The notes under the pieces are model-generated. The model saw only the letters and a program-made list of their open reading frames with translations, was not told where the DNA came from and ran no database searches. From positions 1 through 64,000 of the forward strand of contig JAULBX010008440.1 of the NCBI GenBank assembly GCA_032358255.1: DNA of 64,000 nucleotides, written 5' to 3'. A program made the translations under genes and the position numbers. Shown here one piece after another: positions 1 to 64,000 of this stretch. Position 1 is the first letter of the stretch. Every line of letters starts with the position of its first letter. The stretch comes from Heterotrichella gracilis. Taxonomy: Eukaryota; Sar; Xanthophyceae; Tribonematales; Xanthonemataceae.

Positions 1-1926
1 GAGGGATATTTGGCGCTGCAATGCGCTGTGGCAGGGTGCCAGAGGTGGCGCTTGTCCAAGCCATTTGAGAACTCCGACGCATTAACGCGCCTCGTAAGCC
101 AAAGTAATAGTCAGAGGGCTGGCCCGGAGGGAACGCGCACTTTCAACGCACTTAAAGGGAAGTATAACCGTGACTAGTTGCAGGTGCTGGGGCCTTCTGT
201 GTTGCAAACAGTGCTCCCTGTCCAGATCAATCTGCTGCCCAACCAAAACATCCCATATGGCGCTATGCCCCCGCACGCCGGCCGCACATCGGAAACAAGC
301 GGGTAGAACCGAAGCGGAAAGAGCTTGCAAATAGCATATAGGCATAAAAAAAGGGTGTCTTAACTAGGAACTTTGCAGCGGTACCTCACAAACAGATTTG
401 CTGCATTGTCGGGTTATGTGGAGAGGATGGGCCCATCGGCGTTCCGGCCAACAAATGCCAGGCAAACGCAACCAACGCTGGTGGAAAGCACACGAGTACG
501 ATACAACCACTTACGTTTGGCTTTCTTCGTCTCGTTTTCCTTGTTCTTGTGGGGAGTAGAGAAGCAGCGTGTGAGGGCCGCGAGGAGCCCCATCGTGGCC
601 TCAACAGCCCGAGACCGCCAGCAGGAAGTTCTTGGACCTGCCAACGCCAAGCTATGCCGACAGGGATAAGCAGCTGGAGAACAGGTAGGTAACCACCAAG
701 TTGCGAGAGAATCACCGGCAGAGAGTCGGGCTGGTCAATCGCCTTTGCGGAAGTGTGAAGGGATGCAAGCAGTGAGCCAGAGGAATGCCTTTGAACCGAG
801 CGCAAGGAAGCAGTAGTACAATTTGCAGCGGCACCGACAGGAACGTGCAGAGTCGCGTGAGAATAGTGTGGTGCACGGACAATCGCTCTGTTCATGTAGC
901 TTGTTCACATAGCGTGTGTACTGGTGCACCAGCCCCGTCTTCCTCATCTTACACTCCTCCAAGGGAGGCATAACCAGTCCAGAACAAAGAGAGTGAGCTC
1001 CAGTACTGGTGGGCTAGGGCCCCTAGTGGTTTGCTCAAGGGTTTTGCTCGGGCTGCTGTACTATAGGTTTAGTGGCAAGACACAGCACCACAGCATACAC
1101 TAGTGGTGTCAGGTTGTATACCCTACAGGGCTTATGTACCCAATTTGAAAGAAAGAAAGGAAACGCACAGAAGCGTAGTTCACGCAAGATGCAAGACAAG
1201 TGGGTATATGTTAGCTCCTGCAACCATCCTCGCCCACCCCACCTCCCTCAACACACACACACACACACAAAGAAACAACTGCCAACAAGTTGGTGTTTGC
1301 AACAGCATGGTCCATATGGTTGTCGTGCATCACAATGCGCTGACTCAAAAGAGCACGCATTGGACGGCGCTTCAACTATGATTAGAAGAGAAAGCCCAAC
1401 CACAGCGTCCAGCCATATAAGAATGTACTTCAAAAAAAGCTCGGAGGCAAACACAGCAAATATAGCAACGCCTTCATGAACCTTGGCCGTCCGATTAACC
1501 ACGTATTTGTCGAAGAGCGCGTATGGCAGCTGTATTGCCGACACGCCCAGTAGTCAGCTATGCTGGGATGTCCGTCCTTGGGCACACAGGGCCACTCTCC
1601 GCTACCATGATCGCTGTGCGCTGGCTACAGCACACCGCCAGGATTGAGCAGGCCCCGAGTAGAGCTGTCATGCAAATCTCACAGCGCCCCGCTTAGACTT
1701 GGCTACGTCTGCCCTAATGCGCTCCTATTCCAACTGATCCATGGCATGTTGCGCTATATACTGGTCATGGCAGAGCCCCAGCGCCCATTAGAGCGCTATC
1801 AATGTTGGCACACAGCCCTGGTATCCCCATGGTGCACTGACACATCATCTCTGCACCAGGTATACAGCTGCTGCCATGATATGCTGGCACTGCTGTGCTA
1901 CACCTCGGAGCTCCTACACGCAGCGG
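1..1926. other. Unassigned left end
   Basis: No gene could be identified with confidence. On the plus strand, an open stretch at about 575-683 reads like real coding sequence (it contains the peptide RKFLDLPTPSYADRDKQLEN) and ends at a good donor (GTAGGTAA, from 684), so it may be an internal exon of an unrecognised gene. I found no partner exons with matching phase. Longer minus-strand open frames between about 390 and 970 show no known motif and overlap it. The rest looks non-coding. Confidence 0.3.
1251..1269. repeat. (AC)n microsatellite
   Basis: A run of about nine AC dinucleotides in unassigned DNA. It is a simple sequence repeat with no evident function. Confidence 0.9.
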
Positions 1927-2928
1927 TCACGTGGGAGGTGTGGGTTGTGTGTCGATCACGATGTCCGCCTGGTTGCTGTTCACCTGCATGGCTGTAGCAC
2001 ACAGCAAAGGGGACAAGTCAGGGTATGTTCAGCCACCATGTGCCACCGCAGTAGGGGTCAAGCATTGCTTGCTTGGCATCAGCAGGTCAACGCGTGGCTA
2101 GTCTGTCAGCTGGCAGCATGCATCAGCTGGCGTGTACCCCCTAGCAGCGCTGGATGTCCAATGCAGGACTGTGGCAGCACGGCGTGGTCCGGAGCCTCGG
2201 GTACACAGCTGGGCCCTGAAAGCAAGGTCATGCGCACAACCCGCGCCCACCGCGCCACCCCAGCATACTGTGGCATGTCTCCTACCGTAGTTTCCTCGCT
2301 CGTTCAGCTTTGCTTGCACCACAAACTCCTTCACAAAGCCAGCTGCTTCCTGGCCTTGGGCCACCAGGCTGTCAATTTCTGCTGCATCGGAGATGGACCG
2401 CGATTCCTGTTGCAGAACCCAATGCTCAGCCTCATAGGATACACGGACATGGCTGGCTAGCAATGCACCAGCTTGCTTTGCGTGACTTATAGGCATCAAG
2501 GGTTACGGCGTCACTGGAATTAAAGCCAAAGGAGCGTACGCCATGCCCACCAGTCCTTTGTGCAGCATGCCACAACTCGATTGGTGTCAACAGCCACTCT
2601 TAGGCCAACTGATGCAAACCATAGCAGCAACCAAAACTGGTGTGGCGTTCATGTAGAGCAAGCCCCAAGTTGGCAGCGTGCCCTCACCTCAAAGTGTGAC
2701 CGCATCTCACGCCGAGCTGCCTGAATCATGGTCTGATCACCTTTAAAGCCTGCATCAAATGCAAGATTTTTCACTTTCTGCCAACTCCTTGCCCCCTTGG
2801 TTCATTCAAGCCGTGTGGAATGTAGGTGGCATGTACCACAACCATGTGGGCCATAAAATCTTCTCACTTCTCGTACCATTGTTTATAGCCCGGTACAGCT
2901 GCCTGTATACTGCAAGCGACTTCGACAT
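1927..2928 (-). CDS. MZM1: LYR-motif protein MZM1/LYRM7, complex III assembly factor
   Basis: Four exons on the minus strand, complement(join(1927..1991,2286..2406,2688..2749,2877..2928)), give a 99-residue protein, the usual size for this family. All phases agree and every intron is GT-AG. The N-terminus has the LYR tripeptide at residues 11-13 within SLAVYRQLYRA. The family hallmarks FKGD and VVQAKLNERGNY follow in later exons. Known family role: MZM1/LYRM7 is a mitochondrial matrix chaperone that stabilises the Rieske iron-sulfur protein before its insertion into respiratory complex III. The last exon (21 codons, ending TPPT) is the least certain part because the family C-terminus is variable. 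The gene is head to head with the starch-binding-protein gene, whose start lies 622 bp away. Confidence 0.85.
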
Positions 2929-3550
2929 GCTGGCAAGGCAGAAGCTGAGCGAGGTGTTTTGCACAGCTGTCTTGAGTTTGGGATTGCCCAATGGGAGAGA
3001 CCCAAACAAGAAGGGCTTCCTAGGTACTGGCAGAGAATACGTATGTCAAAGTATCTCAAGCTTTGAAAACCTTTCACGTAATTGGGTGGCTCATCGAATC
3101 GTTTCCGCAACTGCTAGGCAGGCACTTGCTCACAATGCATGCACATGGCAAAAACATGCATGCATCCAATTGGGCTGTGCACTTAAGCCCTGTGAACGAG
3201 CATATCACTGCAAATTTGTAGTAGCATGCAATGTAGCAGCAAGCGATACAAGTATCGACAAGTAATATGTGTTCTACAGTAGCCATTGCAATGCCGCCTA
3301 CCTCGGCGGGAGCTTCCACCGTCCGGCGGTCATTACCGTTAGCCACTGACTAATAGTCACGTATTGTCCCGAAGTTGTAGGACTTCACAAAGTGTAAAGC
3401 GATGCCCAGGTGAAAGTTGCTGTCAAACGCCCACACCGCTCAGCTTTAGCCTTACAAAAGCCCTTGCGCACTCCGGAACCTGCTAGGAACCTGGGCATCG
3501 CACTGGGCCAGGGTGGCTTTCTGACCCTTGATCCGCTAGAGTCTGCATGC
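2929..3550. promoter_or_regulatory. Shared 5' region between MZM1 and the CBM20 gene
   Basis: This 622-bp gap separates two divergent start codons, so both promoters and 5' UTRs must lie here. I saw no clear TATA box or conserved element. The assignment rests only on gene orientation. Confidence 0.4.
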
Positions 3551-6500
3551 ATGCAGTTTCCTGACGGCACCGCAAGGCTTGCGCGGGCAGCAGCAACGCA
3601 GCTCAGTCCCTTGGCTGCTGCTGGCCTGCCCGCGCAAGCGTTCCACCGTCTGCCACCTAGACCGGTGGCAAACACGAGACGAGGTACATTGTGTTGACCC
3701 ACACGCTGGCTTGAACCGCTTGTGCTGTCGTCTAGCAACGCTTGGCTGCACCGCACAAAACTTGACGAGCCTGCTCTTTCTAAAGGCGTGCTTCGTTGTG
3801 CGGCATCGCGTGGCTAAGGTAGTGTTCACTGTCGTGACCATCAGGTGACACAAATGTGTTCCGTGCAGGGCACCTGGGCTCTTGTATCCAAACATGCTCC
3901 GTGAAGCTGCTCAACATCAGAAGGAGCTACAAGGTACGCACGGTTCTCAGTTTCAACAGCTGCGCATGGAGGGCATGTGCACTGTGGCCTGTGACTGAAC
4001 GGGCATACGTCACCATGCCTGCCAGATCAGGGCTTCGCGCCATTTCAAACGTAGGCACAGACGCATATTGTTCCTGCCCACCTTTGGTTTTCTGTTTGGC
4101 TTCGTGTAAGCCAGTTACAACCCATTCGTATTGTACATGCCGTGCCGCATTCTACATGCCTCACCCATTAAGCTAGCTTGACTACCTTGAGCTGCTTGCT
4201 ATCAGTGTTCTTTCCCAAACTGCCCACGTCTGTTTTGCGGTATGCTGCTATGCATGCAAGACATGGTGCAAGGACCGTACAGAGCGGGACAGGGGGCGGT
4301 GGGCGCAAGAGTGGTGGACAAGCACATCTGCTTTGCAACTCAGGTATGAGGTTCCAGGACCTTCTGACCACCTGTGCCTATGCAGGTGGTGGTGCGCTGC
4401 CAGGCTCACAAGGTATTGGCTGCAGCAGCAGAGAGCAGCCCCGTCCCCATCCAGGTCTCTGTTCCCAACACCCCGCTGGGGTTTGGTGATGGGTTCCGGT
4501 TGGTTGGGGCCCAGGTTGTGCTGGGCGCATGGGACCTGGCCAGCGGGGTGGAGCTGGAGTGGTCTGAGGGGCACACCTGGGTCGGGCAGATGGAGGCACT
4601 GCCAGGGGAGTACGAGTTCAAGGTGAGTGACTATACACCTATAGCTGCCTGAATGGAAAACTTCAGCAGGGGATGTGTGTAACCCAGCTGTCCATCTGGG
4701 TGTCTAGCAACCTAAGCCTTGTCCCTCAATTCCCTCATAGATTGTCTAGGCGGACGTTTTCTTCTGTCCATTTTTTGTGCGCACAATATATTGGGAACTG
4801 TTGGCACCTTGCATGGTCAATGGCGCGTCTGGCAACGCCACACTGTCAGCCCTGCACGCTCAGCAGCAAGATTCTCCTCACCTTGGCACACAGGTGGTGA
4901 TGACGCTGCAAAACGGCGGGGTTGTGTGGGAGGAAGGGGCGAACCGTGTGGTCACCGTCCCCGACACCGCCACAGCTGTGTCGGTCCAGTGCGAATTTGG
5001 CAACCCTGGTGCAATGGCTGTGGAGGTCAGCGAGGAGCCAAGGGAGGTGGAGGAGGTGGAGGAGGAAGCTGCCGCTGAAGAAGGGGTGGAAGGCACAGCG
5101 GAAGCGGCTGCAGAGGACGTGGATGCAGCTGGGGAGGCTGTGGCAGAGGAGCAGGTTGATGTGGATGCGGTTGCTGGGTTTGTCGGTGAGGAGGAGGAGG
5201 AGGAGGTTGACAGCACTGATGAGGACGCTGCGGTGATTGCCGCAGCGCAGGAGGTGGTGCAGGAGTCAGAGAAGCTGCTGCATGGCCTCCAGAATGGCAA
5301 CGCAGGGGACAGTGTGCGCGAGAAGGCTGCCGAGGTGCGCAACGCATAGCGCTCAATACCAGAATGGGAGGCTAGGAATGGGGATGGGTTTGAGTCCGCC
5401 CTGTGGAACAGCTTGGCAGTGCATGGGTGGAGATGCCCTTGACCATGCATGCTCACAAGGCATCCTCGGCTCATGGCTTGTACATGAAAACATCTGCCTT
5501 GCTGCTGCTTGCCCACTACTTGGCCATTGGTTGTTCATGCCCTGTAGCTGGACCAGTGTCTGTTTGGCACCTAGCAGCGCCCATTACCCACCACCAATCA
5601 TGCCCTTGGTCCCACAATGGCTCTGACAGTTAGCGACACCGCCACCTCCATAACACACCCCGTGATCACCCCACAGGCGCTGCTGAAATCCGAGGGCTTG
5701 CTGGATGAGGCTGCGCGCCTGCTGGAGGCCTCACCGGACCAGGCCCTGCCTGAGGACCTCAAGGCGGCGGTGAGGGATGCGCGCACCAGTGCCGCTGCGC
5801 TGGAGGTGGAACTGGGGGAGGTGGAGGCGGTTGAGGAAGAAGCTGCAGAGGAGGTTGATGTGGTTGACGAAGCTGCACCTGCTGCACCTGCTGGGAGTGA
5901 CAGCGTGGAGGTGCCTGAGCTGAGTGGGCAGGTTGAGAAGACGCAGGGCAAGGTGATGACGCTGCTGGCCAAGAACAGCAGGTTGCAGCAGAAGCTGACG
6001 GAGCTGCAGCAGATTGTCGAGGTACGTGTGCGAAGGGTAGCCGGCTGGAAGGGAAGTATGGCTCGGGATGAAGCGGCAACACGTGGCGTCTTGCGTGCCT
6101 TCATGGGGCTTGGGCTGCAAGAATTAGGTGCAAGGCGCCGATGCATTCATGTCGTGTTGGTAGTGTGTCCAGTCGGTGCCAGTGGTGTCATGTTGTTGTG
6201 CTGTACTCATTGCAGCAGCCCACACATGTACGGTGCCTGTGCAATGATGCGTTGCATTCTGGAACAGCAGTTGTCCTCATACGAAATGCGCTGTCAAGGA
6301 ACTCAATTTCACAACTTAAAAACGGCATCGCATTCTTGTTCAGGAGTCTGATGGCAAGGTAGAGGCAATCCAATCACAGATCAAGGCAGCAATGGCGCTC
6401 AGCGACAAGCCGTCTGTGTTGCAAGAAAACGCAGAGCCAGGGGACAGCCCCGGTGCAGAGCCGCCATCTTCCCCCGCCCCAGCATACTCCAATGGCGTAG

Positions 6501-7268
6501 GGCCCAGGTTTGCTATGCGATCAGAGCGCCTGGGATCAAGCCCCTCCAGAGTTGCAGAGCCCCGCGAAGAGGGGGTGCCTGCCAACATACAGCCAAGTGA
6601 GTAGTAGCTTGGGGTATGCTTGGATGAAGGGCGATGCAGCATTTGCATTGGGGCACATGTCATTGGCATTGACGCTAGTGTGATAAAAAGAAAGAAAAAA
6701 TTTGCATTCTTTGTAATGTGGGCAGGGCGCTATGTATGCGGCGTGGATCAGTGCACACACACCTGCGAGGCAGATCACATGTGGGGGTGATATGGATCAT
6801 GCCATGTTGTTGACTTGCTGTCAATGCAAAGCTCCATTTTCCTGCTTTGCTTTTTGTTCCATTACTTACGAGGCGTGTTGCCGATATGCAGATGACATTC
6901 CTTGGCTTAGCTCATACCGTTCCTCAGAATCCAGTGGCACGGCAGAACCCCCACCTAGTGTGGCGGCTCCTCCAGCACCCGAGGAGCCAGCAGCTGTGGC
7001 TGAGGAGCCTGTGGTGGAGCCAGCAGCTGAGGAGCCAGCAGCCGAGGAACCAGCAGCCGAGGAGGCTGTTGTGGAGAGCAGTGCACCAGTGGAGGCAGCG
7101 CCGGTGCGCTCTATGAGTTCTGAGGTCTTCAAGGACGAGATGGAGAAGGTGGTGGTGCAGAGTGACGATGGTGTCTTGGTGTTCGATTTCAGCGGCGGCG
7201 CATCAGAAGACCTGGCGTCCAAGATTCTGGCTGATTTGAAGGCAACCCTGCCTGGCGGTGGCAAGTGA
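3551..7268 (+). CDS. Plastid-targeted CBM20 starch-binding coiled-coil protein
   Basis: Seven exons, join(3551..3683,3869..3933,4386..4622,4894..5334,5677..6021,6344..6596,6892..7268), give 616 residues with all phases in agreement. The first about 75 residues are rich in Ala, Arg and Leu with no acidic residue after position 5, a typical chloroplast transit peptide. A family 20 carbohydrate-binding module follows at about residues 86-175, with GAQVVLGAWD and the starch-site block VVWEEGANR. After it come a very acidic Glu/Ala/Val stretch, two predicted coiled-coil helices (about 270-400), a Pro/Ser linker, EEPAAEEPA-type repeats and a conserved-looking C-terminus. Likely role (inference): binding plastid starch, for example the pyrenoid sheath. 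The Chlamydomonas proteins SAGA1/SAGA2 also pair an N-terminal CBM20 with coiled coil, but this protein is much shorter and I see no clear Rubisco-binding motif. An extra exon at 4206-4343 was considered and dropped. Confidence 0.75.
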
Positions 7269-8192
7269 ATGTTGTCTGTAGAAGAGCGACAGGATAGGGT
7301 GGTGTTCTGTTTTGTACTCCCCACACTTATAGGTCATATTTGCGATAACTGCCCAAGACCAACTGGTTGGACCGTCCGATTGGCTGTGCTCTTTTTATGC
7401 CATCATGATTTCCCTGATGGTTGCCACTCTCTTTTCCCCTCTTTAACTGTTGGTATTCCAGGAACATTAGCCTAGTACGGTACTTTTTGATGCAAGACAC
7501 TGGTAATGCCGATGTTATGTCGAGAGCGTGAAGGGTATGCTGATTTGCTTTGAAGTTGACGGTACAAGTTGCAGCGGTGATTTGGGAGTCCCATGAGTTG
7601 CACCCTAATTGTGGGCGCTACCGTAGCTGAGCAGGTTGGATGTGCATGCTCAGCTGTTGTTTGATCATGAATGTGCTATTTACTGATGCCATCATTGACG
7701 AGAGCATACCGATGGGTGTGGAGTTGCTGTTACAGTAGCAAGTGATACTGTAGTTTTGTATTGCCAGCATTTGGCGGAGGTAATGATCGCGTGGCGGGCA
7801 TAATGATTGTTTGACTGTTGTGACATTACTAATGATATTTTGACAATATTGTCAAAATATTTTGATGGCATCCCTCTCATAGGAACGTGGTTTGTAACAA
7901 TACAGTGACTATGACATGATCACTGATCTCGTTTAATCTCAACGCTAACTACGCCTCTGTGCGTTGAACAGAACTTCCCTTTCTTTCTTAAAGTTTCTTC
8001 TTCAATGCATGATCATTTGAATCATAGGAGAAATCTTTCCGAAAGGGCCTTGAAGGAAAGGGCCCCACCCACGGCACACCGCAACCAGCAATGTTGAAAA
8101 ACGTACACAGACACTGTGACAGGCCGGGCAGCAACCAGTGGAACAAGGCCCATGGTGTGGGTAACAAGGGCATAGCGCCTATTGGGCTTAGT

Positions 8193-8259
8193 AAGCAATG
8201 CTATGCCATAGCCCCAATTGATGTCAGACATCAATTGGGGCTATGGCATAGCATTGCTT
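8193..8259. repeat. Perfect 33-bp inverted repeat with 1-nt spacer
   Basis: The arms 8193-8225 and 8227-8259 are exact reverse complements around a single A at 8226. The arm begins AAGCAATGCTATGCC. It lies about 200 bp beyond the IFT38 stop. There is no target-site duplication and no transposon-like terminus, so it does not look like a MITE. A recent template-switch (snap-back) event or a small-RNA hairpin are both possible. Confidence 0.95.
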
Positions 8260-8325
8260 GACTCTCTCAGAGATACCGTATCAGATATCAGATGCATGCA
8301 GGACCTGGTCAGCTGCTTGTTGGGC

Positions 8326-8343
8326 TTAAGGGTTAACCCTTAA
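8326..8343. repeat. 18-bp perfect palindrome
   Basis: TTAAGGGTTAACCCTTAA is self-complementary. Its centre resembles back-to-back telomere-like GGGTTAA units, perhaps by chance. Confidence 0.85.
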
Positions 8344-8460
8344 ATTCAGAAACCCGTAGGGTAAACCTAACCTGGACCTCCCTTCAAAGGAGTTTAACGC
8401 CACCGCAGGCGGGTGAATTATTAAGGACAAAAGCACCTGCTGCATGTGACAGGGCGCACG

Positions 8461-10777
8461 CTAGAACACAGAGTCATTGTCACTGGCTGATGCACCTGCT
8501 TCATCGTCGCTGAATACTTCTTGCGCGGAGGCATCGTTGACGAAAATGTCAGCTTTTGCAGGACCTGGTCTGCTGTATGGCTGTGCCAACAATGGAGACC
8601 CCACAGAGGCAATGTTGCTCTCCTGGGGGTGGCTCGACACACCGTACACAGTCCTGGAGCCAGCAGCAGGGTTGCTGGAGGTATTGTTTGCGGCTCCTGC
8701 CCACCTGCCCTCATCCCACCTGCCTCCCTCCACCTGCAGCATGCACCAAAACAGAGCTGTTACCTCACAGGTACTGTCTCAACGTAGAGTACATGATATC
8801 CTGGAGATGCCTTCATCAAGGGCAGTGCTGTATGTATAGTACCGTACTATAGTACGGTATACTGTACCGTTCTATAGTACGATACAGTGCATGCAACAAA
8901 GAATCCAGGCACCATTTTGCGCTACTGACCTGCGGTGCAAATCCAACGCTGTTCGATGCCCTGATTGCCCCTGGTAGCGCGCCATGGCCCGATGCATGCA
9001 CCAATCCAGGAGGCGATCGGTTCCAATCCTCATCTGACCCTTCCTCCGATGTAGTGTCATCGTCATCGAGGTTGAATGGCTTTGGCTGGGGCAATGTTTC
9101 ATCAGCTGTAACGTCACAGTCGCCGCGCAGGATTCGCAGCTCTTGCTCTTGCAGCCGTTTCTGCAGTTTCTTCAGTTTCCTGTCCAAGCAAGGGCAGGAA
9201 TATGTAAATAAATCTCCTCATTGGCATTCAATTTGATATAAAAGAACAGAGCACGCATGCCCTTGTCATCAGTGACCAGCAGCAGCAATTGATGTATTCT
9301 ATGTGCACCAATGTACAGCTTGTGTATACACATGTATGTGTATACATGTACCACATGGTCTGTATGGGTATCACATGGGTTTCTGTTGTAGCTTAAACCA
9401 TTTTGCAACCTCAATCGCCTGCATCAAACCTTTCAGATGCTGCTGCTTTCTGATTTTCCTCGGTCATATAGGTTGCCAGCTCATGCTCGAGGTACTGTAT
9501 GTTTCTGAACCTGTAGGCATCACAAGCAATATATGACTGCAAAGTGAGTACAGCTGGGCAAACACTTGCGCATAATCAAGGCACAAAAGGCTGCTGCCGC
9601 AACTTACTTCTTGAAGTAGACTGCATGCAGAGCCTGCAGCTGCTCTTGAATCCTTTCAACCTCGTCCACATGCGCAGGTCGCACATTCTGCACAGTTGCA
9701 AGCCTCTTCTTGCTGCGCTCGAGATCGGCGCGCTGTTGATCTACCTTGGCCTGCAGTTCACCCTCCTGCTCTGTTAAATCCTGCAGCTCTTTCTGTAGGG
9801 CCACAGCCTCTGCCCTCCGCTCCTCGATGGCGTCCTGAATGGCGCGCTCCACTTGCGCATCGTCAGTGAAACTGCTCAAAGCCCTGCAATGTTGGGTGGC
9901 CGCTGCATTGGTTTCATAGAACCACCGACTGATGGGCTGAGCCTTGGTGCAAACAGGGGGCAGGGGGCGGCACCATTACCTTGCCCTGTTGACTGCATGT
10001 GCTTCCTCATTCTGCAGGCAGTCCACCAATGAAGATCCAAGTTGGGAAACTTCCGATGTCAGTTGTTGAAAGGCGTTCAGATCGACTGGCTCTATGGCGG
10101 GGTTTGAACCAGCTGCCGAAGCCACCTGGGGTGCAGCACGCAACACGCAAGGCTCATTGCTGCTGGGTGCCGGTGGCCAAAAGGTGGTTGAATTGGGGCA
10201 TGCAAGTGCATATACCTGCTTCAAATGATCTTCATCTGCATCTTGTCTGCACAGCCAGCTGGATAGACGCAACAGCTCCTTCACTGCTGCTCCGTCGGCT
10301 GCATGTACGCGGGTCATGTTCAACTTGAAGTGCGCTTTGTTCCACAGGCCCTCTGCCACTGTGCACAGAAACGCAATCCTTTCGTCTTCTGTGTCTGGGA
10401 TGTCAACGCACACGTAGCCTGGGTCTATCCTGCAAAGGTTTGCAAATAAGCTTGTTTTGGCACAAGAAGGTGGTCAGTGCAGTTTGCATGCCACAACACA
10501 TGCCGTTAGAAAGGCGTGATACGTTCACGGTGCCTGCGGTTCCCGTGACCCTAAGGTTTGCCAAGGCTTACTTTTGAAACAGCCACTGCAGACAGTCCGC
10601 TGCCAAGTGGAAGTTTGGGTAGCGAAAGGCGTCGATGGACACCACCTGTGGGTAGCCCAGGTGGCGCATGGCCTCAGTGAATCCTGCACGAGCAAAAGCA
10701 CTCAGCCACAGGCAGCTTGTTTGTGTGAATCAGGCACAGTAGCTTGTCGACACACCTCTGAGTTCTCTGTACGACAT
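8461..10777 (-). CDS. IFT38: Intraflagellar transport protein IFT38 (CLUAP1)
   Basis: Seven exons, complement(join(8461..8733,8930..9179,9430..9510,9608..9883,9980..10429,10572..10683,10756..10777)), give 487 residues with agreeing phases (animal CLUAP1 is about 413). The start exon encodes only MSYRELR plus one base and continues into GFTEAMRHLGYP, matching the family N-terminus. Other hallmarks are DAFRYPNF, the calponin-homology-like block KAHFKLN / AADGAAVKELLRL, a coiled coil around 200-340 containing KFRNIQYLEHEL, and an acidic C-terminus ending SDNDSVF, like the animal DNDF end. Known role: IFT38 is a peripheral IFT-B subunit needed to build cilia; it acts in the cytoplasm, at the ciliary base and along the axoneme. 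The gene looks complete, so it implies flagella or their recent presence. Its start is 595 bp from the divergent GT61 gene. Confidence 0.93.
8841..8858. repeat. 18-bp palindrome in an IFT38 intron
   Basis: ACCGTACTATAGTACGGT is a perfect palindrome inside the last IFT38 intron (8734-8929). A second, degenerate GTAC-rich copy follows directly. No function is evident. Confidence 0.85.
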
Positions 10778-11360
10778 CTTGATATGTTGTTGGTGGCCAC
10801 TTCGGGGGTCGCTCAACTTGCCCAAGTGGCGATGTGCACTTCACTGCAGTGCAAAGCGTGTTGAAACACATTGAGAGAGCAGAAATCAACAACACACATA
10901 CAAGCCGGAGTACCTATTGTGACCCTGAAAATCTCATCCCAAATGCATGCATAGAGTTCCCTCCCCGTCTGTGCTATGAGGTGTCCACACCTGTCGCATG
11001 CATGCACTGCTAAACGCACTGTATAAAGCGCATCGACGGTACCCAACTTCCCTACGTACAGCAGGTCAGTATCTGGCGTGATATCTCTTTCTTTAGACCG
11101 ACCGCCTGCACTTCGTGGCTGAACAGTGCACGGCTTGAACCATATATCAGTATGCATGCATATTCGCCCAGCACAGTGCCATCACTCAGAGACCTGTAGC
11201 CGAGTAGACAGTGGTGTCTTGATTAGGGGTTGAGGCATGCTCTACAAATAAGTTGCTTGAACGTGCTTTAGGGCCTCTGCTCGGCGCGCATACTACAATA
11301 TGCGTGATCTGGTCCTGGGAACCAGTTACCAGCAATTGCCCCCCACACTATGTGTATGCA

Positions 11361-11367
11361 TATAAAA
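11361..11367 (+). promoter_or_regulatory. TATA box before the GT61 gene
   Basis: TATAAAA lies just upstream of the first exon. A start site about 30 bp downstream would fall near 11391, after the ATG at 11373 but just before a second in-frame ATG at 11397 that has a good context (GACCATGG). If this TATA is used, translation probably begins at 11397. Confidence 0.4.
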
Positions 11368-11372
11368 GCAGC

Positions 11373-14300
11373 ATGAGCACCCGCAGCAGGTGGACCATGG
11401 TGCCAGGAGTGCTGCTGGCCGCTCTATTGATATCAGCAGCGCAGGTAAAGACTGCCGTGCTATCACCTCTGGTGCAGGTTGACAGTCTAGACCGCTCCAG
11501 TGCACCACCAAGTGTGCACGAGTATTACCAGTAGGTCCCCAGTCACTGCCACTGAGACTCTTGCGTGGCGCAGGCTGTGCAGTCACCAGGCAACCTAGAT
11601 CACTCCAGTTCAGGATCTGCAGACCTCGCCGCAGTCACTGAACCGCACACCACACGCACCCTCCTGTCCGAGGGAGGGGCGCCCCCGGAAGTCCTGCAGT
11701 CCCGCCATGAGGTAGGCTTTCACTGCGAATTGCATCCTGACAGGTCACTGTTGTGCCTTTAGCCTGTGACACAGTACACATTCACCTGGTGCAAGCTGTG
11801 GCGCAGCTCATATCCGGGCTGCGCTTCTTGCACTGGGATACTTGAGCATAGTGGTGCGCGTGTGACAAGTTGTGTGCCAACTCCTGCAGTGCTTTGCGGC
11901 AGGGCAACACCCTCTTGCCAAGGTGTGCATCCTGGAAAACGTGTACCTTTACAATGATTCCATCTGGTACATGACACCAGGTACGCGCCGACCTGGACTA
12001 CAGGCCACTGCATAACCGGCCTGCCCGCAAGTAGTGCAGTACCGTCTTTCAAATTCATTTAATCATTGGGCTGTTTGCGAAGCTGCTGCATGGGCCACTA
12101 TGTGCCCAGCCACACATGATCGCACAACCTGGCCTGCACAGCACCTGCCGTGCGTGTGCATCACCAGTTCAAGTGTGCTGGGTGCAGTGGAGGACATTCT
12201 GCCCGCCGTGCGCCTGTCGTGGGGTCCTCTTGGCGAGGATGACGAAGGCTTGCTGCAGCTCAACACCAGCGAACCGTCGCACCCGCCATGGGACTGGGGC
12301 AAAGTGCAGGTGCGCAAGACCACCCACAGCACCGCACACATGCGAAGGACAGGAAACATACCCGACGCCAAAGGGCGAATACGGCAGTCTAGCAACCATA
12401 TGCATATCCCCAATAATTTGCAGTCACATGCTCGAACATCCATGCGCTCCAGAGCACCAAACCCAGCTGCGCACACGGTGTCAGCATTCCTCACGGCTGC
12501 CTCCCCTGCCTACAGCTGCACACCATCCCGCGCGCCTACTTTGCCGCCTCCCCCGCCACCCCCACGCTGTATGCCTTCCTGGGCGAGCTTGTGCCCACCA
12601 TACACTACCTGCTGTGCCGCTACATGGGGGACTGCACCTACCAGCCCCGCACCACGCTGCGCCTGGTGTTCAGCCAGGGGCCGTGGCCGCTGCGGGGAGG
12701 GCGCGCCTCACTGGATGCGCTGGCCTGCATCACACCGCATGCGCCGCTGCATGTGACGGGGCTGGCAGACAAGGTGTGCGCGGGCGGTGGTGCTTGTGGC
12801 CAGTGTCATGGGATAATTGAAGCCTTCATGACTGACGTCTTGGGAGGCTGGTCTTCTAAGCAATGGGTTTTGCGGTGTCCTTCATGCCACGTGCTACGTG
12901 ACACAGCATTACTATTTCCCATACTTTGGCCGTGCTTCAATTGCATTTGCGCAATCTTCTAGTTGAACCCATCGCACATCTCCTTTCATCTGGTTGACGG
13001 GTCTAGCCCAGGCATACACCCCCCCACAGCTGCCAATGCCCTGCCTCCACAGGTGCTCCTGGTGAAGCGTGCGCTGGTTGGCTCTGGCGGCACGGTGCGC
13101 GCGTTCCACAACTGGGACCCAGCCATGCGCAGCTCACTAGAGGAGCCCCCGGTGGAGTCGCAGCAGGGGTGGAGGGTGCGCCTAGCGCAGTGCCTCGGCT
13201 TTGACTTTGTACACCACCAGGTGGGTGCAAGCTGTTGAGCTGATTGGCTGATAGAACCGAGGGGGGAATATGAGGGCAGTGCATGCCAGGTGCACACCCT
13301 CATGGTGCAATGGTCGGCCTCCACCCTTCCTTCCATGATGCCATTTGTCATTTTTTGGTTGTGCCAGTGCATGTGACTGGAATGAAAGGGGCATAAAGCT
13401 GTGGCTGGTGCTTTGTGCTAATTCTGTGCCGTGCAGAGTGCAGGAAATGCGCCATCGTGGCAGCAAATGCATACAATCTCATCAGCTGGACACCACCTCC
13501 AAATGTACTGCACCCCACCCCACAGTCCCCCGCCCATGCTGCGAGTCTCAGCCACAGCCCATGTGCACCATTTTTTATTCACACTCCCCGCCGCAGGTGC
13601 CTGCCTCCCCCATCACCATCACGCTACTCAACCGTCACCCCGACCAGGGCGGCATGCTGCTGAATGCGGCCCGCGTGGCACAGGCCACAAGGGAGCTACT
13701 GGAGCAAGAGGGGCTGGCTGGCAGGGTGCAGATGCAGTTCATGGAGGATGTGGCACTCAGGTAGGAGCGGGGACAGTGCGGTGGGGTTGGGGGAGGGCTG
13801 GACGGGAGGTGAATATGAGGGGACTGAAACATGAATACCTAAGCAGAAGATCACTTGCAGCTGGCTATGTTACTTTCCCAAGACTATTGTAGTGTTTTGC
13901 AAACTGTTTGAAACAGTTTCTAATAATATCTCACGTGTGCACACTGACAGCAAGTTCGGTAGGCGTTCAGCACATATTTACCGATGTGCTGACACGCCAC
14001 AATCCCATTCCCCACCAGGTCCCAAGCCCTCATGGTTGCCAACACCAGCGTGCTGCTGTGGACCCACGGCTCAGCAATGGCACTGCTGCCCTTCCTGCCT
14101 ACGGGTGCGCTGGCGCTGGAGCTCATTCCTGCGGGCCGGCTGCCAGCCATTGCTCGGCACGAGGTGGCCACAGCGCTGCGGGATAGCATGGACCTGAACG
14201 CCACCCTGCTGTATGTGCAGGCTGCAGACAACAGCAGCAGCATGATGCTGGAGGTGCGGGGGCAGGCTGAGGGGTGCAGTGGGGTTGAATTTGCTGGGTT

Positions 14301-16295
14301 TGCAACCCTGCTGTAGGGTTGCGGTGACCACCAACTCTAAGCATATTTGATCAGGTTTCCTGGTGCACTTTGCTATGAATCTTTACTGCAAGGTTGTGCT
14401 GCATGTGTCATTTCAATGCTCGGGCGAAGCATCAGATTTACTCAGTGCCATCTGCCCTGTGCTGCAGCAACTGATGGGCCAGAAGGGGTGGTCTGACATG
14501 GCGCCCGAGGACAAGGTCCAGGTGCTGAAGGCTGCTGACTGCGGCCCCCAGGTGGACCCCGTGCAGTGCCAGGCCGCCTCCCAGGCCTCATTTGTGTTGG
14601 ACTGGGACATTGTCAGGCCAGCCATCCGCAGGGCGCTCAGGCAGCTGCAGGTATGTGACACCCCATATATATGGTCATTGCACAGGGCAACCCAGCGATT
14701 TTAGGAGGGATCTATCAAGTGCATTTGGCACCATTACATTAGCAGAACTTGTTTGAATTGTCGAAATGCATGTGGTATATGGCGTACATAAGTACTTATC
14801 GTCATGTGCACAGTTAACTATGGATGTGGCAAGGATTATCTGTTGCTTTTCCCAATGAATGTCCCTTTTTGTTGGTGTATAACCAGGCCGATGATATTAA
14901 TGGCTGCATGTTGTGATACTGCAGGCGCAAGCCTCTGGCCGCAAGCTGTCCAAGAACATCGTCACCCTAGCTCACATACTTGAGGCGGCCCGCATCTCCA
15001 AGCCTCAGATCCCCATGCCTGATGACAACATCACAGACAGCGATGCTGACTCAGCCCTCCCTAAGGGTCAAGCTGAGGCAGCAGTTGGGGGCATGGCAGC
15101 TGGGGGGGATAATGGCAGCAGCATTGGGATACACTCAATCAAAGAGGATGTCATTTTGACGGATGATGCTCTGGCGTCCGGTGTGGAGGGGAGTGGCACT
15201 GGTGGGGATGGGAGTGGCAAGGGTGGGGACAGCGTTCCCATGCAGGCACATGGGGAGAAGGAAGCAGGTGGTCAGGATGGCAAGGACGGTGGCAGTGAGC
15301 TGGCAAACATTCCTGAACTCAAGGAGGCAGCCCACAAGGGGAGCGCACTGGCCGGCGCTGCCGAGGAAGGACAGGGCAGCAATGCGCAGAAGGAGAGCGG
15401 GAGCTTAAATGACGTGCTAAAAGGAGGATCTGACAGCGTTAGTGTGCAAGGGGAGACAGCAGTTGGGGATCAGCAGCAGGGTGCATCTGCTGTGGACAAG
15501 GGGGATGCTGTAGGTGGGGAGTGGGAGCAGAAAGCACAGGTGGAGCAGACTAGCCAGGGGGGAAGTGACAATGCGGATAACTTGGAGGGTGGCAGCGACA
15601 AAGCTGAAGGTGGGGGTGCTGCAAAGCAAAGCAGGGATAGCCCAGCCGAGGGTGGGGATGATGGCACCACGCAGCAAGTCTCTGCCAATGGAGAGCGCAG
15701 CAAGGTTTCTGGTGATGACATGGGCAGGGTTGATGAAGGGGACGGGGATGGCCATGCCAAGGGGCAAGGCCAAGAAGCCAAGCGCATTGCTGACAAGATC
15801 GAGGATGCCAAGGCTGCAAAGGCTTTGATTGACCGTTTGCTAGAAAAGCCACTCAGGAGCAAATCAGCTAAGTCCGACCCGGGGCAGACCAACAAGAAAT
15901 GGAGCAAAGTGGCATTGGACACGCAACAAGATGAGGATGAGGGGGTGCAAGGAGATGGCAGCCAGGCGGACTTGGGGTGGCGGCAGGATGATGTGTCATC
16001 CCAGGTACTTGACAAGGCCAACTGGGAGGGGTTGCTGGAGAGTGACAGTGGGGAGTTTGGTGGCAAAGGGAGGTCAAGGATGCGGCAAGCTGAGCTGGAG
16101 GCTGCTGGTGATCAAACAGCGAGGGAGCGGCGGAGGGCGACACGACGACCACGGCGGCGGGCAGGTTTTGATGGCAAGCCCAAAGTCGTTGCTCAGCAGC
16201 TGGATGATGGTGACATGCAGGTGGAGGTGGCTGATGTAGCTGGCGATCAGCAGACTGGTGGACATGCAGTGGAGGACGCGGGTGGTGCTCAGTAG
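11373..16295 (+). CDS. GT61-family (DUF563) glycosyltransferase with long acidic tail
   Basis: Ten exons, join(11373..11444,11574..11711,11890..11980,12188..12309,12516..12773,13053..13220,13597..13760,14019..14253,14468..14650,14925..16295), give 933 residues, or eight fewer if Met 11397 is used. A short hydrophobic N-terminal segment (VLLAALLISA) suggests a Golgi signal anchor. The catalytic region reads CILENVYLYND, ITLLNRHPDQGG, then FMEDVALR and the family hallmark WTHGSAMALLPFLPTGALALELIP-like block in the 14019 exon. Known role of the family: transfer of xylose, arabinose or GlcNAc to glycans or wall polymers in the secretory pathway; the donor here is unknown. The last exon adds about 455 residues, mostly Gly/Asp/Ser/Glu/Lys-rich and repetitive, absent from typical GT61 proteins. 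Two exons flanking position 11763 were tested; skipping that segment is the only version with consistent phase. Confidence 0.8.
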
Positions 16296-17590
16296 GATGC
16301 TGCGGGGTTTATTTGTGGGTCAGTGGTGAAACAATAGGGTGTTGTACTCGCCACTGGGCCAATTGCCAGTGGCTGCATCGTGACTTGAAAAGAAAGGAAT
16401 GTTTGCACAGTGTCACGCAGCATGCACATTTAGCTGGCTAAGCCTTGCCAATGGCTGCAATGTTTGATAACCAGTATTCGAGCAGCACCTTATTGCACAA
16501 CATGTTTGCCTCAGAACGCCGGACGTATGAAGGTTGCACATTTATTCGACCCTTTGGACCAGTGCACCATCATGTTCACCGTGACATTACTTAGGCTCAG
16601 CCTGCAAAAACCAAGGGCAACTGGCAACATTGGTGACGCCTCGAACTTCCACCAAATCAAGCTGCTCAAGTGCCACTGCCAGTCACTTGGGCCCTGGCAA
16701 GGCCCGGCTAGGATCGAATGACGATGTGCCTGGAAACCCTAGGCAAGGGTTATCATCACTCAGCACTGCTGAGCACTGCGATGCCAACAACTCAACAGTC
16801 CTTTAACTATTTAAAGCAAAAGAATGGCTACTGCCTAACGCTCATCATCGACATCTTTTTGGGTCAATTGGTTGTGCATTCCGGAATGAGGCTCGAAGTT
16901 TGCATGTCCACATGTGGCCGCGTCGAGAACGTCTCCAGTGCGGATGTACGTATGCGCACAAAGACGTGTTGATAGAAGTGGGTGAACGTTATCTTCAGTT
17001 CCAAACGAGTTCGCGTTGCTAAGGATATTACGCGCCACCATGCTCTGACCCGGTTCAGTGTACACCACGACGCCCACTCGGTGAACATAAACAAGATTGC
17101 AAGTGCCACGAAGTCCTCCCTGTGCATGCGCAATGAAGAGCTTGATGAGCAGAGTACGCATGGCCGCGCCTGCCAATCAGCCTACACCGGGATGGGATGC
17201 AGACCGTGGCCAGGAACTAGCTGTTAACGACGCATTCCACACACCCCTACTCCACATACACTCCACAAAGGTGTGGGCGCAAGTTGTTATATGAGCAGGT
17301 GCTGTTTATTGGCAGTGGCCTAGGGGCAAGACAAATGTAGAGCCACAGTATCGCAGTGCAAACCCTTATCCAAACTTTGCTCTAGTGCCTGTGACCAAAG
17401 CCAGAGGCTGCAACCTTGCAGGGCACAAGTGCTCTGTCCAACGCTGGTGAAGAGCACGATGGAAACAGTTTGAATGCCAGCATGGCCTCAACGATGCAAA
17501 GGCAAGGCTCTGGATTGCATTGTAATGCAGCTGTGCGTTCAACAATGATAGTGTTGGGCACTTCCTGGGTGGTTTCTGACAAGACGTGAC
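16296..17590. other. Unassigned region upstream of the coiled-coil gene
   Basis: This probably holds the promoter and possibly missing 5' exons of the gene starting near 17591. A minus-strand open frame at 16864-17133 (89 codons, with a hydrophobic stretch AILFMFTEWASWCTL) has no partner exons and no family I recognise; two other frames are open across the same bases. I cannot call a gene. Confidence 0.4.
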
Positions 17591-20500
17591 ATGTGGAACC
17601 TTTCTCTGCTTGCACCCAATATGCAAGCGTGTTGCTCACAGCGCCTGTCTAGTTGCGCTGTCAAGGGTAGCCAAACGTGGGGAAAGGCACATTCATGCTC
17701 CTGTATGTGCAGGCCTTTTGAAGTGGTGACAAGGCCCAGACCTCTTACTGTGCCAGCTGTCAACATTGACGCTCTGGCAATGGGCGCAGCAGATGTATTT
17801 GGCCCGTTACAGACAGGATTGCGATCACCCGTCCATCAACGTCGCCAAGAGGTCCCAGATCCAAGCGTACAGCCTCGACCAATCACCCCAGTGGGTGCAC
17901 CGGTGGCAGCAGGTCAAGCAGCAGCAGCAAAAAATCAGGCTACGGCTGAGCGCACGGCACAAGGAACCGTGTCCAACTATGCACCATCAAGGCAACAGCA
18001 GATTGGGCTCTCAGATGTGTCAGACAGCAGCATGGCTGCTACTGGGATGGTGGAGGGTTATGTCCCAAGTTTTGCCGCCAATGCGCGGGCAGGTCGGCGC
18101 CGCAGGTTGGGTCAGGAGAGCACAGGATTTATGGGGCCAGAAGAGCCCAGTGATAGCCGTGATGGCACCCAGTTGCAGCCAGGATACCAAACTCCCCTAA
18201 ATGGTAATGTGACCTTGTCACACAGCCACAGTAACCTCCAAGGATCAAGCACACTGCAGCAGCTAGGTGTGAATGGTCAGTGGCAGCTAGGTGGGCAAAC
18301 ACTATCTGAGGGTTCAAGGGCTGATGGTACTGTTCCACTTAACACCGTACAAAGCGGGAGCTCGTGGGTACGTCCATTGTTATATGCTGTATGCATGCCC
18401 TGTTGCAACCATTGCCCTGTATATTCCATTGAATATTCATTACGGTAGTTCTAAAATGTCACAGCACTTAGTTGGCTTGAACATTCTGCATTTGCTGTAC
18501 TTAGCTTGAAGCATCATCCAAATCAGCACTACGGTTGCTGCATAAAAACATACAAGAATTACAAGATGGGATGTCAAAGCAAAATATACCCTAAATCTAA
18601 ACCCTAAAAAGCATATTGCAGGATTTACATATATAGCACAAATTAGATTATTGGGGCCCAATGAATTACTGATGTCTTGAGGATGATCACTGCCTTGTAT
18701 CACAACATTCCAGTCATCCAACAGCATTTCTTTTCTATAGGAGCCACTTGGCGCAAGTATTGGCCTGCAAAGACCGGTTTCCGAGCATATGCCACAAACT
18801 AGTCAATTGAAACTTGAATCCAACCAGCAAGAAGGCAGCAGGAACCAGTCACAAGTGCAACAGGCCATTGCCCATGCACAGGACTTGGCAAACAGTCTGG
18901 AACTTTTGAGAAATGATAATAAAGATGCCCAAAAGCAGATTCAAGAGTTGCAGGCTGACCTCGAGCATGCGAGGGTAGCAAAAGCTCATGCTGAAGCCAT
19001 TGCCAAGGTAAGTAGTGGGGAAACTGTCGACATGCACAGCGATCAGTATGGTCGTTTGCTGTTAAACACTGGCCATGTGTTGGTAAAATGGTACGAGGCA
19101 ATGTCACGATGATTTAGTACCTGCCATAGTTATTGGAACTTGAGAAACGGTGCGAGACCCTTGGTAAGTAAGTAAGTAAGTAAGTATTTGCTTTCCAGCT
19201 TCGAAGCCAGGTTAGCATGTCTGGGTATGCCTCACCCCAGTTCTAGAGCCAAGGCTTAACTGACACTCTTTCGAGTGTGGCAGATGGTGGCCAACCAGTC
19301 GTGCCGCTTACCGCACTTTCGTGCTCCCCATTTTATCCCGTCGCAAAGTTCAGGGAAATTCGAAGCGAGACCCTTGGTAACTTGTCGCAATCTTGCACAT
19401 CTGGAGCTACACAAGGTAGACCTTGGTTAATCGATACGTTTGTGTTTGGCAGACCAGCGAACAACTCCTTGTCAGGCTCCAAACCGAATTGGAAATGATC
19501 AAGGAAACCAGCAGTGATACTTTGCAACAGCTCAAGGTACCTATACAGGCTGAATTACACTAAAACAGTTGTTACATTCGATTTGAAAATTTGACATGCT
19601 CAGCATAGTATTGCAAATTGACCCACACTGAATGCTGAATGGCCATTGACCCACTGCTTCACCAGGATGAAAAAGCAGCCCTACAAGAAAAGTATTTGCA
19701 AGCGACTGCTGCATTGATGCAGTCGGAAACATCACATCGGCAATTGCAGTGTGAAGTGGATGCAATGAAGCAGGCCATGACCTCTAATCAAGCTGAAAAC
19801 ACAGCTGCTGTAGTTGCTGCAAAGCAGCAGTTGGACCACATGACTTCCACCGAAGCAGACAGAAAGCTGATGGTGCAAGAATGGGAAGCAAAGTTGAAAG
19901 AACATGAGGAGGCCCTGGTTGCAAGGTTTGATTGGGTAGCCGTGTCCTGCACGATGTTGTATGTTGCATAGGTATTGCATTATACAATCTGTATACCATT
20001 GGATGGTAGGGGAAACAGTGAACAGATGGGCAATGCCCTTCTCTTCACTAAATCCTCTTCCTTAACCAACGTGCCTGTTTAAGGATAGGCTGTGCTGATA
20101 TTTATTTAGTTTCTTTTATTCATACCATTGGTTGCCATCCGATGGCATGTGCAGCTTTTCCTGTCACAATCCCATTGAGCATGCCATTTATCATCGTGTG
20201 CAGGGAGGTGCGCCTGGCAGACCGTGAGACAGCATTGTTGCAACATGAGCACGATGCTGCACAAGCCAGGAGCAAGCTTGGTGATGTGTTAGATGACTTG
20301 CAACACCTGTCTGCGGATGGGCAAGTCAATGCTGTAGCAGAGCGTGATCGTTTGGCTAAAGAACACAACAGATTGTATCAGCTGCAGGTAATGCGGGGAC
20401 TCACAAGTCATATATGGTCAATCGATGTAGGCCGCTGCAATACATGGTACAGCATGCACAAAAGAATCTGCAGAAAATGCGTGACAAATATCCTGCGCAA

Positions 20501-23412
20501 TTCATTACTTCACTTATGCACAAGTGCACAGCCAATGTGGCTTGGGGCTGCAAGCAATGGAGCTAGCTTCATTGCTTGGCTAGGCTAAGCCACGTTGGTG
20601 ATCGACATTATCAATTGTCTAATAACCCATTTGCCTGAATGCACATATTTACATCATTGTGGTACGTATGGGCTTGATTGGGTTATTAGCAAATCTAAAG
20701 ACGCATCATACAAGGTGCGTCTTTAGATTTGCTAATAACGGTTGTCTTTATTTAGTGCATCATGCACGTTTTTCTACGCAACGTTCGCACACCAGGGAAG
20801 CAATGGCTGCGGACAATAATGAAAAATTATGTGCCAGTGAACGTATTTTTGCAATAATCACTGCGTGCGCACTGCGCACCATGTGAATCCTGCACAGCTT
20901 TTTTAATTACCCTCGTGAGTTATAGCTACATGCATATTAAAACACTTTTGTCAATACAAACAGGAAAGGCTACAGCAAGAACTGGACGAGATCCGCAGCC
21001 AGGCTGCGGCTGAGAGAGAGTTGCTGCAACAGGTGAGAGAGCAGCGCAAGCATGAGCGTGAGGCGTTGATAAAGGAATGTGCAGCCCAGCGGCAACAGCT
21101 ACAGACTGAGAGACACGAGCTTTTGAAAGCAATTGAAGATGCCAGGCGGACAGAGGCGGTAGCTCGCAATAGCTCAGCTGAGTATGAGGCACGCTCAGCA
21201 GCTGCTAAAGACAAGGTGATTTGTTAACCCTGCATAGAGACAACCTTGATTGTCATGTATCTATCATTTTGTAAATTGCCATGGTGGTAAATTTCCTAAT
21301 GCATTTTCAGGCCAGGTTGCACGCATTCCTGGCTCCTGTTTGTGTCAATGCTGGCATACAATGCATTGTTATATACCATTGCCAGCGGCACCACTGTTAA
21401 TTTGTTGTTGCAGATGGAGGAGGCTGAAGGCATGGCAGCTGCTGCTCAACACGCTTTGAAACAAGAAAAGTCTAGTATCCGTGATGCTCGCGTGGCAATG
21501 GAGAATCAGAAGAATACCATGGAAGATGATGTACAGCGCTTGACAACCATGGCCGAAAAGGTGAGCCACCATGTCAGGCATACATTCTGTAGTATTTTGT
21601 GGTATACGTGCATTCATCAGAAAAAAAGTTTAAATGATCAAGAAGTCCCTGTCACAATATATATATAAAAACGCAGTGCTAGCTACCTTGTCTCATTTGT
21701 GCTTAATCCCATGAATGCCTGGCATATGATGTTGAATGCCTGGCATATGATGTAATATGTCATATTACATTGAGCAAATGCTGCAAAGTAATGTGCTAAT
21801 GTGCCTGTTGACTAGGTCCATCGCCAATCCCAGCATGTACATGCCGCATATGAAGATGTTGCCCTGAAGCAATCTCTACTCGAGCAGCAGCTTGCAGAAC
21901 TGCGGCAACGCGAGGAAGGAGTACTAGCTAGGGAACGGTCAGTACATTGAGATGTGCATTTTGAAGTTTCTGCCCGTCACAGGCCCAGCAGCTAGAATGC
22001 CTGCTAGTAACAATATTGCGTATGGCTGTAGCAGGGAAGCTACATTAAAATTTTAGTTTTAAATGCTATAAACCAGGAAGTTCCTGATTGGGATGGTTTT
22101 AAAACTCCTTGCTGTAGCAATGACTAGCCTTGTCAATGACTCACAGAAACGTTGGCGAGGCTGCTAGGTGAACCAGAGACTGCTTCAGAGGTTCCATTTG
22201 CAGCTCGTGCAGGGATCAAACAAACCAATGCTTTCAATCTGTGCAGGCGGGTTGTCCAGGATTCGTTGGCAATTGAGGAGGCCAAGGCTGCTGCTGATGC
22301 CGAAAGGCTTCAATGGGTTCTGGAGCGGCAGCAGCTTGTACAGGAGAACACAAGCTTGCATCACGTGGGGCAGCTGCGGCAGATGATGCGCCCAGGGAGC
22401 GCCACCTCCTCACCAAACAACAAGGTGAGCATATCCACTATGGCTGGAACACTGCAAATATTGATGCGCACAAGTTCAAAGCCACAATGTAGCATATGTG
22501 TGCGTTGTATCATCATAATTGCTCATGCAGTTCTTGGACGTGGGTGCAGCACTCAGCAGCACTGACACTTCATGTGGATTTTAAGTGTACACCTCGTACA
22601 CCACTACACCACGTGGGCATCCAATCATCATGCACCAGCTATGCAATGACATTTGTAAGAGTACACCCAAACCTAAGGCTTACGGATACATGATCTCGTA
22701 CCAACATGAATTAAAGCTGTTTGTCGGCGTTCAGCCAGCACAGCGTTGTACACAAAGAGCCTTGATGATAATGGTTGTCTATGCACAGGATATATTTCAA
22801 TTGCCAACGGCAGGCCAGCGTCCAGTTTCAATGCCAGCGTCGCCATTGGTAATGCCTTCTGCTTATGTCCGCGGCATTTATCAAATGGTGACAGCCAGCA
22901 ATTGCTCACCCAATGCCCAGCATTCAGCCAGAAATGAACAGAGCCACCCAGGTGGGGGTGGCTTTCCATTGACCATGGCAATGAGAGCATACCAATGCAG
23001 CCGGGCAAGACACTCGCTGTTCAGGAGCAAGGAGGCGTTTGATGAGCAAGTCTCCATGCCATCAGGTCGTGATGAGAATGTACCCAGCAGCATGGACGCA
23101 GATCAGCAAGGAACTGGGGCGTCCGATTGTGTCGATGGGTGTGAGCCAACAAGCACAAACGATAATGACAGTATGCCACAAGCCTGTTTCACTGCAAGAG
23201 AACAATTGAAGAGCAATGCAGCGCAATGCGACTCACCCCTGCAACCCTGCAAAGTTGTCAACACACTGACAGAGAGAGTAGATCCAGCAGCAATGGGCAC
23301 AAGCCAACCTATATATGGTAGTGACAGCAGAGCAAGTCCTGGGTCACCAATGGCCCACGCTCGAAACCTTTCCAGCACAGCCCTCAAATACTTGGGTTGG
23401 CAAGGCTTCTAG
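17591..23412 (+). CDS. Large coiled-coil protein, possibly FBF1-like
   Basis: Ten exons, join(17591..18367,18741..19007,19453..19536,19666..19925,20204..20387,20964..21215,21414..21560,21816..21937,22247..22424,22789..23412), give 964 residues with agreeing phases. The 5' end is uncertain: an acceptor at 17712 suggests the true first exon may lie upstream and that the N-terminal 40 residues here are not coding. Residues to about 259 are disordered and contain YVPSFAANARAGRRRRLG. From about 265 to 750 the protein is almost continuous coiled coil with Glu/Gln/Ala heptads (EWEAKLKEHEEAL, ERDRLAKEHNRLYQLQ). The C-terminus is disordered and ends LKYLGWQGF. The layout resembles FBF1, a transition-fibre protein at the ciliary base, and IFT38 lies nearby, but coiled coils mislead easily. 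A structural coiled-coil protein is certain; FBF1 is only a suggestion. Confidence 0.7.
19152..19380 (-). mobile_element. Short LINE/SINE-type retroposon copy with 16-bp target duplication
   Basis: GCGAGACCCTTGGTAA occurs at 19152-19167 and again at 19365-19380, flanking about 197 bp. Next to the left copy are four or five GTAA units, which on the minus strand read as a 3' tail of CTTA units. Just inside is a small hairpin (ACACTC/GAGTGT), as seen near the 3' ends of many non-LTR retrotransposons. A long target duplication plus a short tandem tail fits target-primed reverse transcription, so this is probably a 5'-truncated LINE or a SINE. It sits in the second intron of the coiled-coil gene, in antisense. 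The exact duplication suggests a recent insertion. Confidence 0.6.
20682..20739. repeat. Perfect 24-bp inverted repeat in an intron
   Basis: The arms 20682-20705 and 20716-20739 are exact reverse complements with a 10-nt loop (TCATACAAGG). It lies in the coiled-coil gene's intron between 20387 and 20964, so it is transcribed and would fold into a stable RNA hairpin. Confidence 0.95.
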
Positions 23413-24078
23413 TATTTCACTGGTCAGTGTTTTCTTTCTTTGGTTCTTTCTTCTCTCACTTTGCTATCAGCACCCAGGTGCCAGCCTGCGCACGAGCAGC
23501 CCTGTACCCTAGAAGGGTTCAGACTGGGCATGTACCAACAGTCTAGTCGTGTACCGCAAGCTTTGCCTGTGTGCTTTGTTGCAAAGTAATTGCCCGTGGC
23601 TATGCCCCACTGGGGACCTGCGATTATCTACCATTCAAGTTACAGGGCTCCCCTCGTGGCACTTTGTGCCGTACGCTTACTTTCTTTCGTCTGTCATGCT
23701 CGGCCATGAATTAGCCATAATTAGTCAGCTACCTGGCCATGATGCATGGCCTCCATGCTGGCTGTATTGTCTCAGGCAACATCTCCATTGCAGACATTGT
23801 ATGATGCATGCATTGGCAGAGCCCAGCCAGGCCCAGCTGTGGTGCCACTGAATGGAGCTGAGCTGAGCTCACAAAGTGGTGCAAGCACTGGCTATTGGGG
23901 AAGCCCAAGACAATGATGCGTCCAGGTGACACAACCCCGTCCCGAGACACAAGGTATGATGGTTGAAAGTTACAATGCTAAAGGCTGGTGCGTCAGCCAG
24001 AACCTCTGCCAGGCTTCACAAGCACACAGGCAAGCACAGCTCCTGGGACGTCAAGCAGTTGCCCCGCCAAAGAGCAGC
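23413..24078. other. Convergent intergenic region
   Basis: Holds the 3' ends of the coiled-coil gene (plus) and RPS20 (minus). I see no gene in it. Confidence 0.6.
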
Positions 24079-24864
24079 TTACACGTCAGCGATGGTCACC
24101 TCCACATCGACACCGGGCTCCAGGCTGCAGCACAAGACAACGCAAGTGGGTAACCTTTGTCAAGTTGTACCAGAATTGTGTGTACCACAGCAAGCCACCA
24201 CCAAACCCAATACTCCCTTCAGAAACTGCCCAGGCCTAGTTTGTGTGTGCGCATTGCATGCCAGGTCATGCACTTGTTCATGGGCAGGCGCAAAGAGGTG
24301 CAAAAAGCGCGTGCTTACCTGATGGAGGTGATCTGCTTCACCACATCAGCTGGGGAGTGCAGGTCGATGAGGCGCTTGTGGATGCGCATCTCAAAGCGGT
24401 CAAAGGTGTTGGTACCGTTACCGCAAGGAGACTTGCGGGTGGTGATGCGCAGCACCTTGGTGGGCATGCGCACTGGGCCCTTCACCTTCAGGTTCTTGTC
24501 CTTGGCGCCACGGATGAGGTCAGCACACACTGCAGGGAACAGGATTACACACACTCAGCCAAGCCAAACCAGTTGTTGGGGCATGGCATACAAGGTGGTA
24601 CACCTCAGGAACGTCACGTAGACGCACCAAAGCAAGCGCACTGGGAGGTTTTGCAAGTAGCCTCACCAGGCATGCATACAACCTGCCTGCCAGCAATTTG
24701 CTCTGCATGCATGCATATAAGTTGGCGGCGGCTGAAACTTTGCGTTTGGCCGCACCTTTCTCCACGTTCTTGACGTTGGTGGAAGTCAAGGTGATGCGGA
24801 TGCGGTGGATGTCCGCCGCCTCCTCGACATCGGGCTTGGTTGGGGGCTTGTAAGGGGCCGCCAT
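24079..24864 (-). CDS. RPS20: 40S ribosomal protein S20 (uS10)
   Basis: Three exons, complement(join(24079..24124,24319..24529,24756..24864)), give 121 residues, the normal eukaryotic length. The sequence follows the family end to end: [71 protein letters not shown], and the C-terminus [14 protein letters not shown]. The protein belongs to the small-subunit head of cytosolic ribosomes. The gene is head to head with RanBP1, with 412 bp between the start codons. Confidence 0.97.
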
Positions 24865-25276
24865 TTCTGCTGGATGTCAGAGAACTCTCTGAACTGTCCC
24901 AGAGTCAGCACCTTATGGCAGGCCTGTCACTGAGGGACGGAAACCAAGGAACTTGGCTGGACAGAGTGAAAACGAAGAGGAAGACAACGGCGTTGAGAGT
25001 CAGTCTTGTACAATCCAAAGTGAAAGTGAAGTGAAATAGAAAGGCGGCACAGGGTGGGCAGCCACCGTTTCGGTGGCAATAGGCGAATTTTCCAATCGTC
25101 CAGAATCGTCCTGACTCTTTAAACTTCTCAGGTACACAAGTGCAACACAGTCGACGGTTGAGCTAGTTCCTGTCCAGACACGTTTCCTGCCGCTGCAGTG
25201 TACTGTCTCCAATTGGCTGCGGCCTCCTAGCATCACATCACACCACTTTCCCAGCAGGAACTGATACTGCTGCAAA
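24865..25276. promoter_or_regulatory. Shared 5' region between RPS20 and RanBP1
   Basis: A 412-bp gap between the divergent start codons of two housekeeping genes, short enough to act as a bidirectional promoter. I saw no clear TATA box or telo-box in it. Confidence 0.45.
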
Positions 25277-26524
25277 ATGTCAGACTCACCTGACGCCAGC
25301 ACTGCCACCAAGCCAGAGGTGAGCTTTGTTGCTTGAAGGTCTCTTGTTAGCAGCTAACCCATCGTTTGCACCATGAGCACCCACTCGGTTTGCACCAGCA
25401 GCCAATCATAGCACCCACCCCATCTGGCCCATCTTTGCAGGAGGCCACAGCGCCCATCTTTGGTGCAGCATCCACCTTTGGGACTTCAACCGGGTTTGCA
25501 GGCTTTACAGGCGTGTCAAGCACCACCAAAGAGGCTGAGGGTGGTGACGAGGAGCAGCATGCAGAGGACGATGAGTGCCAGGCTGAGTTCAAACCAATTG
25601 TGCAACTACAGGAGGTGGAGACTGCCACAGGCGAGGAGGAAGAGACCACCTGGGCCGACTTGTACGTTTTCTTTTGAAACAATACAGGTGGATTGGGTGC
25701 GTTGGGGTTGGTGCTGACGAAACGCAATTTGTTGCCTGCAGCAAGTGCAAGCTGTATCGGTTTGACAACGATGCCGGGGAGTGGAAGGAGCGAGGTGTGG
25801 GGCAGATAAGGTTGCTGGAGCACAAGGGAAACAAGAAAGTGAGGGTTTTGATGCGCCAGGAGAAAACACTCAAGATTCGGGCTAACCACATAGGTGGGTG
25901 CAGAGTATCGGCCAAGGGTGTATTTAGCAAGATTCCTTGCACTAGAGGGGGGGAATTTACAGGCTGCACGTCATGCCACTTTGTTCCATTGCTTGGAGGC
26001 AAACTCAATTGCTCACTTCTGTGCAGCCATGCCCGGCACCAAGCTCCAGGAGCACAGTGGGAGTGAGAAGGCATGGGTATGGTCTACTGTGGACTTTGCG
26101 GACGAAACCCAAAAGATGGAGCTCTTCTGCGTCAGATTTTCTTCAATTGAACGTAAGCAGAACAAGCCTGCACCTTATCATCTCTGATATGACATGTTTC
26201 ACTGGCACAGCATGCAGTGGGCGTTGTGCGTCACAGTCGCAAGTACTTCAGATACTGGGTGATGTCCCTGCAGCGGCTACTTACTGCAGGTGTTTCCCTT
26301 GTCTTGCAGGCGCAAAGGAGTTCAAGGGCTGGTTTGAAAAGGCCATGGATCAAAACGAGGCTTTGATTGCTGAGGATGAGGCTGCCGCCGGTGAGGCTGC
26401 AGAAGGCGAAGAGGAGGAGGAGGAGGAAGAGGAAGCAGATGAGGCTGATGCACTTGCTGAGGAGGTGGAGAAGGTGACTGTGGAAGACAAGGAGGAGAAG
26501 TCTGAGCCGACCTCAGCTGAGTAG
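25277..26524 (+). CDS. RANBP1: Ran-binding protein 1
   Basis: Five exons, join(25277..25318,25441..25661,25742..25893,26027..26152,26310..26524), give 251 residues with agreeing phases. The Ran-binding domain occupies about residues 75-190, with the family core [39 protein letters not shown], the [12 protein letters not shown] motif and FKGWFEKA. Known role: it binds Ran-GTP and, with RanGAP, promotes GTP hydrolysis, releasing export complexes on the cytoplasmic side of the nuclear pore. A Gly/Thr/Phe-rich N-terminal segment ([12 protein letters not shown]) recalls FG-type sequence, and the last about 60 residues are strongly acidic, as in many RanBP1 proteins. Confidence 0.95.
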
Positions 26525-27509
26525 GGTTGTTGTTTGACCCTTGGAACTGGAGTAGTACTGTCTAGGTTGTCGCATTGGAGGTTGCGGCGTGCTGGAAAGC
26601 TGCTGAAATGCAGCTTGCACTCCCTGTCTTCTTGGACCCACTAGCCCAGTTTAGTGATATCTGGTGGTCCCTCCACCCTTTCCGTTTGGTTGAGCAAGAT
26701 CAGGGTTCAGCGTCTTACGCACAGGGCTGTGTGTTGGCAATAGCACTTGTAAGTAAAGCTGGACACATTGTGTTTGTTGAGCCAGTGTGATGGCTGAGCT
26801 GTGCATTATTGTCTGACAGTGTACGGTATGCTACAAGGGCACTGACTGATTGCGCAACCAATAGTCTGGCATGCAATAATAGTGGCATGGCATGGCGCCG
26901 CTCAGAACACATGCAGCTTGATGTAATGAGCAAGATCACTGCCACTCAACTAAGATAACGCCTTCAGATCAACCCACGCCGGTTGAAGGCGCACTGACCA
27001 AGTCGATCTGCCTTTGTACTCCATTGCGGATCGCGCTGTCTGACAACCCCACCCGGGCCCACCACAGGTTTTAGCATCAGGTGAAGTCACATTCAGAGTG
27101 TTATAGTTAGCTTACGAACCGTACTGCAGTGACAACCGGGTTCAATCACCAGCTGCCCTACGTAAGGTTCAACCCTAAACCCTAAACCTGCGTCAGAACC
27201 CTAAACCCTAAACCTACACCCCACTGGGGCCGGTGGCCAGTGCCAGTCCAGGGTCTGCAACATACATAGTCCTTGCCAAAAGACTCGTGTGAGCCATATG
27301 CCTGGAAAGGAGAACAGACGTGCGGAAACCCCTCATCCCCAGGGGAATCCCCTCGCCTGCAACGCCATGTATTGCAAGCCGCGCAGTTTGATTGGGCAGT
27401 GCCATGCGATGCCGATGCCATGTTGGAAGCCATGGGGGAAGTCACCTCGCAGCCTTTGAACTACGCTCGTAGCTAGCATCAGGATGAGCGTGGTGCAAGG
27501 TGGCATCTG
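26525..27509. other. Intergenic region with telomere-like repeats
   Basis: This holds the RanBP1 3' UTR and the presumed promoter of the protease gene. No gene is seen. It contains internal telomere-type repeats near 27171-27215. Confidence 0.6.
27171..27215. repeat. Interstitial telomere-type repeats
   Basis: Two short blocks of AACCCTAAACCCTAAACC, separated by about ten bases, match the plant/green-algal telomere unit (TTTAGGG on the other strand). Genes continue on both sides, so this is not a chromosome end. Confidence 0.9.
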
Positions 27510-30500
27510 ATGCTTCTCTCCCAGGCTGGCGGGCTCGTGCTCCTGTGCATCTGCTTCAGCTGGGCGAAAGTGGGTTGTGCCATACCAGGTAGGGTGCTTC
27601 TTTTGGATACATATGTGTACACAGTCCGTGCCTGCATATGTGTACCTGGCTACCCAAGTGGGTACTAAACGGCCACCAATTTAAGTACTTTCGAGCGGCT
27701 GCTTTCGGGTGGGGGTGTGCACACAGGGGTTTGGGTCACGGCCAAGCTCTCAACTAGGTGGGCTCTCGATACCTTTAGCTGTCAGCACGTGAATATGCTG
27801 GCAGCCTTGTGGTCGAACGTTCAAGTTGGGTACAGTGAACAGTACACAGGAGCAGCACGCATATGTAGCCTTGGCCCACTACAATTGCCAACTATGGCAG
27901 GCCTGCAACTGCACTGCGGAGCTGCAAAATCTTTCTCCCACACCAGCTCATGACTCTCAGACCCTGTTCACCCTGTGTCTCCAGTGTTTAGCTGCACAGC
28001 GCCTCGCAGCTGGTCCCAGGCGCAGCCTGGGCCACAGGATGGCTATGTGTATTCCTTACCCCCTTTGGAGCACGCCTTGGAGCGCTGGGAGGGGTACAAG
28101 TGGCGCCAAGGGAGCCCCAACGGGGTGCAGACCAAGCCGCTGGTGACAGCGCTGCACGCGCAGGTACCACTGAACCCGGCTTGGGGTATTTGGCTATGGT
28201 TTTTGGGCCGTTGGGGTCTATGTGCAGGGTGCTGCTGTAGCCTGCCATGCTTGCACGGTTCCGAGCTCCACCCCCAGGGGGAGGGCCTGGAAATTGATTG
28301 GCCGACACGCCGCACTGTACCCTGGCCTCTGCACCCTTGGGCCAGGAGTCCCGCCTTGATATCCGTGCCACCCCTTTGTAGGGTTCTGACCTCCTGGACG
28401 TGGTGTCTCTTGGCAACTGGACCCAGCTGCGCGGCGGGGGGTGGCTGCTGCGGGTGGGGCTGTACTCGGAGGGAGCTCGGGCGCAACAGCTGCTGTTCAG
28501 GTGGGGGGCGTGGTGGGGTGGGCGCGGGTAGGGGCTCATATGGCACGGGTGGGGGTACCCTGCCCCCACATGGTCACAGTGATGGGTGGCCTCAGTGTAG
28601 GGGCTTCAGTATAGGCCAACTTGGTGAATGGAGGTGCGCCGGGGAGTGGGAGTTGCCTGTAGGGTTGCTGAGACCTGGTTGCGCAGCATCCCTCCTGTGC
28701 AAGCCCAAGTAAGAATTAGCACCCTGGTCAGGGGCACCACTAGCACCATCGGTGCTTTAAGCCTCATGCCAGGAACACTCAAAATATCCCGATCACCACC
28801 TCCCAAACCACGCAGTCAGGCGCCGCCAAATGCAATTTGTCTGCCCATGCAGGCATTTCACCCTCCCCCCGGGCTCCGATCTATTTGTTTACTCCCCATC
28901 TGATTCAGAAGACTACACACGCTGTGCCACGCACTGCCTGCGCATCACGCCGCTGGATACGCGAGCAGATGGGCGGTTTGTGGCCCCGGAAATGCCAGGT
29001 CAGCATTCAGATGCCGCATTCACAGCAACACATGGCCGCACATACATGTGGCAAGTGCACCATGGGCACCTACCCTATATCCACATGCGCTAGTTGCATA
29101 AAGGAATCATTAAATTGCATGCCTTTGAGACAATGTTGCTCATGTCGGCTGCGTGGCTGTACCGACTCCCAAAGAATGTTAGGGTTTGGGTAGGGGGTTT
29201 TGGCATCAATCATTCCACTTGTGCCTTAAACGCTGTTTTCCCACCCCATTGCAGGGGAGGTGGTGTTTTTGGAGTACTACCGCCCGGTAGCCGCACGGCA
29301 TGCTGCGCTGCGTGGGTTGAACCTGGTGCTGGAAAGTCTGCAGCAGGTATTACATGCAGTGATCCACCTCCTTTGTACATACTGCACCCAACTGCACAGG
29401 CATCTGCACACCATCGCTACATTCATGCGGTGTGGCTCTTGCTGCATTGTCCGTCAGTGGCTGCCTCACCACATGAAATTATTCAAAGTGCTGCAAACCT
29501 CACGATGCACACCCCGCCAGCGAGCAGTACTGATGTGTTTCAGATGCTCACCTGCTTTACCCCCCTGCATAGGGTGTGCCCCTCAGGACTGACATTTCCT
29601 GGAACTCCCCCTCCTCCCTGGATCCCCTGCCACCCCCGCCATCCGCATACACATCCTTCCGTGGTGTGGGCTACAATGCGGTGTCTGAAAGCGCCCAGGC
29701 ACAGGCCCACATTGCAAGCCACGTGGGGCGATCTAGCCAATGCCAAACAGACGTCACCTGTGATCCAAGGTGCGCGTTTTGGCAGCAATGCAGTGCAGAT
29801 TTGTCCTCGTGGCTGACTCATTGCCAGGTGCAGTAATCGATCATACGCTTGCCAGCAGTCCTGGTTGGCACGGTATGTGCATTGGTTCAATAGCCATGCC
29901 TTCCGGGGTTTTGACACTGGGGTTTGGTCGTTGCAGGTTCACCACCCAGCGGGATGCAGTGGTTGAGCTGGTGCTGAACTACAAGACGGCTGGTGGGATG
30001 AGAAGCACAGGCTGCACAGGTGGGAGCTTCAACTGGAAAACACCATACAGCACACACCCAGGCTGGCACTGCATGCACTGGATCTGTCGGCGATGCAACT
30101 TTGCAACACTCCCAACCTTGTTTACTGCATGATGCGGCCACGGCATGAGGGTACCATTTGGAATCCTGTTGTGAATTGAACAGTAATTGTGGCTGCAGGC
30201 ACGCTTATCAACTCCCACTCCCAGGCAGATTACATTCTGACAGCTCAGCACTGTCTGGACGATTTGGATGACATCACAATTGCTGATTATTGGTCAGTGG
30301 TGTTCAGATATGAGCGGCCCTGCAATGATTCGGCGCTAAAAATGCCATTGCACACTTTCACCTTGCAGGTGAGCCACAGTAATTGCACTGGGAGAGCACC
30401 ACAATGTGGTTGTTAGTTGTCGCCTCGTGCTGCACTGGTGTGAATGTGATTGGGATTGGGATTGGCGCTCCTTTATTGATCTAGCATCCAATGTTACATT

Positions 30501-32467
30501 GCGTGGTCCTTGTTGCCAGGCATTGTATGCGAATTCACATGCCCCTTGTGTTGTGATTCGCAGGGTTTGAGACGTGTTTGGTCCGATCCATTGAGCGACC
30601 ACATGTTACTGGAATTGTATGATGCAATCCCTAGGACAGTCAAGCCATATTACTTGGGATGGGATGCCCGCCCAAATGTCATTCCAAACACAGCCGTAGG
30701 GATTCATCATCCAGTAGGGGACTACAAGAAAATATCCTACTGCAAGTAAGGAGTTGTTTGAAGTACTTTGCGCTGTTTGACCTGCCTCTTTTCCATTACA
30801 ATATGCATGGTGGCTACTTGCTTGGTTTCTTATGACATTTTGTTGCTGCAGTGGATCCATTTCCGGCGATGGCAGATTTTTTAGCACCCGGAAAGGAACC
30901 CACTTTCAGCTCAACTGGACAATGGGAGTCACGGAACTGGGGAGCTCTGGGTCTCCATTAATCAACTGGGACAGTCGACAGTTGGTGGGGGTTTTGACGG
31001 GAGGGGCCTCGCATTGCTCTCAGTCCAGCACAGGCAGCAGTACGCTATGGAGGACTAGAACTTTCACTGCAGATATGTACGGCAAAACCTGTCTGGTGAG
31101 TGGTCTGTAGGTGCTCAGTCATGTGACATGACTGATGTGTCATCGTTGCTAATGGCACGCAGCCAAGTGGCACTGTGCAAGATCAATGATGTGGCACACC
31201 AATCTTTAATTATTGTCACCTGATCATTACAATGATTCTGATTCTGATTTACAAATATTTGGATTATGATTATATTTATGTAGTTACTGACGCTTTGCAC
31301 CTCAGGCTTACTCGCGGGGCCTGGGTGAGTTCCTGCATGGGACAACCAACGGCACTGAGCAGGGGCGCATGATGCCAGGCACACACAGGGAGCGCAATGG
31401 GACCGGGTTTGTCATTGCACCCAACGTGTTGGTTTTGGTTGAAGGAGACAAATCCAGCAACCTCGTGATACGGTATGCAGTTGCCACCAGGTTATGATCT
31501 TACCTGCCAAATGCTTCTCCTTTGTCACTCAGTGTCAATCTGTGCTGAGCGTACAGGAGTGTTGTCGTTGAATCCGTATGCCCCCATGATTTCTGCTGAT
31601 GAAATGCCAATGCATGTCCAACAGGTTATCCGACCCTCCAGACTTGCATGATTTCATTTTTGTCAACATCTCAGTGAGCCAGCCACCAAAGAGGGCTGCA
31701 TTGGTCACCCTCAATGCCACACAGCTGGTTTTTGATGCTTATAACTGGACTCTTTTTGCTCCGATATCTGTTATACCCTTGGACGACAAGCTCCGGCAGG
31801 ACCTGCAGAGGTTTGATGTTGTTGTTGAGGCATGGAGCCTCAGTGGTGAGGGCGGTCACCGGAGGGAGATCATCAAGGGGCTGAGGGTAGACAATGAGAC
31901 ACCCATGGGTGACACAATTGGGCAGCCCATAATGATAGCCATGGATGAATATATGGCATACACGTATGCAGGCACAACCAGGGTAAGTGGACTGCCATGT
32001 GCTGCTGTGATGTGCACAATCGCTGAACTCTGAAGTGCCTGCCAGCCTCCGTTGAACTTCAAGCAGTAGTTGGCCTGGCTTTGCTTGCTGTCTGCATGCT
32101 TGCGCACAAATTGGTAAATTTTGCTTGTTTGTCTTTCTTGCAGGGTTTTAATGCAGACGTAGGCGACTCAAGCGACATTGTTTTCCAGTTTCAGTACTTC
32201 CAGGATTTGTGGATATCGGCAACCATATGTGACGACAGCGCAGTTGCTCCAGTCAACGGGTGGATACCTCAGCTGAAGGTTTACAATCAGAACCTGATTT
32301 TGGTTGCATCAACCAAAATTGACTCCTACTCGGTATCATGTGACTCAACAATCTTTATGACAAGTGGCGGTAGGACGTACTACTTTGTGGTGGATGGGTC
32401 AAAAAGGAAGAGTCAAGGGGAGTTTTACATGTCATTGGAGGGGACAGGGACGTCAGCATACACGTAA
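27510..32467 (+). CDS. Secreted lysyl-endopeptidase-like (trypsin-fold) serine protease
   Basis: Thirteen exons, join(27510..27588,27985..28163,28382..28500,28853..28998,29255..29346,29573..29769,29937..30019,30199..30368,30564..30745,30852..31095,31306..31472,31625..31982,32144..32467), give 779 residues in one consistent frame. The N-terminus is a signal peptide (LVLLCICFSW). The protease domain spans about 260-520, with catalytic His316 (LTAQHC), Asp367 (DHMLLEL) and Ser448 (ELGSSGSPL), plus GWDAR and GIHHP blocks typical of bacterial lysyl endopeptidase (Achromobacter Lys-C). An N-terminal region of about 230 residues and a C-terminal region of about 260 residues flank it; the last part (about 670-779) resembles bacterial pre-peptidase C-terminal beta domains. 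There are several N-glycosylation sequons. It probably acts outside the cell or in a lytic compartment. Specificity for Lys is not proven. Confidence 0.85.
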
Positions 32468-34729
32468 ATTAGCAGGCACTTCTCTTCTGTCTCTCTCTGG
32501 CAGTAGCCCATAGGAACATGTTTGCACATATTTGGTGACCTTTTCTCTCAAGCTTTTTTCTACCCTTTGCTCTGAGTTTACTGTAGTTCACACTGATAGA
32601 ACAACCTACAATAGGCCCAAGTTCCAGCTTGCAGACAGCGTAGATAGACTGTAGCCACAAGGGAGTCCAGATTGCGGATAATTATTTGCTCTGCTCTGAA
32701 GCATCTGATGATTCATCACATTTTCGTCCAATTAGTCTCCATCTACATGCGCACTGATTGCACAAAAGCCCATATCAAATTTTGCAGTATGCATAACTGG
32801 ACAGTTTAACGCATTAATATTACCCTTTTGAATTGCTAAATTTAAGGCATTTGCTGGGCGACGCCCAGCCAACAATTGGCAAATGCATCTGGTAGACTGT
32901 TTGGCCCATGTTTGAATATTTTGCTGGAGAATGTGCCTTCAGGGTGGTGTTCACACGGGCCTTTTGGCTTGGCAAGTGCACTCAAATATTGTCAATGCAA
33001 TGCTGCATTCGTGAGTTGATGAAGGACATTCAATGAGCCTCCTAAGTATGCATTCAACGATGTACTACATTTAATTTAAAATTTGGATTAAATTCAGTTC
33101 AGAATGCCATATGGATATTCATGGACCACCAGGTGTCAAGAGGCTTTCTTTCTTTCTGAGAGTGACTGACTGGGCCCAAGATGGTCTGGACCCATGGCGA
33201 TCACCGGCGTCATGTATATACATGGAATATAATATTAATATCAAATATTACTGTCGCCCGAACTCATTGGGCGCTGCGGCGCATGGGCCAACGTTATGGT
33301 ATCAAAAGTGGAATTTGCTGACTCATTGATAGCCACATAGTTACTATCATTGTGACATGATCACCATATCCTAGCAACACGGCTTGTTAGTGGGCCAACA
33401 GGTTGTGGCTCCAGTCCAATATCCGACTTCTGAAGTCGAATCATTTTAAAGAAACTGTACAGTGACAATCGCTCAGCATGGAACTTCCCGCTTTGGCAAT
33501 GTGACAGTCTTTCATTAACCTGGGACATCATGCCTTTAAAATGAAGCCTAGCATTATAAACAGTTCAATCACGCTCAGCGACCCATGGCACAGTGCTGCA
33601 GCATCCTATTAGTATATCCGCTCTGGCGGCCATGGACTGCTCATCTACAGACTGCATTACGCTTCAGTGAATTCGTGCCACGATAGGCGCAGGTTATATA
33701 TGCGGCACACCATATGCTTCACCTACAACACTTTGCGTACTGATAATTACCGTCAGCATGGAAACAGTTTGCTGTATAGTCACAATCTAGGATATAATCG
33801 ACAGCTAGACAGCATTCCTGTGAAGACTTTGATGCCATAGTACCTCATTCTCTGCAAGACAACCCCATCACTCAATGCGCTACCGCTGCACTATGCTACA
33901 GTGTGACCTGTCCTATCACTGTGCACTTTTGTCTACTCTCCCTAACTACAAGGAGCAATGCTCCAAGGTCATGTGCGCCGCACAATTCTATAGACTGATC
34001 ATCTGTCCGTCAATCTGGTATTTCTATGGCTAAACGTTTAGTCCAAGGCAAATGGCAGACATCATACTTCTGGCCAGCGCAATGGGATGCATGGCGTGTG
34101 GGAATATAAACCCCAGGCAGGTGTGGGTAAAAAGACACTGCCAGCTGGTAGCTTTTCCTCAACGCCAATGCAGATGTTGTTGCAGCATTTGCTTGCCAAT
34201 ACTGTGATTGAGATGGGACAAAACAACCTACATGCTGCTCCCACACTAAATGCTCTCACGCTCAAACAACCCACTCAGTAAGCAAAGGAAACTTCTCATG
34301 CTTTGGCAATATGACTGCCCTGTAAATCTCTGAACACTCTGCATTTGAAGCCCCACATTTGTAGGAAGGGCGACAATGCATCCGAAATCACATGTGTGCA
34401 TGCCCTGGCGACACCCTCCACGCATACGAAAATACGCACTGGATTCTGGGAACAGTGATCCAAGCAAGAAATGGACAGCAAAATGTGCAACTTGTTTTGC
34501 ACACACTGGATATAGTCTCTAAGAGTAGAAACCCAACGTACAAAGCCATATCTATATGCTACATGTTGCTCAAAGACCACCCATCGTGCGTCCTGAGCAT
34601 CTATAACCACTACCAAAACCCTCCTGATGGGCTCGAAAGAAAACAGATCCAACCGCCACTGTGGAGCATATAAACCCACTTCCTTCAATGCATCCCTCCA
34701 TTCCATATTCCCAGACCTGCATGCTCCCC
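32468..34729. other. Gene-poor convergent region
   Basis: No gene was recognised over about 2.3 kb between two convergent genes. Short similar passages recur at about 33475, 33765 and 34285 (variants of GGAA..TTTGGCAAT.TGAC), suggesting worn repeats. An open minus-strand frame at 34296-34733 is discussed among the rejected items. Confidence 0.5.
32847..32885. repeat. Nested hairpin
   Basis: GCATTTGC and GCAAATGC enclose an inner hairpin GCTGGGCG-A-CGCCCAGC and a small CCAA/TTGG hairpin. It lies about 380 bp past the protease stop. It could be a 3'-end structure or a chance fold. Confidence 0.6.
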
Positions 34730-37612
34730 TCACACGCCCCCCGCTGCCTCATCCAAGAGCACGGTGCGCACCCACACCAGCTGTCGCCTGCCGCTGCTGT
34801 CAAGGGCTGCCTGCAGCGTTGCCGCCTGGCCCACGTCCGCCACCACATTGCGCTCACTGCTCCTCAGAATCTCAATGCCCGCACACAGCGCCACCGCATC
34901 CACCTTACCACCTGCAGGAATACAGGTGCAGAGGGATGAACGCATGTATACTGTGGCATACCAGTCTGGTATGGATACCATCATGATCCACGCAAGGCGC
35001 ACGCGCTGGCAATGCAGCCCAGCCTAGGAACAACTAGGCCCAGCATGCGCCAGGATAACGCCGTGCAGCGTGCATACGGCTATTGGCTTGCTAACTGCTG
35101 CACGCCAGGGCTCAGCAAGCACCCCCATTGCACACAAGCAACAGACATTGACTCATTCTGCCCACCTGCCAGCGCCGCCGCGTCCCCATCTATCTCAATC
35201 CCTGGGACCGGGGTGTCTGCTACCAGCTTGTACAGCGCAGGGAGCTGGCGCAGCGTCAGCACCGTCCGGATGGTGATGCCTGTACACAGCAAGCCAATTT
35301 CTGTGCGTATGTTTGGTGATCCTGATAAGAAATCGGTATATGCATATCATTATACATAACTCGTGCAAAAATCTTATTTGAAAAATAAGATTTTTGCACA
35401 TGCGTGATGTGGGGAACTTGCAACAACTGTGACAGGACAAATTTGCGATACCATTGGCCAGTGGCCAACTTGAGACATTCCACCACGTGCCAAGCCTGCA
35501 CCAAAGTGTCACCATGGCACCAATGCCACCATCGGCACCTAGGCCACACACACCTGTGTTGGAGATGACGGGGCAGGAGGACACCTGGCCGAAGAACAGC
35601 GCGCGCACGCTGACCTGCTCCTGCTCCACGCCGTACTCCCCTGCCAGCCGCCTGATCTTCGCCATCATGGCCAGCAGGGTCACCGAGGGCTGGAACTTGT
35701 CCAGGCCACACACTATGTACTTGCGCTGGAGGCACGCGGTGCTGCTCCGGCTGCTATATGTGCCTGAGGCTGAGGCTGGATGCTGGGAGGTCGCAGGTTC
35801 AATCTCTGACATCTGCTGGCAGGCAGCCATGGGAGGGGCATCGCCAGCTGAGGTGCCGCTTGTTTCAGGGCTGGCGCTTGGAGATTCGGCGGCATACTGT
35901 GACACCTCGAGTAGCACGCACGCGTCCGACCACCACACCGACTGGGCATCGGAGTAGAGCCGCTCGCCAAACCAGGACCCAGTGCCGCGCCCTGACTCAC
36001 TGCATCAACAAGAGGCAGGAGGGTATCAGCCAGACTGGCGCTGCGAGCTTGCGCAGGGGAGGTGTGTGGCGTAAACAGGCGGCAGGCGAAGCAACGTTCT
36101 TCCTGTGAAACTGTGCTCGTAGCAAGAGATGCATTCTTAAAAGAAACAAACAGGCGTCCGGCAGCATACGCAGCTTTCGTCCCTAGTCTAGGGTTTGTGG
36201 CACTCACATAAGCTGACTGGGGTTGGCACCATCTGCCACACTGAAACAGTGTGGAACAAGCCTTGAGCTCGTGGGCTGGTGTGAGGCATAAGCAGAAATG
36301 CTAACCTTTCAAAGTTATAGTGCATCTACTTACACTAGCTGCTGCAGCTGAGGCTCTACCGGCACCTTGACCTCCACCAGGCGGGGTCCCCCAAGGGCAA
36401 CCACGCTGCTGGAGCGGCTGCTGAGGTCCCGGGTGGGGGTGCGAGGGGGGGTGCTCTGGGAGGGGGTGCCTGGCCGCTGGGGGGTGGCGGACCCTGCAGG
36501 TGTCCCTGGCAGGCTGCTGGCCACCGCATGGAGGCCGCGAGCGGTGTGGTCTGCGCAAAAAGGTTGTGGAGGCATTAAATTGGGTGCATGTTGATTGGGT
36601 GCGACCCCTGTTGACCCCTGCCCACGAGGTTGTGGATGCTGTGGATTCAAAAGGGTGCACGCCGGTTGCGGCCCCCGATGGGCGGGACCCCTGTTGGATC
36701 ACATGGGCTAGCCACTCTTTTCAAGACCACAAAGAGCATGTTGCCAGGTTTACCTGCCAGGATCTGATAGAGCTCCTGTGTGTTTTCCTTCAGGTGCCAG
36801 GGGGTATCCCGCCACCCGTTGTCAAAGAGGTCCAGCAGGTGTGGGGGGTAGGGCTGCGTGGAGACAGGCAGGCAGTCACTGGCGGCCTGCAGCGCAGCAG
36901 GGAATTGGGCGCTCAGGTAAGGGCACCGCACAGGCAAATGCAGTAGCGTGCCAGGAGGCTACAGTGCTGTGTCGCCAGTTCAGCATGGCAGCAAGGTGGA
37001 AGCAGGCTTGAGCAGCAGCCAAGCTCAGAGAAGGTTAGCCCTTCCAACTGCAACTAGTGCTGGTAATACAAGAGCCTCTGACATTCCTGTCAGCAGTACT
37101 GGACTAGCAAGAGCTCTCGATGTACGTACATCATCTATAGAGTCCCTGGGGGATGTAGATGCGCTCTGATCTTGGGCAGTCAACAAAGTTGAAAAATATT
37201 TCTTGACCCTATGGAAAGCAGCCACTCGGTCGAAGGACGTGCCATACACCATCGTGATGTTGAAACCTGCAGATGTGGCCAAAACGGGTTACAGGACCAC
37301 CAATATAGGGCCAAAGAGCTCTACAATGTAAAAAAAATCGAGATAAGGGCAGAATAGCAAGTCTTTCAGAGACGTGTAACCATAGGGTTGACCTCCAGCA
37401 ACTACGCCAATCAACAGCATGCCCCCACTCAACTCAGTGCCCACTACTCTGCGGTTAAGTACATAGTTGCAGGCCCAGCTGGGCACTGCAACAAAATTTA
37501 GGTTTACAATCCAAGAACATGTTGAACAGGCGACCACATAAATTTTAAGCTGTTCTGCCAGGGCCCTGATGCGACATGGTGTAGTGCATGTATCGCCGCC
37601 CTGAGTGGCCAT
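34730..37612 (-). CDS. Conserved-looking protein of unknown function
   Basis: Eight exons, complement(join(34730..34911,35166..35279,35554..35999,36208..36240,36334..36550,36754..36958,37130..37266,37393..37612)), give 517 residues. All junctions are GT-AG and in phase; the first exon and its donor (GTCAAC) are the weakest. Nothing here matches a family I know. Globular parts include MVYGTSFDRVAAFHRVKKYF, LLDLFDNGWRDTPWHLKEN, GSWFGERLYSDAQSVWWSD, and a C-terminal third with LDKFQPSVTLLAMMAKIRRL and VDAVALCAGIEILRSSERN that looks like alternating beta strands and helices. A Pro/Thr/Ser-rich disordered segment (about 190-250) separates the halves. There is no signal peptide or membrane span. 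It is probably soluble; no function can be assigned. Confidence 0.6.
35363..35399. repeat. Perfect 17-bp inverted repeat in an intron
   Basis: Arms 35363-35379 and 35383-35399 (GTGCAAAAATCTTATTT and its complement) around a 3-nt loop, inside the intron between exons 35554 and 35279 of the unknown gene. Confidence 0.95.
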
Positions 37613-39109
37613 GGTTGACGCCTATACAAAGTAGTGACCCCAACCGAAATAACAATATGCAGTGACAAAGCAGCATCAGCCAAACGCACAACACCACCCC
37701 GCCAAATGGTGGATTATTACTGGCTGGCTGCTGCAGAGGGTTCTGGCCTCCTCGGCTGGTTCAAGCTAGAGATAACGCTATAACGCGAACTAGGCTGAAC
37801 CCAACTGATATTAGCCATACAGGTACGAAACGTTCCAACTCTAACACCATTGGGCACCTGCGACGTTGTAACCCGCTGCACCTCTAGAACTTGAGATGCG
37901 ACCATTGCTGTATGCATGCATTGCAGGGCGTGCCAACACCCAATGAGCTTGCACAACCTTGGCTCAGACTGTCAAAGGTTGCGTTCTATAGAGTTCTATA
38001 GACAGCCACGCCACTGGACACCCACGTAACAGGGCAGGGAACCACCCGCTAGACGCCTAGCCACCGGTACTACTGCAAACCCATGGTGCCGGGCGCACCT
38101 CTGCAACACCCGCCCGCTGCATCAGTTGCAACACCTGAATGCCACGTTCATCAACTCCTCAACCCCGTTGCAGATTGCGCGGTCAAACGTGCCGAAACAT
38201 TCCTTTCCCAGCTTTTGAACCTTCTTCTCAGCACCCGTAAATTATTGGCCTATTTGCCTGTAAATATTTTCGACATATTGCCAGGTTAGGGTTTAGGGTT
38301 TATACCTTAATTCCCTTTTATTGTGTTCCCTTATTCCCTTTCTTCCACAAAAATTAGATTTACAGGGTTCCAAGCAAAGTTCCAAACAGGTACAAGTTGC
38401 ACCCACAACTGGAGCAGACACAGGCAAAAGACACCCTGCTTGCGCGGTCGTCAGCGAACCCGGCCAGCTTGACCACTATGGTGCCACTAGGGCGCAAAAA
38501 GTGACACTTTTCCTACAAGATGACCCAACTCTTGCATAACGCAGACCACTGTGCAAAAACATTTCTCTGAACACCAGCTTGTCAAAGAAAATGCCAAATA
38601 TGTCTCTCTGCCCTGCAGGGCAGCTAGCTGAGGCTGCTGTTGTGTCCATCATGCCGTCTGATTTCGTGCACAACACAAATTGCTTACCAAGAATTCTATG
38701 CAAAGTGCTGCAATATTTCTGTCATTGTATGCTGCATGCGGTGCAGTGCAAATTTACTTACATATACTGCAGTGCTATACCTGTTCTATAGTAGAGAGTA
38801 GATCATTCTAGGATTCACTACCAATGGCCAAATTGCACCAGCTTTTGCATGAACCACCCTCAACCGTGCATCATGTAGCCCACCACCACCCATTTTCCCA
38901 ATTCAAGCAAAAACATGCTGCGATAGGAGGCATCCAGCCAAAAATTTGCAAGACGCGACAAGGCCCGCGCCCACACCCTCCACCATTCTCCCTTCTCCAA
39001 TAGGGCTGGTACCAGCAGGCCATGCTCCTGACAATAGCTGCTGCGCCTTCAACATCCGACAAGCCCATTCTCCTGACAACTCTGCACTCACTCGTTGGTG
39101 CAGCTTGCC
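37613..39109. other. Unassigned intergenic region
   Basis: About 1.5 kb between the 5' end of the unknown minus-strand gene and the 3' end of the epoxide hydrolase gene. No coding exon was recognised. It contains a telomere-like motif at 38284-38302 and presumably the promoter of the unknown gene. Confidence 0.5.
38284..38302. repeat. Interstitial telomere-type motif
   Basis: GGTTAGGGTTTAGGGTTTA, about two and a half green-plant telomere units, in intergenic DNA. A degenerate version also occurs near 18588-18611 in an intron. Confidence 0.85.
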
Positions 39110-41486
39110 TCAAGTCTGTGCGAGAAACTTCTTCATGTGTGCTATGACTTCTTTTGGCCTGCACCATATCCACAGGGCACACTTACAACCCAGCGGGCAT
39201 ACTCACAACCCTAGCGCACATTCACCGCGACATGGGCAGCAATTGGTTGCAAGGGAACTGCCAGCCACGCAGCAGTAAGTCAGGCGCCAGATGCACGCAT
39301 TGCACAAGCATCACGCATGCAGCCCAGTTTTATTTATAACCACATTCTTGACAGGCAATGAAACATGTTCAGCATCACAACAGAGCCGCAGGGCAGGACT
39401 AGAGCAGCCACGAATACACCAGTCGTGGTTTCCAAGACTGTCAACTGCTGGTATTTAAGCCCCAGTCAGAGCCCGTCACAGTGCCCCTGTGCCCATCCCC
39501 ACATACCTGTCCTGGGGTGCAAAATGTGAGCAGTCCTCCATCTCCACCACCTGGATGTCCCCACACCACTCATCCAAGCCCTTGGTCATGGTGGGTGCCA
39601 GCGCCAAGTCGTTCAAGCCCCACAGCAGCAGTGTGGGCACATCGGAGAAGAAGCGGCGAGGCCCGCTGCAGGAGCAAACACGCCTTCAGTGTATCACCCC
39701 ACTGCCATGTAAGAAGCACCAATATCTGTAGCAAAGCCAATCATCAACGTGCAAACAGCAGCTGCATCAGGCTCCACATGCCCTGCCAGGCTGAGCTGCC
39801 ATCGCCGATGACCACACGTCACATGTACACCCTTAGCACCTGCATGTACTCCTCACCGCACTATCTGAACCCCAAAGATGGCCTGATGCGACAGGCATAG
39901 TAGATGCCCCTTCTTTGCCTACCTGCGCTTGACCATGCTGCGTGCCCGCTTGCGCAGCCCAAAGCCAGTCTCCACAAAGGCGCGGTAGTACTGCACTGGC
40001 GCATGGAAAGCTGCCGCGCTGCCAAAGTACTTTTTGTAGTACTCAACCTCCTCGTCGTCCAGCTTGGTGTGCCTCATGCTCTTCTTGAACACCTCGTCCA
40101 TGATGGCACAATCGTTCTGTGCCAGGAACAGCTCTGGCAGCCATGGCAAGTAGAAGGCAAGGATGTACCAGGACCTGCAGGCATGGAAAAAATGGTTTAG
40201 GCATGTGTGTGCGCCCCGTCAGATTCCAAATGTACCATGCACAGGTAGAAAACTATCTCACCCGGCAACAGACGGTTGGGGCAGGGTTCAACTGACATGT
40301 AGTAGTCCACCACATGCGGCTGTACCATGATGTGACAGGTCTATACACGCCAAGGGCAAATGCATCGACATCATGCATGCTCCGCACAGTCTGAACTGCT
40401 GCAGCGTCATCTGCCCAGGCGTGAACTTCATTGGGTGCGGCGCGTTGATGACCACCAGCTTATCAACCAGCTCTGGGTAGCGGTAGGTGAAGGGCCAGGC
40501 GATGCCGCCACCCCAGTCATGGCACACCAGCACGCAGGTCTTGTACCCCAGGACCTCCATCAGCTGCCTGGCATCATCCATCAGCACATCGATGGTGTAG
40601 TTGTGGCGGCCCTGTGCAAGCATGGCAGCCAAATTAGTGGCACAGTGCGACTCAACCCAAGATATTTTTCGCACATCGTTTAACACGGCGCACAGTCAGT
40701 CACTTAGAGAGTGACAAGCATGCATTCCAGTTGTGCTTGTAGAGCAGTGGTGGGTGTTACCCCACACCTTTGGCTTCTCAGACTCCCCGTATCCCCTCAA
40801 GTCATAGGCCACCGTGTGATACTCGTCCTTGAACGCCGCCATCTGGTGGCGCCAGCTGTACCACATCTCGGGGAAGCCGTGCAGGAACAGCATGAGCTTG
40901 CGCCCAGGCGCAGCACCCGCTGACACCACATGGAGCCTGCACCCACCAATATGTCATGCAGAAAATGCTACTAAATGCAGACATGTCTTTGTATAGAAGG
41001 TTTTTCAGGCCTGGCCTTGTGTATATGTGTGCAGACGTACTTGACCCCATTGACCCTGAGGTAGGTGTGCTCCAGTGGGAATGGGTCCTTGACAACCAAG
41101 CTGCTGCGATCTCGGCGCTTGAAGAACTTGAAAGGGCTGGGTGCACAACAGGAAAGGGTCAGTCTGTCGCCTGCATTGAAACGCTGTACGGCACAGACCA
41201 GCGGTCATGCAGCTCGCAGCTGAGCGCCAGGTAGAGCAGTCACAGTGTTGAGCTTGTACATCACGGCAAGATTAAAAAATTAATGTCACGGTTCACAACA
41301 GCCACACAATTCATGCTGGTTAGCAGTGAGAGGCTTTGCAAGACATATTGCGATACAATCTAGGGCAAGCTCTGCTCACTTTGTCAAGAACGCCAGTGCA
41401 AACATTGCCCAGAACATTGCCCACACAGGGAGCGCGATGCAGGCCAGCGCCGCCGCTCCAATAGGCTTGCTGAGCACAGAAGCCAT
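39110..41486 (-). CDS. Membrane-anchored epoxide hydrolase (alpha/beta hydrolase)
   Basis: Seven exons, complement(join(39110..39158,39507..39665,39923..40174,40388..40611,40768..40936,41041..41136,41380..41486)), give 351 residues in one frame. A hydrophobic N-terminal segment (about residues 10-35, WAMFWAMFALAFL) is a likely membrane anchor, as in animal EPHX3/EPHX4. The hydrolase core has the oxyanion motif HGFPEMW (87-93), the nucleophile Asp156 in CHDWGGG, an acid Asp302 (GLND) and His330 (DCSHF). The cap carries paired Tyr residues (SWYILAF, QYYRAF) that polarise the epoxide in the family. It probably opens epoxides, perhaps fatty-acid epoxides, to diols, with the catalytic part in the cytosol or plastid; location is inferred. 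The last exon (RPKEVIAHMKKFLAQT) was found by phase and family fit. Confidence 0.9.
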
Positions 41487-42692
41487 CGTGCTGCTTTCAA
41501 GAGGAAAGTCTGGCGTCCTGTGCACTTGGCAAGTTGTGCTGAGGCTGTGTTTCGATTTCAGTTGTCTGAGTGTACCCAGGGGTGAAAGCTGCCTCATAAA
41601 ATGGCGCTGGGTCTTTGTACTATCGTTAGATTGAGAAAGGTGTAAGCGTGTTCGTGTTTGACAAGTGGTGTAGGTAGGCAGGAACTTCACATCAGGTCCC
41701 TGTGCCCGCATGCATGCATGCATCTGGGCAGCCGTGGAGTGAGCAGCGTTGGGTTGCGAGGTCCATCCAAAATTACTGACACAACGAGGAGACGAGCTTT
41801 GCACCGTTTCCATATCAGCGCACCTCCACCAAACCCTCTCGCAAATGCATGCAGAAAGGGTACGTCACACTTAAACTCAAGCGGGGAGGTTGGACTGCCA
41901 ACCCAGGCTGTTGAGGCTACGTCTCGAAAAGCTTATACAAAGGGTCTTTGCAAGTCGCGTCACGCACAACGAACAACCTGACAACCGTACCCTGTGCGTG
42001 GGCCTTGCTACGGCCGTATTGCAGCAGATTGTGCCTGCCGCAGGCACAGCTATCTCAACTTGACCAGGTAAGGAATATGCAACCCAGGCCTAGGGCAACA
42101 GTCCAGAAGACTATCTGCGCGGGCCCGGCTGTCAGAGTGGCTGTTGTGTGGCTTTCTCACAGCTAGTGTATGCATGCATGTGGGTTTCAGCCGGTTAAGG
42201 CACCCTTTTGGTTGGCCTCCTGGCAGTCCATCCCATTCCAGCGCAGAACATGCAGTGCTCACACCTAGTCCGCTTGGTTCCTAGGAGTAGTTGAATGCAA
42301 ACTTGTCGTTGTGCGCGCTTTGTGGTTGGTTTGGCTTTCCACCATACAGCTGGGTGCCCTGTATGAGCATGGGCTTTGTCAGGGCTTCGTTTAGGGATGC
42401 AACCGGTGTTGCCAAGGACCGAGACTTTGCTGCACTGTGCTTGCAAGATATTCACTTTATTCTTGCAGCCATGTTGGGTAGGGGGAGTTCCCGAAAGAAT
42501 TTTAGTGTTGCACAGCACTTAGTTAACCGGTTTGCCACTTTGCTTCTGCAGGCCACTGTTGCCCATATCCTTGGATATGATGTATCACACTTTGGTGAAT
42601 GACCCACTATGTATTTACCACCTGTGGTCTCACCTGTCTATGCACGTTGCCGACCTGAGTGTGTTCAAGTGCAGAGCACTCCAGTGAGCACC
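41487..42692. other. Shared 5' region between epoxide hydrolase and COX6A
   Basis: About 1.2 kb between divergent genes. I saw no convincing exon, so it presumably holds both promoters and long 5' UTRs. Confidence 0.45.
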
Positions 42693-43220
42693 ATGCAGGC
42701 TGCACGCAGCGCTTTGCGCCAGGCAACCCAAGCTCGCCAGGCGGCTGGCCAGCAGGTAAATCCATGGGCTGACATAGTTGCTGTTCTAGGGAGTGTCATA
42801 GAGTGGTCAGTGTCATGTGTGAGTGGCATGCTGCACAAGTTGCAACACGGAATACTGACTTCGCTCAGCTGGCAATAATTATGCAGCAACTGGTGTGTGC
42901 TTGGAGCCTGTTGCAGCCTGCCCACTGTCATTTGGCTGCTCCTGAGCCGGCAACTGTGTGCGCAGGTGCGCAAGATGTCAGGCGCTGTGAGCCACGAGGA
43001 GGAGATCAAGGAGATGAACAAGTGGCGCAACATCACATTCTTCGTTGGTATCCCAATCTCCTTCCTCATGGCCGCCTATGACCTGTACAACGCGCACCCC
43101 CATGTACCCCACCAACCACCCTACCCATACCTGAAGATCCGCAGCAAGGAGTTCCCGTGGGGCGACTGCGACCTGTTCAACACCCACTGCAAGAAGGGGG
43201 GCGAGGAGGCTGGGCACTAG
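42693..43220 (+). CDS. COX6A: Cytochrome c oxidase subunit VIa
   Basis: Two exons, join(42693..42755,42966..43220), give 105 residues. The first exon (MQAARSALRQATQARQAAG) is a mitochondrial presequence. The second holds the single membrane span (ITFFVGIPISFLMAAYDLY) and the conserved YPYLKIRSKEFPWGDCDLF block of subunit VIa. Known role: a small nuclear-encoded subunit in the mitochondrial inner membrane that helps stabilise and tune complex IV. The length is normal for the family. Confidence 0.95.
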
Positions 43221-43904
43221 GGTACAGCTGTTGAGCAGCCATAGCAAGCAGGCCGTTGTGTGGTCATGTGATCTTCCAAGCTGGTATGCGTTCAGCTGCA
43301 AAGGATGGGGAACACTGGGTGCCCAGCACGTTGCCGTCCAGGACAAAAAGTTGAAGCCTGTTCTGGGCATAGGAGGTGTTGCTGATAATAAGACGGGAGA
43401 AAGGCATTGCGCAACGCCACAGTATACCTAGGTGATTAGCACTTGCTGCCAGTGAGACAGACAGCAATCAGTCCAGTGCAACCGTGACGGGACAAACTAG
43501 TGATGTAATGCTGCATGGCTTTGCCCTTGTGGCTTGTAACCCATCTGTAATGTGTCTTCCTTTGCACGTCAACATTGTAGAGCACCTATTGTTGTTGGTT
43601 GCCAGTTGTGACCTTCTAGAGGGCACTGACTGGACCTGCATCCACACCCAAGGTAATAACCTTAGGGTTTACCATCAAGCCGGGACCATCGCCGGTCTCG
43701 CCCCGTTCCAGCGTGGCATCCCCCGTGGCAAGCTGCTGGGCAATCTAGCGGTCCTCAGCGAGGGACCGTTCCGCTAAAACTTTTGGTGCTGCAGACCCTT
43801 GCCTAGCCAGTATTAAGGGAGCTGAGCGCGAGCATTTGGACGTGCTGTTGCGAGACTAGGACATACAACCCACGGCCTGGTGTTGGTTCCGTTGATCAGC
43901 CACA
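43221..43904. other. Intergenic region before the PDC E2 gene
   Basis: A tandem spacing of 684 bp between COX6A and the E2 gene. No gene is seen; it should contain the COX6A 3' UTR and the E2 promoter. Confidence 0.6.
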
Positions 43905-46687
43905 ATGCAGTCCGCCATGAGCACCGGTCTGAGCACTGCTGCACTAGGCAATGCAGCACTGCTCCGAAAGGCGCAGCGGGCGCCTGCTCGTGTTGCAGAG
44001 CGGCGCGCACTGCAGGTCAGCAATGCCGTCAAGGACGTGTTCATGCCTGCCCTGAGCTCCACCATGACGGAGGGCAAGATCGTGACATGGCTCAAGTCAC
44101 CCGGTGACAAGGTGAAGAAGGGCGAGAGCATTGTGGTGGTGGAGTCTGACAAGGCTGACATGGACGTCGAGTCCTTCAGCGACGGGATCCTCGGTTCAAT
44201 TGTGATCCAGGAGGGTGGGGTGGCCACTGTTGGCTCAGCCATTGCATACATTGCTGAGACAGAGGCCGACCTTGATGCTGCCAAGGCAAAGTCTGGAGGT
44301 GCCCCACCCCCAGCAGCTGCAACCCCTGCCCCTGCTGCCCCAGCTCCAGTAGAAGCCAAGCCCGAGCCAGTGGCAGCCGCTGCAGCACCAGCAGCACCCG
44401 CCCCTGCTGCTGCACCAGCCCCCCCTCCACCACCACCCCCAGCGCCAGTGGGCCGCACAGATGGGCGCATCATTGCCACCCCATATGCCAAGAAGCTGGC
44501 CAAGGACCTGGGTGTGGACCTCAGCAAGGTGGCTGGATCTGGGCCGGAGGGCCGCATCACAGCTGGTGATGTGGAGAGGACAGCGGGCGGTGGCAACGGC
44601 AAGTCATCAGCAGCTGTGGTGGTGGCCCCTGCTCCCACGTCTGCCCCAGTACCAGCCCCCGCTGCCGCTGCCCCCGCAGCTGCTGCCAAGGCTGACGTGG
44701 CGACCACCGTGTCTGAGCTCAAGGGCAAGACGGTGCCCTTCACCTCACTGCAGGGGGCAGTGTCCAAGAACATGCTCGACAGCCTTAAGGTGAGCCCGGG
44801 TCAAGTAGGGTGCGCTGCTGCAGCATATTGCTTGCGGTTGTATCGTGCTAGTGGCTTGCATGTAGAGTCCAGCCACACTGCAGTCCTAGTAATTTGCCCA
44901 TAAATAGCAAGCAGTTTTGCTATCCATACTTTATCAGATCGGTAGCATATCTGCGTTTGTGGCAGCAGGCATTGGCGCCATTGGCCAATACCTTGGCGCC
45001 GCTTGCAATTGGGAGATGCTGCACGCTAGTTCTGTGGTGTCCCTGCTGACAGGTCTTCATCACCACATTTGGAGCGGCGATTTGGAAAAGCATGTCCACA
45101 ACAGCTGCAGTGATACTTGACTAGCTCATCCACCCAAAGCTGCTGTACAATGTAAAGATGAGTCCCTTACTAGTGCCCTTGAATCCGCCCAGGTGCCGGA
45201 GTTCCGCGTGTCCATGAGCATTACCACGGACAAGTTTGACGCCATGTACCAGAAGCTCAAGCCCAAGGGTGTCACGCTCACCGGCCTGCTGGCCAAGGCT
45301 ACCGGCGTGGCACTGGCGAAGCACCCGGTCATGTATGCAGGTGGGTTCTGCCGCATGTAGAGGCTAGTGCAATAAGTCATGGAGGGGCTGGCTGTGCACT
45401 GTGCTGCCCACCCGTGTTATGGAGGGTGGCGGGGATCTGGCAAGACAAGGTTGCCGAGATACCAGCTTTGCATTGGAGCATTGCAGCTGCCTGGTAGGGT
45501 GGATCTGATTTTCCTGCCCTTCCATACTGATGCACCGTTTTCCCTATCCAGTGTGCACCCCAGATGGCGCTGGCATCACCTACAACGAGCATGTGAATGT
45601 GGCCGTGGCCGTGGCCATGCCCGATGGCGGCCTCATCACACCTGTGCTCAAGGACGCTGACACAACAGACATCTACCAGGTGCGGTTCATGGGGGAACAT
45701 GCGCCGATGGTTTCCAGGCCTGTTGGCCCATCCCTGTTGCACCAGCGGCGTGGTCACTAGGAATGAGCGAATATCACCCTGCAGTTGACCTGCCTCATTA
45801 CTGGCGTCATTGCATTGTAGCATGGATTGTTTCATGCTGGCGTCCACTCGAAAATGCCAGTGGGCTTGAAAAGGCCCACTGGCAGTCAGTCATGAAAGAG
45901 GACGTTGTCGTGCTGCTGCTTGATGCAGCAGTGGTGGTAGCTTGCAAGCATGGCGTCAGCACCTGCATCCATTGCCCAGTCCACGTACATGCAGCATGTC
46001 CCGCCTGCCGATGACCCTGTTTGCTCCCGCCGTCCCCACAGATCTCCCGCCAATGGGCAGACCTTGTGAAGCGGGCCCGCTCCAAGCAGCTCAAGCCCGA
46101 TGAGTTCAACAGCGGCACCTTCACAATCTCCAACCTGGGCATGTACGGAGTGGACAGCTTCGACGCCATTCTGCCACCCGGTAAGCGAGGAATTGCAGCC
46201 TACTGTACGCACCACTGTGGCATGGTTAAGTGGCCAGAGGATGTGTGCAATCAGCTGACTAGCTGATTACATGCAGTGCAGCCATGTTACAGTCAGCCTT
46301 GCACATGCGGCGCAAGGCAGTTCGCTTTGGCACTGTCGTGAAGCATTTTGTTGATCTTGTGCATTGGGCCTGCTTGGTGAGGGCTGTAATCGTTAATATT
46401 GGCTGCGTATGCCTGCTTCATAATGAGCCAGATTTTGAGCTAATATTGTTGCATGGCAGTGGGAGGTTCACAATTGCCCTCTTATTATTGCAGGCACCGC
46501 CGCCATCATGGCAGTGGGCGGCAGCAAGCCGGTTGTGACGGCTGACGCCTCCGGCCGCATAGGCGTGGAGAAGCAAATGACAGTCAACATCACAGCCGAC
46601 CACCGCATTGTGTATGGCGCTGATGCAGCAGAGTTCCTGCAGACGCTCAAGGCTGTGATCGAGAACCCCGACCAGCTGACCCTATAG
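43905..46687 (+). CDS. LTA2: Plastid pyruvate dehydrogenase E2 (dihydrolipoamide acetyltransferase)
   Basis: Five exons, join(43905..44789,45193..45340,45552..45679,46042..46180,46494..46687), give 497 residues. About 40 residues of transit peptide precede a single lipoyl domain with the lipoylated Lys83 in ESDKADMDVES. An Ala/Pro hinge follows, then the E1/E3-binding domain (about 186-222, IIATPYAKKLAKDLGVDL), a second hinge and the catalytic acetyltransferase domain ending TADHRIVYGAD with active His470. The HRIVYGAD form and single lipoyl domain fit the plastid rather than the mitochondrial enzyme. It transfers the acetyl group from E1 to CoA, supplying acetyl-CoA for fatty acid synthesis in the chloroplast stroma. 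Confidence 0.95.
45855..45884. repeat. 11-bp hairpin in an E2 intron
   Basis: TGCCAGTGGGC at 45855-45865 and its exact complement at 45874-45884, with an 8-nt loop, in the third E2 intron. Confidence 0.9.
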
Positions 46688-47465
46688 GCTACTTGGAGCA
46701 GTGCAGTGTGGGCATAGGAAGAGTAGACAGCGGTGGTTTTTTGTTGCCTTGCAACGTTAAGTATCATGGATCATTTGACACGGACGTAAGTTTGCAGCAT
46801 CCTGAATAGGTACACAGAAATGAAATGGAGAAGATAACAAATTTGCAATTCGCGGTGTATTTGTTGGGGTTGGGGTATGGATGGGATTACTGCGTATTTC
46901 CAAGGTTGACAAGATCCCTGTGGCTGCAACAAATGACCGCTGCGGTGCATCTTACGGGGTGGTTGTTTCTATTATATTCTGTTGGTTGGCGCCTAGATGG
47001 TCTTGAAGTTGCGGGCGCAAAGGTTGGGGTTGAACCCAACAGTGGGGGTGGCTGGAGTATGACAAAGTTGTGGCCGAGTCCCTGTACCATCCACAGCAGA
47101 TCATTCACCCAGTTGTAACACATGAGGAAGGGTTTGCCTTTGAAGTCACCAGTGAGCTGGGTGACAACCCTTGGCCTGCTGTTGGGGGTGCAGCTGGGCT
47201 GAAGCTTCTCGTATGTCTGTTGGGTTGTGTGTTATGAAATTCTTACCTCCCCGGTCCCACAGTGGCTGGCCGAGGATATTGCGGGCCCTTTCACCCGCGC
47301 GTCATAACCGCACAAAACACTACATGCACAGCATAATTCCTCTATCGTTCAACTGCAAGACACACGCCGTGCGTCTGATCTACTCATATTTCTTCCTGCT
47401 TGTGCTCTTGGAAGCCTTTCGTTCGTTAAATCAGGCAAAGACTGTAGACAGAGCGCCCGGTTGGC
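46688..47465. other. Intergenic region before the FAS1 fusion gene
   Basis: A tandem spacing of about 780 bp. Open frames here are short and show no family motif. I see no gene. Confidence 0.6.
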
Positions 47466-50400
47466 ATGAGCAGGTTGGGACTGCCCGTTTGGGCCGTACT
47501 CTTCCTTGCAGCAGTAGCACTTCCTGGAGGTCTTGCACAAGAGTGCGGCGCGTCCTTGGTGTCAGATGGCCCAGGTGGGTTCCCCTTTTTGTCTGTACAA
47601 CTCACAGGTTGCTGGTCGGGCCCGGTCGTTTGAACCGCGAAGTCGGTCGGGTGATGTGGGCAACTGCCCAGGCGCGCTGTTTAAGCCTGTCCCTGTAGCC
47701 TGAAGCGTCTCGGAACTTCGTTTTCGGGTGTATCGCAAGGGGTTGTGGTTGTGCGTTGGGCGGCTGTGCAGGGAGAGTGGTTTCTTTTCCCAGAGGCATG
47801 ACTTGTCCCAACTGCGAACCGCACAACAGCCCATGTCTGTTTTTGAGCCCTTTTGGCTGTCAAGTCGGGTTGGTCGGACTAAGTCTCTTGCCCTCTGGCA
47901 TGCTGTCGGACAGTGAGCCTTGAGTCCTGCCCGTTTACCAGTTTGGCCATGAGTAATATGTAATATGGGCGATGGCTGCTTTTGGGAGTTGCCCGGTAGC
48001 TTTCAGCCAAATGGTGGTGGCGGCGTAAAAAGGTTTTTTCTTTGGACTCAGCGGTTGTCTAGACTGTGCACAATCGTTGTTTATCTACTGTCTGCCCTTG
48101 AGGACTGTTGTTGTGGGCTGTCCGGTGTTTGGGTTTGTTGTTGCTGTGCTGTTGACCTGTGAACATTAGTAATAGCGTTTGGGTGTAACTTGAGACCATG
48201 ACTGGTGGAGCCTCTTTTATGTTCGAAAGTAGCTCTTGGTGTCTTCCATCAGTATGTTTGGCTTCGGTGAGCCGCTGTCCCTCTTGGGTTGCAGCATCGT
48301 GGTCTTCATGTATTTGTGCATAGTTTGCATGCGAGGGGTAAGGTGTCTGGCATGGTATCCAGCTGCAATGTGTCAGTATGCTCCCGCCCACAACCTGCAA
48401 ACACTTCAGACTGTCCTTCAAGTCGTGAAATTTTGTTTGAGGCTTTGTATTTCGACGTATTTCCAATGTCCATTTACACAAATAGGAACTGTAGTCAAGG
48501 CCACCTTGCTGTGTCTGTTCACTTACGCCGACCTTCGCCCTGCTTGACGCGTCCACCTGTGCTGCAGAGTGCGAGGCCCTTGTGGATGCGCTGACGCCTG
48601 AGTATGGTTTCTATTACCTTGGCGAAGCTGCAGCTTACACAGGGCTGACTGCGGTGGTGAACAACGCTGACCTGGTGGGCACACTGCTGGCTCCTACCGA
48701 CGATGCCTTCGAGTCCCTGCTTGCAACTCTCGGCCTCCAAAATATCACAGACATCCCAAAGGACGTGCTGTGCGATATCTTGTCGTACCACCTTATCCCC
48801 GGCCAGGTACGCACCAAAAAGGGCAACCCAATCTGCACCGCATCTGCCCATGTCGCCGCCAGACTGTCTGGATGCCCAGTCTTTCATATTTGCCAGGCTG
48901 TGCATCCCTTGCCTTGCCTATGTTTATAAAGTCAATCCTCGCTGCAATCCATACTACCTGTTCTTCCACATTTTTCTTTGTACTGACTCTTCCTCGCTCT
49001 TGTCCCAGAGTATCACATATGATGAGATCCCCGATGAGGGTGGCATGACCAGTGCAAGTGCCCTTGGCGCCGGCTACAGCCTTACCTTTGACCATAGTGC
49101 CATGGGTGTGGCAGTCAATGGCGATCTGCCAGGCTGCCTGCTCAACTGCGATGCCACTGCCGTGGAGGAGCTGGCGCTGTGCAATATCACTGCACAAGTC
49201 ATCGAGACGGTACGCTTTATAGAGGATGCCGACTTGAATCTGCCAAATGAGTGATAATGCTGTGGAAGAGGGCATGTGGCCATTTGCAGACCTAGGCATG
49301 GCTGGTCAGTGGTGTTTGGGCCTATGTCAAGCTTGCAGCAGTTAATCGGGGTTTTGAGTGTTTGATGCCCATCTTTGCAGGTGCTCATCCCCGACACTGA
49401 AGCCGTGAGGAGCTGGAAGGCTGTGGAGGATTTCCTGCCCACGATCATGACATCACCTCCCCCTATGGTGATGGCACCTCCCATGGAGATGTTACCCCCA
49501 ATGGCAATGTCGTCACCCCCTATGGCGATGTCACCTCCCATGGCAATGTCGTCGCCCCCTATGGCAATGTCACCCCCTGCCACACCGCCACCCATGGACA
49601 TGATGCCCCCAGCATCACCAGAATCTCCACCCATGCAAAGTACCCCACCACCACGCCGTCGCCGCCGCCGCAGCCCACCACCTTCCAGGCCCCCTCGCCG
49701 CCTCCGGTCGTCTCCCCCACCAGCAACCCCACCACCAGGTGAGCTTTCCCGCCTGGGTTGACATGCACGCATGTACCTCCTAGTGTGCTGCTGTTGACAT
49801 GTAAAGCATTACAGCATGGCGCAACATGTGACAAACCTGAGGATTGAAATGGGCATAGCTACAATCACCCAACCTTGGTAAATAAGACCTACCATTTTTG
49901 AATATAATGGAATACAGCATCACCCGGCACTTCAATCCTCTGTGATTGTTGCTACTCTCCCTCAAATGGGATGAAATGGGCACTCTGTGTGTCAAAGCAG
50001 CCGCCATGTCCACTGTAGAGCAGCATCATGCTGGCGCCCGTGGTGGGTTATAATTTAAGACATTCGACAGAAACTTGTCTGCTGGCTTGGGTGCTTTGTG
50101 TGTTAGCTGACCGTCGGTACTTTTAGTCCTGAGCAAGTTTGACAAAGCGCTTTCTCAAGTTCATAGAAGAGTAGCTTTTGCGCCAAGAGCACCAACTCTT
50201 TCCTCCATTGGTGTTTACTCATTTTTTTACTGCAATTCGAGGTGTTACAGCCCAGGCTATTTGAGATTACCTACAGTTTGCTGTTTTCCCGCCCCTTCCT
50301 GCTGCCCCTCTTCCGTTTTCCCCCCTCCCCTCCCCTTTCCTTTGCCCCCCAGCTGTTTTTGCAGTGTGCCCACCCTGAATGGCACCGTGTTTACCCTGCA

Positions 50401-53400
50401 GGGTTTTGATGCCACTTTGATGGCAGCATTACGCATTTACACAACAGCCCACCCCCTCCCCTCCCCTAGCAATGACAAAGATCAGAGCCCATAAATGCCC
50501 GTCCTACACAGCAGCTGCCACTCCCTCAAATGCCAAGTATGGGTTCTATGATCTAGCGCCGTGCGTGGGCAGCATCAGGCTGGCCGTGTAACCTCTGGCC
50601 CCTGCAGCGGTACACCTACACACAGATGCCACCCGATGTATGCGCTGGTGGTGTTCAACAGTGCACATGGAGTGCAGTCAGTGGGTTGCTTTACACACTG
50701 GGCAGTCAGCTGCGCACTATATTGAAAGATGTGCTTTGTGCTCTTTTGCCCGCATAACTGTTTTGCTGATCGTATTTCCCCAGTATTTCTTGTTGGGCGT
50801 GTACTGCAGACTTGACTTGTGCCATTCATTATTTGACCTGACAGATCATGCTGACTGGTCCATGTTCAGCGAATTAAAGGCCTTTTCCTGTAGATTACTG
50901 CCTGCAATGCATGTGTTGCGGCCTGCCTGACTCGATGGCGTTAGCATCTTCTTCCAGCCCTGCACAGTGTCTGTTTGTTGTCAGTGCTGCATCATGACAG
51001 CTTTGCTCTGCCCAGGCTGCCTGGTACTACATTCTTTAGCCCGTGGAACATTCTCCACATTTATGATCATTTCTTACAGTTTGAACTGGATGCCAGGCTC
51101 TGTGGCATTGCCAACGCATTTTGTGGCAATGTGGGGAGTCCTTGCAAGCACTCATATGTGAGTGCTTTAAGATTTTAACCTAAAACACACACTGAGAAAA
51201 GGGGGAATAAACAAATTGTATGCATTGAATGTATACGGTGGGGTGGCTTGATAACCGCTTTCGGTTGCCTCTCGCCCAGCCTCACTTGACAACACGATGC
51301 CCTGCACCTGGTGACAGTCAATGACTGGTGGACTGCAGATGACTATGCTTATAAAATCAGCAGTCTGTCAGTTGACCGTTGAAAATATCATACTTATATT
51401 TTACAGTGTAGGTACCTAAAGATGTGGTAATAACTTATAGGTAACGTATTCAGCCTGAGGTTGGCCTGATCCAACCAACTAAGCCCTTGTGGCGGCGTTT
51501 TATTTAACAAAAAAATAAAACGCCGCCACCCATGGGTATTGACAACAGCCATGTAGACTGAGTTGGCCTCGAGCCTGTTGTAACAAATTGCATTACTCCA
51601 GCCTGAGTCGGTGTTTGTCAACATACAGGTCACCTTCACATGCTGGCAAAGCTTGCACCATTGTGGCCCATCTGTCCAGCAATACAGCCATGTCAGCAGT
51701 CATGCCTGAACGCTATGTACCATATTGTACTGCATTACTAACATATCCTGCCATGCACCATGATATACTACACATAGATGACAAGCTTGCAAGCTCATCA
51801 TTGCGTGTTGCCTTACAGTGGCCGCTCCAGCACCTGCACCCGCTGCGGCACCCGAGGTGTTGCTGCTGCCCCCTGCTCTTCCACCTAAGAGGAAGCGGTC
51901 TCCTCCACCCTCACCTGCACCCGAATCAGCACCCCCAACTGTGCCACCACCATCCTCGCCTCCGCCATCCAAGAGGACTTCTCCCCCTCCTGCTGGTCAT
52001 TACCTGCCCTTTCAACCATTGCTATAAACCTGTCACATGGCATAACAAACCTATCCTTTCCCGCTTGCAAATTCTAGGGGACAGCTGCACTTTCTGGATG
52101 TTTTACAGCATTATATTTGGATAAGGTTTTTCCACCTGCTGAATAGGTTTAGATAGATTTAATGTTGCTGCATTTTGGGTATTTGAAGACCATCCACATA
52201 CGCCATACTGCCCAAACGTTGGGGCCTACTCAAGACTCGGCAGGTTAACTCTGCCCTTTTTACTGCCTCCCTCCCTTCCAACGCAGTGGCTTCCTGCGTA
52301 CACTGTGAACCATGTTGCTTGCACTAGTTGGCGCGGCACCTGTCATGTTGTGCTCTTTCATCCCTTGTTGCATAATGCTACTGGCAGTAATGTAGTACTC
52401 AACTAGTTCCCCCCCTGCAGTGCCCGACACCAATGTGTCCATCAGCTCAGCCACACCCTGGGAGCCAGCCACAGCAGGAGGGTGGCGCCAGGGCAGGGCA
52501 ACGTTCTACGACGCACCACAGTATTACCAGGATGTGAGTGCACCAGGAGGAACAGGGAGGAATTTATATCCACATTGACAACCACCAGGGCAGTGAAAGC
52601 CCTGGTTAGCACGTACTTGCAACTCTGCATGCCATCTGTCTTTGCCAGGTGACACTGGTATGGGTGTGGGGCATTTGACACGGGTGCTTTCCCATTGCAA
52701 TGATCAGCGTTGGCTTGCTTGCAATCCTCTTTAAATAAACCCTTTCATTGCTGTGTTCATACTAGAAGCATGCTCATTTCTCTGCCATGATCTTCAGGCC
52801 ATCAAGCGCGGCGACGGCGCCTTTGGCACCATCAACTACGGCAGCTGCCAGTACTACAGCACGGGTACCTATGAGGGCCAGGTGTTCCCCAAGGAGGCTG
52901 TGGCTGCTCTGGCTGATGCAGCCCCCGACTACCCAGGTAAGGAAGGGAAGCATGTGGGCATGGGGAGGAATTGAAGTCAGGCAGAGAAACTGGTAGATAT
53001 GCAGCATGTGGTTGGGTCAAGCTTGGGATTAAGGTGGCAGATTCCAGCACTCTCCCCATCCGCATGCCAACCTTGTACATGCACTGCTGCAATCTTGCAT
53101 TCAGCAGTGCCCTTGAAGTTGCAACACACCGACCCACGCCCATAGCCCCACAGTGCGGGCACATAGACTGAGTCCTATGTGGCAGGATCCACAGCAATTA
53201 AAAGCTCACCATGCACTTGCTAGACACTGGTCAACTCCATGCTATCTCCCACAGGCAGCTGCGGGCGGTGCTACGAGGTGCGGTGCAAGCCCGGTCTGCT
53301 GCTGGCCAAGAACAACACCGCTGTGCCCCTGGACTCCCTGTTGGACATGGCAAAGATTGCACCAAAGACCAAGGACACATACGGCAGGTGGGTGGGGCGG

Positions 53401-55150
53401 TTGGGGTGCCACGGGCAAAGCCAGGCAGGGTATGCAGTGGGGATGTGACCATGAAGGGCATTTTGCATTGATGGTTTAACAGCATCAATTTTTGAGGTTG
53501 CCATGTATATAGTGGTGCAGGCTTTTTTTTTTTTTTTTTGGTACTATTCATTTGGGGTGGGCTCATCCAGCATGCCTGCCATGCATCCTCCCTCCATTAC
53601 CAACCCTTTGGGACGGCACTGACAATCCCCATCCCTACAGGTCCTACCCAGGAAACCCCACTGCTGCCGAGAACGAGTCCACAGTGAAATGCTGGGACAA
53701 GAGCGTGGTGGTGCACATCACCGATACATGCCCCTGCACTACCAACACACAGTGGTGCTGTGGCGACCAGTACCACTTTGACCTGTCCTTCTGGGCATTT
53801 GAGCAGCTTGCCCACCCACTGTATGGCGTGCAAATGGTGGAATTCGTAAGTGGCCTGATGACCCTGTCCACTCTCTACCGTAGGCTTCCTCAATTAGACA
53901 CACCACACTCTGCAATGCATTTCCATCTACAACCAATCATTTTGCTGCCTGCCTGTGCCAATTTGGTACCCAAACATCCGGTGTGAACAACTGCAATTAC
54001 AACTGCTGAATGTTGGTCATCCTGACCTCATGTCATCACTTACAAGCCAGCATCCCTATCAGATACAGTGTATTGGTATCAATTGATATGCGGCGTTGCA
54101 AATGACCACTTTGTGGAGTGGAGCTGAATCTGCCTTGTCTTCTGCAGCGCCCTGTGGATTGCGCATCAGAGAAGCCTCTTGACTTCTTGCCCGGCTTTGT
54201 CTCTGAGACCATCTACAAAAATGGTGTGGAGACTGGCTGGCAGTGGAACTGGTACAACCAGTACAAGGCTGTGTGGGCCCAGGATGGTGCAGGGCCAGAC
54301 GGCAGCGCAGCCATGTGTATGGGTCTGTCTGGGAGCCCAGCAGGTGGGCTCAACTTCATTTGCCGGGAGTGCTTCAAGGAGGGCTACCAGCCATTTGCAA
54401 AGGCCAAAACTGTCAAGTTCTGGATCCAATCCACGAGAGGTACGCTGGATAGACAATGTGCTTGCAGGCTGATTGCAGACTTTGAGCACTGATCAGTGGA
54501 CAACGGAAACCAGTGTAATTTTTCTTTAAAATACATGGTTGAAGAGTGTATCTTGCTCAAGGCACAGTGTCTCCTTTGAGCGCTTTTTGCTTGGGTATTT
54601 CCAACCCACACTTATTTCCTCTTGCAGGAGCAGACAGCGCAGGCGTCCCCAACCTGCAAATCGGCCTTTCCCAGCAGGAGGGTCAGAAGTACTGCTCGTT
54701 TTTCCCTCTCGATAAGTTCTCTCCTGTAGCTACCAAGCCTGGCGGCTGGAAGCAGTATGCCATCCCTCTGTCTGAGTTCGGGTACGTTACAAATCAAATT
54801 GGAAGGGACTGATTGTAACAGTACTGTGGTTGCTGGATGTGTGTTTATATACGTTGCAGACTGCATTGAGTTGCCATGTTGCAGAATATGTTGTGGGTTC
54901 TTATCATCTTGTATCTTATTTTCAAAGATCCTAACACTTGCCAACAATGTGTGGAATAACGCAAAGTAGTGTGCGTGAATAATTACACACGATTTGGATG
55001 GGATCATTGCACAACCAGACTCTTTCCTTGCTGTGCACTTGCAGGTGCGAGGGTATTGGTGGGTTGAAGGAGGTGGACTCACTCAACTTCCCCAACAGCC
55101 CTGGTGGGGACACGCAGTTCTGCCTTGACGATTTGCAGCTGGCTGCATGA
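47466..55150 (+). CDS. Secreted FAS1 / Pro-rich / expansin-like (DPBB) fusion protein
   Basis: Twelve exons, join(47466..47574,48568..48806,49009..49209,49381..49738,51819..51995,52421..52533,52798..52936,53255..53387,53641..53845,54148..54439,54628..54781,55045..55150), give 741 residues with every phase consistent, including across the 2.1-kb fourth intron. A signal peptide (WAVLFLAAVALPGGLAQ) leads into a fasciclin domain (about 38-205; LLAPTDDAFESLL, ILSYHLIPGQ), then a Pro/Met and Arg-rich linker (about 210-360). A double-psi beta-barrel resembling expansins and GH45 follows (about 380-555), with CGRCYEVRC, HITDTCPC (Asp518) and HFDLSFWAFEQLA (Asp536). The C-terminal 180 residues form a Cys-containing domain, perhaps carbohydrate-binding. 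FAS1 domains mediate adhesion and expansins loosen walls, so an extracellular-matrix role is likely. The gene could instead be two genes split in intron four, but both sides encode matching linker sequence. Confidence 0.8.
49451..49581 (+). repeat. Tandem SPPMAM coding repeats
   Basis: Within the fourth exon of the FAS1 fusion gene, a unit encoding SPPMAM or close variants is repeated about eight times (MAPPMEM, LPPMAM, SPPMAM). A run of six Arg codons and RS/PP-rich sequence follow shortly after. The Met-rich units are unlike the usual SPPPP linkers of algal wall proteins. Confidence 0.85.
51489..51529. repeat. Perfect 17-bp inverted repeat in an intron
   Basis: Arms 51489-51505 and 51513-51529 (GTGGCGGCGTTTTATTT and its complement), 7-nt A-rich loop, in the long fourth intron of the FAS1 fusion gene. 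Its arm ends in TTATTT, like the hairpin at 35363-35399. Confidence 0.95.
53523..53539 (+). repeat. T17 tract in an intron
   Basis: Seventeen consecutive T residues in the intron between 53387 and 53641. It may act as part of the polypyrimidine tract or mark a short retroposon tail; no duplication of flanks is seen. Confidence 0.9.
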
Positions 55151-56190
55151 GCTACTGCAGGGGATACTTGAAAGGCCACCACAAGGAGCGCATAGCCCCT
55201 TAGTGTGAGGCAGATACATCATGAGCCCCAAGATGTTGTTCGAGTGTTGAACAATGCAGTAGTGAGCACTGCATTAGCTTTCAAGGTTACGCAAGTGCAT
55301 CAGTGATGCAATACATACTATCCTTCCAGAGGAGTCTGCAGATTATCTCACCTGTTTGTTGGCACCCATGGCATTAAAGAATGGACCCTTCCACTGGCTG
55401 TACTGGACCAGGTCCTAATTGATTGATTCTTCCATTCATGATTTATCACACACATTTTCCAATGTACCGAATGAACCATCGGCCTGTGGTGTATTCTTGC
55501 CAACTGCCGCCTGTTGCAGCATGCTGCAATGCATGCTTAATATGTGATTTAGAGTTGTAACAAAATCTGATGTTACTTGTAGCCTTCAATTGTGCTGCCA
55601 GCGGTTTGTGTAAATGCATGCATTTATTGCTGCAAGCATAGTCATGTTAGTCATGTCATTGATGGCCCGCCCGTACCCTTAGGTTTTACCTTTGAAGGCG
55701 ACCTGCCATTTCATATCACCTCGAGAGGAGACTGGGGTGGACATGCATGATCTGACAAACGAAAATTAACCCCCTTACATTGCACCCTCCCACTCCCTTT
55801 CGCATATCAGTAGCCTCCTTCCCCTGAGGCCGACAAAATACCATGGCATGGGAGGTTGTAAGCCACTGGCCAGGAATATGTATCGTCTTGCCCGGGTTGC
55901 TAGTGTCAATCTCGTTGGACACAGCTCAAGAGATCCAGCGTTCCTTCGCAAATTGAAGTGGAAAGATCTTGCCGGCCCGGGGTAAGTCTGTAGCATGCGC
56001 ACACACGTACAATGTGACGTATTGCAGCCGCTGCGTATGACTTCGGCAAACTAAGTCACTGACTGGCAGCCAGAAGTCATATTGTCTGCTGAAGTTCACT
56101 GAAGGACTCGAATTCCTAATCAAGTAACGCAATGCCTGCGGGATAATGTTTACCAACACAAACGATGGAATAATCAGTAGCCCATTTAAG

Positions 56191-56218
56191 TGCCACATGT
56201 AAAATTTTACATGTGGCA
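56191..56218. repeat. 28-bp perfect palindrome
   Basis: TGCCACATGTAAAA followed directly by its reverse complement, with no loop. It lies about 100 bp upstream of the duplicated terminal exon. Confidence 0.95.
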
Positions 56219-56315
56219 GGGGAAGGAAGTTGAATTGTACTGACAGAGTGCACCGCCACAACCCCATATGAATTGAACAATAGATACATTTAGTTCCATG
56301 CTGTGTTTGGTTCAG

Positions 56316-56418
56316 GTGTGATGGCATTGGTGGCCTGAAGCAGGTAGATTCCCTCAACTTTCCAAACAACTCAGGGCAGGATCAGGAGTTCTGCCTGGAC
56401 GACGTGAAGCTGTTGTGA
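56316..56418 (+). CDS. Second copy of the last exon of the FAS1 fusion gene
   Basis: After a good acceptor (TTGGTTCAG), this 103-base segment encodes CDGIGGLKQVDSLNFPN and on to FCLDDVKLL, then a stop. The regular last exon (55045-55150) encodes CEGIGGLKEVDSLNFPN and FCLDDLQLAA. Both have the same acceptor phase (one base completing the GG of the preceding exon), similar length and their own stop. The copy is therefore usable as an alternative 3' terminal exon giving a different C-terminus. The region 55151-56315 between them shows no other coding match. It could also be the relic of a larger tandem duplication. Confidence 0.75.
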
Positions 56419-57505
56419 ATGCTGCAGCGCAGTGCGCACCAGAACCTGATCCAGCCACGTATGCCACAGTGAGGCTATGTGGCCATGGGGCTGCACCACA
56501 TTTTGCCAGTTGATGTTTTCTACCCAACAACCAATTGCACTGCCAGTCGCTGTCATGGCGCTGTCATTGAATGACTTACAAGCACGCAAAAGATGTCAAT
56601 CATTGGTGAATGATGTCAGTAAGCAACAGTTCGCCATGGTTTGATAAACCATTTTGAAGTGACGCTTTGTTTGCCATTCTGCAATATGGCGTGCGCATAT
56701 GTTTCCCAAGCGACTCTCAGACTCTGGATGCACCCAGCCCACCTAGGCAGTGGCAGTGTAAATATGGACGAACATGCTGTTTTGGGCGTGTATCTTCACA
56801 GCTGTCAGCTGTGGCTAGCCCGGTGGGTCACACACATCAGCACTGTGGCCTGGACACGGTCTCAGCCTGTTGTAATCTGCACCAGCCATATACACTGTAG
56901 TGTGCATGGGCTGCAGGGACCATATTACAGGACTGGCGTTCACATTTTCCAACTGAACATGTTACCATAACGCATCATGGTCGATGGAATGACAACAGAG
57001 CTGCCAATCGGACATCAAATGCGCTTGCCATGGAGGGTGCATGAAGCTGCCAGAATGAGCATACCTCTTTTGTGCAACTAGAAATCGTCATCGTCCCGCT
57101 CGAGGCTGGCCCTCGATGATCCCCCTGATGAAAACCCTTCGCAAGGGTTTGATTGCCATGGTCACTGATTCAGTGACCAGAACCTAGGCGGCCTGGAGAG
57201 TCGGTACACGCCTGGATCGGTTTGGATGGAAATTACATATTACCTTCCGAAGTGAGAAGTCTCTCAGACCCAATGATATAGGGTAGCAAGCTGCTGTACA
57301 TAGTTGTGTTTGCACGTTCAAAAGAGCGTGCGTTGTATCGTGCTGGCGCCATATTGCCTTGTGTTTCGCGCACAGTACCGTAACGGACCTCGCGCATCTC
57401 CACGCTCCACGCACCCACCATAGCAAACCCACAAGCGTAGACTTGTGCTGAATCTTTCCGTCTTCTCCTTGTGGCGTGTGCATTTATTAGTTGTAGACCA
57501 AGACC
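56419..57505. other. Intergenic region with two small hairpins
   Basis: No gene is seen between the duplicated exon and the FN3 gene. Two adjacent hairpins occur: AAACCCTT/AAGGGTTT at 57132-57150 (loop CGC) and TGGTCACTGA/TCAGTGACCA at 57159-57179 (loop T). They lie about 325 bp upstream of the FN3 gene start. Confidence 0.6.
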
Positions 57506-60356
57506 ATGGCTCCAACGAGCCAAACGACACTTCGCGCCAACTGCTTGAACGTCGCAGCACTGGTCCTTGCCTTCCTGCACGCCAGTAAACTTGTAAATGG
57601 TACGCTCCGATCATCTTGGAGCGGTTTTCGAGAACTATTTGTTGATATCATTGATGTCCCCCGGTTCGGCAGGCATGCATGTGGCTAGCCTTGTGACCAC
57701 AATATGGCGGCTAGTACGACGGCTTCAGGAATCAAACAAGTGCAGAAAGATATTGCATGTTTGCAAATAATTACTTGCTACTGTCGCATTCCCTTACAGC
57801 TGTCTCAGGGTTCCACGTTTTGTTGGTGCCGTGCAGCTGAACCATTCCTAGCCCCAGCCCCAGCCCCAGGACCAGGTATTTGGCCCAGAGCTCCTTGGCC
57901 ACCAGTACTTATAAGTAACGCACCTGGTGACAAGTCTGCACTGATAGTTTGGGACCCACCTTATCCGAGTGACGGGGGTTCGCCGGTATTAACCTACAGG
58001 TAAAGCATCCAAGCAACACATATAACATTAATGTTGCCAGTGCCAAACGGTGACCTATTGCACGTGAAATGCCTTGTGCTCTGAGCCTGCTGTGATGCAG
58101 AGGGATTCTAGCACCATGTAGGTTCAAATTATTGGCACTAAGTACACATCATTCCGCTTCGCAGGATTGAAATTTGTCCAGACTTTATGACATTCCCAGA
58201 TGGCTGCCGTCAGTATTATGGGCCCTGGGCACCACCAGGTAGAATGCTGATGCAGTACACCTTGCCCAGTAAGTGGTGCCCTATAAACCTGCCCAGTACA
58301 AATCAACTTATTTCTGTGCTTGAACGTGCAGGTGTCCAGAATAAGCGCGTTGTCGATGGCCTTTTGAGTGCTCATATATACACAGTCACTGTCTACTGTA
58401 GCAACGCTTTTGGAGAGTCGGACTCCCTCAACGACATGAATGGCCTGGCTTACGGCAAGTTCACAGTATTACCTGCACAGCCACCGGCACCCACCACTCC
58501 TGCAGCACCCACCACTCCTACCACCACTCCTACAGGTAAGTGATCAATAGTCTGACAGTGTCAGGATAGTCTGCCAGCAGTCGCGCTAGCTCCACACTGA
58601 CTGACTGAGAGTGCTGCCTCCAGACTAGCGCAATTGTATCGCAGTAATATGGTTTGACCCAAAGCTTGTGTGTAATCCTCAGCAACAGACTCAACATGTC
58701 TTTTCACCATGCAGACTGCGCAGCTATTGGCAGTATGTGCTCAGACCCACATGTTGCCGGGTTTGATGGCAGGCACTTTGACTTCCACGGTCTGCCTGGG
58801 AAGGTATTCAACATCATCAGTGAGGGTCGCTACCAGGTGCGCACCTGCCAACTGCGTCAGATGTTGCTAATCACAAAGACGTCTTCAATGCCTGTATAAT
58901 TTGCATTTGTGATCCATTCCATGTGCACAATTTGGTATTGCTTGAAAATCGGCCTGTTCTGCCTAGCTTCAAGCAATACAGTGTACATTTGATTACCTCA
59001 GGAGTCCTTTGGTTTAACTTGTCTGCAGGTGAACGCTCTGCTGAGCAACCTGGGCAATTCTGAGGTGATCAACAATTATATGACACTTATTGGCATTCAT
59101 CATGGTGGCGCCAGTGTTGCAGTAGAGGCAGCAGGCAAGGATGACGAGATCAAAGGTGCGTGCGTTTACCTACTGGTATCATTTAAACTCTTCTAGTGCA
59201 GTGGTAGCAACATCCATGTATGTGAGTGATTGATGTAGTCCGACAGTGTCCCAAGCGCAGCACACACCATGCATCTTGCCTGATGGCCGTTCTGCACGCT
59301 TGATTGGTGTCATGCGCTATGCCATGGATGCATGCGCACTGTATATGTGATTGGCTAGTGCACTTTAAGTGTGAAAATTGGCTAACATACTGCGCATGCT
59401 GTTACTGACATGTCCAGACGTGTCGGCGTTGAAAGGCATGCCATGCTATCAACACCAATGGATATTTTGCCATAAAACAAATTGTGCATCTGTTATAGCT
59501 CTTTTTTCTAACAACTACAAAATCTACACTCACTTGTACATGCCATGCAGTGTACGTCAACCACGTGGATGTGACCTCGACCCTTGTGGCTGGTCAGCTG
59601 TATACTGTAAAGGGGAGCAATCTCACAATCACAATGGAGACTGCTCCCGCCCAGTCCTCCCCTGGTGCCACAGTCCAGGTGCCTGCACGTGTGGTGGTGG
59701 CTGGATCTCACATCAAGTTCACCATCAGTGGCGAGAAGCAGTGGCTCAACATTGCAACTGACATTGTCGACAAGTAAGCGCAACTGCATCAACAAATGCA
59801 TGGGCATTTCACTGTACACCATTCCCCGCTTTTTTACGCCATCACTTATGCCATATGTCTCCTTCAGCATTGGCCTTACCTCTCCAAATCTTACCCTGTG
59901 GAATTGTAATTGTGTTCAACTTATGGGTGAATGAGATATTCCTGCTACATTGTCACTGACACTGTACTGTTTTGAATCCCTACTGAACTCTGTTTTATTC
60001 TGCTCAGGTCTGTGACTGACATGCATGGCATTGTGGGACAAACCTGGCGCAACAGCGCCCCCTACACGCTGCCGGTGGTGAACAACACGGTGGTGTGGGA
60101 GGGAGAGACCCAGGACTACCTTGTGAAGGATGGCCTGTTTGGCCATGACTTCTTCTTCAACCAGTATGCTGACTTTTCCAAAGACAGATCAGCATCACCC
60201 GACATGACAACCATGGGTGGCATGGCAGGGGCTAGGAAGCTCAGGTCTGGCAGAAGGCTGCAGGCGCGTGGCCTGGCAATGAACGCTGTGGTATCCTCAG
60301 ATGCCGACATCGAACCTGAATCCATTGCCCATGCAATGATCCATGCCAGCCTGTGA
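57506..60356 (+). CDS. Secreted FN3 / Thr-Pro linker / root-cap (VWD-like) protein
   Basis: Eight exons, join(57506..57599,57837..57999,58165..58238,58332..58535,58715..58836,59029..59155,59551..59773,60008..60356), give 451 residues in one frame. A signal peptide (VAALVLAFLHASKLV) precedes an Ala/Pro stretch and a fibronectin type III domain (about 48-150; ALIVWDPPYPSDGGSPVLTYR, YTVTVYCSNAFGES). A TTPAAPTTPTTT linker follows, then a VWD/root-cap-type domain (about 171-385) with MCSDPHVAGFDGRHFDFHG and DMHGIVGQTWR. The C-terminal tail is basic then disordered. Such proteins are extracellular; a matrix or cell-surface role is inferred. It follows the FAS1 fusion gene in the same orientation. 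I know of no assigned function. Confidence 0.8.
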
Positions 60357-61200
60357 ATGATTATAAAAGATGTCATGAAGGTGGCTTCAGCAAAATTGGC
60401 TGGGAACATGAGTGTGGTTAACGGTGATATCTGAGCTTATCGACAATATCAATATCATTATTTTTGTATGTTTTACGTACAGCGATGACGTGACCACTGC
60501 ACGGCACTGAACACACAATTCCACAGTTCATGTGGTATTTGCCCTGCAAAGGAGGCAGAGATTTACACTATTTTTGTCATACCATAAAGTATACACCTCT
60601 TACTGCATCATCGTGGTCTTAGGTACAATGCTCGTTGAACATATATCAAGACTATTTCACGTAGCTTTAACTTTCTCGCAAACTGACTTGCGAATGATTG
60701 CATTCAGCTGCTCTTCAGGCCATTATCTGTGGTGCTTCATAATACTACTATGACATCCACCTGCTAGATTTTGTGTAGTGAAAAACTGGGGGTTAACATT
60801 GACTGAAAGTGAAAACTTGTTTGATTTAAATGCGGCTGTAGGGTTTACAGGGTTTGCGCTGGAGCCCCACTGGGGCAACTCACATAATTGAAGCCAGTGA
60901 CTTAACAGGTGACCAAAGCAACTTGCAGTGAATACAGCCGCACGCTGCAATGCTGTTTTATAGCTAGCAACTGACGAGTGCAATCTGGCTCTTCTGCTGC
61001 TGCTCTCAACAGCTCTTTCAACCAGCTATTACCGGCGGCCATATTGCTGTATACCGTATTCAGCTGTGCTAGGCAGTGCTGGCCTACCGTCCTCCGCTCC
61101 TTACTTTCTGTACACCAGTCGCAACAACTGTACAACACCACTACAACTGTAGCACCTGCTGCTATGTGACACCAACAGGAAGTGGTCTGCGTGAGTGAGG
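60357..61200. other. Intergenic region before RPC5
   Basis: A tandem spacing of about 840 bp. No coding exon was recognised; it should hold the RPC5 promoter. Confidence 0.6.
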
Positions 61201-64000
61201 ATGTCGTCCCCAGAGGATAGGGTAGTAAGGGAGCTGGATGTATACCTGTGCAAGTCGCTACCAGCGGAGACGCAGGTACACCGCTAGTGTGTGCTTCCTT
61301 GGCGTATGAAAAGGAGTTCTTGACGGTGCAATTAGCCAGCGGTTGCGTAGTGGGCGTCTTATGTTTGAGACGCCCATATATGCATGCATTGTGGCAAGGC
61401 ACTTTGTGTCTATTTCTCTAGCACTTGGTTGTTATAAAAGGTTGGTTTTATTAGCGCCGTATCTCTTCCTGCTTTACCATGTGGTAAAACCACTGGTGTG
61501 CAATGCATGCTTATGCCCCCAATCTGACTGCTCTGCAGTTGTACCTACTGCAATATCCCTTGCGCCCGCCCTGGAGGCCCTACAACAGTGAGCAACCTTT
61601 CGAGCAGGTACTGGTAGCTGCACTTGCACCTTGAACGTTCACCACACTGTCAACATGCAAGGGCTTTCCAGAACATGGGTATCTCTGCCTTGCTGAAGGT
61701 CTGCTTCCAACTCTTTTGCATAGTGCTGGAACCACACAGTAATACCACCATTCGCTGGCACTGTGCATCTCCCTTGGGTTGCTTCTTGCGCGCTTGTTTT
61801 GTCCCTGTCGCGCGCCAGGCACACCCACCAGTCGCTCTCACCCCGCTCACAGGTGCGTGTGAAGCAGAAGGTGAAGAAGATACAGATGCAGGTGCCGCTG
61901 GACACCTCGGCAACCAACTACAGGTATGGGGACCTGCTGCAGCTACCTACACAGCGGTGCAGATATTGGGGACTGCAGGTGCACTTGCCTCCTGCTCGGG
62001 TTCCATATATTGGTTGACCAGTGCAACTGGCAAGCATACATAAGCGCAGGGCACAGGCTCTCTCGATGCAGAGTTCCCTGCATGCGGCCATAACCCAGCT
62101 ATAGGCAGTTACTGCCATGGCACCCTCCCGGTGTTTGCCTTGGGAGCCTTTCTATTAACTGCAGCCATACCTCCCCTCAGGGAGTTTGCAGGCCAGGCGC
62201 TGGAGATAAAAAAGAACCTGCTCAACTCCACTGGCGTGGCCGTGCGCACCAGCCTGGCGGTGGGCGCCATCTCAGGCGACAAGCTGTTGCTGACGCCGGT
62301 GGACAGCGTGGCGCAGATGCGGCCCTCGCTGGCCCACCTGAACATGTCCAAGGAGGAGAAGGAGCGTCAGGACCTAGGGGAGGACGACGATGAGGTGATG
62401 CAGGAGAAGCTGGAGCTGGTGTCGGTGAGTGTAGGGATGAGGATGTACCATTTGACAGGTGCATTGCTGTAGTCCCATTTTGCATCCCTGTGGCACTTAG
62501 TATGTGCATGACGGAGTGCTGGCACAGCACACATGGTGCCTTGCATGATTTGATGCCTGTGGTGACATTGCCATACGCCGTCACAAACCTCATCATTGCA
62601 AATGTCAGTGTTGCCGTGCAAATCACTGGTCAACTGTGGCTGTAAAGCTCGTGTCTGAATGATCATGACATTGGCAGCTGATCAAACGGCAGGCAATGCC
62701 CCTGTGCTTGGCAGATTGTGGCCACGTGGGTAAGACAACATTATGCACACAGAATGCAGCGAGTCCACGTAGGGACATGAGCAATTAACAGCGCTGCCAC
62801 CAAATGCCCCCCCTTCACCCGCCCTGTGCAGGTCCAGGTCCGCAAGCGCGAGACTGAGCGCCAGGTGGAGGCGCGCATGAGGTCATTCGCATGGCTCAAC
62901 CAACAGGTGAGGACCATGCAGGGGAGACAGTCAAGTACATGGATGGGTTCTCTGACTCTGGAGGCAGGAATTGGTTAGGTGGGGGGTTAAGGGGAAGCGG
63001 GGCCCTGTCCACACTGCATGCAGCACTGCAACTTGTGGCATGCCTAGCCACTGAAATTGCACATCCAATGACTCTCAACATAGTACTGGGGGATGCATAC
63101 AGCAATTCTCGTCGGTCCACATCCCTAGCATTCCTGCCTCACTTCAGCTGGAATCAAGGTATGCAATCCCTTCAGGTTGAGGACGACCCCTGGGTGGATT
63201 TGGAGCACCACCCCGAGGACAGTGCGGCTGCCGGCAAGGTGTGGGAAGCGGCGTTCAAGCCGTGTGGTGGGGAGGCCCCCCCGCCCCTCACGCGTTCACA
63301 GTACCTGGCTGCACTGGCACCAGGTGCGCAGACACAGGGCATGTATGCAGCACAGCATTTATGATTGAGCTGATTACATTAATAGTTGCATTGGGTTAAT
63401 CACAAAGAGCGCCTGTGGCAATGCATGGACTTCACAGCTCAGTAACCGTAGGCGCAGTGGCATGAGTGCTTGAGGGTGATTTCGTACATGCCTGTTGGTG
63501 ATGCTTAAACATCACCTCCCAGCCCTTGCCAAGCCACCACAAAGTATGACGCGCAATGCCCAAGGGCTTGACATGCAGCCGCAATGCAAAACTGCATCTG
63601 ACAGCGCCCGCCCTGGTTTTTTGTGGTGCAGGGCGCACCACCCCGTCAGAGTTCAGTCGCGCATCCCGCACGGATGCGCACCCCCCTGCCGCTGCCTCAA
63701 GCCTGGCCAATATCGGCATTCCCGAGGTGGGGGGAAACCCTCCACCACCATTGAAACCCTCAACACTGGGCATAAAATCTGTTCTTATTCACTGGATTAT
63801 CTCAACACTTAAGCACAAACTCTGGGGCGTTTGTGTCAGTGTTTTGGATTTACGCTTGCATCCATGCCATTCCACTTATCATCCGCATCCATGCCCACAG
63901 CAAGGCGCTTTAATCCCCGCAAATCCTGATACTACAACAGCCCCAGCCTCAGCCCTGCCACCCAACAGTGGCAGTGGGGCAAAAACAACAACACAATCCT
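61201..64000 (+). CDS. RPC5: RNA polymerase III subunit RPC5 (POLR3E), partial at right edge
   Basis: Eight exons are visible, join(61201..61275,61539..61607,61853..61923,62181..62424,62832..62906,63176..63323,63632..63726,63901..64000), and the gene runs off the window. The start exon encodes VVRELDVYLCKSLPAETQ and continues LYLLQYPLRPPWRPYN, VRVKQKVKKIQMQVPLDTSATNY, a strand pair ending GDKLLLTPVDSVAQMRPSLAHL, RKRETERQVEARMRSFAWLNQQ and EDDPWVDLEHHPED. This order is that of the RPC5/Sin family N-terminus. Known role: with RPC4 it forms a TFIIF-like heterodimer of Pol III needed for initiation and termination on tRNA and 5S rRNA genes. The last two exons are low complexity and less certain. 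Confidence 0.88.
61351..61376. repeat. 9-bp hairpin in RPC5 intron 1
   Basis: TGGGCGTCT and its complement AGACGCCCA with an 8-nt loop, in the first RPC5 intron. Short, but one more of the perfect hairpins in this window. Confidence 0.8.

Follow-up and report, generated by a model that had tools for sequence, protein, structure and literature searches.

Two homologous last exons, putatively alternative, at the end of an expansin-like gene in the alga Heterotrichella gracilis

Homologous alternative 3'-terminal exons are known from the human gene for capping protein beta, CAPZB (PMC3228551), and clusters of terminal exons from Drosophila pip (PMC9013439). Among the 101 5'- and 3'-terminal exons of the Drosophila X chromosome that are annotated as mutually exclusive, 14 share the features of this kind (PMC9013439). 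A related class, mutually exclusive internal exons, arises from tandem exon duplication (PMC9013439), and an algal gene, Volvox cyn23, has been named as a case of mutually exclusive exons, in a genus where intron retention is the commonest form of alternative splicing, at 46.5% of events (PMC4378016). For the protein concerned here, the closest described systems are the chlorophyte expansins, which combine a DPBB domain with CBM63 (PMC11547041).

The locus analyzed lies in a window of 64,000 nucleotides (the whole stretch of DNA studied, positions 1 to 64,000 of contig JAULBX010008440.1) and carries two copies, here called e1 and e2, of the last coding exon of one gene. Like the CAPZB and pip exons, these are adjacent homologous last exons and, as in CAPZB, they are similar in length, share a frame, and encode a structural part of the end of the protein. 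Unlike CAPZB and pip, which rest on annotated transcripts or reads, e1 and e2 are known from sequence alone, and they occur in an alga and in an expansin-like protein. With mutually exclusive internal exons they have in common the tandem duplication, the conserved phase, and the expectation of one copy per mRNA; however, the cluster is terminal, and the choice may be made by 3'-end processing. They also depart from strictly mutually exclusive exons in that no coding exons follow them and both carry a stop codon, although a further, untranslated exon is possible. As in chlorophyte expansins, a DPBB domain is found in a probably secreted protein, which differs from them in lacking a CBM63 match, in having another C-terminal domain, and in having a FAS1 domain upstream. 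Among the titles and openings of abstracts found in a limited library, none describes this gene. The pair would belong to a known kind, the homologous alternative 3'-terminal exons. If this assignment is correct, the locus would provide a sequence-predicted, selection-backed duplicated last exon in an alga, in which the choice between copies affects how the C-terminal domain of a probable wall protein ends; furthermore, it would illustrate that a living exon copy can be argued for without RNA, by means of a paralogue and an upper limit on how much of a branch was neutral.

A last coding exon present in two copies

All features of the gene are on the forward strand. The proximal copy, e1, spans 55045..55150 (TGA at 55148-55150) and the distal copy, e2, spans 56316..56418 (TGA at 56416-56418), with coding lengths of 106 and 103 nt, respectively, and phase 2 in both. 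The penultimate exon (54628..54781) ends in a phase 2 donor common to the two (GT at 54782-54783), so placed that the intron preceding e1 (54782..55044) is 263 nt long and the would-be intron preceding e2 (54782-56315) is 1,534 nt long. Positions 55042-55141 and 56313-56412 align without a gap at 75% identity across 100 nt, with 1,271 nt from start to start. In a self-BLAST of 70 kb of the contig, the pair spans 55024-55141 and 56294-56412 with E = 1.4e-14 and is the strongest local direct repeat, the same filter retaining a single other local pair, which is GGA-rich; used as a tblastn query, the e1 peptide matches e2 with E 3.8e-15. The likeness of e1 and e2 is not due to chance.

When GG is joined to the e1 or the e2 acceptor, the translations are GCEGIGGLKEVDSLNFPNSPGGDTQFCLDDLQLAA and GCDGIGGLKQVDSLNFPNNSGQDQEFCLDDVKLL, respectively, each closed by a stop; the peptide stretch EVDSLNFPNSPGGDTQFCLDDLQLAA belongs to e1 and QVDSLNFPNNSGQDQEFCLDDVK to e2. 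Among the 32 aligned codons, 10 are identical, 13 differ synonymously, and 9 are replaced (differences by codon position, 8/3/14). The amino acid identity is about 71%. An earlier, sequence-only reading of this stretch had claimed that the last exon exists twice, in the same phase, free of internal stops, and with a stop codon of its own in each copy, and that the protein differences are mostly conservative. These claims are borne out: both copies were located, there is no indel between them, and BLOSUM62 gives a positive score to 6 of the 9 replacements.

The similarity covers the coding part and ∼20 nt of the intron tail, where TTCCTTGCTGTG ahead of e1 (55024..55035) corresponds to TTCCATGCTGTG ahead of e2 (56294..56305), with 11 of 12 positions identical (TTCC.TGCTGTG). 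The last 40 nt of the two intron tails are alike (shuffle P = 0.01); over the last 150 nt, the likeness is not significant (shuffle P = 0.32), and 3' of the stop codons no similarity was detectable over 60 nt (P = 0.65) or 300 nt (P = 0.15). About 100 nt 5' of the e2 acceptor lies a perfect 28-nt palindrome (56191..56218), the central 24 nt of which match no other site in the assembly with up to three mismatches allowed.

Upstream of the pair, a signal-peptide-like start at 47466 (judged by eye) is followed by two FAS1 (fasciclin) exons within 48568..49209 (borders by eye, 48568-48806 and 49009-49209; Fasciclin, 38.5 bits, cut-off of 22). Three further exons within 53255..54439 (borders by eye, 53255-53387, 53641-53845, and 54148-54439) encode the DPBB domain and the start of the C-terminal domain. 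From their order, strand, and open frames, we infer that the FAS1 exons form the 5' part of the same gene as the DPBB exons, the product of which is probably a secreted protein of the architecture FAS1, proline-rich region, DPBB, and C-terminal domain, and a probable wall protein. DPBB_1 (PF03330) matches the downstream part at residues 137-195, which lie mainly in exon 53641-53845, with 41.4 bits (cut-off of 28.8), and EXPB1_D1 reaches 18.6 bits, under its own cut-off of 27. In a Pfam search allowing E up to 1, the 379-aa protein matched neither CBM63 nor another C-terminal expansin domain, and the C-terminal domain alone, at E up to 10, found no convincing family and no CBM63. Of the two domains of a canonical expansin, the DPBB is matched in the protein and the CBM63 is not.

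A single-sequence search of solved structures gave no match at E up to 1. With E allowed up to 10, a profile of the C-terminal domain had three matches, of which a single one lies below 0.01, a weak match to chain A of 5z06 (BDI_3064) at residues 54-179 (whole-sequence E = 0.0039; 0.041 for the stretch). In this alignment, the last exon lies at the end of the aligned domain, FCLDDV.L standing against YTIYLDDIEL. We take the C-terminal domain to be a beta-sandwich, the last two strands of which are presumably supplied by e1 or e2.

Probable selection on the two copies

When the entire assembly (68.5 Mb in 903 contigs) was searched at the protein level, one other gene with the C-terminal domain was identified, on contig C181, with 56-59% exon identity. 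No third gene with the domain was present among the scored matches in the assembly, the next one having E = 4 and two stops. Searches for relatives gave 43 pattern-matching stretches in viral contigs and 21 in prokaryote genomes, none of which was confirmed. The last exon of the C181 paralogue reads CGSIGGLGQVDVLAFPNDSGRNQDFCLTDVQLA, followed by a stop, and is 65.6% identical to e2 and 57.6% identical to e1 in amino acids. The 5 kb after its stop codon lack a full second copy of the last exon and contain only a 10-aa fragment. Because the paralogue has no full second copy and because e1 and e2 resemble each other more closely than either resembles the paralogue, the e1/e2 duplication probably postdates the split of the two genes.

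The differences between e1 and e2 are concentrated where they leave the protein unchanged (dN = 0.16, dS = 1.75; NG86). When the 25 differences were placed at random in 20,000 trials, a stop-free outcome with as few amino acid changes occurred in at most 1 in 10,000. Polarized by the paralogue, 14 changed sites are assigned to e1 (6/2/6 by codon position) and 7 to e2 (1/1/5), with 4 falling to neither. The two copies are also on par in codon usage, which is coding-like in both: the codon scores are 0.47 for e1 and 0.46 for e2, and none of 296 overlapping non-coding open windows scored as high as either.

A codon model was fitted to 32 codons of three sequences, with third positions near saturation and the one paralogue as the sole outgroup. 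Branch-specific omegas without a shared clock proved non-identifiable, after which equal neutral time was imposed on both copies. This assumption is held to be fair because a single duplication gives both copies the same age and because, at 1.3 kb from each other, they probably share a mutation rate; gene conversion would break it. Under equal neutral time, the single omega is 0.125, and separate omegas (0.19 for e1 and 0.03 to 0.04 for e2) bring no significant improvement over one (P = 0.16). Neutral evolution of e2 is rejected with a likelihood ratio of 21.6 to 22.98, and none of 188 parametric simulations reached a value of 23 (maximum, 9.6); neutral evolution of e1 is rejected with a likelihood ratio of 10.2 (chi-square P = 0.0014). 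The rejection for e2 depends on the two copies being equal in age and neutral rate, and without that assumption the fit is equally good when e2 is neutral with a branch of 0.075 (lnL of -285.21 versus -285.38 for one omega). Given equal neutral time, these results support the view that e1 and e2 both evolved under purifying selection that kept frame, phase, and stop, and e2 would not be a decaying relic.

A natural comparison is provided by the C181 gene itself, which contains five copies of exon edges within its introns, in ∼2 kb, and one fragment after its stop codon. Six fragments were compared with the e1-e2 pair, and a seventh, a 13-nt acceptor copy, was omitted as too short. Indels are present in four of the six and in-frame stops in one, whereas e2 has neither. 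The ratio of synonymous to replacement differences is 16:26 in the fragments versus 12:8 for e1-e2 in a gapped alignment (Fisher P = 0.09), and e1-e2 and the six fragments are not distinguished by the third-position excess (P = 0.32). The argument for selection is carried by the model, the simulation, and the random placement rather than by the contrast with the paralogue fragments. The expectations of the sequence-only reading are upheld in part. Its premise that a dead copy would lose its frame agrees with the indels in four of the six fragments, and the selection that it considered plausible is supported for both copies under equal neutral time.

Possible use of the distal copy and its alternatives

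The acceptors of the two copies were compared by a score trained on the 16 acceptors of the two genes, which range from 2.03 to 11.51. The e1 acceptor scores 8.47 (leave-one-out) and the e2 acceptor 4.02, with 2 of the 16 below it. Of 2,003 AGs, 9.7% equal or exceed the e2 acceptor, and it is outscored by several other AGs between e1 and e2. The notion that both copies have a proper acceptor therefore applies in full to e1, and to e2 only insofar as a CAG is present, in a weak context. A junction of e2 with the donor at 54781 is likely, and because its acceptor is weak and its intron is 1,534 nt long compared with 263 nt, e1 is expected to be the default and e2 a minor or conditional form.

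The reading we favor, with a probability of roughly 0.6, is that a single gene uses e1 and e2 as alternative last exons, which swap the end of the C-terminal domain. The donor at 54781 would be joined mostly to e1, with its strong acceptor and short intron, and sometimes to e2. The proteins encoded by the two mRNAs would then have different tails of ∼33 residues, which likely form the final strands of the beta-sandwich, and this difference could perhaps alter binding or stability. Competition between the acceptors may decide which copy is used, whether or not there is an additional poly(A) site after e1, and the e1 mRNA could carry the e2 region within its 3' untranslated region. TGTAA is the usual green-algal poly(A) signal. 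This motif occurs at 55556, 55609, 55857, and 56198, between the copies, and at 56757 and 56871, after e2; the 6 occurrences in 2.5 kb compare with a mean of 1.8 for the window, and the count is matched in 20 of 615 overlapping windows, which is suggestive and would lend mild support to 3' ends after both copies. No Rfam match was found in 50000-58500 at E up to 0.1, and the predicted pairing between the two alternative introns (-28.9 kcal/mol) is within the range of 12 shuffles (-25.5 to -32.8).

The most serious rival, which we consider unlikely without dismissing it, is that e2 is the last exon of a former complete tandem copy of the gene, left as an orphan, used or unused, when the upstream part was recently deleted. 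Such a history would account for equal constraint on e2 without any e2 transcript, and the weak e2 acceptor would fit an early stage of decay. When a neutral tail was added to the e2 branch, the best-fitting neutral time was zero, although up to about 12% of the branch is allowed (1.92 lnL units, interpolated). A tblastn search for the FAS1, DPBB, and C-terminal exons found none between e1 and e2 at E up to 1, and local alignment found no penultimate exon there (P = 0.83); the exons searched thus left no trace between the copies, although a clean deletion would leave none. The deletion would have to be recent, with both ends in non-coding DNA, and the scored matches in the assembly include no third gene body. 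Apart from the donor at 54781, no homologous upstream partner of e2 was seen in place, and it is for this reason and because the best-fitting orphan time is zero that the alternative last exon is preferred. As a separate observation, the penultimate intron resembles 55244-55342, marginally (P = 0.04, 100 shuffles).

Still less probable is that e2 is a functionless local partial copy that has stayed intact by luck. Local direct repeats are common in sampled contigs of the alga, as described below, and the C181 paralogue has its exon-edge copies; moreover, the direct contrast with those fragments is not significant, and a neutral e2 on a short branch fits once the shared clock is dropped. Conversely, under equal neutral time the simulation and the random placement both speak against a neutral e2, which is a complete exon including its stop, free of the indels and in-frame stops seen among the fragments, in a 70-kb region where only one other local pair passed the same filter. 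Finally, that e2 ends a different transcript is highly improbable: an open stretch at 55836-55982 has a good GTAAGT donor, in phase 2, from which the frame would continue into e2, but its codon score of -0.44 is like that of non-coding DNA (33% of 144 overlapping non-coding open windows are as good). No homologue of it was found in the assembly, and Pfam gave no match with E up to 1; it was rejected as an exon.

Local repeats in the assembly

The frequency of local repeats was estimated from 20 sampled 10-kb stretches. Ten of these, on contigs C1 and C111, look bacterial because their GC content is 0.35-0.39 and they have no CpG deficit; the other ten, on C24, C112, C320, C597, and C181, resemble the window. 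Local BLAST repeat pairs within 3 kb number 47 in the ten algal stretches (100 kb) and 6 in the other ten, part of the algal pairs being long coding repeats. Evidence for exon-edge copying is confined to the C181 gene: as a general explanation of the local copies it was rejected, the conserved GTRAG being found in 4 of 30 pairs versus 2.6 expected. A broader scenario can be sketched, namely, that the genome continually copies exon edges into adjacent introns and flanks and that this process once copied a whole exon, e2, which was captured long ago and became a working, regulated last exon, giving two selectable carbohydrate-facing ends to a wall protein; we regard it as speculative, and it would be distinctly unlikely on present evidence.

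The presence of two algae in one assembly was also considered and rejected, given the dinucleotide signature shared by the sampled algal contigs and the window and the single L21e gene; a search of the assembly for S8e gave two places. The ten algal stretches contain 25 short-range pairs (<450 nt); there are 5 in the 14 kb that surround the paralogue and none in 70 kb of the contig with e1 and e2. Across 12 loci, the density of these pairs tracks that of the CCCTAA motif (Spearman 0.69, P = 0.013, post hoc).

Partial exon copies in the paralogue

The introns of the one paralogue found for this FAS1/expansin-like gene, on contig C181, contain five copies of adjoining exon edges, the donor or acceptor included (positions 6289-6565, 6660-6879, 7409-7622, 7625-7928 and 8078-8314 of L010, a stretch of that contig). 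These copies are 67-93% identical to their originals, lie at a distance of 114-198 nt, and contain gaps in four of the five cases. The acceptor of the paralogue's last exon, together with the first 13 nt of the exon, is likewise present twice, with a spacing of about 113 nt (L010, about 8815-8830 and 8925-8942). The upstream copy has a high acceptor score of 14.5, from a model whose training set included the downstream copy; the exon sequence stops short there, without continuation.

Direct and inverted repeats

Short local direct repeats are numerous in algal contigs (stretches L038, L039, L042, L045 and L046), and across 12 loci their density rises with that of the telomere-like CCCTAA/TTAGGG motif (rho 0.69). 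The window holds perfect inverted repeats at 8193-8259, 20682-20739, 35363-35399 and 51489-51529, with arms of 33, 24, 17 and 17 nt, respectively, and a perfect 28-nt palindrome at 56191-56218, for the core of which no second site was found in the assembly.

Base composition

Contigs C1 and C111 are probably bacterial contigs within the algal assembly because GC content is 35-39% in all ten sampled stretches and no CpG deficit was found in them. In the window and the sampled algal contigs, CpG occurs at about half of its expected frequency and TpG/CpA is elevated about 1.4- to 1.6-fold, a dinucleotide pattern that a methylated genome would be expected to show.
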